From positions 52,275,802 through 52,339,801 of the forward strand of contig NC_065537.1 of NCBI RefSeq assembly GCF_932294415.1: a stretch of DNA of 64,000 nucleotides, in the 5' to 3' direction. The DNA comes from Quercus robur. Its lineage: Eukaryota > Streptophyta > Magnoliopsida > Fagales > Fagaceae. Each line of letters begins with the position of its first letter. Position 1 is the stretch's first letter. A program made the translations under genes and the position numbers. Below are positions 1-64,000 of the stretch, in pieces. The notes under the pieces were generated by a model. The model saw only the letters and a list, made by a program, of their open reading frames with translations, was not told the DNA's origin and searched no databases.

Positions 1-48
1 AAATTCTCTTCCTTTTTCTTCCAATTCGTATTTTTCTTCTTTTCACAG

Positions 49-3000
49 CCCGATTCGCGGTACGTTTCGCATGTGAAATTCGATTTCCTGCTTGAAGCCG
101 AACAAGTCATAGTCGAGGTGCGTCCAGTTTATGCTTCAATTGCTTGTTATATCTATAATTTTAGAACCTCAATTAGTATGTTTTTTGAAAAACCTAGTTA
201 CATTTTCATTGCAATTCTGGATTGCTTTAGATTAAAGATGTGTCAAATGTTAATGTCATGTCCTATTAGTGCATTAATTGAGAAAACAGTGCAAAATTAG
301 ATTGTAGCTACTTATTGTAATCAAAATTGGATTGGATTCTCAGTGGACATAAGAATTTTTCAAGAATTTGAATTCCGGCATTCTATTAGTTTCTCATGTT
401 GATTTGATTGTAATTTGTTCTAGATACTTATTAAAAAAAAAATTGGAAGTTGTGATGGTTGTGCTTTGAATTTAATCAATAAATAGCGGACGATGGATTA
501 ATGACATCTTTTGTTACCTTTCTAGCTGTGGTTAGATTGACGATTAGTGTCTTTGCAGTACTTAATATATAAGTAATAGTGGCTCAGTTTTTGTTCTACT
601 CATTTTTCTGTTTTTTTCCTATCTAAATGCGTTGCTAAGATATATTCGATATATGGACTTTGCTTTCAGGGATACGGTGTTGTTCTTGTTAATACAGATG
701 AGGCGGGTACCTTGATAGTAACCAATTTTCGTCTAATTTTTCTAGTAAGTATGAGTTAAATATTTTTTGCATGTTAATTTTTTTTTCCTTGATATGACTA
801 TATTGCTAGCCTATGTGCATTGCATTCCAAATCTAAGTTCTGGTACTTGTCCATCTTTGTACTATGGTGTGCCTCATAAAAAACACAGTAGAATGATGAA
901 GGTACCTAAGGCCTAAGGGTCATCAAATAGCCCAATTCCCATGGGCTGGTCCAGTAACCTGCCAACCCACCAGGCTAATGGGTGGCCTGGCCTGGTACTG
1001 TTGAGGCCTGTGGGTAGCCCGGTGAAGCAGGCCATGTGTTGATTTTTCTGCCCATGGGTTCCCATTGGGCGGCCCGTTATTACAAAATAATTTGGGTGGG
1101 GTTGGGGGTTGAACTTAAGACATGAGGGAATAATATAATTTAAGACCAGACACCTTAGGTACCGTTGTTGCAGCACCTAGTAAGCACGGACATTGACACG
1201 GATACAGGTACGACACAACAACACGAGAAATTTCTGAAAAATTATAGTATGAAACGGCTGGTGTGACACAGGTATGGCACCCTAAATGAAGTGTTTGTGC
1301 TTCCTAAAGTAGCACCAGAATTTATATATATATATATATATATTTTTTTTTTGGGTTTTTGGGGGGGGGGGGGGGGTGGGTTGTGCAGTTGATAAGATGT
1401 TTTATACATAGGACTTCAATGATTTTCTATCTGCTTGAATTAAATACTTTCCATAAGTTGCAATTTTAAACATTAAAACAAAGAAAAGAATTGCATGGAA
1501 CATAAAGCGACATTGGATTCCGTTAGCAGTCAATTTCATATAATATTGGTCCCTGATGTAATCAAATAATCATTTCTGGTAGCAAGTTATAGTGTATAAT
1601 GAATGCTTATAATTAGAAGCAAAAAGAAGAAGAATAAGAAGAGGAGAAGAAAATTGGTTTGGTAACCCAGGAGAGAATTTAATATAAATGATAATGACAT
1701 TAATGCCCTTACAAGTTGTTGATAATTAGCCTAATGAGCTCTAGCTCAATTGGCACCTCCTCCTCTTTGTAAGAGCTAGGTGTAGGGTGAGATTATGGGT
1801 TCAAGACCCACGGAGTGCATGTGTAAACTGACCAATAAAAAAAAAAAAGAACTTGCTGATAATTAGAACTGCTGTTATTGCATGTTTGTATGACTTGATC
1901 CCCTATGCTCCATTTGTTTTAGCTCAATACTATTATCAGCCCATGTGGTCTGCAGAAGCTTAAAATAGATATTACATCTATTAGAATTGAATATACTCCA
2001 CAAACGTATCTATATAAGCATCTCCATATGTATGCATGTGTGTTGTGTATGTGCATGGATGTATTTATGCAATTGTGAGTGTGCCCATGTAGATGGATGT
2101 ATGTATGTATTTATGTACAAATAGACATGTGTATGTTTATATATTTTGTATGTTGTGCGTCATTGCCTCCACTTTTTTCTAATATTCTTTCTTTTCTTTT
2201 CCAAGAGTGAGGGAACAAGGAATATCATTGCACTTGGCACAATTCCACTGACCACCATAGAAAAGTTCAGCAAAATGGTAAGTTCTCATTTCTGTAGGGT
2301 TCCCCTGGCCCCGCCCACCCCACACCCCCCCCCCCCCCCCCCCCCGGCGCGCATTTCTCTTCTTGTGTTCATATCATTGTAATGTTATGTGGAAAATTCA
2401 ATTTGTTTCTCCAGGCTGGAGTATACATATATCTATAGATTACGAGGTTACATTTTTGACACAGGACTTTGATTAAATTTTAAGGGAGTGTTTGGAAATT
2501 CCTTTCTGCTGAGTTTTATTTATTTATTTATTTTATGATTGTGTAAATAACTTGCTATGATGCATATTTTAGTTGCTTTTGGCATATAAAACCTATAGTT
2601 TCTTTCTTCCTATACCAGCTCTCCTCTTCCATCATCTTCAACTACCTGTCAACTTCTACCTCCACCTACATCTTGATTGCTGTTCTCTTGTCAACATTTG
2701 TGCCATTTATTTCTTGTCATTCCACTTTGCATTCCTTATCACTGTTTTATCTATCTTATATTGCATCTTTGTTTCTATATCAGTTACATTTACTGCCATT
2801 TGGCAATCTTCATGGACCATCTTGCAAGTTAGAGTCGTGTTTTGATAGGAAATCATGGTAGAACTTTTGAGTTGGCTTTTATCTCTTATAACTTAAAGGA
2901 AAATGTGCCGTTGACAGGAGAGTTGAGGAGGGGATGACAAGAAGTTTGGGACGATTAAATATAAGATGAATGGAAGATGTAGAATTAAGAAAAAAAAGAG

Positions 3001-6000
3001 ATAATCTGAGGATTTTCTTTTTATCAGGGTTTTGTCAAATTTTTCTTCTTCTTCTTCTTCTTAGGCACAGGCCCATGGATTCTTTCCTCTTTTGATAAGT
3101 AAAAAAAATTATCAAAAGAAAAAAGAAACTTAGGTAAGAGGCACAACCCATAAACATGGGATGTATACAAAAGGTACCCCAACATTAAGCTCTAAAATTA
3201 CCATTTTCAAGCATCTCAAGTTAACTTGCAAAGGAGAATTGACCTGAAGCATTTACCCACTCAAGTAAAGATATGGGGAATCAAAGTTTTAGGTCTAAGA
3301 CAATTTTCAAATCCTTCAAAACTTCTAGCATTTCTCTCTCCAAATACACCACATGAGACAGTGAGGGACTGCGTTCCAAATCTCTATATTGCTGCATCTA
3401 CCAAATCTGCCAGCCAACTCATTAATGGCCCACTAGACTACGTGGTATTACCCAATGAAGCCCAATTGTTTCAAGTGCAGTGGGTTTACTATTGTAAACA
3501 CACTGTACTTTTCTAATCAATAAAACTTCAATTACCTATCAAAGAAAAAAAAAAAAAAAAAACCCAATGAAGCCCAAAGAGACTGAAAACCATGCTCCAA
3601 GGCAATCGAGAAGTAGGTGTCTGCAAGTTCCCCTAAGAAGCACCGATACGGGCATGGTACAGTGATATGGCAATTCTTAAAAAATTAGGACATAGGTACT
3701 GTGGGGATACGTGTATTAGTTAATTATTAAATGTATCTTTATTTAGCATTTTTATATATTGTTAAGCATTTATTTTAATATATTGTTAAAGATATTATAA
3801 ATTTAAGCTAAAAAATGATGTATTTATCTTTTTCTTTTTTTTTGGATTTCCTATCTGGAGTTTTGCTTTTATGTAGAAATAATAATAATAGTAGTAGACA
3901 AGTTTGGACCGCTCAAACTCAAGTGAAGGCCTTGAAGGGTCAAACTTGGCACACAAAAAAAAAAAAAAAAAGCAGATTAAACAAAATGAAAGGAAAAAGT
4001 TGGTCTGGGTGAAGCGAACGAAGAAGAAGAAGAAGATCAGCGACATGACGGCTGCAGCAGTGCAGATCATATATATATATATATATATATTTTCAATACC
4101 TGGTTCTGACCATGTCCCGCTATATCCCAATTAAAAAATAATTTTTTTGGTTTGGATACATTTCAGACGCACATGCGCAGCTTTGTCCAAGGCGTATCCA
4201 TGTCCAATACATGTCTGACAAGGGTATGCTTCCCGTTTTGCCGTGTCCATGCTTCCTAGCTCCCCAGCCCACTTATGCATACAACACTGGTCTACAACAA
4301 TCAATTACTATTTTCTGAGATTGTCAACAATTAAGATTCTTCCCATACCAAGTGCTACTGTTATCCAAAGGAAAAATGCCACTTTAGTTGGGATTATAGG
4401 ATTCCATAAGTTCTTTCAAGGAAAATACTGCTATAGGGTGTAACTTTTTGTAGAATGATTTAACTTTGGACACTTTTGCTAGAATTATAGTTAAATTCAC
4501 CATATTCTAATAGTTTAAACCTTTGGGATAATTAGTAATTTATCATGTATTAGAGCAAGTGGACCTAAGATCAAACTTTGTCTCCACTCTACCTCCTATT
4601 TAAAATTAAAAATCTTACTTTTAGGGTCCCACTTATTAATGGGGAGTTTAGGCCAACACATGAGGAGTGTTAGAACTTAGAAGCATGGTGAATAGATTAT
4701 ATTTACCATTTCCTAATAGTTTAAGCTTTTGGGACATTTGGTAATTTATTAGCATTTATTCTAGATGGATTCCAACATGGTTTATCTACTCCAGTTCTTA
4801 CTCAATTAAATAGTGTTTATAAAAGATACTACAGGGTTGTGGATAAGGTGGAGGAAGCGGTGGGTCGTTTCTCTGTCTCTTGTGAATTCAAAAATGTGGT
4901 GGATCATTTTGTTTGGGCTTTGACTGGTGTTTATGGACCCAATAGTGATAGAGACAGAAGTTTTTTTTGGGAGGAGTTATCTGGCTTATGTAGTTGGTGG
5001 GATGTGCCTTGGTGCGGAGGTGATTTTAATGTGGTGCGGTTTCCTTCTGAATGTTTTGGTTCTGCAAATTTCACTACAGCCAAGGTAGTCAAAGGCGTTA
5101 GGCGACCTTGAGGTGCTAGCCCGAGTGAAGCAAGGTGCTAAATATTAAATATAGTTTTTTTTACATATATAGAGCTTAATCATATATATTAATGTACTGA
5201 AAATTATAATCAAGCCTCTCTTACTTTGTTCCTAATGCATAGGAATTAGTCTATAAAACCAGTTTTTGTGTTGAATCCAATAGAGCCCGAAAAAAGAAGA
5301 GAGGTTATAGGAATAAAAATAAAAAGAGGAGTGTTGCTATTAGAGACTAGAGGGGAAAAAAAATTGACAGAGGGGAGCTACGAGGGAAAGAAAAGAACAG
5401 AGAGAGCTGCTCTGAGTTAGAAAGGAGAGGGAAAGAAAAGAACAGAGAGAGCTGCTCTGAGTAAGAAAGGAGAGGGAAAAAAAGAAGAAAGACAAAAACA
5501 AAAAAGAAAAGAGAGAAAAGAGGTCCGGAGAATGAGAAGTAATAGTAAAAAAGAGAGCTTTTTAAATTAAAATTACATATAGGAAATAGGAATAAAATAA
5601 TGTTATAAAATTTAAAATTAGAAATAAAACCTGTTGAGGTAGGGTACCGTTGGGCAATTGTTGTAGTGGCTAGAAGGTCATGTATTTATATATTATTTTA
5701 TTATTTATTTGTGGTTCTAAAAAACTAAAGTCTGATGTGCTTTTTATTAAACATTAGTGGTTGCCAACTCAAACCCCACTAATGTTACTAAAAGACAGAA
5801 TTGAGTTATAAATTAAAAAAAAGCCAGTAATCTTTTTAACGAAACCAAGTCCTCTGCACTAGAAAGAAAACAAAACGACAAAAAGAAAACAAAGGTGATA
5901 GAGGCTCTTGCCTAATGCCTGGAAAAACTGTTCAAGGCGAGTGACTAGTCGACAGAGGCACTCGCCTCACTAAAGGCGCCTCACCTCAGTGACCTTGAGG

Positions 6001-9000
6001 CGCTTTTATGCCGCCTCGCCTCACCTGAGCGCCTAGGCGCTCGCCTGAAACGCCTTTGACTACACTGACTACAGCTATGCATCGGTTTTTAGCTTTTATT
6101 TCCGAGCATAGCCTTATTGATTTGCCTTTGGTTGGGGGGAACTTCACTTGGTCTAACTCTAGAGAGGTTGTTTCAATATCTAAATTGGACAGGTTTCTAT
6201 TGTCAGCAGATTGGGAGGAGAAATTTCCATTTGTTTGTCAATGCTGACCATCTAGGCTGCTATCGGATCATTTTCCTATCCTTCTTGAGGGCGGGAATTT
6301 ACATGGAGGCAAAAAACCTTTTAGGTTTGAGAACATGTGGTTAAAGGATGAGGGCTTTTTGGAAAGGGTGAGCTCATGGTGGGAGTCCTATCATTTCCAA
6401 GGAACTCCTAGTTTTTCTTTGGCTAACAAACTGAAGATGTTGAAATTGGATTTGAAGAGATGGAATGTGGAGGAGTTCGGTAATATAGGTCTTAGGGTGC
6501 AAAATTTGTGGAAGGATTTTAATGTGTTGGAAGTTATCGAGGATGATCGTGTTCTCACAGTGGAGGAAAGGAGGGAAAAGGAACAAATTCGTGGAGAATT
6601 AGAAAAAATAACTTTGTTGGAAGAAATCTGCTGGAGGCAGAAATCTAGGGCTCTTTTTCTTAAAGGGGGAGATAGGAACACAAATTTTTTTCATCGTATT
6701 GCAAATTCTCATAGAAGATGCAATACTATTGATAGGCTTATGGTGGATGGAGAGTTATCTACGGATCAAGGGATCATTGAGGGGTGCATTACTCATTTCT
6801 ATAGGCAGTTATACTCAAAGAATGAGGTTCACAGACCTCTTTTGGATGAGGTTTTTTTTTCTAGAATTTCTAAGGAAGATGCCACTTGGTTGGACAGACC
6901 TTTTGATGAGGAAGAATTTGGAGTGGTCCATGATTTCAATGGTGATATAGCATCAAGTCAGGATGGTTTTTCAATGTCATTTTTTCAGTCATGTTGGAGC
7001 ATGGTGAAAACAGATATTATGAATGTGTTTCATATTTTTCATGCCCACGTTGTCTTTGAAAAGAGCCTTAATGCTACTTTTCTTGCTCTCATTCCTAAGA
7101 AATTTGATGTTGTGGATGTCAAAGACTTTCAGCCTATTAGTTTGGTGGGAGGGGTGTACAAGATTATTGCCAAGGTGTTAGCCAATCGAATGCGAAGGGT
7201 GGTTCACGGTCTTATTTCAGAATCTCAGAATGCCTTTGTGAAAGGGTGACAAACTTTAGATTTTGTCCTTATTGCTTCTGAGTGTTTAGACAGTTGATTG
7301 AAGGCAGGGGTTCCAGGGGTGTTGTGCAAATTGGATATTGAGAAATTGTACGACCATGTGAATTGGGAGTTTCTCATGTTTTTTTTACAGCAATGTGGTT
7401 TTTCTGAAAAGTGGAGAAGGTGGATTAGGTGTTGTATATCAACTATTAAATCTTCCATTTTGATCAATGGTTGCCCATCTGACTTTTTTGGGAGTTCTAG
7501 AGGACTTCGGCAAGGTGATCCTTTATCCCCATTTCTCTTTGATATTTTCATGAAGGCCTTGAGCCATATGTTGGTTGCAGCTACTGCAGCAGGTCAATTT
7601 TCAGGCCTCATAGTTGGGAATGCAACTGGTTCCTTGATGAAGGTGTTTCATTTATTGTTCGCGGATGATACTCTTGTTTTCTGTGATGCTGACAGCACTC
7701 ATATAACAGCTCTGCGTGGGATTCTTTTTAGATTCGAGGAGATGTCAGGGCTAAAAATTAATTTAGGAAAGTCTGATTTGGTTCTAGTTGGGGATGTGCC
7801 TAATCTACATGAGTTAGTGGAGATTTTGGGCTGTAGGGAGTCTGCTCTTCCGCTGAAATATTTAGGTCCTCCGTTGGGTGCTACTTTTAAAGATAAGTCG
7901 ATTTGGAATCCTATTTTGGAGAAGATGGAGCGAAGGCTAGCTGGTTGGAAGAGGTTGTATTTATCTAAGGGGGTATTAAGAGTACTCTCTCTAGCTTGCC
8001 TATGTATTTCCTTTCTCTTCTCCCAATTTCAGTTAAGGTGGCTAAGAGGATGGAGAAATTACAAAGAGATTTTCTTAAGAGGATGGAGAAATTACAAAGA
8101 GATTTTCTTTGGATTGGTATTGGGGATGATCATAAAATTCATCTAGTAAATTGGTCTAAGGTTTGTAGGCCAGTGAAGAATGAAGGGTTAGGCTTAGGCA
8201 TTCGGTGTTTGAGAAGGTTTAATTCTGCTTTATTAGCCAAATGGTTGTGGCGTTATGGTTTGGAGAATGATGCCCTTTGGAGAAGGGTCATTGGGGCGAA
8301 GTATGAGAATGAGTGGGGTGGTTGGTGTACAAAATCTGTGTCTGGGGCATTTGGTGTTGGTTTGTGGAAGTTCATTAGAAGTGGCTGGTTGAAGTTTTCC
8401 AAGTTCCTTCGGTATGATGTGGGTGATGGTACTCGTGTGAAGTTTTGGGATAATGTGTGGTTTAGGGATCGTCCTCTTAAGGAGGCGTTTCCAGATTTAT
8501 ATAATATTAGTAGGACAAGGGATGCTTCGGTCTCTGAGGTTATGTGCTACGCTAATGGGAGAATTTCTTGGGACATTCAGTTTCGCCGTTTAGTGAACGA
8601 TCAAGAGTCACAATCTTTGGATTTGTTTGTGGTTTTGATCTATTCCACTAAGGTGCGGGGTGTTGGTTTTGACAAACTTTGTTGGAAGCCAGCCAGCAGT
8701 CGAGGTTTCAAGGTAAGTGGGTATTATTATTCCCTATCCCCTTCTACTGTCATTTGTTTCCCTTGGAATATGGTGTGGCAATCGAAGGTTCCTCCTCGGG
8801 TAGCTTTCTTCTCTTGGACTGCGGCTTTAGGCAAGATTCTAACTATTGATAATCTTTGGAAGAGGCATTTTGTTGTTCTTGAGTGGTTTTTTATGTGTAA
8901 AAGGTGTGGGGAATCTCTAGATCATCTCCTCCTTTACTATCCTATAGCATATGAGATGTGGAGTATGATCTTTTGCTTGTTTGGTATTTGTTGGGTGATG

Positions 9001-12000
9001 CTGCAACGGGTAGTGGATTTGTTGGATTGTTGGTCTTGCAATTTCAGGTGACATCGTAATATAATTATATGGAGGATTGTGCCACATTGTTTGATGTGGT
9101 GTATCTGGCGGGAACGGAATTCTAGAAGCTTCTAGGGTCGCGAACGGTCCATTCTTGAGTTTAAGTCTTTTTTCTTTTTTACTCTTCTCAAATAGTGTTT
9201 TGTTTTACCATCTTTTTCTTGTTTTTCCCTTCCTGTGTTGCTTGATCATTGTAATTTGGTTTCCTGATGTTTTTGCCTCATTTGTACATTTCCTATGTAC
9301 TGGATTCTTCTTTTAATAAAATTTTTATGTTACTTATCAAAAAAAAAAAAAAAAAAGATACTACAGGCTCCAACTTCGATCATTTATTAGTCGAACAAAG
9401 CTAACATCCCAGTGGAAAGCATTCTCATAAAATATCAAGTAATTTTCCACTGAAGCGTTGAAGCCTCCTTATTACGCACAATACGAGAACCCACACCCAC
9501 CTCAAAGCTAGTGATGTGATAGAATTTTTCCCACTATATTCTTATATAGGCGGACTCCATAAGACCCATGAACCTTATTGGAACATCAAACTCACATTCT
9601 GCCTTATTTTTGTCCACCACCCGTCTTCAACCCATAAGGCCCATGAACCTTTTTGGAACGCCAACCCCACATTCTGCCATATTTTTGGTCCACCACCTGT
9701 CTCCATAAGACCTCTCTCTCCAAATACCACCAAAGATCCCAAGTAAGACCTGATTGAACAAGACTAAGTCCCTGATGCTTAGCCCCCCAAAATTGAATTG
9801 GTTCACAAACTTTTTCCCAATTTACCTCTCTCTTTTTCTCTAAAATTTTCCATATAGGGCAAAGAGGAGCTACATTTCATAAGACTATTTTTGAAGTTGA
9901 CCAAAGGCAGAAACTATAAAAGACCATAGTTTGCTCCCAAAGGAGTTATATATAGCAACAGATTATCAACTGATTGACTATTAGTATTACACTTACACGT
10001 GCCACACCAATTTACAAGGATAATACGCTACTCCCTCTGTCCCAAATTGTTTGGCCTAGTTAGAAAAACCCAATTATTTAGGGAAACATCATGAACTGCC
10101 TTACCTCTTTAAAAAAAAGTTAGAAATTTCCTAAATTACCCTTAAACAAATTTATCAAAAAATTATTTAAGAAAAAAAAAACATTTCTAGTATTGGCGAA
10201 AACTGCCAAGCAATTTTCAAAGTTATTGTAGATTACAAATTTTATTAGTGTACTACTCTTACAATTTGCAAACCTATATTCAAATCCAAATTCTATAGCC
10301 ACCAAGCCTAATCCAAATTCAGTGGCGCGTTTGTTATCTTGTTGGCATCAGTGGCTTGGGAAACATAATTCAGACATTTGGAATTTGGTTCCAGGGTGCT
10401 TGATGTGGATTGTGTGGTTGGAACGAAATCGTCATTCCTTTGAGGACATTGAGAAGATATTGGATGAGTTAAAGGTTTTATGCTAACGGAGTCTTTTGGA
10501 GTGGTCTCATTGTTGGGGTTTTACTGATTGTTCTTCTATCACTGAGTTTATGCTTTCCCTTAGTTTAGTTTCTTGATTTCTTTTTTTGTTGTTCTGTTTG
10601 TTCTTTATTTTCTTGTTGTTCATCATCATGAACAACTTGTACTTTTCCTTTTTTCTCATTAATAATAGTTTTCTGATTACCTATCAAAAAAAAAAAAGAT
10701 TAGAAACTCTACTGGTGGCAAAACAATAGCTTTAGTGGATTCAAAATTTAGGTTTTTAATTTTTTTTTAATTAAAAAAAATGCTCCCACAAATAAATTAA
10801 GGGCATAAAGGGAATGTAAATAAATTAATGTTGTTTGACTTTTCAAACAGGATATAATTTTGGGACATCCGAAAATGGAATACAGATCAAATAATTTGGG
10901 ACGGAGGGAGTATTTAATAAAATTATCCACAGTTAAAAAGTGCACCCAAAGCCGCTGTCCACACAAAACAAAGCAACATTTTGGGAATTTTACCATACCA
11001 AATACTCTTTCAAGGACATTGCCCCCATAAGATACTCTTAAAGCTTCAGAATAAGAGTGAGCACTGAATTTTCCATTGTGGTTCAACTTCTACAATGAAT
11101 CGTGAAGTTTGCACTGAAATGTTTTTGGCATTTTATTGTCAATGTAAATGATCTTTGTGAATTTAGTTTATACATGACTCTGCCCTCATATGTGTTGATA
11201 AGATCTTGTTTAACATCCTTTTGCCATAACCACTGCCTCTAGGGTGTTGCATTACCCATGTGTCCCTCCAAAGGCCACTTAACCTTTCTAGGTTGTTAAC
11301 CTGATCTCTTTAATTTCTTTCAACTTCTTTATTCTGGTCATTGTAGCGTGCATTTGGCATCAGCTTTTTCATTCAGCTTTTAGACTTTATGCACAGCTTT
11401 TTAAAACCTCACTTTTTTCAAAATACAAGTATATTTTAGCGTACTTTCAGCAAAAAGCTAAGTTAATTGATGCCAAATGCACACGAAGTATGATACATCT
11501 ACTCATTTAGCTGTTTTAAGATACCCTCTTTTAATTGCTTTCTAATTTATCATCCCTTCAATTTATATAAGACATATCAGAGTTCTGCCCTAGCTGTCAA
11601 GCTCCTCTCTCTCTGATCTTCTGTTGGCTGTGGTAAGATTCAAGAATAAAATATGAAGTATATTCAAAGTAAAAACATGACTTGCTAGGCAAGTATGAGA
11701 GGTGCTGTAATCTTTGCAAATTTCTTGTCCACCATCATCATGCTAGTGCGTAAGTTGTCTTAGGAGATGACACATTCAACTTATTTCATGATATTAATTC
11801 CCTTAGTTTTATTCTTTTGACTGGATTGACATATTGAGTTGTTTATCAGCCATGTAGTTAGACCTTTGGATGTTGGTACTGCCCTAATGTTTGTCATTCT
11901 TTGTGAGTATAAGTAGTTGCATGTCTAATTTACTACTTTAAGCGAATGTAGGTCATAAAGGCTCAATCAGCCCTTCGTCAATCTGACAAAACACCGTCAC

Positions 12001-15000
12001 GACGACTTCTTCAGGTCATTGGTATGGATTTTGATAATTTCTTTCTCTGGTATTTTGATATTTCTATTTTTGATATGTTAATCCCAAGGGGTAGCACAAT
12101 TGGCTGGGGACCGTGCCACATGAAGTGGAGATTGTACTTTGAATCTCTCCTTCCCCCTCCCCTTGGGGCCAAAACTTATTAAAATATAAGATATTCCTAT
12201 TTTTGAATGTTAAATGAATTGAAATGTATGGTTTCTACTATCATTCTAAGGCTATGTTTGGAAAAGAATTCGTTATTTACTTGAGGATTTATTGGAAATT
12301 AATTTCAATGCCAATTTCATTTGACAAGAATCACAAGATGCTATTTGGATGACATTGATGTTGCCTTGGTAGTGGTCCTGGTGTGAGCAAGAGAGGGTGG
12401 TTGTAGTCAAAATAAGGCTTCTTCTTTATCTGATGTAGGAAAGCATCAGCAAAGGGCTTTGAGGCTATATTTTAAAAGGTTCCAATGAGCTCTAGCTCAA
12501 ATGACTCCCCTGTAAACACAAGTGTATATCAGTATATGTATGAAATCATCATATGATACCATCAGAACACTTGCGAGTGGGACACACCTTTTTCAGATAT
12601 TATTATTTATATGTTCTTAATACCACATGCTTATACTGTTACGTTAGCTTTTCTTTGCACTTTGGCTCCTCGTATTATTGAACAAAATTTAAAAAGTTGT
12701 TGCTGATACAAATGATAAGACAGTTTGGAAGACTAGGAAGTCCTTTTTTTCCTTTATTTTTTTTATATATTTTTAAAAAATAGTCCTCCAATGAATTTAA
12801 AGCACTTCTGTTTTTCATCACCAATAGTTATTATTGGAATGGTGGCTACTTTTATCGCTACTTGGCTGCGTTATTTCTTTGGCCTACTTAGTCATGTAAA
12901 CCCTATACAATCTAGTTAGATAGTCTAGATTTACTTGGTGTTTCTTTGTGAATATCGCAACAAATTATGGTTCCTCTTATATTTTGCAGGCAAAGATATG
13001 AGAATTATTGTCTTTGGTTTCCGCCCTAGAACGAAGCAGGTAAATTTCACTGTGTTGCTGTTGTATTCAGTTTTCTATGTTTAATGTTCAAACAATGTAG
13101 GCTTCAATATATTTGCATATGTTTTAAAGCTTCTTGTTATGTGTATAGTAAAATTTTGATTATTTATATAATAAGGAATGAGCATAGAATTTGTAAGAGA
13201 TCTCCACAATGGGTTCCTGAAGTGAACATGATTTAATGACATTTTTAAATACAAGTAGGTAGCAGGAAGTAAAGATTCATTAGCTTAGGAAATAATTATT
13301 GGGCTTAAATGTTACCAGATATTTGGGAAGGAACTCCAATGTGTCCCAAAATAATTCTAAATTCTTCTGAATCTAAATCAAATGAATTCCTTAAATTCTA
13401 GAATTTGCCTATGCCTGATAATTTGTCTTGTAACAGTTAATCTTTAAATTGGGAAAAACTTCATTCCACCTGAAAATGTAATTACACCTTTGGTAGTTTG
13501 GTTAGAAAAGTATGCGTGTGGGGGTAATATTGGTAATTTGGTAAAGCGAGTTACTTATCAAAAAAAAATATATATATATATATATATATTGGTAAAGCAA
13601 GTTACAGAAGATGTTAGCTGCAGGTGGATTGGTGTTGACCTAAGGTTATATGTATTGTATTGCTTGTTACAAAAGTAATTGGGAGGTTTATGATTTGCTA
13701 ATTTTAATGCATAAGGAACAGGTGTGTCTAGTTAATCAATGCTTTTCTTTTCTTCTTTGTCTGTACTTGTAATTTTCATTTTTGAGTTATTAATTTATAG
13801 TTTAGAAGAGTTAATTATGCTAGCATATGGCATTGTTCTAAGCCAATTAATATAATTATTCATTAATGTAGAATGCTGTAAGTAGCTTCTTGCATATGGT
13901 ATGATTTTTTAATCTTACAGAGACGTGCAGTATTTGATGCATTACTACGGTGTACTAAGCCAGCAAGCCTATGGGATCTCTACGCTTTTACTTCTGGACC
14001 TTCCAAATTCAAAAATAGTAACCCAAGGGAGCGATTACTAACCGAGTATTTTCGGCTTCTTGGAAAAGGCTCCTTCTGCCCGTCAATGACTACAATTGAG
14101 GATGGGTCATTCACATTTTCCAATGACTTGTGGAGAATAAGTAGCATAAATTCCAATTATGCAATGTGCCAGAGTTATCCATTTGCCTTGATTGTGCCAA
14201 AAGGCATCAGGTTAGAAAGTGTAATCTATACTTTCTGACTTTTGTTCTAAAATTTCCAATGTTAATAAAGTTTACTTCATTTTGATGCTGGAATTGTGCA
14301 TGCAATAACTTTATATGGCTGTTGATGCTAGTGATGAAGAAGTGCTTCAGGCTTCAACCTTTCGTGCAAGATGCCGATTACCTGTAGTTTCCTGGTGTCA
14401 TCCTCGTATGTGACTCATGTTATTTTTGTTGCTTTTGTCATCCTGGTATGTGGCACATCTTATTTTTGTTGCTTTTGTTTGTCATGACTTATGCTTTGCT
14501 ATACATTATGATTTATAGGAAGTGGAGCTGTCCTTGCACGTTCATCTCAACCATTAGTTGGTCTCATGATGAATATGAGGAGGTACAGAAAAGAGGAAAC
14601 ATTGCAGAAAAAATGAGATGTTGTATACATGGTTTTGAAGTGTTAAAATTTTTCTTTTATCCATATGGCTCGTTGAAATTACATGAACTGACTTCTCTGC
14701 ATTTGTCTTCAGCAACACTGATGAAAAGCTTGTAGCTGCACTTTGCACTCAACTTGCTAGTGTGAGGGGGGCTCGGAGGTAGGCTTGTAAAGCTATTCCC
14801 TTTCTGCTATTTATTACTAGCCCCATCGCACACGCATGTTTAGAGGGTTTTTATTTTTTATTTTTTAGTTTTAAATTCCATTACTGTTTGGACATGGAAG
14901 AATTTCAAAAATTTTGGTGGTTATATTTTTATCAACATTTTAAGATATTAGAAGTTACAACTATAAATAAAATATGGGGAAGGAATCAAATATATATAAG

Positions 15001-16473
15001 GGATTTTTAAAATTTGACTATTTTACCCCTTACCATTTTATTTTATTTCAAATTTCTTTTAACTGAAAATCAAAATACCTTTTTTGTCCTAAATTTGTGT
15101 TTTTGAGATAGTCAATTTGAAGAGTTTCTATTTAAGAAGTCTATCAAAATAATTCTTCCATCTCTCCTTAATCTCACTTCCTTTACAAACAATTTTTTTT
15201 CTTCATCTTTAATGTGCTTGAGACAATTCAAGTCTCTTGCTTTCCTTTCCTTTGCCTTAGGAAGTTCATAGATATTCTTTTCATCATCCTTCATCCCCAA
15301 ATTGCTTTATAATTCATTGTATCCTTAAATCTAGCCTTTGGGACCACCTTTTTTAATTTCCTCTTTGCTATTTTATAATTTTCATAATCAACATTGTCTC
15401 TACGTTTGGGCAGGTTTCTATGGCTCTCTCTATAATCTAACTTTTGCTTGAGCCTCCTCATTCCACCACCATGTCTTCTTAATCAGTAGCTTACATTGTT
15501 AGATTCTACAAGTACTTCCTTTCACACTCCTTTAATACAACTAGCCATTTCATTCCACATCTCATCAAAATCTTAATCGGGGCCTTACTTGTCTTTTTTG
15601 ATTATTTCATCTTTAAACACAACTTATTTCTCTCCCTGCAAACCCTACCATCTAATCCTTGGGTTTCTCTGTCTACTATCTCTTCTTTTCATCTTTCAAC
15701 ACCAAATATCTAGTACCACCAACATATCTTGAGTGGTTGCGCTCTCTCTTAGTATTATTACTTTGCAATCTTTACAAATTCTACTATCAACTTTACAAGT
15801 AAGGATGAAATCTATTTGGCTAATGTTTGTCCCACTTTTTGAAGATAATAATTGAATACCTCTTCTTGAACTAAGTGATTTTTAAGATCATATCATATGC
15901 CATTGTGAAGTCTAAAATATCATCTCTTGACTCATTCCTTGCTCCATATCCCTGCCTACATCAACCCTTTCAAATCCCCTATTCTCTTTTCTGACAGGAC
16001 CATTTAGGTTTCCTCCATTAGTCTTTTTCCCATTTGACAACTCTTGAATCAATTTATTCATGTACTCCCAATTATCAAAAAAGAAAAACATTCATGTACT
16101 CCCAAAATTTTTGCTTGATGGATTCTTTCAACCCTATTTGAGTAGCATGTGCACTAATTATGTTAATTGTCTCTTCTCCTAAAACAAGAGTTATTGATGA
16201 AATTCTATCCTTTATTTTCCTAACATCAACAACTTATTCTTGAAGAATATATATCTATGATTATGCCTACCCCATTTTTATTTTAATATTTTCCTATATA
16301 CCATAGCTTATATCCTGTTTGTTCAACTTCTCTTAATTTCTCATCTTTCTATGGTATGCAAATATATATATATTATTCTACTTTATATTTATATAAAAAA
16401 GATTATTAATCATAGTTGTCCACACTTGCTGCTAATTTAGGTAATTTTCTTTGAAACTCTGTGTCACTTTTTT

Positions 16474-16515
<42 letters not shown>

Positions 16516-19500
16516 CAGGAAGCTATATATTGCTGATGCAAGACCAAGGAAAAATGCTTTAGCAAATGGGGCCATGGGAGGTGGCTCAGAGTCATCCTCA
16601 AATTATTTTCAATCTGAGGTCTGTTTATGGTTTAAACTGTCATTTATTAATATCTTGGCCATAAACTTGATGTCTTATTATTTGACTGTCTCATTTTCCT
16701 TTGTGTTTTTTTTTTTATCAGATAGTTTTCTTTGGGATAGACAACATACATGCGATGAGGGATAGTCTTGCTCGACTTAGGGACTACTTAGACACTCATG
16801 GCGCTACTTCTTCAGATGGAATGTCATCATTCTTGGTTAGTTCAGAGTCTTATATAGATCTGGCTGCTTATCAGTGATACACTATATTAATTAATTAGTT
16901 TGTTGGGAACTGAAGTACATTTCCTGAGATATGAAATGATGTTACTGCAAGTATTATATGATTTCTATTCTCTTTAGTTTTGTGAATGTCAATATTGAAG
17001 CAAGACAATATGGTCAAAATTTGAAAGTTGACCTTGGAATTTGCATTGCAGCTTAGAAGGTGTGGTTCTTTACATCTTCAAAGTCATAAAAACTAACACA
17101 GCTGTGAAACTTTTCCTTGCAATAATATATGGTAGATAATTACTTTCATAATGCTGTGTTTTTATGATCCACTGTTATTTCCCTTTCATGTAAGGTTGAC
17201 TAAAACTTTATATTTCTTTAACAAGTAGTGATAACACTGGCTCAGATTAAACTTTTGGGGTTCCTTTTAAGTCAATGCATAGTGTCCATTAAGCCTAGCT
17301 TACTTATGATTTCATGCGTGTGAGCCAATTTTGAAAGTGTTTCTGAAGTCTAAAAGTCCTAAAATGTTCTCAAGGCACCTTATATTGCTTTTACCTATCA
17401 ATTTTTTTTTTTTTTATTGTTCTCAGGGCCTGCAAAGTGGGGATAATCTCAGAATTCATTTTTGTTGAGTTTTTTATGGGTGTTATTTTGTGCATTTTTA
17501 ATCAACTTCTAAAATGTCTTGTTTGTAATGGGTGAGAGCCTCTGATACTAATACTATTGACAGAGACATGGTGGATGGACTTGGGGTGGAGGCAACCTGA
17601 GCAGTATGTCTGCTTCAGTATCAACCCTTGGTGACAGTGGTTGGTTAATACATGTTCAGAATGTCTTGGCTGGTTCGGCTTGGATTGCTGCACGTGTTGC
17701 TTTGGAATCGGCATCAGTGCTTGTGCATTGCAGGTTATAACACTTTTAGTTAATCATTGTGACAATTAAACAGAGATCATTCAATTTGTTGATTACATGA
17801 GGCCAATGAGCTATAGCTCAAATGACACCTCGGGTTGTGCCGTGGTGGGTGAGGTTACAGATTCAAGATCGGTTAGGTGTGTGTGTAACTTACTAATAAA
17901 AAAAAAAATGTTGACTGCATATGAAGTTTGCAGTCAACTTTCTGTAATCTTCTACGTTTTAGCCTTCTCTATTTTTGCTGGTTTAGAATCTATATTTTCT
18001 GTTGTTTTGTGTAGTGATGGATGGGATAGAACAACTCAGTTGGTTTCACTTGCTAGTCTGCTGCTTGATCCATACTATCGGACATTCACAGGGTTTCAGG
18101 TATTAGCTGAATATTAGTGGACTATGTCCTTTATTTTTTTAGAGTAATAGGATTCTACTAAAAAAACAGAAGGGATTAACCTTTGGACACATTTGTGTGT
18201 GTTTGACAACCGATTATAAGTTAGCTTTTTTGCTTAAATTATCCAATATTTGCAGGTTCCACATTACTTTTGTCTTAGCTTTATTTGAAGTAATATAAGT
18301 TTCAGCTTTTTAAAAATAAGCTAGCTTTTTGTCTCACATGTGGGTTCCAATTAGTTCAACTGGTAAAGTCTCTTCTCCTCGAATAGGAGGTCTGGGATTC
18401 ATTCTCCGTATACTCCAAAAAACCAATTGGAGTCTCACAGTATGCTAATAAGCTACTGAAAATAAGCAATTCCACAAGAGATAGAAATAAGGAAAAAAGC
18501 CACACCCAAAAAAAAAAAAAAAAAATTACAGCCATTTAAACAATGCCAAGGTGAAACAACAAATCCCTCAAATCACTCCGACCCAATCAAAATGATTTAA
18601 ATTTAAATAATGATACTTCAGCTCTATCAAAAGTCTTTAAAAATTCTCTTCCTCTTCCACATCAAGCACAAGGGCATAACAATTCATACATCACTACTTT
18701 GATGCCTATTAAAGCTGCCTTTTGAACATGCTAAAAACTCTCACTGAATTAAGCATAGCCAAGAGATTCTGATAAGGAGAAAACTAATAACTGAACTTCC
18801 TAGCAACAATATACTGAAGAAGAATGTGATTAATTCTCTCTCCACTTACTTTTCACATATGGCACCAATCAACAAAGATTCTCTTACACATATGTTAGCC
18901 ATTGTTAAGATTTTTACCTTGGGCCACCGTCCAAGTTTAAAAAGCTACTTTTGTTGGAACCTTTGCCTTATAAACAGTGTTTCATGGGAAATCAGCCATC
19001 TAATCTCCTTGCAAAGACCTAAATAATCTCACAGTAAGGCCACTTTTGTTTCAGTGTAAAAATTTTTCTATGCTTAAAGATGTTTGGTTCAACTGAAAAT
19101 GTTAGTCTACAGAAAATGTTTCCTTGGCCAATGGAAAATTACACCAAATGATTTCTGGGAAAAGCCTTGATTTCATCTCCACCCTCCTTACCCCTTGCAA
19201 TTCCTCTATGCTGCTACAACCACTCCTCTCCTCCATCACTGATAGCCATTGTTACCCACTTGCCCATTGTTGCTAGGACAGTCCCTGCTGCCCATTGGCA
19301 CTAGCTCCCACTTGCCTGCCTCTGTTAACAACCAATTGCTAGCCATCGCCACCACCAATGTTGAGCCATTGCCTAACACTCGTCTGCTGCTGCCTGGCCA
19401 CCGCCACCCCCCCATCACTAACTTCAGGTCAGCACTGATTGCTGGCCTTTACCATCTCTATTGACCACTCCCTGTCTGTTGTCGCCACTGTCATTGTTAC

Positions 19501-20794
19501 CTGCTACTATTGCACTTTCTTTCCAACCGCCACCACCGGCAAAAATTTTCAGTGCAATCAAATGCTAAAAAATTATTTTCCAGGTTATAACCAAACAATA
19601 AAAATCATTTTCCTCTTCTGAAGATATTTTCTGTAGGAAAACATTTTAGGTCGAAACCAACAGAGCCCGAAGTTCTGCATTTTAAAACAATTTCCAGCCC
19701 TACCTACCCTACCCATCCCTCATTCCTTAATTTCAGGCCGCATAATGCCATAAAAATTATCAATGTATTCAAGCTCCAAACCTACAGTGCCTGTTAAGTC
19801 TATGTATATACTACGTATAGTACATCCTTATCCGCTGCAATGTTAAACAATTTAGGGAAAAGGAGTTTCAAGGGCACCTCTCTACACCATAAATCTTGTT
19901 AAAATCAGATGCAATTTCCATCCCTAACATTAAATGTTCTAATGTGCTTCCACAAACTTACCTCCAACCACATCTTTCTCCCCAACTGGAACCAAGTTTC
20001 TCTTACCCAAGTTCTTCTTTGAACCTAAGACTGAAGTAACTGGTGTGACTTATAAATTTTGTTTCTTTTTATCTTTATCCAGGCACTTGTGGAGAAAGAT
20101 TGGCTGGGATTTGGTCATCCATTTTCAGATAGAATAGGCATGCCAACAGTATCTGGTAGTTGTAATGTTCCTTATGAGTTAACTAGGCAGACTTCTACAG
20201 GGAGCTTTTCAACATCACCTATGCGCCAGCCATCAGGATCATTTACATCTCAGGGTCCAAGTTCAACTCATGCACAGACTTCAAACAACTATTCCCCCAT
20301 ATTTATGCAGGTATGTACCTTGATCATTTATTTAGGGAAAACATACTCACATCCTTTCACAAGGCTGAGTCACTAGCAATTATGTTACTGCTGCTTCTCA
20401 TGTCATTGGTGTTGGCATCAAAAAATATTGATTAGTGCTTTTTACAGGCCCTGCATTAAGCCCAAAAACTAGGGCTAGGTGCAGAAATGGCTGCTGAACC
20501 CTAACCAGCCCTGGTTGTGACTAAATGGTCTAGGCAAGATTGACAGGGGGCTGCAAACCTCAATGTTTACCATTCTATTGTTGTTAATGCATTGTATATT
20601 TTTATTGGCAGAGAAGTAGGGGCCTTATTCAGGCCTCAATAAACCCTGCCAATTCCCAAAATAGTTAATAATGCTTAAAAGGGGTTGCCTAGGACCTGGA
20701 AAGACCCCAGTAAGCCCTGAACTGAGACTAAAAAGTTCAGATGGACTCCAAATGAGCTAGCAATGCAGGGAGTGGCAAGCCTTTAACTCTCCAA

Positions 20795-20825
<31 letters not shown>

Positions 20826-23800
20826 TAAAAGCAAAGGGAAAGTTTATTAATTCTCTCCCATAAGTTACGTAACCGATGTGGGGGAGGACTTATGGATGAC
20901 ACTTCGAACGTATAGAAGGATGTTGCAATTATTGAGAAGTTCCCTTTGAATAAGGGGATTTAAAAATTTAATATATTCATGCACTCTAAAAGGGACAGGT
21001 TGAAATAGGAGTTGGGACAGTTTGGGAGACATGTCTGCAGATGCTTATGTGGTGAAGTTTGGGATTTGAAACTTGAGGTTTTCAGGGTTACTGTTTCAAA
21101 TTTAGAAACCCTAGCCAGGAAGGGTGGTTAATTGATAGAATAACAAGAATGTGGCAGTGGTTTTGTTAGTGTGTGCATGGCATGTATTGTGGCACTTGAC
21201 AACTTAAAGCTTATGGAACTAATGTTTTTCAACATCTAGTAGTAGTAAACTATTACTATCATTTTTGTGTATGTCCTAACCCCTACAGTCCATTGTCAAA
21301 ACTCTCCCCATTTGAGTGTCTATCATTTGTCCAGTTGAGGTCATGTTAAGAGTTGATGTCAATCATTTCATGAGTTGAGGTTAAAATGAGAATTTCTTGC
21401 ATGTCCTTTCTTTTATCTTTTTGCTTGATAATTTGGTATTTTTAGTTAATGATCTTGTTTTTATATCTATTTTGTAGTGGATTGATTGTGTTTCACAATT
21501 GTTGCGGATGTATCCTTCTGCTTTTGAGTTCTCTATGGTATGCATCCTTCAATATGAAATAATAAGTTTCATTGTTTTCATTACGATTTGAATGTGTTCA
21601 TCCCTTTTCATTTTGCCTCTTTGGTCAGAAAATAATTGCTTTGCTGACATGTATACTATTTGATGATTCAGGTTTTCCTGGTGGATTTCTTGGACTGTGT
21701 GCTGTCCTGTCGTTTTGGAAATTTCTTCTGTAATAGGTAATTTGCTTTTGTCAGTGTTGGCCTTGATACAGTGTAATGAATCATCACCTATCCAAAAAGT
21801 TTAAGCTGTTAGGAAATGGTGAATAAATCATCTAACCAATACTCTTACACTTCCTCTCATGTGTGGGCCCAGATTCCCCATTATTTGTTGGGCCCAACAT
21901 GTGGAATTTTTAACTTTTTTTATGTGGGAGGTAAAGTGGTGACAGGGTTTGAATTCAAGATCACTTTCCTAAGACCATGATAAATTACCAATTGCCTAAA
22001 AGTGTAAACTATTAGGAAATTGTGAATTTAATCATTTAGCCAATGTTCTTGTGCCCTTACTATTTGGATCAGAATGTAGGATTAGATATCTTTTTCTTCT
22101 TCTTCCTTTTTCTTAAATTAAAAAAAAAAAAAAAAAAATTTGTATAAGGGAAACCATTATTGGATTGCAGGATGAGATATCTCAAATAATAACTAGTTAA
22201 TTATTTGAAAGAAACTTATTCTTGTGTCTATCTTGAGGTTAATGGCCTGACTTGATGCATAGAGCTGAAAACATGAAGTGTGTACATAATAATTCTTCAA
22301 CAATTGGTCCTTATAGTGAGCGTATATATAGCATGGTACTGAAAATGGAAAAGAATATGTTTGAAATGCATCAAAATTTGATCATAAGCTTGAAATGGAA
22401 TGAAATTTGTGATAGATGTAAATATGCTAAATAGAAAGCTGAGAAGTTGGTCAACAAGCATATTAAGTGGTTGAATGGAAATATTTCACTTAGGTCAATA
22501 AACTCATTTTATTTTTTAAGTTCATCAATGAGGTTGACATTTTTCATTCATTTCACAATCTTGGTGGCTAGGCACTAAAATATGGGGGTTCATCCATTTA
22601 AAATTTAATTCGACCTTAAGTGATACATCTCTTCCTCCTTTCTAGTTTCTTCCCATCGCAATTGTTTATTTTTATGGAATATTAGGGTCTGTTTGAGATC
22701 CGCTTATTTTGCTGAAATTGAAAGTTTTTTATTGAAAGTATTGTAGATAAAGGTAAAAGTTAGCTGAAATAGTACAGTAGGACCCATGAATAATATCAAA
22801 AAGTGCAGTGGGGCCATGAATAGTAACAAAAATAAGCTGAATAGTAAAATAAGCTGGAAAAATTAATCATGCCAAACATACACTTAGTTGTTGGTGTCTG
22901 CTGGTATTTGCTTGCACATTGATCACTCATTCTACTTGCTCTAATTGTCTTCTAAATTATTCTTAAGATACCTGAGTTTTTTAATTTTTAATTTATTATT
23001 ATTATTCTTTTTTTGCCTAAGCAAAATTCTGCAATACTAAATTGTTGTAATCACTGGTCGTTCATAGATAAGGTTCTATCAAGCAGTAAGAAAACATACA
23101 GTGATACAACAAAGAAATTCAATTTTATTTATTTTTTATAATGGTAAAAGTACCTTCTTTTCTTCTCATTGCATACTATATATTTTCAGTGAAAAGGAGA
23201 GGCAGGAATGTGGCGTCTCTGAGGCTTGTGGATGTTTATGGTCATATTTGGCTGATTTGCGTGCTTCAGAGGGAAGCTCTCATGTGCATTACAACTTCTT
23301 TTATGATCCGGTAAAACATGCTGATGCACTATTACCACCAGCAGCTGCCTTAGCCCCAACTCTCTGGCCCCAATTTCATCTCCGTTGGGCTTGTCCTTCA
23401 GAAGCTCAAGCTGGGGAGCTTGAAGCTCAATTTAAGAAAATGGCTGTAAAATTCTCTGAACTGCAGAAGGTAAGAATAGTACTTCTGTCTCTGGCTGCTA
23501 AAAATTTCCCCAATGAACTATTCCTTCCCCCCTTCCCCCCTCCCTTGTGTATTGGTGGCTTTCCCCTACTGATCATGAGCAATTTTGAGCATCAGCTTTA
23601 CCCTCAAGAGTCTTTGTTAAAGATAGCAACAGTAGTAGTCAGGTTAGGTGTGGGTGTTTCGGGTCAGGACAAAGTACGTTTTACTCCAAGATGGGGCTAT
23701 AGATGAATTGGAGTTGTCTGATAATATTCTTGTTCACCTATCATTTTTGCAGAAGCCAATCATGTATAATTGGCATGTTTTTCTTTTCTGCTTTCAAATG

Positions 23801-24455
23801 TTCCCTACCTCAACCCCACCCCCTCCCCCTCCCCCACCCCCACCCCCCCACGAAAAAAGAAAAAAAAAAAAAAAAAGGATGTGGTTTTACTACTTTTTTT
23901 CATGTTGATATTGAACTGTAATTGATGTGTTAACAGGCGAAAGAGGTGGCAGAAAGGAAAGCTAAAGAGATTACAACTGCTATGGAATCATTAAGTGCAG
24001 AGTTACGAAATGAGAAGCAGCTCAGCAGCTTGGCTATGAACCAGGCGAAGAGAGCCATCAAGGAAAATGTGGCCATAAAGAGAGCAGTACAGTCTCTGGG
24101 GTGCAATGTTCACTTCTCAACCACTGGTGATTGTACTGTTGGCATTGAAAGCAACCCAACAGAAATTCCACAGAAATTCATTAATTCTTCTTCAAAAAGA
24201 GATGGTACTTTGCAGAATGATGAGAAATCAGATCTCTCTGTTTCTATTACGGTAATGGCTGACAATGATATTCCCCACAATCCAATTGATCGAGTATGTG
24301 AAACTTTATGTCCATTACGCACTCGAGATGGAGTCTGCAGGTGGCCAGATGCTGGTTGTGCGCAGCTTAGTAGCCAATTTGTTGGACTAAAGGCAAATTT
24401 TGATGCATTTGACCAGCTTTCTATTTACGATAGTTATTTTCAACCAGAAAAATAA
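49..24455 (+). CDS. MTM: Myotubularin-like phosphoinositide 3-phosphatase, 18 visible exons, 5' end outside window
   Basis: Plant myotubularins remove the 3-phosphate from PI3P or PI(3,5)P2 on endomembranes. Exons as read: 49-117, 670-744, 2206-2277, 11952-12021, 12990-13039, 13921-14210, 14332-14405, 14519-14582, 14713-14778, 16519-16618, 16722-16835, 17564-17733, 18015-18099, 20083-20310, 21478-21537, 21672-21736, 23190-23469, 23937-24455. Every intron is GT-AG. The exons sum to 2451 nt, an open frame of 816 aa plus stop. Exons 1-5 hold a PH-GRAM-like domain ([15 protein letters not shown]). The CX5R active site HCSDGWDR is at visible residues 403-410; intron 12 splits the Ser codon straight after the catalytic Cys. 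Exons 17-18 encode a coiled coil (about 595-670) and the end motif CRWPDAGC. Arabidopsis MTM1/MTM2 are about 840 aa from memory, so roughly 25-45 N-terminal residues are missing. A 3' splice signal at 47-48 implies another upstream exon. Family and exon joins are secure; choice between MTM1 and MTM2 is not made. Confidence 0.93.
745..2205. other. Intron 2 of the myotubularin gene with repeat debris
   Basis: This intron holds a GC-richer segment at about 905-1165, bounded by the inverted pair GGTACCTAAGG / CCTTAGGTACC. A stretch at about 1177-1312 begins near AAGCACGGAC and ends near GTGCTTCC, resembling a small hAT-type element. A TA run lies near 1323-1342, a G run at 1361-1376, and a SINE is annotated separately. 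No coding exon was seen. Confidence 0.5.
1730..1848 (+). mobile_element. tRNA-derived SINE in intron 2
   Basis: A box-A-like stretch (TAGCTCAATTGG) is followed by a box-B-like stretch (GGTTCAAGACCC), as in tRNA-derived SINEs with an internal Pol III promoter. The element ends in an A tail. Imperfect target duplications flank it: ACAAGTTGTTGATAATTAG at 1711-1729 and a close match ending TTGCTGATAATTAG at 1849-1866. A related copy sits at 17801-17908. Confidence 0.8.
2325..2345. repeat. Poly-C run just inside intron 3
   Basis: About 21 consecutive C residues lie some 50 bp after the exon 3 donor. Homopolymer length is often unreliable in assemblies. Confidence 0.8.
3085..3640 (-). mobile_element. 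Decayed LINE 3' portion, minus strand (intron 3)
   Basis: Read on the minus strand, around 3330-3370, this gives [15 protein letters not shown], the conserved C-terminal block of plant L1-type ORF2. The LINE at 4836-9356 carries the near-identical [14 protein letters not shown] near its own end. The minus-strand tail near 3085-3110 has a T/A-rich run next to TTGATAAGTAA, the complement of this family's ACTTATCAA tail. Frameshifts break the reading frame. A short retroinsertion interrupts it (next entry). Confidence 0.65.
3450..3576 (+). mobile_element. 97-bp 5'-truncated retroinsertion with 15-bp target duplications
   Basis: The insert (3465-3561) is a short LINE 3' end: AATAAAACTTCAATTACC, then TATCAAAG and an A tail. 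Perfect 15-bp direct repeats ACCCAATGAAGCCCA flank it at 3450-3464 and 3562-3576. It lies inside the minus-strand LINE relic, so it arrived later. Confidence 0.85.
5081..6067. mobile_element. Non-autonomous hAT element nested in the LINE
   Basis: An 8-bp target duplication ACTACAGC lies at 5073-5080 and 6068-6075. The ends are inverted: CAAGGTAGTCAAAGGCGTT on the left and the complement of CGCCTTTGACTACACTG on the right, giving CAGTGTAGTCAAAGGCG. The subterminal parts are full of GGCG/CGCC motifs (for example GCGCCTAGGCGC). There is no transposase ORF. The 8-bp duplication and CARNG-like ends fit the hAT superfamily. Confidence 0.9.
8044..8109 (+). repeat. 33-bp in-frame tandem duplication in LINE ORF2
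   Basis: Two identical 33-bp units (8044-8076 and 8077-8109) each encode [11 protein letters not shown]. The duplication keeps frame and has no differences between units, so it looks younger than the stops around it. Confidence 0.95.
9557..9705. repeat. Imperfect tandem duplication, period about 71-75 bp
   Basis: Segments starting CCATAAGACCCATGAACC (9557) and CCATAAGGCCCATGAACC (9632) are followed by matching ACATTCTGCC..TTTTTG..CCACCAC text. A third start (CCATAAGACC) is at 9703. No gene was recognised here. Confidence 0.75.
10031..10910. mobile_element. Stowaway-type (Tc1/mariner) element, interrupted
   Basis: The ends are CTCCCTCTGTCCCAAATTG (10031 on) and the complement of AATTTGGGACGGAGGGAG (to 10910), flanked by TA at 10029-10030 and 10911-10912. 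This is the classic Stowaway terminus and TA target. A LINE 3' end occupies about 10320-10697. Confidence 0.85.
10320..10697 (+). mobile_element. LINE 3' end inside the Stowaway element
   Basis: The plus strand reads [20 protein letters not shown] followed by a 3' UTR ending ATTACCTATCAA and an A run at about 10685-10697. It is a 5'-truncated copy of the same broad L1 family as 4836-9356. A clean target duplication was not found, so the 5' boundary is approximate. Confidence 0.75.
11346..11487. mobile_element. Small terminal-inverted-repeat element (MITE), intron 3
   Basis: The left end GTGCATTTGGCATCAGC matches the complement of the right end TTGATGCCAAATGCACAC. The length is about 140 bp. 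The target duplication is not clear, so the superfamily is left open. Confidence 0.65.
12083..12188 (+). mobile_element. SINE-like element in intron 4
   Basis: The head GGGTAGCACAATTGGCTGG resembles box A, and TTTGAATCTC resembles box B. Imperfect direct repeats flank it (GATATTTCTATTTTTGA at about 12057 and GATATTCCTATTTTTGA at about 12189). It lies between exons 4 and 5. Confidence 0.65.
15100..16320 (-). mobile_element. RTE-clade LINE relic, minus strand (intron 9)
   Basis: Minus-strand reading gives the RTE-type endonuclease pattern with frameshifts: a [18 protein letters not shown]-like stretch (about 15890-15960), [20 protein letters not shown] (about 15770-15810), then WWNEE-like and KARFKD..NYKAIWG..KRISMN blocks nearer 15250-15450. 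The order runs toward lower coordinates, as expected for a minus-strand copy. The reverse transcriptase core is missing. The family call rests on remembered RTE consensus patterns. Confidence 0.65.
16476..16515 (+). repeat. Poly-T run forming the polypyrimidine tract of exon 10
   Basis: About 40 T residues run straight into CAG at 16516-16518, the acceptor of exon 10. The tract may raise splicing efficiency, and its length is probably unstable. Confidence 0.85.
17801..17908 (+). mobile_element. SINE in intron 12 (catalytic-loop intron)
   Basis: It starts GGCCAATGAGCTATAGCTCA, has box-B-like GATTCAAGATC and ends in an A run. Imperfect target duplications are TGTTGATTACATGA (17787-17800) and TGTTGACTGCATATGA (17909-17924). 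It is the same family as 1730-1848. A fragment with the same head (CCAATGAGCTCTAGCTCAAA) lies near 12483-12502. Confidence 0.8.
18345..18425 (+). mobile_element. SINE-like fragment in intron 13
   Basis: CCAATTAGTTCAACTGG resembles box A and GGGATTCATTCTCC resembles box B, about 40 bp apart. No clear A tail or target duplication was found. Confidence 0.45.
18500..19030 (-). mobile_element. LINE ORF2 C-terminal relic, minus strand (intron 13)
   Basis: The minus strand near 18890-18970 reads KVAFF-like and GKILTM-like blocks, matching the zf-RVT region [19 protein letters not shown] of the LINE at 4836-9356. Frame breaks are frequent and the boundaries are estimates. Confidence 0.55.
19076..19672. 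other. Intron 13 segment with possible inverted-repeat ends
   Basis: The left side (GTTTGGTTCAACTGAAAATG..CAGAAAATGTTT) is loosely inverted relative to the right side (AAAATATTTTCTGTAGGAAAACATTTTAGG). A repetitive CCACCGCCACC-type stretch lies between. A decayed hAT-type miniature element is possible, but no target duplication was confirmed. Confidence 0.3.
22685..22886. mobile_element. MITE-like element in intron 16
   Basis: It starts GGGTCTGTTTGAGATCCGCTT and ends GCCAAACATACACTT. Inside are repeated AATAAGCTG and GAATAGTA motifs. The ends are imperfectly inverted. Superfamily and target duplication are unresolved. Confidence 0.5.
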
Positions 24456-24930
24456 TTATGGATTTGGAGCCAAGCATGCAATCCAGCCAGCACCAAAATT
24501 TTGTTGCAGTAGCTTCTCCTTTGGGGAAGGATTCGAGTAGATTTATATTTAAAGCTTTATCAGAACAGATACAAGATTCTTTCTAAGCTCACCATCAAAG
24601 GCAATGGATGTACTAAAATGGACCCTCACATTTTGGATGGGTCCCCGGACTGTTTGTACAGACTATAGAGTTTAGCTGAGGACCAGCTTCATATAGACAA
24701 TGTAGAAACCCAAAAGGCAAGCTTGAAATTATACATGCTAGAGCTAATGTATATTAGAGTGGTCCAAATCTTTGTAGGTTTTGTCAAGGTGTTGTCTGGT
24801 TAGTTTAGTTTTAGTGTCATTCATTTCTTGAATAAGATAAGTTTTTGTACAGTTTTCTAGTTATTTATTGTAACATTTTTTTATTTTATGGGTAATTTAT
24901 ATGCCAGAAGTGTAATCTAATAAATTTTGT
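24456..24930 (+). other. 3' UTR and polyadenylation region of the myotubularin gene
   Basis: This is about 470 bp of non-coding sequence after the TAA stop. AATAAA-type signals occur at 24919-24924, and T-rich sequence lies near 24850-24900. The exact cleavage site cannot be read from the sequence. Confidence 0.55.
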
Positions 24931-25012
24931 TACTAGTGGAAGAATTTCCTTTTCATTAATCCATATCTTGTCATTCTGTGTGCTTTTTGGTGACACTCCT
25001 GTACTATAGTTA

Positions 25013-25096
25013 CAACATTGGGTGTGGGGGATTTGAACCCTAATTCTCTCATACTAAAAGAGAATGTTATGTTATTAAGCCACAAGACTCTTGGTG
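25013..25096 (-). mobile_element. SINE-like element, minus strand
   Basis: The minus strand reads GTCTTGTGGCTTAATAAC (box-A-like) and then GGGTTCAAATCCCC (box-B-like) about 45 bp later. This is a tRNA-derived SINE pattern without a foldable tRNA. It lies just past the myotubularin gene. Confidence 0.55.
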
Positions 25097-25463
25097 GTTT
25101 TCCAGAACAATCTAACCATTGGTTGTTGATGGCAAGCAAAACGAGACCATTTTTGGCATGACCTGTAGTGTGCAAATGATACGATTTAAGTCTTTATTCC
25201 CTGAACTCTCTCAGGTTGGTGCTGATATGAATTGGCTTGTATCCTTGTGGAGTTTGCAGCTTCTGAGAGCAACTTGTCCTCAAGGGCTTCCAAGCCGAAG
25301 TGATTCAAAGCCATGCTCCTCACGGACTTATGGATGCGAGAAACGTTATAATAGTATCCTCTTGTTTATAGAGCTTGGCAAATGTGTCCAAATAAAATGA
25401 TTCAAACAATTTACCATGTTTTTAAAATATGAATGCTTCGTATATTGTTTGCCTGGCATCTAA

Positions 25464-25695
25464 GAGCATTCTTATCAGCTCTTTCAAATGTGCCAAATGT
25501 CAAATATTTGGCACATTGGCACACAAAACGCAAAGACGGACCCTCATCAGCTGTTCCAAATCTCAAAAAATTTGATACATATCTACAATACCGTCTCAAA
25601 TATGAGACAGTACAGACATCAATGTCAAACACTGTTTGGCTTATTTAATTCGTTTTTTCTCTCTCCTCCATCATTTGTCTCTCTCCGTCTGCAAC

Positions 25696-25739
<44 letters not shown>

Positions 25740-26067
25740 GGCATTTTCATCGTCGTCTCGCCACGCTAATCTCACTACGTTGAGAGAGAGAGACCGTCCA
25801 GGCTCGCTACTAATCACTGACCCACTTTGCGACAAAGAGGAACTCCAGTGTGAAGGACATGGTGGCCAGAAGTGAAAACTTCCTGATTTGATTGTCGCTC
25901 TTGAAAGGTAACAAACACTGAAGGAGGAGAGAAAAAAAAAAGGGTTTATGCCGATTCAATTTATGATTCTAGCGTAAATTGTAATTAATTTTATAATTGA
26001 TTTGGTGGATTTGGGATGTGGTTTGTTTAATTTGGTAGATGTGGGTTTGTGCCGATCTCTCTGGTTG

Positions 26068-26098
<31 letters not shown>

Positions 26099-26382
26099 TT
26101 TTGAGGCGGCGGCGGTGGCTGTCGGTGTTGTTGCGGTAGTGGTTGTTGTGGCAGTGGTGGTTATGCCGTTGTTGTTGTTGTTGTTGTTGTTGTTGACAAT
26201 GAGGATGATAGGGAGTAGTTACTATATTATTTTAATGTGTGGTAAATATTATTTTAATGTATAGAATTGAAGGATAAAACATCTGATAAATGAGATATTG
26301 TAAAATAATATGCTAAAATGATAAAGTAAGTTTTTGATATGTCAAAATTACATTTTTTATGAGAGAGTTGATGAGAATACTC
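25464..26382. mobile_element. PIF/Harbinger-like non-autonomous element, 919 bp
   Basis: The ends are GAGCATTCTTATCAGCTCTTTC and the complement of GAGAGAGTTGATGAGAATACTC, flanked by TAA at 25461-25463 and 26383-26385. A three-base TWA target and GAGCATTC-type ends fit PIF/Harbinger. It carries a (CT)n tract at 25699-25735, a T run at about 26082-26102 and GTTGTT repeats at about 26168-26195. No transposase was seen. Confidence 0.75.
25699..25735. repeat. (CT)n microsatellite
   Basis: About 18 CT units lie inside the Harbinger-like element. Confidence 0.95.
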
Positions 26383-26385
26383 TAA

Positions 26386-27635
26386 GATGTTTCTTCTTGC
26401 ATACAGCGCCTTATTACACTCAGCCTAGCCCTTATAAGGAAAAATATTTTTCACCTTTGGTACTAGGAATAGAAAAGGATGGTTGTGCATTATTCTCGAT
26501 CTTTGTTTTGTTAGAAAACCGAGGTTAAACACTTGCAAGCCTCAAAAGCCGTGTCGTGATGGACCTATTTCATGTGATATGAATAATCTTTTCACAAAGG
26601 ATGCTTGAATTCGGCCCCAAATGGGTACGACCTGACTTAAGCAGACCATATCATACCACTTTGTTTAAGGAGTTAGTTTACCGATTTAATTCATAATTCA
26701 TATCACACTATTTTTCTAAAGGAATTATTTGATTTACACCCAATAAATTTGGTGAATTGTTATTTTAGTCCATTAAATTTAAATATTACCATTTTAGTAT
26801 GTTAATAACTTAAACAATGAACAATCTTACCATTTTAGGTTTGTCTAATTTTTAATACTTTTTTTTTAAATTGAAATATTCTTTTGTTTCAATAAAAAAT
26901 TATTACATTACCAAATAAAAAGTAATATTCTTTTGTCTCATCAGTCTATCTTTAGGTCACAACTTTCAAATCTACCGTATTTGTTTCTCTTTTTGATCAC
27001 GTGGGAGTCTAGGACGGTGTGTTTTTTTTTCTCAAAAGAAAAAGCTCAGCCACAAATTTAAAGTGTTGTACAGCACTCTAGCCTTTAAGTCAGTAACTCA
27101 ACAAAGGCAGTAAAATAGAAAGATACAGTAGTGAGAGCAATGGAGGAAGAGAAAAGAGAGATGGTCTGATACCGGAGGTTGTCGACTTAGACTCGAGCAC
27201 AGAGAGACGGACTCACAGCAGGGCAACTGGCACTGCGATCGGGGGCACACGCACCGTAATTGTAAGATAGTAGACAGATTTGTTTTGTTTCTTTATTATT
27301 ATTATTATTTTTTTTTTTGTAATTTGGAAAAATATTTTAAAGGAGAAATGGGATTTGTTATTTCTTCTCTCCAAACGGCCTCAATAATGGGCCAGATTTT
27401 GGTTTTTTTTTTTTTTTTTTTTTGGGGGGGGGTGATTTTTAATTTTAAGAGGGAAAATTTCTGAAAGTTGAGGGGGGCCATTAAAAAAAAATTTAGTTAT
27501 TTTTTATTTTATTTTTTGGGCCAATTCTAAGTACTTCTAAGTTCTAATGGAAAATTCAAAAAGTCAGGAGGGCCTTAGCCCACTCCAACCCTCTTTAGTT
27601 TACAAGATACATTTTGGTGCTACGTGCCCCCTCTG
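26386..27635. other. Intergenic, no gene seen
   Basis: AT-rich intergenic sequence with T runs at about 27400-27423 and a nearby G run. No ORF with recognisable family resemblance was found on either strand. Confidence 0.5.
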
Positions 27636-28566
27636 ATGATTTATGTTTTGTTCTTCTGTGGGACACTATGGGAGAAAGTCTTCTCTCAGAGCCCACTTTT
27701 TTTGTCCTTACAAAGAAAAAGGACAGCACAGCAGCAACGTCCCAGTCCCAGGTTCTCTTTTCCTTATCCTTATCCTGACTTTTTTTTTTTTTTTTTTTTT
27801 GCCTTGTTTAATCAGCACAGCAACGTTTGATTATTTGCCCAGGTGGCCCACAAAAGTTTGCTGATCACGTTTGAACAAATGGAAGTCCTTTGAACATTTG
27901 ACTCTATTATTTGCTGATCACCTTTTTTTTGGGCTGAATGTTAGTGTAAATTTGCTGATCACGTTTTGTTTTTTTGGGCGGAATGTAGTTTAAATTTGCT
28001 GACTACGTATTATTTGCCCAGGTGAAGAATGTTGCCCAGGTGAAGAAACTGTTGCCCACAAAAGTTTGCTGACCACGTTTGAACAAATGGAAGTCCTTTG
28101 AACATTTGCCTCTATTATTTGCTGATCACGTTTTTTTGGGCTGAATGTAATGTAAATTTGCTGATCATGTTTTTGCTGCTTACAAAATCTTTTGCCCAAC
28201 TAAATTGATGTGAACACTATTGTAATTTTTACATTATAATAATAAAAATATAAGTATAAATTTATACGTATAATGCGGTAAATTTTATATTATTTAATGA
28301 GTATAAATAAATCTATTTTTTATATATTATGTAATAATGGTATAATAGTTAATTTATATAAATTACATTTTCATCCTTTTCTTTTTTCTCTTCAATCAAA
28401 TAAAAGAGTTTTTCATCATTTTACTTTTTCACCCCTCCAACCAAACACACAAGAGGAAAACTAAATATTTTATATCTTTCTACTTTTTCATCCTCTCACT
28501 TTTTTACTCTTCCAACTAAACGTACCCTTATGATTTATGTTTTGTTCTTCTGTGGGACACTATGGG
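27636..28566. repeat. Segment bounded by a 37-bp direct repeat, with internal duplication
   Basis: ATGATTTATGTTTTGTTCTT and the following 17 bases are identical at 27636-27672 and 28530-28566. Between them, a block (TTTGCTGATCACGTTTGAAC, AAATGGAAGTCCTTTGAACA, TTGCTGATCACG) at about 27855-27965 recurs at about 28063-28168. Short GTTGCCCAGGTGAAGAA units at about 28018-28050 are also duplicated. No ORF and no known element termini were recognised. Confidence 0.8.
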
Positions 28567-30490
28567 TTGATACATGCTGAAAATCAATATAACTAGATGA
28601 CCATTTAAAAATGTATTTGAGGTAAGCCAAATCTTATTATTTAATTTTAGTCTTTTTGTTTAATGTTGTTTGGCTTAAAAATAGCATTAAGCTGTTTGAA
28701 AAGAAGTCTACCCGTGTATTGCTATTTTAATCCATTAATTTTCTTAAAACGATTCCATTTTAAGTTGTGTTTATTTCAAATAGCAACGGACATAATGACT
28801 AAAAGTGACAAAGTAGTTAAGGTTTACCTACTAAAATGATGTGATTCAAATTTAGTGGACAAACTGCCAAACTGCCAGATGACACGTGAGCAACATACGG
28901 GAGATTTGAATTTTAGTTATGGCAGGGTGGTTGGCAGCTGGTTTTAGTTGGCTAACCCATTAGTGAGTCACTAGGCACTCTGACAACTAATTTTTGTATG
29001 GCTCTTCCTTTCCTTATAAAATAGCAAAACAGGTCAGAATTTTCGAACCCGACCCATTGGACCTACAACCGATTGACTTGTTTAAAAATGACATGTTTTG
29101 ACCTGTGACCCGTTTTGGCCCGCAACCCGACCTGACCCGAATCGAACCGACCCGCCCGTTTTGTCACGTCTACCAACGTTGAGTAGATCAAGATTGAGGT
29201 GTAATTCTTATAAAATATTTACTTATTCTTCTTCACTTAATATGTTATGTACTCCATTATAATTTGTCATTTTTTACTTGCCACCTTCATTTTCTCTTCC
29301 TACTTTAAACAGATCGAAGATTATACCAAGATTAACTTTTAGAAAGTTGGAACAAGAGTTGCACCAAATTTGGGTATCAAGTGTTTAGTAGTAATTGGTA
29401 AGTGGTAATAGTATCACTAGTGAGAATCTAATCACAGTTAAGGAACTCAAAAAACAATTGACAGATTGCATCTATTTCAAAAAAAAAAAAAAAAAACTTG
29501 TTTGAAAAATACTGGTCAACTCGACCCGTCCCGCGACCCGACTCGACCTGCGACTTGATTGACCTGTTTAAAAATGACCCGTTTTGACTCGCGACCCGAT
29601 TGACCCGACTCGACCCGACCTGCCTATTTTGCCATGTCTAATAACTTCATTTCAAAGTAACAGTAAGAGCATTAACATAAGTGCTTGTATAATAGAATAA
29701 ATACCACATTTTAGTTAACTAAACCCAAAATTCACCCAAATCAAACCATGAAAAGTTGTGTAAAAATATATGGTTGTTACAATAATAATGTAATATACAT
29801 TGTTAAAAAGTAGGTACATTATTGTAGCTTGTAGGTGTTATATATTGTGATCCATTTTTGTTATCTAATGTACTAAGTGTAGGGGTTAAGGTGCATTAAA
29901 TTCATTTTTTTAATATATTTTTCAAAAACTAAAATTAATTTGTACACAAATACTCAAAAAAGCGCACATAACCATAATGAATTTGTGCATGCAAGTCAAT
30001 GAATCATTAACAAGAGTATTTTCTTTTAAAAAAAATGCATTACAACTCATAATTGAGCATTTATTAATCTTTAACTTGTGCTTTTAGATCACTTGTTAAC
30101 AAAATTGTGATCAAGATACAGTTCTTAGGAATTGTATTGTATTTTCTTCTTTAAAAAAGATTTTATTAATAGAGCACTTATAATATAGTTCTTTAGGAAT
30201 TGTGTTCCTAATTAAATATCAAGAGCCTTGTATCTCAACTTGTTAGCACTTTCTAGTATTTCCTATGGAGGTATTTAAGGTTCAAATCTCGTTACCCCAA
30301 AAATCGATGTATCAAAAAAATTAAAAATATCTCTAATTAAATTTACTAATTTGATTGGATTGATCAATGCTACATAAAAGGTGTTATCTTTTTCTAAGAA
30401 TAATTAAATCCAACTATGCAAGAGTCTAGGAAATATAAGGTACATTATTTGAAAAATCATACCTAATTATATGTTCCTGTCTTATGTATT
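28567..30490. other. Intergenic upstream of the P450 gene
   Basis: AT-rich non-coding sequence. It contains the GACCCG-rich repeat pair listed next and a weak SINE-like stretch near 30235-30305 (AACTTGTTAGC, then GGTTCAAATCTCG). No coding region was recognised. Confidence 0.5.
29036..29640. repeat. Pair of GACCCG-rich direct repeats
   Basis: Blocks at about 29036-29172 and 29512-29640 share CTTGTTTAAAAATGAC or CCTGTTTAAAAATGAC, GTTTTGAC, many CGACCCGA units, and end TTTTGTCACGTCTA / TTTTGCCATGTCTA. They could be ends of an old element. The type is unknown. Confidence 0.6.
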
Positions 30491-30494
30491 TCTC

Positions 30495-30504
30495 TATATA
30501 AATA
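30495..30504 (+). promoter_or_regulatory. Probable TATA box of the P450 gene
   Basis: TATATAAATA lies about 55 bp before the ATG at 30557, with a transcript start likely near 30525-30535. The spacing is right for a plant core promoter with a short 5' UTR. Confidence 0.6.
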
Positions 30505-30556
30505 AGAGCAAAGCAAGCCATTATCAACACAAACACAGACAGAGAGAGTAAAAGCC

Positions 30557-32794
30557 ATGGACTTGTCATTGCTTCTTCTCAAGGTCATGGTCACAATTGC
30601 GCTGCTTGGCTTTTTTAGCAAGCTAATACAGATTTGTGATGCTCTAATATTGAAGCCAGAAAGGCTTAGATCAAAACTGCGAAAGCAAGGGATCAGAGGC
30701 CCTCCACCCTCGTTTTTGCTCGGAAACATCAATGACATGAAGAAGATGAAATCCACGGCCTCAAAAACTCAACCAGGAGAGCAAGCATTAACCCACAATT
30801 GCGCTTCTGCAATTTTTCCTTTCTTAGACCTATGGAAAAAACAATATGGTAATTAAGAACATCAATCTTAGTACATGATTTTTTAAGTTTCAATTCTCAT
30901 ATAGTTGAATTATCAGAAAGGTTTTTCATTTATTTATTTTTTAACTGCTTTTGTTATTCTAATTCTGACAGGTTCTACGTTCATGTTCTCACTTGGCAAC
31001 ATACAAATATTGCACACGAACCATCTTGATGTGGTAAGGGCAATAAGCATATGCACTTCCTTAGACTTTGGAAAGCCTTCCTATCAATACAAAGAGCGAG
31101 GTCCTCTATTTGGCCAAGGGATTCTGACTTCAAATGGAGCACCATGGGCTTACCAAAGGAAAATCCTTGCTCCAGAACTATACATGGAAAAGGTCAAGGT
31201 ATGCTTCAAATCAAATATATATCTTTTTAGTACGAGAATCAACCTTTCCAAACACAAAAATAAAAAAGATAAGATTTTCTATCAATTATCTCTCTAAACA
31301 AACCCCCACAAACTTTTAACGACATATGTTCAATCAAGATATAAGTTTTGATCATACCTATTTTCTTAATAATAGTCCTTCTATTCCCAGCTTCTGATTA
31401 GTAAAAATATAGTGACTGGATACTGGTGCAATTTGTAGGGTATGATGAGCATAATGGTGGAGTCCTCAATTACACTAGTGAACTCATGGACTAATCTGAT
31501 TGAGAGTGAGGGTGGAGTTGCAGATGTTCACGTTGATAAATATATGAGAAGCCTTTCTGGAGATGTGATCTCAAGAGCTTGTTTTGGCAGCGATTACTCT
31601 AAAGGGGAAGAGATGTTTTCAAAGCTTGATGTACTTCAAGAGCACCTGTCTAAAAAGGTTTTTTCCAGTGGCATTCCTGTACTAAGGTTTGATTTTTATT
31701 TATTTATTTATTTTTTTGTCCCTACATAAAGCATTTTTTATATCATTATAATTACCTTCGTTTGTGGGTGTCACAATTTTCAGACATCTTCCAACAAAGA
31801 GCAAAAGAGAAACAAGGAGGCTAGAAAAAGAGGTCCACTCTTTGATTATGCAGGTAGTGAAGGAAAGAAAGGAGGGACCATCACAGAATGATTTGCTGCA
31901 AGTGGTACTTGAAGGTGCAAACAATACTGATTTTGGTCAAGATAAGACTGGTCGCTTCATTGTTGACAATTGCAAGAACATATACCAAGCTGCGTATGAG
32001 ACAACTGCAGTGTGTGCAACATGGACCTTGATGCTGTTGGCCTCAAATCCAGAGTGGCAACAACGAGTTCGTACTGAAGTCCTTGAAATTTGTGCTGATC
32101 AGATGCCTGACGCTGACATGGTTCGCAAGATGAAGACAGTAAGTATATATATTGATTTCTGTGAGTAATGTAAAAGACACAATTTTCACTACTTTTTTTT
32201 TGCACATCGTTAGTTGAACACTACAAGACGGTAAGTATACATATTTACACATAGAGTCGTAGGATGAACTTTAGATGTCGCCGTTAGGAAATACTAGGAG
32301 ATGTTAAGATCCACCCAACATTTTGTCAACTACTCACCAATCTTTGCTTGGTTTAATGAATTTGACAGTTGACTATGGTAATTTACGAATCATTGCGACT
32401 TTACCCTCCAGTGCCAGTGGTGACAAGGGAGGCATTTGAAGACATGAAATTTGGAGACATAAACGTACCTAAAGGTGTAATTGTGTGGACCATGATAGTA
32501 GCCTTACAACAAGACCCTGATCTTTGGGGACCCGATGCCAACATCTTCAACCCCGAAAGGTTTGCCAATGGTGTCAGTGGTGCATGCAAGCTTCCTTACG
32601 TGTACATGCCATTTGGAGTTGGACCTCGCATCTGTGCTGGGCAACACTTTGCCATGGCAGAGCTCAAAATTCTTATATCTTTGATTGTGTCCAACTTCTC
32701 CTTTTCCTTGTCACCCATATACAGGCACTCCCCGGCAATGAAGTTGCTTTTAGAGCCTGAACATGGTGTCAATATTCTTATTAAGAAGCTCTGA
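30557..32794 (+). CDS. Cytochrome P450, CYP714-like, five exons, 515 aa
   Basis: A haem-thiolate monooxygenase anchored in the ER membrane by an N-terminal hydrophobic helix (residues about 3-22). Exons: 30557-30848, 30972-31198, 31439-31686, 31784-32138, 32369-32794; all introns are GT-AG and the frame stays open to TGA. Motifs: [17 protein letters not shown] (proline hinge), AAYETT in the I helix (325-330), ExxR as ESLR (381-384), PERF (436-439), and the haem loop [10 protein letters not shown] with Cys463. Length and motifs are complete, so it looks functional. LRKQGIRGP and the intron pattern point to clan 72, CYP714. Known CYP714 enzymes oxidise gibberellins (16,17-epoxidation, C-13 or C-16 oxidation) or, in some subfamilies, triterpenoids. 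The substrate here cannot be told from sequence. It stands alone, with transposons on both sides. Confidence 0.93.
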
Positions 32795-33045
32795 GCTATG
32801 AGCCAACTATCATACTATAGTTGGTATTGCAGAATGTTTTCTTATTTAATGATGAAGTTATTAATTAGGTCAGTTCTTAATAATCTGTGTTGAAACTTGG
32901 TTTATGACAAGGGCAATGCATATGTGGAAGTACATGCAGGGATTATGTATGACCAGCTGTTCTAGGCACGAGTCTTACGATCTAGTATCTTGGCCTGACA
33001 CATTTCTTTTTCTTAAGTTGAAGTGAAATGTAATAATTGATGTAC

Positions 33046-33051
33046 AATAAA
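33046..33051 (+). terminator. Probable polyadenylation signal of the P450 gene
   Basis: AATAAA lies about 250 bp after the stop codon, in T/A-rich sequence. Confidence 0.45.
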
Positions 33052-33119
33052 TATGATATAAGTGACATGCATGTTTAGAAGGATATCAATCATGTTTAGA
33101 AGATTTCAACATATCAATT

Positions 33120-33453
33120 TGTCGGACCATGAACGGTGTCATTCCACTTCAAAACTAATTAATGATGAGGAAAACACACTCAAATCTTTTATGGCATTTG
33201 ACATCGCGCCACACAGGCCTATTTTTAGAGTGGTTGTAGGGAGTCAAATTGTGGTCCTCCCAACAATCTCTCCCTCACAATGACACTCCCGTGACTCAAA
33301 TCCATGACCTTGGCTCTGATACCATTTGTTGAACCATGAGCTGTGTCATTCCACCTTAAAACCAATTAGTGATGAGGAAGACACATTCAAATCTTTTATG
33401 TCATTCGATATTTTAGAGTGGTTGTGAGGAGTCAAATTGTGATTCCCCCAACA
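33120..33453 (-). mobile_element. TRIM: terminal-repeat retrotransposon in miniature, 334 bp
   Basis: Two similar terminal repeats (33120-33265 and 33327-33453) start TG and end CA. They share GTGTCATTCCAC, CAAATCTTTTATG and TTTTAGAGTGGTTGT. Read on the minus strand, the 5' repeat (33453-33327) is followed two bases later by TGGTATCAGAGCC (33324-33312), the initiator-Met tRNA primer site. The purine-rich GTGAGGGAGAGAT directly precedes the 3' repeat. Only about 61 bp separates the repeats, so nothing is coded. The left repeat has an extra stretch near 33195-33222. A clear 5-bp target duplication was not found. Confidence 0.85.
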
Positions 33454-34289
33454 TAATCATAATTTGTACTTGGATAACTTGTGAAAAAAGTTGATTTTAT
33501 GTGTATGTATATTGCATAGTTTGTGTAAAAATCTTTGTTAATTTTAACATAAAAACTTTTTTTTTCTATTTTACATAACAATTTTTCAAAATGATCCGCA
33601 TCAAATTATTTATTCTAAAATTTATTTTATTAAAAGATCATTTTTTAAAGTGCCTGCTAGATGATTTTGTAAACATCGATTCTTTAATACATGTTACGTA
33701 CGTGCTACTACGTACTGAAATTAATTGCACTTAGAATCTTTTGGGAAACTATCAAATTCAATGAACTTAAAGGCTTACATTATGTAAAGCCTTGAAAATT
33801 TTGCACTTGGTGGTGGCATATATGTTATTAACAGTTCTCTTTTATGTAGAAATAGTTCTCTTAACCATGACAATGTGGCCTCAACGAGAACATTATACAT
33901 AAAGAAAAATGTTAAATGTATAAATTATTTTACAAATTACTAATATGGTGAATTGTTATTAGTAAGTAAAAATATAATATTAGTGGTAAGCCCTAAATCA
34001 CTAGGCTTCTTTATTGTGATTGCATGTGATATATATCAGTTAAATAATAGGAATCATTCTTTTTTACTTTGGATGTGTAGTCTTTAATTTGGTTTGAAGT
34101 TTTTTTTATTTATTTTTTTGCTTATACTCCAATCCCCTACCTTGAATTCCGGTTCTGTCCATGATACAAACAATATTATTTTTCTCTAGTAAAATTAAAT
34201 TCAACTCTTAATTAGGAAATATAATTTATTCCACAAAAAAAAAATATACCTAATCTTTGTCGTGTACATTTTTTTCCTTTTTTTCTTTT

Positions 34290-34595
34290 GAGAAACAAAC
34301 ACACACATATAAGAGAAAGGGGATAAGATTCTAATCCAAAAACACACAACATACTCCATTAGAAAACCTTGAAATATTTAAGAAGGATGAGACAAACTAT
34401 ACTATACATGATACACTCTTTTAAGCAATGTAAGATTATTAACTTTTTTTTATTGTTGAGAAACACACACAAGGGAGAAGGGATGTGGTTATAACACAAA
34501 AACACACTATAAACTCTACTCAAAAGCCATGAATCTTTTAATGAGAGTGAAAATAAGTTATATTACACAACACATTCACTTTAGTCAAATTTGAT
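34290..34595. repeat. Imperfect tandem duplication, about 140-165 bp units
   Basis: The first copy starts GAGAAACAAACACACACATA (34290) and the second GAGAAACACACACAAGGGAG (34458). Both run through AAAAACACAC, AAAACC or AAGCC and a run ending near ACACATTCACTTT or ATACACTCTTTT. Confidence 0.65.
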
Positions 34596-34736
34596 TTGAT
34601 CGATTATTTTTTATGGTTAAAGAGAAATTACTTAAAGAAACTAGCTAGCCAAAACAAGCATAGTAGAGACTGAATAATTTTTTTTGCTCTCAAATAGAAT
34701 TCTACTCTAACCTAATCTAAGTGTATATGTGTGTGA

Positions 34737-34838
34737 AGCTCTTTTCTTGGAGACTTGAACCCCAGCCATTATCCCGCACACCCCACAAGCACTTATACTC
34801 GTAGAGTAACTATTACGCCAAGGGTGCACGGTGGTAGT
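34737..34838 (-). mobile_element. SINE-like element, minus strand
   Basis: The minus strand has ACCCTTGGCGTAATAGTTACT at the head and GGGTTCAAGTCTCC as a box-B match about 60 bp later. No A tail or target duplication was confirmed. Confidence 0.45.
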
Positions 34839-35539
34839 AGAGACTAAATGCTAATAGTGCAGACCAGAAGCAGCAATTAAAGCTTAGTAAACAGGAGTGC
34901 AGAAGACCCAAAATTTTGGTAATATAAAAGAATGATTTATGCATTAATAAAAAGAGAGTCACCTTTGCAAATGTTGCTTTGAAGTTGAAGGTTTCTTATT
35001 AATTACTATTACTAGTATGTAACTCGTGCTAACGCATGGGAATAATGAATTGTAGTGGTACTATTAATGTTGGCTTGGGTTATAAAACATATAGGATATT
35101 AGTTCGACCTGAACATTTGGAGGTACTAAAATAGTATTTTCTTGCAATTTTCATGATATTGGTTACGCCCAGTTTCTCATTACACTACTATTATGTATAT
35201 AATTTTGAAATTCACTATTGAATACTACATATATAATACCAATTCATAATTGTTGTCCGTGAAATTCTACTAAATACAACACAAAATAAAAGAATAAATT
35301 GGTCTAATAGTATCTCTTAAATTGTATGGAGATATGTGCATGAGATCATTCAGCTCAATTAAAATGTGTTACATTCAAGATCCTGGCATACAAAATATCT
35401 AAATAGAAATAGAATAAAAAAATATGCTCATTAGTTCAGAGAAAAAGTAATAGCAAAAATCTAAACAATTTAATTTGTATGAAATGCTAACAAAAGCAAA
35501 ATTCAATTTTGAATCTAACAATTTTCTCTAAGCATTGGT

Positions 35540-35552
<13 letters not shown>

Positions 35553-35585
<33 letters not shown>
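35553..35585. repeat. (GA)n microsatellite next to a (GT)n run
   Basis: GT units at 35539-35552 pass into about 16 GA units. Confidence 0.95.
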
Positions 35586-35589
<4 letters not shown>

Positions 35590-35690
35590 GGTTTTTTATG
35601 GTTTGTTCAAAATTAAACTCTAATTAAATTCTAATTTTTACATTGAATTAACTAACTTGGTACAAAAATTTAAAAATTTCGATTAGATGG

Positions 35691-35885
35691 GACACGTGGC
35701 GCAAAATTAGACTCTAATTGAATTCCAATTTGAAATCTAATTTGATTTTCTCTCAATTTTGCATATATGTGTATGTGTGTATGTGTGTGTGACACGTAGT
35801 GCAAAATTATACTATAATTGAATTCCAATTTGAAATCTAATTGGATTTTCTCTTAATTTTGCCTATATATTTTGCGCCACACGTC
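35691..35885. repeat. 100-bp tandem duplication with inverted outer ends
   Basis: GACACGTGGCGCAAAATTA (35691) and GACACGTAGTGCAAAATTA (35791) start two copies that share TGAATTCCAATTTGAAATCT. The right edge TTTGCGCCACACGTC (35871-35885) is the inverse of the left start. The structure resembles an internally duplicated miniature element. No target duplication was found. Confidence 0.7.
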
Positions 35886-35899
35886 TCTCTCTCTCTCTA

Positions 35900-35938
<39 letters not shown>
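35900..35938. repeat. (CA)n microsatellite
   Basis: About 19 CA units lie just before the Mutator-like element. Confidence 0.95.
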
Positions 35939-35944
<6 letters not shown>

Positions 35945-36281
35945 ATTTTGAAGTGGAGGGTTCAAGATTGCTTATTATTTCATAAAGGGGTAATTCAACA
36001 TAACCCACCTGTGGTTTGGGCGAAAATCACTTTGTCTACCCGTGGTTTGAAAAGTATCACTTAACCCACCTGTGGTATGTTTTGTTTATTTTCTGTAACC
36101 CACCTCTGTTAAAATCATGGGTAAATAGGTATTTTTGCTCAAATTTTATGTCTCTCTCCTCCCAAAACAAAAAAATAGTGAAAAAATGTGAGAGAAACAA
36201 GATCAAAAGGTGGTATTTGTCTCTCTGTCCATTCACACAAATTTTGAAAATGAAGAACATACCCAAAAAAAAATAAAAAGC

Positions 36282-36540
36282 CTAAGCCCCATTGCCTCCC
36301 TCAACCCTTTGGCTAACTCCATCACAAACTCCAAAGGCGGCATTCCACCTCCTCCACAAGCTTATCCATTTCAGAGGACCATCCCTTCCCTTCAGCCACA
36401 CTTCTTCAATCGAATCCATAAGATTCTCCGACTCATCCAACATTCTCTGATTTGGAACCCCAAACGTTTGGTCCCCTTGAGGGATTTTCAAGCCAATAAC
36501 CACATCGAGCATGGAGATTCGATTGTGGAGACGCTTGATG
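36282..36540 (-). pseudogene. Captured coding-like fragment, unidentified
   Basis: The minus strand from about 36560 to 36282 is open and reads SPESIKRLHNRISML, DQTFGVPNQRMLDESENLMD, WRRWNAAFGVCDGVSQRVEG. Its composition and lack of low-complexity sequence look like genuine protein-coding DNA, but the gene was not recognised. It starts next to the left inverted repeat and has no intron. It may be a fragment of a host gene picked up by the element. The plus strand is also open here but reads less like a protein. Confidence 0.5.
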
Positions 36541-36573
36541 GATTCAGGAGAGTCGATTACGACGATGTGAATA

Positions 36574-36606
<33 letters not shown>

Positions 36607-36695
36607 CTTGCAATTTGTGTGGAGGATGTGTATCTTCTTTTGTTGTTTTTGCTTGCTCATTTTTATATATATTATTTTCTGGGTTTGTTATGTAG

Positions 36696-36827
36696 TTTGA
36701 GGTTGCTTGGGCACTTACAAACAATGCATCAGCAACTTCGGAGAACGCGAAGGTGGTGATTAACCATGGAGCAGTTCCGATCTTTGTTAAGTTACTGGGT
36801 TCTTCTAGTGATGATGTTAGGGAGCAG
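36696..36827 (+). pseudogene. Captured importin-alpha exon (one armadillo-repeat segment)
   Basis: Exactly 44 codons lie between an acceptor (TATGTAG, ending 36695) and a donor (GTATAT, from 36828). The peptide begins [20 protein letters not shown] and ends [13 protein letters not shown]. Importin-alpha, the nuclear-import receptor, has [35 protein letters not shown] at the same place. The exon is intact with both splice signals, but no neighbouring importin exons are present, so it cannot make an importin. It could be spliced into a chimeric transcript if the element is transcribed. Confidence 0.88.
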
Positions 36828-37190
36828 GTATATATCGGAATGAATGAATTTTTCTAATTTTTTAAAGCATAGGTTGTGTATTGTTTGAGGCTCTATCTAA
36901 GCCCTCGTGGAACCTATGTATTTGTGTTTAATTTTTTTGGGTATGTTCTTCATGTTCAAAATTTGTGTGAATGGAGAGAGAGACAAATACTACTTTTTGA
37001 TCTTGTTTCTCTTGCATTTTTGCTCTATTTTTTGTTTTGGGAGGAGAGAGACATAAAATTTGAGCAAAAATACCTATTTACTCCTGATTTTAACAGAGGT
37101 GGGTTAAGTGATACTTTTCAAACCATGGGTAGACAAAGTGATTTTCGCCCAAACCATAGGTGGGTTTAGTGTAATTACCCATTTCATAAA

Positions 37191-38984
37191 AGTTAAAAAT
37201 TAAAAGTATTTATTTTGCTTAAAGGTCTATGACTTGACTTAAAAAAATGTATAACTTGAAAATGAATGAAAATAAGTAATTTTTTTGTTCAATATAATGG
37301 TTTAGAAAAATTCTTTTTCTTTCATATCATTGGTTCTACATAACACATCCCGGCATGGGCTATTCTATGTTGATGACTTCACACAATATTCAACTGCAAT
37401 TAAATTTACTATCCACCACCAATCTAATCTATGTTATCTTGATAGTAGATCTACAAATTGTATTCTCATATCCTTCATCATTTAGAAGGTAACTGAAGTA
37501 ATGATTGTATGTAATGTATAACTTTTATTCTTTTAATGTTTTGGAAATTTTTTGAAATAGAATTTTAAACTTCTTAAAACTTAGTTAATAGAGTTTCTAT
37601 TTTACCTAAAAGTGAACTATCACAATTAATGAGAATTTAATGATTTTTTGCAAAGAGAAGATAACCATAGGCCCAATTTTTACTTTATAGCATAGGATGT
37701 TACAGTTAGATCCGTACCATGTGTAGTACGTTAATCCATTATGATAGTTCTAAATAATATCCTAATACCTATCTATATGAGTTTTCTTTTTAATGATGCC
37801 ATAAAGGATGGAGTTTAATAGAAGTCATTTAAGATCCAACATATCCAATAATTTTTTTTTTAAAAAAAATGTAATTTCAAAAGTCTTTTTATTGTAAATT
37901 TTTTTAATCATAAAATAGACTATATCTAAACTCTAAAGAAAAGCATTCGGAATGATCACATCATTGATACCATATCATGATGGTTGCAAATAGCAATATT
38001 ATTATTCATGATTAATAGATAAACAATGAAACTGTGAATTAACTATTTAACAATTCAAATACCAAGTTTAAACTACAACAACACATATACAAAAGCCTCC
38101 AAATATTGGAACATATTTCTTCTGCCATTTTCATTATTCAATCAAAACCAAAGTTTCAAATATAATTCCAATTCAATTAAACCCAATACATACATACACA
38201 TTAATGTAAAGAATTCCAAAAATAAAAACAACAATCTCCAAAAGCCTCTATCTAATACAGTCACTATATATTTATTTATTTATTCAAATTGTGCATTCTT
38301 TAGTTATTTTTCCTTTTATGTTTCATTTAACTTTTTCTAATTGACCAAAATATTTCTCATATATGTTAACATTAAACCTGATAAGAAAACTTTACATACC
38401 TTTTGTTTTGAAGGCACTCCAAGAACCAAAATCAATGCAAGAGACTGTAATATAATCTCAAAAAAAAAAAAAAAACTATTTAAAATATGATATAGGAATG
38501 AAAAGCCGAGTTGAAATTGTAACAAATAATCCCTAAAAAAAAACTATTTATAATATAATATAGGGTTATGGATTCCTAATCAAATTTGGCTATATAATTT
38601 TTTTTTAAAGGATGAATATGTTGGTAGAGTCCATTTGATATAAAATTTAAATCCTATTGAAATTAAAAATGATATATATTTGTTGAGTCTCGTTTGATAT
38701 AATTATAGAGTTTAAATCCTATTGAAATTATAATATCTAATCAAAATTAATATATAAAAAATGAAAAAAAGAAGAGAAAGAAAACGTGATTGATAGATAT
38801 AAAGAAATACGATAGATTTTTTTTTTTTTAAATGTCAACAATGTAGAAATTATCAAATTAATGGAGATATATTCTGTTTTTTGGGATAAATTTATATTAA
38901 TGAAGTTATTATATAGCTTGTTAGGATTATCTAAAAATTCCCTTGATTAAGTTTTTAGGCAAGAAGACATGGATGGAAAATAGC
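37191..38984. other. Intergenic AT-rich region
   Basis: Nothing coding was recognised. Near 38630-38730 an imperfect duplication repeats GAGTCNNGTTTGATATAA..TTTAAATCCTATTGAAATTA. The remainder is AT-rich spacer. Confidence 0.5.
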
Positions 38985-39049
38985 CTAACAATCAGGGGCG
39001 TAGCCAGGAATAAATACTTGGGGGGGCCGGGCGTAGCTACTTTGTCATT

Positions 39050-39802
39050 GAAAGTTGATGTGAATTTTATCAATTCAATAAAATTACCTCTTTTTTTTGA
39101 ATCAAGGCTTTCATCATGACCTCTAAAAGCACAAACTTGGAATGCTAGCCATCGAGCACACTCTATTGAGGTTTTGAGCCGCAACCGATTATTCTCTAAT
39201 TCTTTTGACGTTTGTTTCTCAATTAGCTTGTCAATATGTCGTGAATAATTCTTTAAATCCTTGCAACATTTCACAGCAATTTTATGTGGGGAGTTTGGTT
39301 CTTTCCCTACATGACGAATTAAAGGACAATTCATTCCATCTTTCACCTTTTTCCAATTATTAAAACCTGTTGAAATGAATGCATCTGATCTGGGACGATC
39401 TATTGGTTTCTTACTAAAAAGGTAGCAAGGTAGACAATATATCGCATCCATTGAAGGTGAGTATTCCAACCAATCCTTATGTGAATCAAACCATGAAGGT
39501 TGAAATCAACGACGATGAGTATCATTATTGTATGGATAGTCTATATTTTTAGGTTGATATGGACCTTCTATGAGATAAGCTCGTCGGATTTCATCTTGTT
39601 TGTTGATAGGAAATTCACATATTTGTTTACGTGATCCTGGATCACGATCTATCTCTTCAAATTGAAGTTTTGGACATTTGGAGGGGTGTTCATTAGACAT
39701 TGAAGTATTAACATTTGTTTTTACAGCCACAGGTGTCCTAATTTCTGAATTGCTAACATTTTTTTTCTTAAAGAATGCATCAATTGTTTTTCGTTTGCTC
39801 AT
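39050..39802 (-). pseudogene. N-terminal fragment of a hAT transposase (TTF-type zinc finger)
   Basis: The start MSKRKTIDAFFKKK is typical of zinc-finger MYM-type / TTF-type hAT transposases. After an in-frame TGA at 39506-39508 the same frame continues FQPSWFDSHKDWLEYSPSMD, then IYCLPCYLFSKK (zinc-binding Cys pair), GFNNWKKVKDG and RWLAFQVCAFRGHDES. Homology ends at about 39050, beside the element's left end. About 240 residues remain, against roughly 700-800 in complete relatives (from memory). The DDE/RNase-H-like core is missing. Confidence 0.85.
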
Positions 39803-40590
39803 AATTCTTTTAGCTTTAAGAATATGACTAAAAAATTAACCTGAAAAGAATTTTAAAAAATAAAATTTTAATTAGAAATTTTTACTTAGTTATATGAATA
39901 TTATTCATACTCAAGAAAAAAAAAATTTTCCACTATAATTTAAACAGTCAACCCATTTCTAATACAACTTTAATTAATAATAACCCCTCAAACAAAAACA
40001 AAAATAATTTAATTAATTTGTCTTTTATAATGTATTGGTTAATTTAATTATATAGCTTTAATTATTGTTGTTTAGCGTAACAATAAACTATATTGCTTTA
40101 ATTTATTTGTCATTAATTATACTACTTTAATTTGTTATACTGTTTAGCCCCTTGTACATATTACATTAAAAGAGCCGAACATTATACATTCCATGTGCAG
40201 CACAATAATTAAAGCAGTGTAATGTGCTGCACATTACATTGCTTTAATTATTGTTTACCTGGCCCCATAAGCCCATCTACCCCCTCCCCACCCCACTCAA
40301 CAGACAACAGACAAGCACAACATGCGCCCCAATCACAATAGCCAGCTGCAATCAGAAAATTTCGCAATGCCAATCACAAATCACAGCACACGTTACACTA
40401 AATGACAATCAATATTTCACCAACACCAACACACTGACCAACAAAAAGGGATAAGATAAAGCCAAATTTAAAAAGACAAAAATAGGAAAAAAGCAAAAGC
40501 CAGCCAATAAGAGACTCACAGTTCAAAAGAGAGAGAGACTTACTGAGATCAGATAGGCTATTAAAGAATAAAGAGAGAGACTTGTTCATA

Positions 40591-40918
40591 AATTTCATTT
40601 CATTTTTTCATTCAGTGAGATAAAGAGAGAGATTGAGAGAGAGTCAGAGAGAAAAACCTTGAGGGAGGGCCGGACTGCTGGAGGGAGCAACGAGCACCGC
40701 TGCACCGGAGCAGAGGCAGAGCGATCTGCGATCTCCGATGACTGATCTACGATCTGCGAAAATTTCATTTCATTTTTTCATTTCAGTGAGATAAAGAGAG
40801 AGAGACTGAGAGAGAAAAAGAGAGAAATACCTTGAGCGAGGGCTGGAGGGAGCACTGAGCACAGGAGCAGAGGCAGAGCGATCTGCGATCTCCGATCTAA
40901 GATTTGCGATCTGCGATG
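40591..40918. repeat. 170-bp tandem duplication upstream of the hAT ORF
   Basis: AATTTCATTTCATTTTTTCA recurs at 40591 and 40761. Both units continue through CAGTGAGATAAAGAGAGAG, GAGGGAGCA, CAGAGGCAGAGCGATCTGCG and GATCTCCGAT. The second copy is slightly shorter. It lies in the presumed promoter/5' leader of the minus-strand transposase. Confidence 0.85.
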
Positions 40919-41535
40919 AGGGGCGAGCGACGACGACGATGACGAGCGAGCTGCAGCGACGTGACCGTGGGTTACTGGGTTTGGTTTGCTGGGGTTTGGT
41001 TTTGGTTTGTGTATTGGGGATTTTTTTTTTTTAGATAAACACCTCTGTGTTTGGTTTGCTGGAGTTTGTTTTGCTTTTGCTCTGTATAGACAGTATTGGG
41101 GTTTGATTTCTCTGCCAGCGACGTGATGAGTTTCATTTCTGATTCTCTGTATTGATTTTTTTTTTTTTTGGTTGAGAATCCGTGGGCTTGCCGTGAGCGA
41201 GCTACCTCTGTAATCTATTGGGCTCACCATGGGCTTGGCTCTGTTACAATTTTTTTTTTGTTTTTCGGATTTTAGTTCAAATTTTTTTTGGGTTTTTTTT
41301 TTTTTTTTGCTTGAAAGTAGAACAGATAATTTTTTTTTTTTTTAATAATTTGAGGGTGTTCCTAATTTTTGATTGAGGGCTGGGAGAATGGGTGAGAAAT
41401 GGGTAGGGGGGGGCGGCGCTCTTATGTTGGGGGGGTCCATTTATTTTTTCTTCATAGTCTAATGGGAAATTTTTTTTTTTTTGCAAGGGCCACGGCCCCC
41501 CCAAGCCACTATGTGGCTCCGCCCCTGCTTACAAT

Positions 41536-43811
41536 TGAACACAAGAGGGATTGCTGGTAATGGTGAGCAAAAGAGATATGACTTTGGTTACACTTGATTG
41601 GACAGAATAGAAGCATCGTTCTGATGCAAATTGTTGTTTACAATAATATGTTCCTGAATTGATCCTACCACAACAGCTATGGGCTCCAGATCAGAGCCAC
41701 CTATAGTCTGAAGCATTAAAATGGTTCCTCTCCTTTTTGTATAAATAATAATGTAAACTTCAGCTCAACATAAATCTGAATTCAGGTAGCCTTTGAAATG
41801 CAAGCAGCTCTTCAAGTATCCAAGACAGAAGAAGATGAAAAGAAAACATTCCAGATTATGAATCATCATCGTATTCCTCGGCACCCTCTTCAACAATAGG
41901 CTCAAGCTTTGGTAAATTGGAAGGCTTTTTCTGAGGGTAAATAATGGAGCAGGGGCTACCTCAACCCAAGAATTCAAGTTTATGATCTCCTTAGAAATTG
42001 AAGGTTGATATAAAGAGAGACAAATTCTGTAAATAAATTCTGTAGATGATTTTTTTTTTTTTTCTCTCTCTCTTCCTTGTATCTAAAGAAAGATGAGAGG
42101 GATAGTATTTCCTTAGAATGGTCCTAGGAGGCTTCGAATAACGCAAAGCACAAGGAATCGACTGTGATGAATATAAACTTGGGGGCACTTATTATATAGG
42201 AAGAGGAAGTGCAAAACGAATAGGAAAAATATATCTAGAAGGAAGAAACAAAGAAAGTTCTAAGTCATAGTTAATTTAGGTCTCCTTTACATATAGTGGT
42301 TGTATGGCACCAAACAACTAAAATTTTTTTTTTTTTAAAAAGAAATTTAATAAATTTTCTGCAATTTGGTACTACAAAATCGAAAGAATTAAATTGAATT
42401 AAATTAAATTTAAAAATATAAATAAAAAATGCTGATATGGAAAATTGTGGAGAGGTCAACCAAAAGTTAAAGGCTATATATATATATATATATAGATTAT
42501 TATTATTTTAAAGTAGCTAGAAGGTTCAAGGTTGCTGCTTATTATTTATTTATTTTCTATTAAGGTAAGGACAAAGTATAGTTACAAAATTAGGCTACAA
42601 TCTTATTCAATAAATTAAACATTACTATATATTTTAAAATTTTAACCACTGAAACGACCTCCTTAATTTAAACAGCACAATTTTTTTTTCCCGCTTTTAC
42701 TCCGGTGACAGAAGGTTGCTTATCATTATTTTCTACATATGATTATGAAGGCTTTTTTTTCAAAAAAAGGCCACCCCATTCGTGTGCACATTTCAATAAT
42801 GCTTATTCAATAAAAAGTATAAGAAGTTCAAATCTAGGCACTAAATCTACGTCAGTATGTTTTATTTTATTTATTTATTTTTTATTTTTTTTTTTGCTGA
42901 ATTAATACTTATTGCTCAACCTGAAAAAATGGAGAAATAAAAGAATTGAGCCAAATTCCATAATTTCCATCCCTATTCAAAGCCTGCAAAATAGAAGAAT
43001 GAATATTTGAGATGGAAACCGGCCTAGTCCAGTAGTATGTTTGATTAAGAAAATGCTGAAGTGAGGATTAAAATAAAAAAGTAGGAAGAATTGAAAACTG
43101 GATTAATTTATTAAAAAAAAAAAAAACTATTTTCATCATTTGAAAACAAAAAGCACAGGAGCCCATGTAAATAAGTTTGTTACCGACTTAAAAAATGGTG
43201 TGTGCAATTTGTCTTTTGGGTCCATTAGTCGATGCCAAGCCTTGGGGCGGTGCTAGATGCATTTTACTTTGAAAAAAAAATTATATAATATAATATTTTT
43301 TACTAGTTTAATTTACCAATAAAATTATTTTTATACGTCTTGACTTAAATTTTGAACACCCTAATCACAAACTAACTATACAATTTTTTTTTTCTTGAAT
43401 CACTAACTTTATAACAAAAGGTTACCTGAGATCACACCCCCTGCTCCAAAATAGGGTTTTGGTCATTAGCTCAGACGATTTAGTGCCTCTCAAGAGATAG
43501 TGGAGGTCCTACTAATGTTATTATCCCTCCTAGGTTAAGAGTTTTACAATGGAATCGCCACTTATTTAATTAGAAAAATAAGAAAACCAAAAATTAAAAA
43601 GTTCATCATTCTCATTGATGAATTGAAATTGTACATCTCTTTGATAATAACCAAAAACTACATCCCTTTGGTCTTAGATACCATCTGAAACAAAAATATT
43701 TTTGTTTCCTAGAAAAAGAAGATTATAAAGAAAAGCCTAATCTACTAACTATTGATCTAAGTTCGAAGGCTAGGTTATAGGATTGGGAAGGTATTTAGGC
43801 ACCTAACTTGC
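41536..43811. other. Intergenic, with one possible exon fragment
   Basis: No complete gene was seen. On the minus strand at about 41862-41945 a short frame reads YPQKKPSNLPKLEPIVEEGA and EEYDDDS, then stop; it looks like a protein's acidic C-terminus but was not identified. A (TA)n run lies near 42475-42495. The part near 43545-43800 (GGAATCGCCACTT, GGGAAGGTATTTAGGCACC) resembles plant LTR-retrotransposon leader/LTR sequence. Confidence 0.35.
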
Positions 43812-43973
43812 CTGACGAAACCAATCTTCTAGAATGTGGCGGCCAACGATTGTATCACATCATTCAAGAGTTTATATCATCCAAATCACATCCTGATGAA
43901 ACCAATCTTCTAGACTGTGGTGGCCAATGATCATATCACATCATTCAAGAGCTAATATCATCCAAAACATGTG
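43812..43973. repeat. 81-bp tandem duplication
   Basis: Copies at 43812-43892 and 43893-43973 share GAAACCAATCTTCTAGA, TCACATCATTCAAGAG and ATATCATCCAAA, with about a dozen substitutions. Confidence 0.9.
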
Positions 43974-44009
43974 ATTGCAAAGATATTGAAACAAGCAAGA
44001 GCATGATGA

Positions 44010-44945
44010 AAGTGGCGGCTCCACATGCATGCCAAAGTGGTCAAAGGAGCACATTGACTTGCAAAAAAAAATGTATATATACACTTGCCAAAAAAACTTA
44101 TATGCTAAACTAACCTATTGTGACCACCCTAATAAAAATGTTGAACACCTTGACTTGAGAATTACAAAAATCTGGGTTCAACAATAATAAGAATAATGCT
44201 ATATTCACAATATTTTTCACAATAATTTCATAACAAATCCAATGTGGTAATATGTTAATGATTCTAATTTGGGCCCAATATTGATATTATTTTTTACCTA
44301 CCAATAATAGCTTTTTGCACAAGACTTATTGTAAAACTTTTGTAGACGTATCATTATTCCAAAATTAATTCTGCCCCCCAAAGATAATTCTTGATCATTT
44401 TTTTTAAAAAAAAATCTTAAATAATAGCAATAAATATTATCCCAAATAACAACAAATATGAACCAAACAACAAGTGAACAAATTATTCAACAAAAAGTCT
44501 ATTATAAAACAAAAAGTTAAAAATTGCTAATTATTCAAATTTGTAACTCGTTCAACCTATTTAATAAAAACAATTCCTAATTTCATTTTTCCTTAAAATA
44601 TGGTACTAAGAAAAATATTGTGGTTGTGAGTTCTCCTTAATGGTGACGAAAGTTATACTCCTTTTGGCTTTACAATCGCAACAATTTTGCTCTCTATTAT
44701 CATTTTAGACTCTCTCACTTAATTTATTACTCTCATCTCAGCATTATCAGTTCTTACTTTATCTATTATCAATCACTTTTTTTTTCTTTTTCTCTTTGTT
44801 AGTAAAAAGATATTGTAATACTTCATGTATTTACGCCTTTTTTTTTTTGTGACGTTGATGTAGTCAAGCTATTACTTTATTAGATTTTGAATAATTTAAA
44901 TTGTGTTAGTGATTACCCTAAAAAACATTCCTAGAGTCACCACTG
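44010..44945. mobile_element. Non-autonomous hAT element, 936 bp
   Basis: An 8-bp target duplication CATGATGA lies at 44002-44009 and 44946-44953; the match extends with neighbouring bases to GCATGATGAAA. The left end AAGTGGCGGCTCC pairs with the complement of the right end, CAGTGGTGACTCTAGG. The first base of the left end has apparently changed. The interior is AT-rich with no ORF. A similar right end (TTCCTAGAACTGCCACTG) at about 47485-47503 suggests a second, less complete copy. Confidence 0.7.
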
Positions 44946-45189
44946 CATGATGAAACCCTATTCTAGGCATGCATAGATTTGGTATTGAAAGACATGGTGA
45001 ATATGTGTATAATGTGATAAACCCTAATCTAAAAGCATGTGAACATGTTATTGAAATTGAAAAACCCTAATTCATGCAAGGTTAAGAACAACCTAGATCT
45101 AACATGCTAACAAACAAGAAGATGTGAAAAATCTAGAAACTAACATGCTTGAATCTAAAAGCTAGGGCATAAAATAAAAGGAAGAGGTT

Positions 45190-45835
45190 TAGAAACTATT
45201 AGGTTCTAAATGATTTGTTAGTTGGCAAACCGTGTACATAAACTTGTCTAGGTATAGATCTTTGTGTCTATGAGTCATATTAGACGTTGCTCAAAGTACT
45301 GCAAGTCAAAATTCAAGAACATACAAGCTACAGGTTTAGGAATTCAAAAGTTGACTAGCTCGATCAATTGAGAGAAAGCTTCGACCAATCGAGATGCAAT
45401 TTTGCAGAATTTAAATAAAGCCAACGGCCCATTAAATGTTTAGGGTTTCAGTCCAGATTTACTTAGAATATAAGGAAAACCCTACAGCACATTTTTCAAG
45501 TCTTGGAGAGCTACTCTTTTGAAATCTAAGAGGTTTTGTGTCTCTTACTCTTTCAAGCATCTACCAGAGATCATTCTTATTCCATAAGTATCGATGGAAT
45601 AAAGTTGCAGCCCAAGTTTCAGAGAAGAGCAAAATCGGAACTTGAGGTTCATGTTGGAGCAAATCCATATCAAAGAAGTTTGAGGGTTTCAGAATTAGGT
45701 TTGATAATCATAGTTAAGTTTACTATGAATTAATATTCTTGACTGTATAATTGACTTGCATAATTGACCTAACGCTTGCATAATTAACTTAATTATTAAC
45801 TTGGCCATAAAATCAGGTTAAACATTGTTCGTTCA
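45190..45835 (+). mobile_element. LTR-like region, probably retrotransposon debris
   Basis: The segment has features of an LTR: GACCAATCGAGATGC motifs, CATTAAATGTTTAGGGTTTC, a start-like AATATAAGGAAAACCCTA near 45467, then a transcribed-looking leader to about 45835. Ends and partner LTR were not identified, so this is a resemblance only. Confidence 0.35.
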
Positions 45836-45839
45836 GGGG

Positions 45840-47660
45840 TCTAAAAATTAACAGAAACCTTACTTGCATGTACTAGCACTACTCCTGAGTACTCCAAGCT
45901 AGAAAGCTCCTCTAGGGGGGACTTGTGAGTAGGAAGTTGATAGCCTAAGACCAGGAGGTCCAAGACACCAAAGACACCTTCTTACTACTAGCTCTAGAGA
46001 GAGAGAGAGATATATCTCAGTTTGCTAGGAAGCTTTGAGAAATTCAGAAGTTTCTGAGATACTTTATATGTTTTTGAATTAATGGTGGAGGTAGGTATTT
46101 ATAATAGATGTGGGGGAGCTAGGGATGAGTTTCTAGGCAATTTGGGACTTAGGAAAATTAGGTTTTTTTAAGAAAAAAATGTAGGAATCATGGTCAAATT
46201 GAGTGGGGAGCAAGCCAAAATGAAAAGGGAAGAAAATCTAGGAGATTTGACCCAAGTACCGATTAGCACTTGGTCCTGGATCCTCTTGATCTTTTCTTTT
46301 TTAGTTTTGTCTGTTTCCGTTTTCAATTAGGATCTGATTTCTTCTAAATTTTGACTTCTTTTTCTGATTTCCTTGGTGGTCAAGGTTAGCAAATTGATTC
46401 CAAAAAAAGTCCAATTAATTAAGTAATTTTTTAATTAATCAATTTCTGTCTATTTTGTCAGGAATTAATAAATGTTATGACTTTGAATTAAATTAGATGT
46501 ATGCAATCTTACCATAAACCCTATCCTTAACCAATAGCATTATGACATGTCATTAAATTCAATTTTGATTAAAAATAGACCAATTAAAATTAAGAGATCA
46601 CAAACACGTATGGTTGGGACCAAATTCATTTACTAATGTAAGTGCATTTTATCGTTAAAACTTGTATTCTTGATATCTTTTAATTCGATGATATGATTAA
46701 TGCTCAAGAACTATCATTTTGATCATTATAACCTCAAGATTCCTTTCATGAAATGTATTTGGAGATCAAATTGTAAAAGTTACAGTCCTACCTTTAGAGA
46801 TATGAGATGGTGATGACGTGCAATGCAATGGAAGTGAGTTTAAATGGGAGTTACAAAAGTGGGTGTTTATAGGGTTATTAAAGTTTCAACACATTATACT
46901 ATACATGCACATATTCACACACATATCAAACACACGTTCACACACATATAAAATATAAATTTTAATAAAGAGAGAGAAACTCACAATTCACAAATACTCA
47001 ATTTTCATTCTTAGAGTGGAGATATCAAGACAATCAGATAGAGAAGAGAGATGATACGAGATTCTTGAGAGAGATTCAAGCATTTGATTTTAAGTAGATA
47101 GTTAGTGTATTATTTATGAATGGATGAGCGTGGTTGCGTGAGTCAATAATTAATACAATACAAGTGAGTTAAGTTTTGTTATTTAGTTTAAAATATTTTT
47201 ATAAAAATAATGACAACTACATGAAAATAAAAATGTTATACAAATTTAACAAAGTAAAATGGTCATACCTACCCACATTGACAATAGATAATGACAACTA
47301 ATAATCAACTATCATATAATGACTTCAAAATATAAAAACCCATAGAAGAAAATTGTAAAATTTCATGTATTTAAGAGTGCTTTTATTTTTATTTTGGTGT
47401 CGATAACTCGATATGTTCAAGTTTTTTTTTTTACTATTTTTTTTTTCAATTTAAGTTTCTTAATGACCCCCTGAAGAAAAACAATTCCTAGAACTGCCAC
47501 TGATCCTTACCCTAGTGTCGAATTGGGGTTTTTGTTATTCGAACCTTGATGGCAACGGCACCACACCAATGTCTTTTTAATCTAATCATTTTCTTATTGC
47601 AAACCAATTAGAGAAGGCTTTGGTGATATTTAGGTGGACGAGTAATCAACTGAAGAATTT
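45840..47660. other. Repeat-rich spacer without a recognised gene
   Basis: The sequence is AT-rich and non-coding on both strands. A GA run lies near 45993-46010. The stretch at 47440-47503 ends like the hAT element described at 44010-44945. Confidence 0.45.
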
Positions 47661-47671
47661 GGTTTCTTTAG

Positions 47672-47940
47672 ATGGAGCCGTCGGTGGGGAGCGTTAGCTA
47701 TTAAGCTCTTCCTACGACAAAAGGTTACTCATCCACACTAATGGATCCCAATTGACCCCAAATACCTCCCAATCCTATGGAACAACAGATACAAGCTTTG
47801 ACGGTGAGTGTTCAAGAACTAACGTGACAAAATTAAGAGCTCATGCAACAATTCTTACAACAATTGAAGACTCCTAATCCTTCTCCCCATGGGGAAATAG
47901 GAGAAATCATGGTCATTGTGAGCACACCACCATGTCACCC
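47672..47940 (+). pseudogene. Ty3/Gypsy-type leader and gag N-terminus relic
   Basis: ATGGAGCCGTCGGTGGGGAG at about 47673 resembles the post-LTR leader of plant Gypsy elements. From ATG at 47751 the frame reads QQIQALTVSVQELT, ELMQQFLQQLKTPNPSPHGE, broken by stops after MDPN, after QELT and two codons later. The downstream gag-pol is absent. The assignment relies on remembered plant Gypsy gag starts. Confidence 0.5.
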
Positions 47941-48530
47941 CCTTTGTCAGATTGGCCCCAGGTTTGCGTCTTCACTCAATCGTGTGCTCTTTGCACTTCT
48001 CTAGGGGGTACACCTTAGCTAAGTGGACCAAAGATAGAGAGTTTAAGAGTCATCCCCTGGTTAGGTCCAGGAACCAATTGGGCCCCTTGCAGAGAATCCT
48101 GTATTTCCATATTCTAAGTTTGGAGTTAAGGAATAAGGATGAGAAAATGTTAGGAACCCAACTCTGCTTGACCCATAGGCCGGCCTCCACTTATTGTGTT
48201 CCATGTCCTAGTTTTATTAAGGAATCCTCTAATAGGTTACTCTAGTCAGGCATACACACATAGTTCTAATCTTATTGCACCCACCATGATATCTTAACCT
48301 AGTATACATCACATCATATCATCAATTCATACATCACATCATATCTATCAGGGCAACAAGTGTATACATTTATGGCAACAAGCAAGATCATTAACATGCT
48401 CATTATCTCATATTCACATTCATATCACATATTCAACAAGTTCATAATGTTCATCTTATTGTGCATATGCATGTTTGTGAGTTGTGTGTGTCGTACCACC
48501 TTTATGATTTGTCCCATGTAAATTCCTTCT
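47941..48530. other. LTR-retrotransposon debris left of the GGTTTTAAAA element
   Basis: Sequence such as GTTAGGTCCAGGAACCAATTG continues the degraded LTR-type region and is not coding. It adjoins the gag relic and resumes at 49619. Confidence 0.35.
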
Positions 48531-48540
48531 CGAGAAAGCA

Positions 48541-49608
48541 TGGTTTTAAAAACCGGTACGATCAAAGAACCGGTAAAGAGACTAATTACCGGTTTTATGG
48601 TCCGACCGGGGTTGAACCGATGGTCGAACCGATGATGTCATAAATAATTTAATTTAAAATATTTAAATAAATTTTATGTGAATTTTTATTTTTCATAAAT
48701 TATATTAAGAAAATATTTTAAAAAATAAAAAATTTTCTTTATTCTTCATTTTTTTCCTAATTAATAATTGTTGAAAAAGTATAATTTGCTATTTTAGTTC
48801 CATATATATATATATATATATATATTATAAATAATAATTTTTTTTTACTAAATTATATAAATAATAGTTTGATATTTAACTTTCAACTTTTAACTATTTA
48901 TTAAAAAAAAAAAAAAAAAAAAACCGAAAACCAAAGTTCAAAAGTTTAGAATGACTAGACAAGTCATTCATTACGTTACTTTCATAGCATACCAATTGTC
49001 AGACACACTTACTCACACACGTCCACTCTTCTTTTCTTTTTTGTTTTTTCTTCTTTATTTTATTTCCCTTAAATCTATAACCACACATTACCACCTACCC
49101 TCAACCTCAAGACCCCAAATCAGAATCAAACTCCTTTTTAAATTTTACTCCTTCTTAGTTTTCTTTCCACACTTTTTCGATAATGCAGTAGCCAGCAAAC
49201 TTCATCTCAGCTGCTCCCTCTCAAATCTCAAGTCTTTCTCTTTCTCAAGATAAGTTTTTGATGGTCTTTCTTTACATTTTATTCCAGTCAAAGCTCAAAG
49301 CACAGATTTCTTATACATATCATCCAATAGAAGTATTCTTTTATTTTATTTTCACCACAAATTTTCCCCAATTTTACTATAGGGCAAATCTAAGAAGTTT
49401 GTTCTATTTTATTCCAGTTTTTCTTCTTATTCTTCTTCAGATTCAAGAACCGATTTAACCGCGCCGGTTCCCGGTTTTTCGGTTCAACCGGCCGGTTTTC
49501 ACTATTTTTTGGTTTTTAAGCTTTTTTCGGTTTTTAATGATAACCGGACCAGATTAGTGTCCAGCTCCCGGTTGAACCGGCCGGTCTGGTCCGATTTTTA
49601 AAACTATG
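48541..49608. mobile_element. Mutator-like element with GGTTTTAAAA ends, 1068 bp
   Basis: Direct repeats CGAGAAAGCA lie at 48531-48540 and 49609-49618. The left end TGGTTTTAAAAACCGG is the inverse of the right end TTTTTAAAACTATG. Both subterminal parts are dense in ACCGG/CCGGT motifs (for example GGTTCAACCGGCCGG). A 9-10 bp duplication points to the Mutator type. No ORF with known homology was found. Confidence 0.75.
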
Positions 49609-50489
49609 CGAGAAAGCAAGATACTTGGCATTCAATTTTCCTAAAGCGGTTTTAGACTTAAAGTCAGTGTGAGTTTGGGAGTATGTAGAGCCTCTGAAAA
49701 AGAGACAGGGGAGTCGCCACTTGGTTATAGGTCTAGGAACCAAAAAATGACTCTATGAAGGTTTACCTATCAAACTAGGTCTTGAGTTAGGGTACATGAT
49801 AGGAAGAGGTTAGGCATCCAAAGCTTGCGTAGCCGTAGCTGGCCTTTATATATTGTTACTTAACTTGATTGGGTGAGAGCTATCTAAGAGGCTCAAGCAG
49901 GTGTGCATTCATGTCAACAGCCTAAGGAGCAGTCTACATGTCATGTGAAGCAACCAGAAGAAAGAAAGAAGAGCATGTGAGAAGACAAGCATGTTATCAT
50001 AACATCAACCTTGAACAAACAACATGTAAGCATGATGAACATCACATCATCAACATTCAAGTATGTGTATGTGTCTACCTGATCATGCATGTGGATACCA
50101 ACCAAGATTGAAAGCTTTGTTTCGGATGAGTGATTAAGTTTTATGAAGGAAAAGCATTAATTGAAGTTGAGACTTTATTAACTCTTAAATGTATTTCCTT
50201 TATTAGACTTAGATGATCTTGATTCATCATTAATTGTCTTGCATGCTTTATAAATTGATTAAATTCAATTAATTAAAATTAGATTAACTTGACTTTCATG
50301 TTACTATTTAAGTTCAAATTAATTACCTTAATTATCTTAAGGCTTTAAAGACATTTTCATTCCTCTCTTCAATTAGGTTTTAATTGAATTTATTGGACTT
50401 TAACTCAATTACCTTTTGTTGAGGTACAATTTTTCAGGTCCTAATTTCACTATCCCACTCACCAAAATACCCATACAAGCCCCATAAAT

Positions 50490-50640
50490 TATTTTGGGCC
50501 CTCACAAATATCTCCCATATTACCCAATTTGGGCCCTCACAAATATTTCCCACATATTATCCAACTTGGGCTCTCACAAATCTTCCCTATTTTATTACCC
50601 AACTTGGGCCCACACAAATATTTCTCATACTATTACCAAA
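50490..50640. repeat. Minisatellite A, period 35-38 bp, about 4 copies
   Basis: TGGGCCCTCACAAATAT-type units start at 50495, 50530, 50567 and 50605, separated by TTACCCAA-like text. Confidence 0.85.
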
Positions 50641-50728
50641 ATTTGGCTACAAAATTATATCACCTCTATAAAAGCCCAAACTCATTTATCTTGTGGGCGA
50701 AACCAAAAGGCCTAACAAAACTCTTTAC

Positions 50729-50855
50729 TAAGCCTGTTGCTACACGGCACTCTAAAGCTCGTTGCTACACGACGCTCTTATAAAGCCCGTTGCTACACTG
50801 CACTCTTAAAAGCCCCTTGCTACACGGCACTCTTACTAAGCCCGTTGCTATACAA
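50729..50855. repeat. Minisatellite B, period 25-28 bp, about 5 copies
   Basis: Units AAGCCCGTTGCTACACGGCA and a short CTCTTA-type spacer recur five times with small differences. Confidence 0.85.
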
Positions 50856-50857
50856 CA

Positions 50858-51055
50858 ATATTTTTACAAAAAAACCCAATATTATTAGGCAACTTTTACA
50901 AAAAGCCCAATATTATTTCGGCAACTTTTACAAAAAGCCCAATGCTATTTTGGCAACTTTTACAAAAAAAAACCCAATGCTATTTTGGCAACTCTTACAA
51001 AAAGCCCAGTACTATTTTGACAACTTTTATCAAAAAACCTAAACCTATTGGGCAA
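50858..51055. repeat. Minisatellite C, period 32-35 bp, about 5 copies
   Basis: Units GGCAACTTTTACAAAAAGCC and CAATATTATTT-type sequence recur at about 50888, 50920, 50952, 50987 and 51019. Confidence 0.85.
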
Positions 51056-51826
51056 ACAATTATTCTATCAAAGCCCAAATATTATTTGGCAAAAGAATTA
51101 TATTACGCTCAAAGCCCAAAACTATTCTTTGGCAAAAGCATATTTTGATATACTAAATTCCCTAACTCATGGGAAACATAAATTACTTATGACATATTAC
51201 CCATATTTCAAAACTATTTCTTCTACAAAATTTATGGGAACTATGCTTATTTTTTCTATAAGAAACTTTAACTACAAAAGCCCATATATATTGCAAACCC
51301 ATGGTAAAACTATTCATTTTGTAAGGATGAAAAAGCTCAAGAAGGCCAACAATAAGGCCCAGCCGAGACAGTTCAGCCCATATGCCAAATCCCAACAACT
51401 AAAGCTTACATGGGTAACTAAAATGGTTAGACTAGCCACAAGTCAAGTTTCAGCACAACTAGACTAACAGTTGGAACCCACTGCAATCACCTTTAGCTTG
51501 TCAAATCAGCACAACCAGACTGACAACTGGGACCCACTGCAATCACCTTCAGCTTGTCAAATTAGGTTAGAGGGACACATGTCAAGTTGAGTTTAACCCC
51601 TTCCTTGGCAAGCTAATTTTCATGATTACTGACAAGACATAAAGCTATGAAGGCTGAAGCTAGCCATGTTCTCTCTCTTCTCCAACACAATCGGCCAAGA
51701 ACAAGGGGCTGCCATAACTAGACCATAGAAGCTTCTAGAATCACTTATGAACAACTCACTATCTTGCCAAAAATGTATATTTTCTGGTTCATGAACCAAG
51801 CATATGAACCCAAATGGGGAAACTTA

Positions 51827-52532
51827 TGTGGCGTTTCGTACGGGGTAATGTTTTAAGATTCCTAGGAATGTTTAAAGATTCTCATGTTTGGTTGCAAATC
51901 ACACTAGGGAATCAGATGCCAGGAGAATCTGGATTCTTCCTTTAACCCCCTTTCAATAGGAATGTGGATTTCCTTTAAAACATGTGGGTATCCAGATTTC
52001 CAAGCTTAAAGGAAATTGTATTTTTTATAAATTGACAATTTTAACCATTTTTCCTTATCATTTAAGCAATTGAGATAAAATATAAAACAAATCATCAATA
52101 TATTTTCCTTTGTCTTTATCTTTTCCCACCAAAACAACATTATCTCTTCCCGCCAAAACAATATAAACAGGATAGACAATTCTGTTGATATATTCATATT
52201 TTCTTCTTTTAGACTATAGTTTTAATGAATTTGTCATAATTTATAGTTTATATTTTGTTTTTCATTATTTATTTAGAGGAAGATTATTTTTTTTTAAAGA
52301 CTTATATTAGATTTACAAATCTAAGGATAGAATGGGAAAAATAAATAATCCAGTTAAGATTCCTAGGAATAAACCAAACATTATAATCTTACATTCCTAG
52401 GAATCTTATTAGATTCTCAATTAAACCAAACATAGGAATAGTTACATTCCTAGGCGTCCAAATTGTAAGGCATCACATTCCTAGGAATCTGAATGCCAGA
52501 AGTAATGTGAATTCCCCGTACCAAATGCCACC
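51827..52532. mobile_element. Harbinger-like miniature element, 706 bp
   Basis: TTA lies at 51824-51826 and 52533-52535. The left end TGTGGCGTTTCGTACGGGG pairs with the complement of the right end, GGTGGCATTTGGTACGGGG. The palindrome CATTCCTAGGAATC or a close variant recurs near both ends. No transposase was found. Confidence 0.75.
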
Positions 52533-52875
52533 TTAGAGAAATGTGGTTTGGAGGGCACCAAGGAGATCTCCAATAGAGTTTCCAGCAGAGGGCTCTAAGA
52601 TTGACACTTGGCTTGGGGTGACACAATCTGCCCTTGGAACTCTAACACTAGCAGCAGACAACCAAGATCATTAGCCTAAACACATGCTCTAATCTCGTTG
52701 GCTAAGGACAATCAGCATTTAATGCTAAATCAAAGCCTCCAGCTGCTATTACCCAAAACATCAAGAACACCTTAAAGCTGAACATACCATTCTTAGCCAA
52801 ATCCTAGGAATGATTTTTTGAAGATTGAGACAAATTTTGGCTGAGATTATTTGCTAAACAGCCCCTTAAACTCAA

Positions 52876-52885
52876 CTATAAATAG
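52876..52885 (+). promoter_or_regulatory. TATA box inside the LTR-like region
   Basis: CTATAAATAGAGCCC is followed about 35-60 bp later by leader-like CACTAATAGAGAAGAACAAC. A retrotransposon promoter is likely. It is not tied to a host gene. Confidence 0.45.
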
Positions 52886-53800
52886 AGCCCTCCACCAATA
52901 CCTCAAGGTACACTAATAGAGAAGAACAACTCTCTCATAAACTTCTCTATTTTCCTCTCCCTCTAATTTTCTTAAGCTCTTAGTGAGGTTCTGAACTTCT
53001 GAGTTCTTAGTTTCAAAATTAGAAACTAAGCTCTTTAGCCTTTAGCTCACAAATATCACTCACACTTCTACTCATAAGTTCCCATCCATCCCCCAGCAGA
53101 AAGTCCTAGCAGCTTTGCTAAATACTCTCTCTCTCTCTCTCTCACTACTCATGCTACCAAAATGACTCTCACTACTCACATATATGCTATCTTCATGAGC
53201 ATACCCTGGCATAATAATGATCTTGCTACGCTAGCTGGAATCTCTCTCTCTCCCTTCATCTCACACTAAGCTTTCTCCATTACTTGTTATAATGGACCCC
53301 GTGATGTTTGTTTATTCCTCTATTATTGAAGGCTATAATGTAATTGTTACTATAAAGTTTTTCCCTCATGATGTTATATTGGAGGATTTTCTCTCGATGG
53401 AACCTATGGATGATGATTTTGGAGATGTAGACAGTCTCCTTAATTTATGAAATAATTAACGGCTAGAGGTTTATTCTGTTTTGTCTTATTTTACTGCTAG
53501 AATATTTTACTACTGAAATATCTTACTACTGGAATATTTTACTGCTAGACTATTTCTTTATTGCAGTGGGCTTTTTTGTTTGTGCTAACGTGTCTGCTGT
53601 AGGAAATGTTTTGGGCCATCCCATAATCCTTGCCAATCCTAACCTAGGCCAAAGCATAAAAAAAATGCGAATTTTTCAAAAGTTTCACCGATAGCCTTTG
53701 GGCAGTGTTTCAAGCCCATTGTCAAGTTTCGGTTTAGGCCCCCAACCCAACTAAAACCTCATTTGTAGGAGGGAAAACTTTTTCACCCCCAACACATTTT

Positions 53801-55059
53801 AAGTCTCCAAAGGATTTTATTTGATGAAGATATATATATATATATATATATTTTTTATCTTTGACTTTTTTTAGTTGCCTTACAATATTAAAGTCAGAAT
53901 TAAATACGGGATGAGAGAGAAAAGAGAAAGTATTTTAGGGTTTATGTTAAAAAGAGAAAGAAGAAAAAAAAGTCTTAAAGTATTTTAGGATTTATTACAT
54001 GTGTCAAACAAAAAAGGAAAAATAAAACAAGCCAGAAAATAAAAAAATAAAGACAAACAGAATTAATAAGGAAAGGAAAAAAAAAATGGCATTAAAGACA
54101 AGATAAAATAGAAAATGAAAAGAAATCTGGAATCTGCTCAAGTTGGCGTCTGCCATGAGAAAGATGTATACGCATCATTCTATAGGTGTACGCACCTGGG
54201 CTTTAAACACCTAGCAGACGGAGAGGAGAGAGAGAACATTGAGAAAAAAGAGAGTGATAATGAGGAAGGACAAGAAAAATGAAGGGAAAGAAAAATACAC
54301 GGAGAGGGATAAAAATAGGGGGTTTGCACTTTGCAAGTAGGGCGGAGTGGCCAATGTTCAATTGTTAAAGTAGAAGAATACCAAAGAAAATAGACTAATT
54401 TTATTTAGAATATTTGATAATAATTTTTGGGAGGTAATTTTTTGCCAATTAATCAAGTTGGAACATATTTTATTTCAGTTGATTCCTTTAATGTGACACA
54501 TAAGCATCCGACAACCACATCAACAAGGATTCAGATCTTCTAGAGTTCCTAGGGTACTCTACCAGGTAAATTTCTTTAAATCCTCACCCCTCATTTAAAA
54601 TTAATGGTTTAAGATACTGCCACATCATCATTCCCCTAACTTACTCTTTTAAAAACATAAAAAAATGAATAACTTTAGGAAGCAGCCATGATCTTTTAAC
54701 GTTAGCAAACGGATCCAACATTTTTTTTTCTTTTTGGATGGAACAAATCTCAAACCCAGGAATTTCATCATCCCACAAATTACTCCTGCCATTTTTCCCA
54801 TCTGAATCCAAAAGACACTCCTGGGCAAGAAGAAACCAAACATTCTTTTACATCTGAAGTCGTGATCTCCTACAACCTTGAAATTTTCAGTTCTTTCAAT
54901 CACAAATGATGGATCCACCCAGCTTAATCCCTTCAAACCGTCCATGGATGATCATTGAAAGCCCAATGGAGGCCAGGTATATTTGCTATCTTACTCTCTC
55001 TCTATCCTCTGTTCTCTGTCTATTGTCTACTGAGGATTAGTTTCTTCCTTTCTCTTTCT

Positions 55060-55102
<43 letters not shown>

Positions 55103-56321
55103 CGTTTTTTTCGTTTCTTTATTTCATACCTATGGTTGATATTAGATTTTTATTTTTTTGCAATTTCGCTACTGCAAAACTGTTTAATGATTGCTCATGA
55201 AGGGCTGTGTTTTTTTGGGGCTATATCCTCTGCCTGCAAGGTGTTTGATAAATGTTCAAGATAAGTTTTGACAATTGGGACCCCTTTACGTATTGTTGAG
55301 TTTTGGGCTCCATGGTGTGGGCCATGCCGTGTGAAAGATTTAGAGGGAACTATTCTGCAATTTTTGTCAATGTAGTGACTTGAAAATTGCATTTCAACCT
55401 TAGACTCGGGTTCAGTCTTCTCAATCTATACAAAAACATGCTTTTCATGACTTTTAATTAAATCTAGAACTTTTGAATTGACTGGTTCTTCACATGGATT
55501 CAATGAAATTTTTATGATGAACTTGGGTAATTGGGCTATATCCTCTGTCTGCAAGGTGTTTATAATTAAAATTCTTAGTCTTTACTTTGTGTTTGCCCCA
55601 CTATGTTTACAATTAAAAGGCCAATGCCTGTTTTCACTCTTAAGTGCTGAGTTCAACCTTGAAGTGCAAGTATCTGATGCTTGTCGCAGTTGTCATGGTA
55701 CAGGAGGTCAATGTCAATGTCTTTCCTTTTAGGTTACTAGAAATAGAATACACTTTCTTGATATAAAATCTATATCAGATATATGTATACCGATCTTTAT
55801 TGTTCTTTGTTAAATATATTGTTGATATTGATACCAAGTTTACTATGCCATTCCATTAATTTGCAGCTTCTGATACAAGGAGTCAAAGATTGAAAGTGAT
55901 GGTGATAGGTATTATACTTCTTTAATTTGCAACTTAACAGTATTAATTTTGGAAGAAGGAATACTGGTTCTTCACGTGGAAAAAGCTTGGTTCTTCAAAA
56001 TTAGAACTTTAATTTTTTGGAAATAGCCTAAATCTAGAACTTTTGAATTGACTGGTTCTTCACATGGATTCAATGAAATTTGTATGATGAAATTTTTTTA
56101 TAAGTGCTTATTACCCTTTATTTTCACTCAAATGATAATTTTGAGTCTTCTTTGACACTTTTTTTTTTTCCAGCTTCTAATTTCAGGTTCACTTGAAAGC
56201 TTGGATGTTGATGATCTATGATTGCACACTAATTATGCGCGTGGCTATCACTGAGTAGCATCCACAGTGGCTTTTAGGATTTAGTTCTTTGGAAAAAAGA
56301 CAGTAGTAGAGATCACAATAT
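53801..56321. other. Intergenic with duplications and a possible kinase-gene fragment
   Basis: (TA)n near 53830-53850 and a T run of about 31 at 55072-55102 are present. At about 55640-55732 (plus strand) a frame reads LSAEFNLEVQVSDACRSCHG then TGGQCQ. This weakly resembles the cysteine-rich end (SGGQC) of LRK10/WAK-type receptor ectodomains, but it is too short to call a gene. Otherwise no coding sequence was recognised. Confidence 0.35.
55464..56092. repeat. Spaced direct repeats of about 34 and 60 bp
   Basis: TCTAGAACTTTTGAATTGAC and about 40 following bases occur at 55464 and 56034 with one or two changes. GGGCTATATCCTCTGCCTGC at about 55218 returns as GGGCTATATCCTCTGTCTGC at about 55532. 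The region appears to have been duplicated in segments. Confidence 0.8.
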
Positions 56322-56411
56322 TTAAGAAGAATATGTACTTATCAAAAAAAAATTTTAAAAAAGGAAAAATTAATTAATTAATTAATAATGGCCGCATAAA
56401 AAAGTGAAGGC

Positions 56412-58271
56412 ATGAGCTCTCCCGTGAGCTCCCTAGGACTCTCCCGTGAAGAAGAAGCAGACCTAAGACGCAGCACTAAGAAAGCCAAGGAATCCCACAC
56501 ATCTGAGCCTCCCACTGATGTCAGGCAGCAAGGGAATAGCTCTTTCGCTCCTTTTGGAGCACAAGGACCAAGCATATCCTTTAAGGATAAGCTGATAGGT
56601 GAAATACCAGGTGCCTATACACAGGCATTTGACTTCACTAGATACATTGAGAACGAGATGGAAGTGGAAGCAACAGTAGAGGACATCAGGGAAGGGTTCG
56701 CTGCTGTCAACCTTTCTAAGGAAACCAAGCAATGAATTAGAGCCAACTGGACCAATGCACTCATCATTAAGGTGTATGGGAGACCGGTTGGTTTTAACTA
56801 CCTTCACTCAAGGGTTCATTCTCTCTGGAAGCCCACAGGGAGACTTGACTGCGTCGACCTGGGTTGTGAGTTTTTCCTTATCCATTTTTCCTGTAGAGAA
56901 GATCATGACATGGTGTTGAAGAAAGGCCCCTGGTTTATAGGGGAGCACTTTCTAGCTATAAGGCCATGGGAGCCAAATTTCGATCCCGATGAGGCGAACA
57001 TTGCATCGATTGCTGTCTGGGTAAGGCTTCCAAAGCTCCCCGTTGAATATTATGATGCAGAGGCGCTCAAGGAAATTGGACAAGCTATTGGTACAGTTCT
57101 ACGTATCGACACTCATACAGCAACGGAGTCAAGGGGACGATACGCAAGACTTTGTGTGCAAGTCGACATCAACAAACCATTGATATACACTTTATTGATC
57201 GGCGGCTTCCACCAAGCAGTGATATACGAGGGAATTAGCAAGCTTTGCTTCTCTTGTGGCCGAGTTGGTCACCGCCGGGAGGCCTGCCACTACACGATAA
57301 AAAGCCCAGCGTTTAAGGGTCAAGACAAAAACGTACACCCATGCAAGGTGAATGGGAATGAGCAGGAAAATAGTACAGGTAACGCCCACGTCTCGGATAA
57401 TGGAGACAAACCCCACTCAGGACAGGTGGATGTAAACGGGTACGGCCCTTGGCTTGTAGTGACACGTAAAAAGTAAGGAAGTAGGATCAACAAGAAAAGT
57501 AGTGGGGGTGAGCCACTGAAGGCAGCAGTGATTGAGTCCAAATTTTCCTATTCAGCGCCTCTATCCAAAGCAGGAGTGGGCCTTGCGAAAGAAGGAAAGA
57601 GGAAAGCCAATGGGTCTCCGAATGGTGTTGATAAAGGCCCGAGGAATTTGAAGCCATCCCGAGGACAGAAAGGTAATTCACTTAAGGCTTTTTATAGGGA
57701 AAAGACTCAAGCTTCAACATCTACATCCTCCGCCATTCAGTCCAGTTCTTTCAATGCTTCTTTCCCTTCTAGTTTTAAGTTTAGAGACAGCTCATTCATC
57801 TCAAATGGAACCACCAACAGCAACTTCAAGTTCTCTAGTGAAGCCAGTAAGGAAAATAGTAGTCACAGTGGAGGAACTGGCATGGAAAATGATGGAGCAA
57901 CATCGGTGGATTTGCAAATTGGGCAAGCTGGTAAAGAAATTAGTAAGTCTAGAAGTTTGGAGGATTGTGTCTCAGCCATCTCTAATACCGTTCTCATGCG
58001 AATTCAACCTAAGGTGGATACCGGCGGAAAGAAGGTTGCTAATAAACCTTCCCATCTCAACCTTAGTAATGAGGAACAAGAGCTTGCCGAAATTGACCCA
58101 GGTATGCCTTTCCATGATCAAGGTCAGCTTGCAATCGTGGGTCAGAGAGATGATGATGGAAGTGCTACCACAATGTGTCTTCCTCATTCCGAGGAGGGGA
58201 TACTCCAAGAAATTGAAACACCAGATTGGATGGAGTTCGAGGGAGGAGGTGTGTCTCATGCCTACTGCTGA
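56412..58271 (+). pseudogene. LINE ORF1 (DUF4283-type RNA-binding protein with CCHC knuckle)
   Basis: One continuous frame of about 620 codons is interrupted only by TGA at 56733-56735 and TAA at 57474-57476. The DUF4283-like domain lies around 56772-57010 (HFSCREDHDMVLKKGPWFIG). The zinc knuckle CFSCGRVGHRREAC at about 57247-57288 has the CX2CX4HX4C spacing. A Ser/Asn-rich tail follows. Such ORF1 proteins bind LINE RNA and form the retrotransposition particle. The two stops would truncate it before the knuckle. Confidence 0.88.
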
Positions 58272-58299
58272 TGAAAGTACTGCCTTTTTTATTTCATTT

Positions 58300-60785
58300 A
58301 TGATGAACATCATTATTTGGAATTGTAGAGGGGCACTAAAGCCCTCCTTTCAGTCAAGTGTGCGTGATCTAGTTGCCAACCACGATCCAGCTATACTCGT
58401 GGTTATGGAGACTCGCATTGGTAGTGATAAAGCTAAGGATATTACTGATAGACTTCCTTTTCAGGGAGCGCTCTTTATTGATTCTATCGGCTCAAAGTAT
58501 TGTGTCACTACAGTCTCTACTTCGATCCTATTTAATGGTGGTGCTCTTGAACCTTTCCTTCCATCAAGGGGCATATGGCAAAGGGACCCATTATCCCCTT
58601 ACCTCTTCATCCTCTGCATGGAAGTTCTTGGTAGAATTATAGAGGATAAATGCAATAACAAGTACTAGAATCCAGTGAAAGCCTCCAAGAGTGGTCCGGC
58701 ATTCTCTCACATTTTCTTTGCCGATGACCTCCTACTGTTTGCTAAGGCGAACCAGCAAAACTGTGAGAGCGTAAGGGAAGCTTTAGATGAATTTTGTATG
58801 GTTTCGGGCCAAAAAATCAACCCCACCAAATCCAAAGTTTATTTTTCTCCTAATATAGATGGAGATCAAAGAATTGAATTTTGTGAGACTCTTGGTTTTC
58901 ATTCTACTCCCAAGCTGGGAGCTTACCTAGGTTTTCCCCTTAGACATGCCGGAGCGTCGAACCAAGATCTAAACTTTGTTCTGGATCGGGTAAATCAGAA
59001 GCTAGCTGGTTGGAAAGCCAACCTTCTGTCGTTTGCTGGCCGAAAAGTTCTTATCCAAGCCTCTGTTAGTGCTGTCCCCACTTATGTGATGCAGACCACC
59101 TACCTCCCAAGCAAAATCTTGGATAATCTAGATAGACTTAACAGAAACTTCCTATGGGGAACTAGTGATTCTGAGAGAAGGATGCACTGGGTGGGATGGG
59201 AGAAAATCACACAACCTATGGAGAAGGGTGGTCTTGGCCTTCAAACAGCAAAAGGCAGAAATTTGGCTTATCTCTCCAAGCTTAATTGGAGATTTCACTC
59301 AGAAAAGGACTCACTTTGGGCTCAAGTCATCAGGAAAAAGTACATGTCTCCTAGAAGAATCGCCTCTAGCAATGAAGATTCCTTCCCTAGCTCTCGGACT
59401 TGGAAGGCTATGAAGAAGGGTATGGAAGTGTTCAAGAGGGGAACGAGATGGAGTCTTGGCCGAGAAAGCAGTCTGAAGTTTTGGCACGATAACTGGACAT
59501 CGAATGGCCCCTTGAGATCTACCATTCATGGCCCGCTTACTAGGGAGGAAGATGAGATCAAAGTTAGAGATATTGCTTTGTTGGATGGTTGGGATTGGGA
59601 GAAACTTTCTATGGTTCTTCCAACAAAATCTGTCTAGAAATTCAAGCGATGCCCCGATTTCATGTGGCTAATGAGGATGACAGAATAATTTGGGATGCTT
59701 CTTCCAATGGAGAGTTCAACCTCAATAGTGCATATACCCTTGCCAATGGGGAAGCTCCTTAATTTTTTAATGGTAAGTGGATTTGGAAGTTAAAGGTACT
59801 GCTAAGAATTCAATTCTTTATTTGGATGTGCCTCCATAACAGCATTGCAACTCGGGAAAGGTTAGTCTCTAGAGGTTTGCAAATGTCCTTGCTTTGCCCT
59901 CTCTGTAATTCCTATCCTGAGACCATCGTCCATCTGTTGAGGAACTGTCACGTAGCTGCAAACTGCTGGCAGAACCTTGGTATAGGGGTCTGCACTCCTG
60001 AGTTTTACTCCATGAGCCTTCCAATTTGGCTGGAAAATAACTGTAAATCTATAAAAACCTCCAACCATCTTCAAATTCCTTGGAGCACAATATTTGCATT
60101 TGGGATATGGACTATTTGGAACCATCGTAACAGTGTGGTATTTAAAAACAAACCAATCAGCCACTCCATTCACAAGGAGATTATTCACAGAGCAGTAGAG
60201 TATTCTTTTATTGCTCAAAACTTCTCAAATTGCAAGCTTCGAATTGAAAGAAGCATTCGATGGGAGAGGCCTAATAGAGGCTGGCATAAGCTAAACACGG
60301 ATGGATCTTCCCTAGGCAATCCTGATTTGGCTAGTGGAGGGGGTATTCTGCGAAATGAGGTGGGTGGTTGGATAAGAGCGTTCATTAGGAAGATTGGTAT
60401 AACCACCAGCTTTGTGGCTGAGCTCTGGGCGCTTAGGGATGGCCTTAGCATGTGTGTGGATATGCAGATTCCAGCTCTTGAAGTTGAATTAGACGCTAAA
60501 GTGGTCGCTGACTTGATGAACAGTTTGAATGCTAATTTCGCGGCCATTGTGGCTGACTGCAGGCAGCTCTTATCTCAAATTCCCCAAGTTAAAGTCTCCC
60601 ATTGTTACCGAGAAGCAAATCGTTGCGCCGATGCCCTCGCAAGACTAGGCTGCACTACATCTCTGAATGTTATGTTTTTCAATTTCCCCCCCCCCCCTAG
60701 TATTTTGAATGTTTTTCTTTCTGATTTATATGGTCTGACTCAGATCAAATTCTGTCCTGTAATTGACACTCCTATTTCTGTTTAA
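58300..60785 (+). pseudogene. LINE ORF2 relic: partial endonuclease, partial reverse transcriptase, zf-RVT, RNase H
   Basis: It starts MMNIIIWNCRGALKPSF (endonuclease beginning, WNCRG). Endonuclease sequence ends near 58498 and is followed directly by late reverse-transcriptase sequence (RDPLSPYLFILCMEVLG), so roughly 450 codons are missing. After a TAG at 58666-58668 the frame continues to FFADDLLLFAKA at about 58714-58749. A frameshift lies near 59620-59650 and a TAA at 59760-59762. The zf-RVT block (CPLCNSYPETIVHLLRNC) and an RNase H domain (NTDGSSLGNP, VAELWALRDG, REANRCADALARLG) complete it. Not functional. Confidence 0.9.
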
Positions 60786-60838
60786 TTGAATATGTTCCCA
60801 AGTTACCAAAAAAAAAAAAAAATTAAGAAGAATATGTA

Positions 60839-61142
60839 TCAATAGTGACTAAAATGCTTCATGTATTACCAATGTTTCAATAGTTATAGATATGTAATGA
60901 ATAGTTTTTTTTTTTTTTTTTTTTGAAAGCGATATGTAATGAATAGTTATTGGCAATAATATCAATTTTATCAGTTTTATCTTACTTTGTTATTTCATAG
61001 ATGCTTGTAAACTATACATGTAATATAATGTAATTTATTGCTAGACATTCAAATTGCCAATAATATTGATTTAAAATCTAGAAGTTTGAACTTTGCACAA
61101 GGTACAATTGTTTTAAAGAAGGGAAAATGCTACATATCAAAG
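60839..61142. other. Short AT-rich spacer
   Basis: It contains a T run at about 60907-60924 and two copies of GATATGTAATGAATAGTT (about 60890 and 60930). No gene was seen. Confidence 0.5.
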
Positions 61143-61465
61143 GCCTATCCCCTATTCTACAAAGGGACAATCTTAACAAAAGAAAAATGTAACATTGGCA
61201 GCATTAACAATGGTCTATCCCCTCCTCTCTCTTACAACAGAGACAATCTTAACAAAAGAAAAATGTAACATTGGCAGCATTAACAATGGTCTATCCCCTC
61301 CTCTCTTTTACAACAGAGACAATCTTAACAAAAGAAAAATGTAACATTGGTAGCATTAACAATGGCCTATCCCCTCTTCTCTTTTACAACAAGGACAATC
61401 TTAACAAAAGAAAAATGTAACATTGGCGGCATTAACAAAGGCCTATCTCCTCTTCTCTTTTTACA
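61143..61465. repeat. 76-bp tandem array, about 4.3 copies
   Basis: ACAATCTTAACAAAAGAAAA recurs at 61167, 61243, 61319 and 61395, exactly 76 bp apart, with GGCCTATCCCCTCCTCTCTT-type text between. Copies differ by only a few bases. The array lies about 120 bp beyond the stop of the FAR1-related gene. Confidence 0.97.
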
Positions 61466-61587
61466 ACGTCCATAGCATTGGCAACATCAAAATCACATAC
61501 CTATACATATTTCAAAAACCCAAGGTTATCTTTTGATAATTTAGTAAAGGCAAAAAAGAAAAAAATAAACTTCCCATCATTTGTTAA

Positions 61588-64000
61588 TCATTTACCAAGA
61601 AAATTCATGTGAGCATCATAATTATTTGTTATGTCACCCAAAGGAACTTGTGCTTGATCAAACCCAACATCTATTCCCTGCAAGAAATTATAATGATTTT
61701 GTGTCATCTATGTCATTGCATAAAAGAATATGCCACTTGTTAATAACTTAAAAAAGCTGAATGAACAAGTTCACCGTTAATGATTCAATGAAATTGTTTT
61801 GGCATCCATTTCCTTGGAGACCTTCATATGTCATCCATGCCATTGAATTAGGTGCCTGATCAGTTTCCTATATCACAAATCACAAATAGTTCTCGTTAAA
61901 ACTTTCAGATTTTTAGCAATAAAAATTCTTTAAAATTGCTTACCTACAAACTCACAAGATTGCTCACCTTATGTGAATAGCATTGCACAGGTGAGATAGA
62001 GTTATTGTAATTTATGAGAGAAGAGTTATTGTTTTCCTGTATGGTAAGATATAAGGAATTAGTTTAACCAAGAATAAAAAAATAAACTGTTTGTACACAA
62101 TGCATGTAAATTTGTCAATATTTTTTGCATCAAGAGCCTACCTTGGATAATTGTTGTCTAACAGTATCTTTTGTTGAAGTTTTTATCTTTCTCCTTGATT
62201 GTTGTTCAACCCAACTTTTACATCTTTTTCAACCCTTACAACCTTCTTTCTTTTTGAGGCCTTTAACCTTTTCAATTAAATTCTTTATAGGTTCTCCATG
62301 ATCCACAATTTCACTACCACCCAATGACATTTGATCTTTAGAATTATCAAGACTCACACATGAAAATTTCATGGCAATATCTTCAACTTGCTTTTCTAAT
62401 TCCTTTGTAACACTCTCTACCAAAGCATATGCTTCTTCGATTTCAGCAGCTCGTGAGGCTAATCTAACTAACCTGGGACATAATCTTCTATACCGTTGTG
62501 TAACTTTTAAGTTAACATCCCCATTGACATCCTTCCCAATACTATCTATGACATACCCATTTTTTGCTTCTCTTGTCCATCTCTTCAAAATGTAAGCATC
62601 GGGAATTATCTTTATATCAAGTATGTCGAAAACCTTCAAAGCATGACAACACAAAATCCCAAATGTTTCAAACTTCCTACAACTGCATGAGATTGTCCTA
62701 CTAATAGGACTACACAATACTTTATATTCTCCAACTTTCTCAAGAAGCACAACAGTATATTCATGCATTGGCTGGCTACAATTCCGATCTTTTATTATTG
62801 CAGCTGATGCATAGTCATACTCATTTTGGAACACTTTAAATATTGTAGGGGTATACACCTGTGATGCTTGCTTCAATAAAGGTGAATTCTTCAAGCACAA
62901 AGGAGGCAATTTTTCCCTAGCATTATACTCAGCCTCTAACTCTTTATCCCGCTTCTACCCTACTACCATCTCAAAATGCTCAAAAAAATCATCCATATTC
63001 AAATTTGATTTCAAGTAATCTTTCAAATCCCCATTCAAACTTTCACTAAGCTGAGCACTTCGCATTCCCAAAGTAACTGCCCTCTTCATGTAACAGTTAG
63101 CCCATTTTTCCTTCAATTTGTATATACCATTTAACCAACTAAGATCCTTAATTGTATAGGTCTGAATCATTTTATTCCAAGCTTCTTCAAATTCACTCTC
63201 ATTCTCATACTTATACATGCAATCTTTAAAGTCTCGGAGGAACAATGAGCCATCCTTCATCAAATTTCCCAATTTCTTGATTCCATTTTGCATTATGTGC
63301 CAAGTACATAATCCATGCCATGTTTCCGACAACACCTCAGCTAATGCCTTTGCAATAGCAAAATCTTGATCAGTAAAGATAGATTTAGGCTTTCTACCAC
63401 CATGTGCTTTTAAAAAACTCTCAAAAATCCATTTGAATGATTCAGCTGTCTCATCGTATAAAAGTGCAGCCCCAAAAATCACCATCTCTCTATGGTGATT
63501 GAAACCAATAAACACAGCTAAAGGTCTAAATTCTTTGTTTGTGCCAAATGTAGTGTCAAAACTAAAAACATCACCAAAATGGGCATAATCAATTATCATT
63601 TTAGCATCAGCCCAAAATATATTAGTTATTTGCTCCTCGATATCCAACTGTACAACATAATGGAACGATGGATTATGAATCAATTGTTGTTGAAAATACC
63701 TTAATAAACTACCGGCTTCACCATATATCAAGCTTCGTTGTCGTCTAGTTCGAAGATAGTTTTTTTTATCAATTCCAGTGTAGCCAAGATTAGCCCTTCC
63801 ACCAGCCTCTCTACTCATTAACTCATGTATCTCCTTAGGCTTAATTCCAGAAGCATAAGCTAAATCAATAGCAAAAGCTTGGACATCAGACATCTTTCGT
63901 TTTGATCGCATCATGAAAGTAGTTGCTGCAAGATGAAGAACATGGTTGTGCTCTAATACAAAATCGTACACCTTGTACTTTCCGGTCTCACGAACTAATG
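61588..64000 (-). pseudogene. FAR1/FHY3-related (FRS) protein, four exons, two in-frame stops, 5' end outside window
   Basis: FRS proteins are transcription factors descended from Mutator-like transposases; FHY3/FAR1 act in far-red light signalling. Exons (minus): 64000-62142, 62036-61968, 61855-61775, 61677-61588, all with GT-AG introns in phase 0. Visible order: end of the FAR1 DNA-binding domain (LVRETGKYKVYDF, LEHNH), MULE transposase domain (FSFDTTFGTNKEF, GFNHHREMVIFGAALL, FTDQDFAIAKA, CTWHIMQN), SWIM zinc finger (CSCRKFETFGILCCH), and a C-terminal exon ending AHMNFLGK. Stops break exon 1: TAG at 62955-62957 (after HFEMVVG) and TGA at 62229-62231 (after KKKEGCKG). Reading frame and splice sites are otherwise intact. 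It is either a young pseudogene or two sequencing errors in a real gene; an intact transposase-derived mobile copy is also possible. Confidence 0.85.

Follow-up and report, generated by a model that had tools for sequence, protein, structure and literature searches.

The window analysed here is a 64,000-nucleotide stretch of the Quercus robur genome (contig C4, 52275802-52339801), and the genome searched comprises 785.7 Mb in 42 contigs. A myotubularin-like phosphatase gene (13882-20376, + strand, at least four open reading frames (ORFs)) and cytochrome P450 exons in different frames, of a gene or a pseudogene (30905-32794, + strand), lie upstream, on the same strand, of the element described below. 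Just to the left of this element, inverted TG/AG and TC/CA microsatellites (35540-35585 and 35884-35930) enclose two 81-bp direct repeats that are 90% identical and lie 100 bp apart. A DUF4371 fragment (38927-39505, - strand, E 3.1e-21) is found 1.7 kb downstream of the element; DUF4371 is typical of hAT elements. Two other stretches, one with RVT_1 and zf-RVT (7298-9051, + strand) and one with zf-RVT and RVT_3 (59763-60785, + strand), are presumably LINE-like, and a FAR1/MuDR-like gene or transposase occupies the window edge (62229-63998, - strand; MULE E 2.4e-25, SWIM E 3.3e-7). The sequence at 35977-37190, with its body at 35987-37180, is a complete non-autonomous transposon, a chimeric Pack-MULE carrying pieces of two genes. 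Its features are as follows.

35977-35986, no strand: left target-site duplication (TSD) ATTTCATAAA, 10/10 identical to 37181-37190
35987-36278, + strand: left terminal inverted repeat (TIR), 292 bp, starting with GGGGTAATT and pairing with the right arm
36279-36568, - strand: captured inositol-tetrakisphosphate 1-kinase (ITPK) fragment, out of frame, with an internal deletion of ~285 bp at about 36390-36400
36279-36329, no strand: ITPK scar, the part adjoining the inverted end, found wholly or in part at this junction in further elements too
36577-36606, no strand: T-run joining the ITPK and importin fragments, read from the sequence; the T-run of the parent intron is shorter here
36610-36926, + strand: captured importin-alpha fragment, reaching from the end of intron 3 through exon 4 and most of intron 4, identical to the C6 gene at 303/317 sites
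36696-36827, + strand: importin-alpha exon of 44 codons, beginning and ending between codons, with both splice sites intact
36935-37180, - strand: right TIR, 246 bp, without a 34-bp block of the left arm
37181-37190, no strand: right TSD ATTTCATAAA, 10/10 identical to 35977-35986

The two TIR arms are identical at 241 of 259 aligned positions. In the accessible part of PMC3310237, such elements are described with TSDs of 9-11 bp and TIRs typically of 100-500 bp; the window element has a 10/10 duplication and arms of 292 and 246 bp, and its host-gene fragments have an importin-alpha parent on C6 and ITPK gene copies on C38. By accounting of fragments, the interior (36279-36934) consists of the two captured pieces, the T-run and a few joining bases, and is on that basis free of transposase. 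The element is non-coding and an ordinary member of the Pack-MULE class, and it is the relatives that are informative; the target duplications demonstrate past transposition only. The initial annotation had proposed a Pack-MULE with inverted repeats of about 250-290 bp, a 9-10 bp duplication and an importin-alpha exon. The repeats and the duplication are as it described, and its class assignment agrees with the TSD, the TIR family, the gene cargo and the MuDR-type transposase of relatives. Its description of the cargo was right for the exon and overlooked both the second cargo, ITPK, and the repeated change of cargo within the family.

The importin cargo can be traced to a parent. Outside the element, the closest matches to 36280-36930 are at C6:44395520-44395859 (93%) and C35:45201585-45201907 (94%), and the next importin-like places, on C3, reach 77% and 72% over ~140-155 bp. 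Since a parent on C6 and a transposed copy on C35 both match at 93-94% across more than 320 bp, the importin match is not due to chance. Six exons of the C6 gene were read, all open and in sequence, and exon 4 is the one captured. The gene is recognisable as importin alpha from its protein and from the Arm match of that exon. The capture ends in intron 4, 7 bases before exon 5. Because intron sequence is kept, the fragment was captured as DNA, and retroposition, which was also considered, is ruled out. The exon has no stop, is preceded by AG (36694-36695) and is followed by GT (36828-36829). The 12 bases on the acceptor side (TTATGTAG in the window, TTGTGTAG in the parent) differ at one base, and the 12 on the donor side differ at one as well, at +9; further up the intron, 5 bp of the parent are absent from the window copy. 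The exon matches Pfam Arm (E 3.2e-9), and among PDB sequences it is matched best by designed proteins of many Armadillo repeats, followed by natural importins, of which importin alpha-1a chains (2yns, 4b8j and others) match over all 44 residues. Thus, both the intact 44-codon exon and its copying from a genomic importin locus, as first proposed, are borne out, the C6 parent being far closer than any distant homologue.

The comparison of non-synonymous and synonymous change in the 44 codons, suggested at the outset, gave no sign of selection. Relative to the C6 gene, the window exon has 6 non-synonymous changes (over 100.5 sites) and 1 synonymous change (over 31.5 sites), and the C35 copy has 2 of each. 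The six amino-acid changes among the 44 residues all fall where the gene and the C35 copy agree. Purifying selection was not seen between the window exon and the C6 gene, a comparison of weak power with its 7 changes. These data fit an exon that would be a passenger evolving without detectable constraint, although 7 changes give little power.

The second cargo, which lies antisense to the + strand, matches a sister element on C4 (C4:26780492-26782064) at 94.6% over 168 bp and 95.7% over 117 bp (93-96% in the genome search), and the C38 gene copy L010, an open frame of 373 codons, at 91.0% over 167 bp and 84.7% over 118 bp. In the C4 sister, Pfam recognises the ITPK sequence as Ins134_P3_kin (PF05770, E 1.6e-40) together with the N-terminal domain (E 4.6e-24). 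The window fragment at first resembled two exons joined without their intron, as in a spliced (processed) capture. This was ruled out by alignment with four clustered gene copies on C38, in which ~285 bp of coding sequence, not an intron, is absent from the window copy; the join has an overlap of 5 bp. The frame shifts after this join and once more before the end. The larger distance of the ITPK fragment to its parent suggests that it may have been captured before importin, bearing in mind that genes differ in rate.

Each of the two fragments shares its outer junction with another, unlinked element. The C35 sister (L017:3299-4811; TSD 9/9) carries the importin capture of the window element, down to the outer junction, together with a pectinesterase piece (E 1.2e-6) that lacks ~420 bp relative to the C6 copies (a deletion or an intron). 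It is located between two glycosyl hydrolase 17 gene pieces (E 2e-18 and 2.3e-26), and its importin exon is in the sense direction of this interrupted gene. The C4 sister (L009:3493-5065; TSD 9 bp, one mismatch) shares the ITPK capture and its outer junction with the window element and combines them with an X8 domain (E 4.5e-9).

Used as a query against the genome, the left TIR returned at least 41 matches, itself included, at 87-100% identity (40 of 1664 first-look candidates were scored). The inverted repeats are therefore common to other copies, the left end having at least 40 further matches, which again speaks against chance. A search with a second type of end, T2, yielded end pairs 5.5-6.3 kb apart. 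Two of these were read, L067 on C3 (6569 bp, TSD 9/9) and L068 on C38 (5737 bp, TSD 8/8, or 10 with one mismatch), and the outer ~120 bp of their ends are 82-89% identical to the window left end, the inner TIR not being in common. Both contain pieces of a MuDR-type transposase in separate, broken frames: DBD_Tnp_Mut (E 9.1e-10 and 1.9e-8), MULE (E 2.6e-6; sub-threshold at 0.0089 in L068) and SWIM (E 1.5e-9 and 1.2e-11). Because these ~6-kb relatives hold such pieces and share the outer ~120 bp, the TIR family is a MULE family; an intact autonomous partner was not seen between the two. The gene at 62229-63998 was considered as a partner and set aside, since no family end lies elsewhere in the window, although the gene runs to the window edge and this check covers only its near side. 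Ten MULE-domain loci with 1.5-kb flanks likewise had no family end, which says little.

Thirty elements were read whole, namely the window, C4 and C35 elements and 27 others, all of them left-TIR matches and hence not a fair sample. The places read covered 38 of the 41 matches (those at C5:49.94 Mb, C38:48.09 Mb and C37:13.19 Mb were left out), and L040 was excluded for having no second end within its 3.3 kb. In 29/30 elements (all but L062, which has only 8 bp with one mismatch), the TSD measures 9 bp or more and has no more than one mismatch, and a few of these TSDs could be chance, as small shifts and one mismatch were permitted in AT-rich flanks; 13/30 are listed as perfect. Shared interior sequence links 25/30 elements. 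L039 and L045 (C38:44.77 and 44.91 Mb) have the same TSD and interiors 98.9% alike, and probably go back to a single insertion that was duplicated later along with its locus, not to two. A domain scan of ten more interior ORFs recognised a longer X8 fragment in L035 (E 5.5e-15) and gave weak matches, below the curated cut-off, in four (L049 Arm, L064 TAXi_N, L059 and L046) and none in five. In L051 (34-701), two family TIRs lie ~370 bp apart in the same direction, resembling the multiple-TIR MULEs described in the part of PMC3310237 available to us.

Single-linkage BLAST grouping of the 160 bp inside the TIR, with no shuffled control, sorted the 60 ends of the 30 elements into 17 types in 16 pairings, 6 of the 17 having at least two partner types. 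T1, the type with the ITPK scar, has six partners including itself, T2 and T3 have four each, and T4, T5 and T7 two each; the C4 end with X8 (T8) was kept separate from those of L035/L054 (T5) despite their common X8 fragment. The ITPK scar (a 21-base motif with at most 3 errors) is present on 16/60 ends and in 13/30 elements, on both ends of L039, L045 and L048. It looks as if ITPK joins the TIR at the same base in its elements, while the length of ITPK that follows ranges from about 20 to 790 bp, with depths of roughly 25, 35-40, 45-50, 115 (window, before its deletion) and ~790 bp (C4). Not every ITPK piece sits at a TIR, since L050 has an extra 34-bp piece at 495-528 from its other end. 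In the search with 36280-36930, a 34-bp exact ITPK piece (query 8-41) was found at no fewer than 19 places, L050 among them, so that the scar extends beyond the 30 elements read; at least 8 of these places have a T/A-run piece listed alongside.

To link the window, C4 and C35 elements, their six TIRs were compared alone; the outcome was almost star-like, and a tree of the 42 of 60 ends that are of the full type was more informative (the 18 ends of other types, mainly T2, were left out). On it, the scar label requires 5 changes against a mean of 12.9 after shuffling, with 0 of 500 shuffles as low, a result to which near-copies contribute. Several end types group across elements, the right end of L047 with L052_R, L053_R, L056_L, L057_L and L058_L, and its left end with L057_R and L058_R, both groups being starred. 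On the other hand, the ends with the scar do not form one clade, L036_R (T5) stands with the right end of the C4 element, apart from L035_R and L054_R, and the two ends of L046 are nearest kin (97/76), although the left is typed T3. The window right TIR lies beside the importin-side TIR of C35 with support of 91/83, below the star level of the tool; by plain identity it is closest to L036_R (95%), and the left TIR is closest to the right TIR of its own element (93%). Inheritance of an end together with its cargo, followed by re-pairing, would fit part of the family well and may also apply to the window element.

Taken together, these observations lead us to regard the window element, with a probability of roughly 0.87, as a non-autonomous chimeric Pack-MULE in which an ITPK-bearing and an importin-bearing end were joined, with importin captured once and its exon a passenger. 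An ancestor would have captured part of an ITPK gene, and a family member would later have taken up the importin-alpha stretch from intron 3 through exon 4 into intron 4 once, as DNA, each capture perhaps occurring during repair of element DNA by template switching at short homologies. The two ends may then have come together by template switching in repair, by recombination between elements, or because two neighbouring elements each contributed an end, and the product would have inserted at its present site with transposase supplied in trans. Both captures are common to other elements, and the ITPK junction shared by the C4 element and others supports this reading. Against this reading stand the split transposase of both coding relatives, which have only the outer ~120 bp in common with the window, the sub-star 91/83 branch and the likeness of the left TIR to its own partner, and a dN/dS that depends on 7 changes. 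As to the single capture, of 317 aligned sites the window copy and the C35 copy each depart from the gene at 14, and from one another at 18. The two copies agree against the gene in 5 substitutions and 2 indels, as well as in the 3' junction, and each has 9 substitutions of its own. The simplest reading is one capture with two descendants, although one of the indels lies in a T-run and the shared changes could stem from an unseen allele or a lost gene duplicate. Independent capture in the window and C35 elements would account for their different inner (5') edges, but it is very improbable given the same outer junction, the shared changes and the placement of the importin-side TIRs together with moderate support.

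For the family as a whole, we tentatively propose, at odds slightly short of even, a kit of interchangeable end cassettes, in which the TIR and the first tens to hundreds of captured bases would be inherited jointly and re-paired. Scars would record one capture after another, and re-pairing, not only fresh capture, would unite pieces of genes at different loci. The same combinations might instead arise from deletions in one long ancestral array of cargo, or from loss of cargo down to the TIR followed by fresh capture. Internal deletion does occur, as in the ~285 bp of ITPK and possibly the ~420 bp of the C35 pectinesterase, and the kinship of the two L046 TIRs is as expected without re-pairing. 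Yet an internal deletion leaves both ends unchanged, and T2, whose TIR has only ~120 bp in common, stands opposite four other types, which makes this alternative unlikely.

The initial annotation further suggested that the exon could be spliced into a chimeric transcript or give rise to small RNAs against the parent gene. Such effects of the window element, chimeric splicing or silencing, are possible, but the functional inference is so far unsupported: the exon changes are 6:1, ITPK is out of frame and the nearest recognised gene exon (P450, ending at 32794) is 3.2 kb upstream. A transcript through the element might splice in the 44 codons, which approximate one Armadillo repeat framed by codon boundaries and retain acceptor, donor and reading frame; joining of Pack-TYPE exons to host exons in maize and rice is described in the accessible text of PMC8903248. 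It is, however, hardly to be expected here: no gene with the element in its intron was recognised among the 29 of 69 listed window ORFs scanned plus one at the edge, DUF4371 follows downstream, and six of the 44 residues are changed where gene and sister copy agree. Somewhat in favour of a role as a small-RNA source acting on importin or ITPK genes, through read-through transcripts with pairing inverted ends, the C6 gene contains exact matches to 81 of the 305 21-mers in the importin part (for the exon, 16 of 112), and 7, 40 and 31 of 270 21-mers of the ITPK part occur in the C38 stretches L010, L011 and L012, respectively. The inverted ends also pair in a predicted RNA fold that had no shuffled control, and small RNAs from Pack-MULEs are mentioned in the part of PMC8277862 consulted; such pairing, however, is expected of any element of this kind, and the role is quite unlikely. 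Most likely, the exon is without consequence to the plant.

The element resembles the Pack-MULEs known from rice and other plants (Jiang et al. 2004, as cited in the accessible part of the review PMC13317346) in its MULE ends, 9-11 bp TSD and host-gene fragments, and in having copies at several loci; the pair of cargoes, ITPK and importin alpha, is particular to it, with no difference of kind. In the tomato PM-ZIBP family, too, a captured piece is common to many copies, and acquired sequence can join extended TIRs, to judge from the available portion of PMC3310237, as does the scar on both ends of L039, L045 and L048. In contrast to PM-ZIBP and extra-TIR MULEs, the main pattern here is that of different partners for each end, and tandem TIRs were noticed only in L051. 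Animal Pack-TIRs, for which gap-filling and fork-stalling (FoSTeST) models are described in the accessible sections of PMC8277862, likewise have captured filler and short-overlap joins, which correspond here to the 5 bp at the ITPK deletion and the T/A-runs beside end joins; unlike them, this is a plant MULE family with several rounds of cargo change. Among the literature matches listed, no title concerned re-pairing of MULE ends, which we do not claim to be unreported, and those listed for the 11-base TIR string concerned animal, human or other unrelated subjects.

Chimeric splicing would be better sought at the C35 site (C35:45.20 Mb) than in the window. According to the accessible text of PMC3310237, the mechanism by which MULEs acquire sequence is not yet understood, and that of PMC8277862 says likewise of capture and combination. 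The present family bears on how MULEs acquire and combine host-gene pieces, and the same junctions with different partners could, by sequence comparison, separate template switching, recombination between elements and the use of mixed ends.
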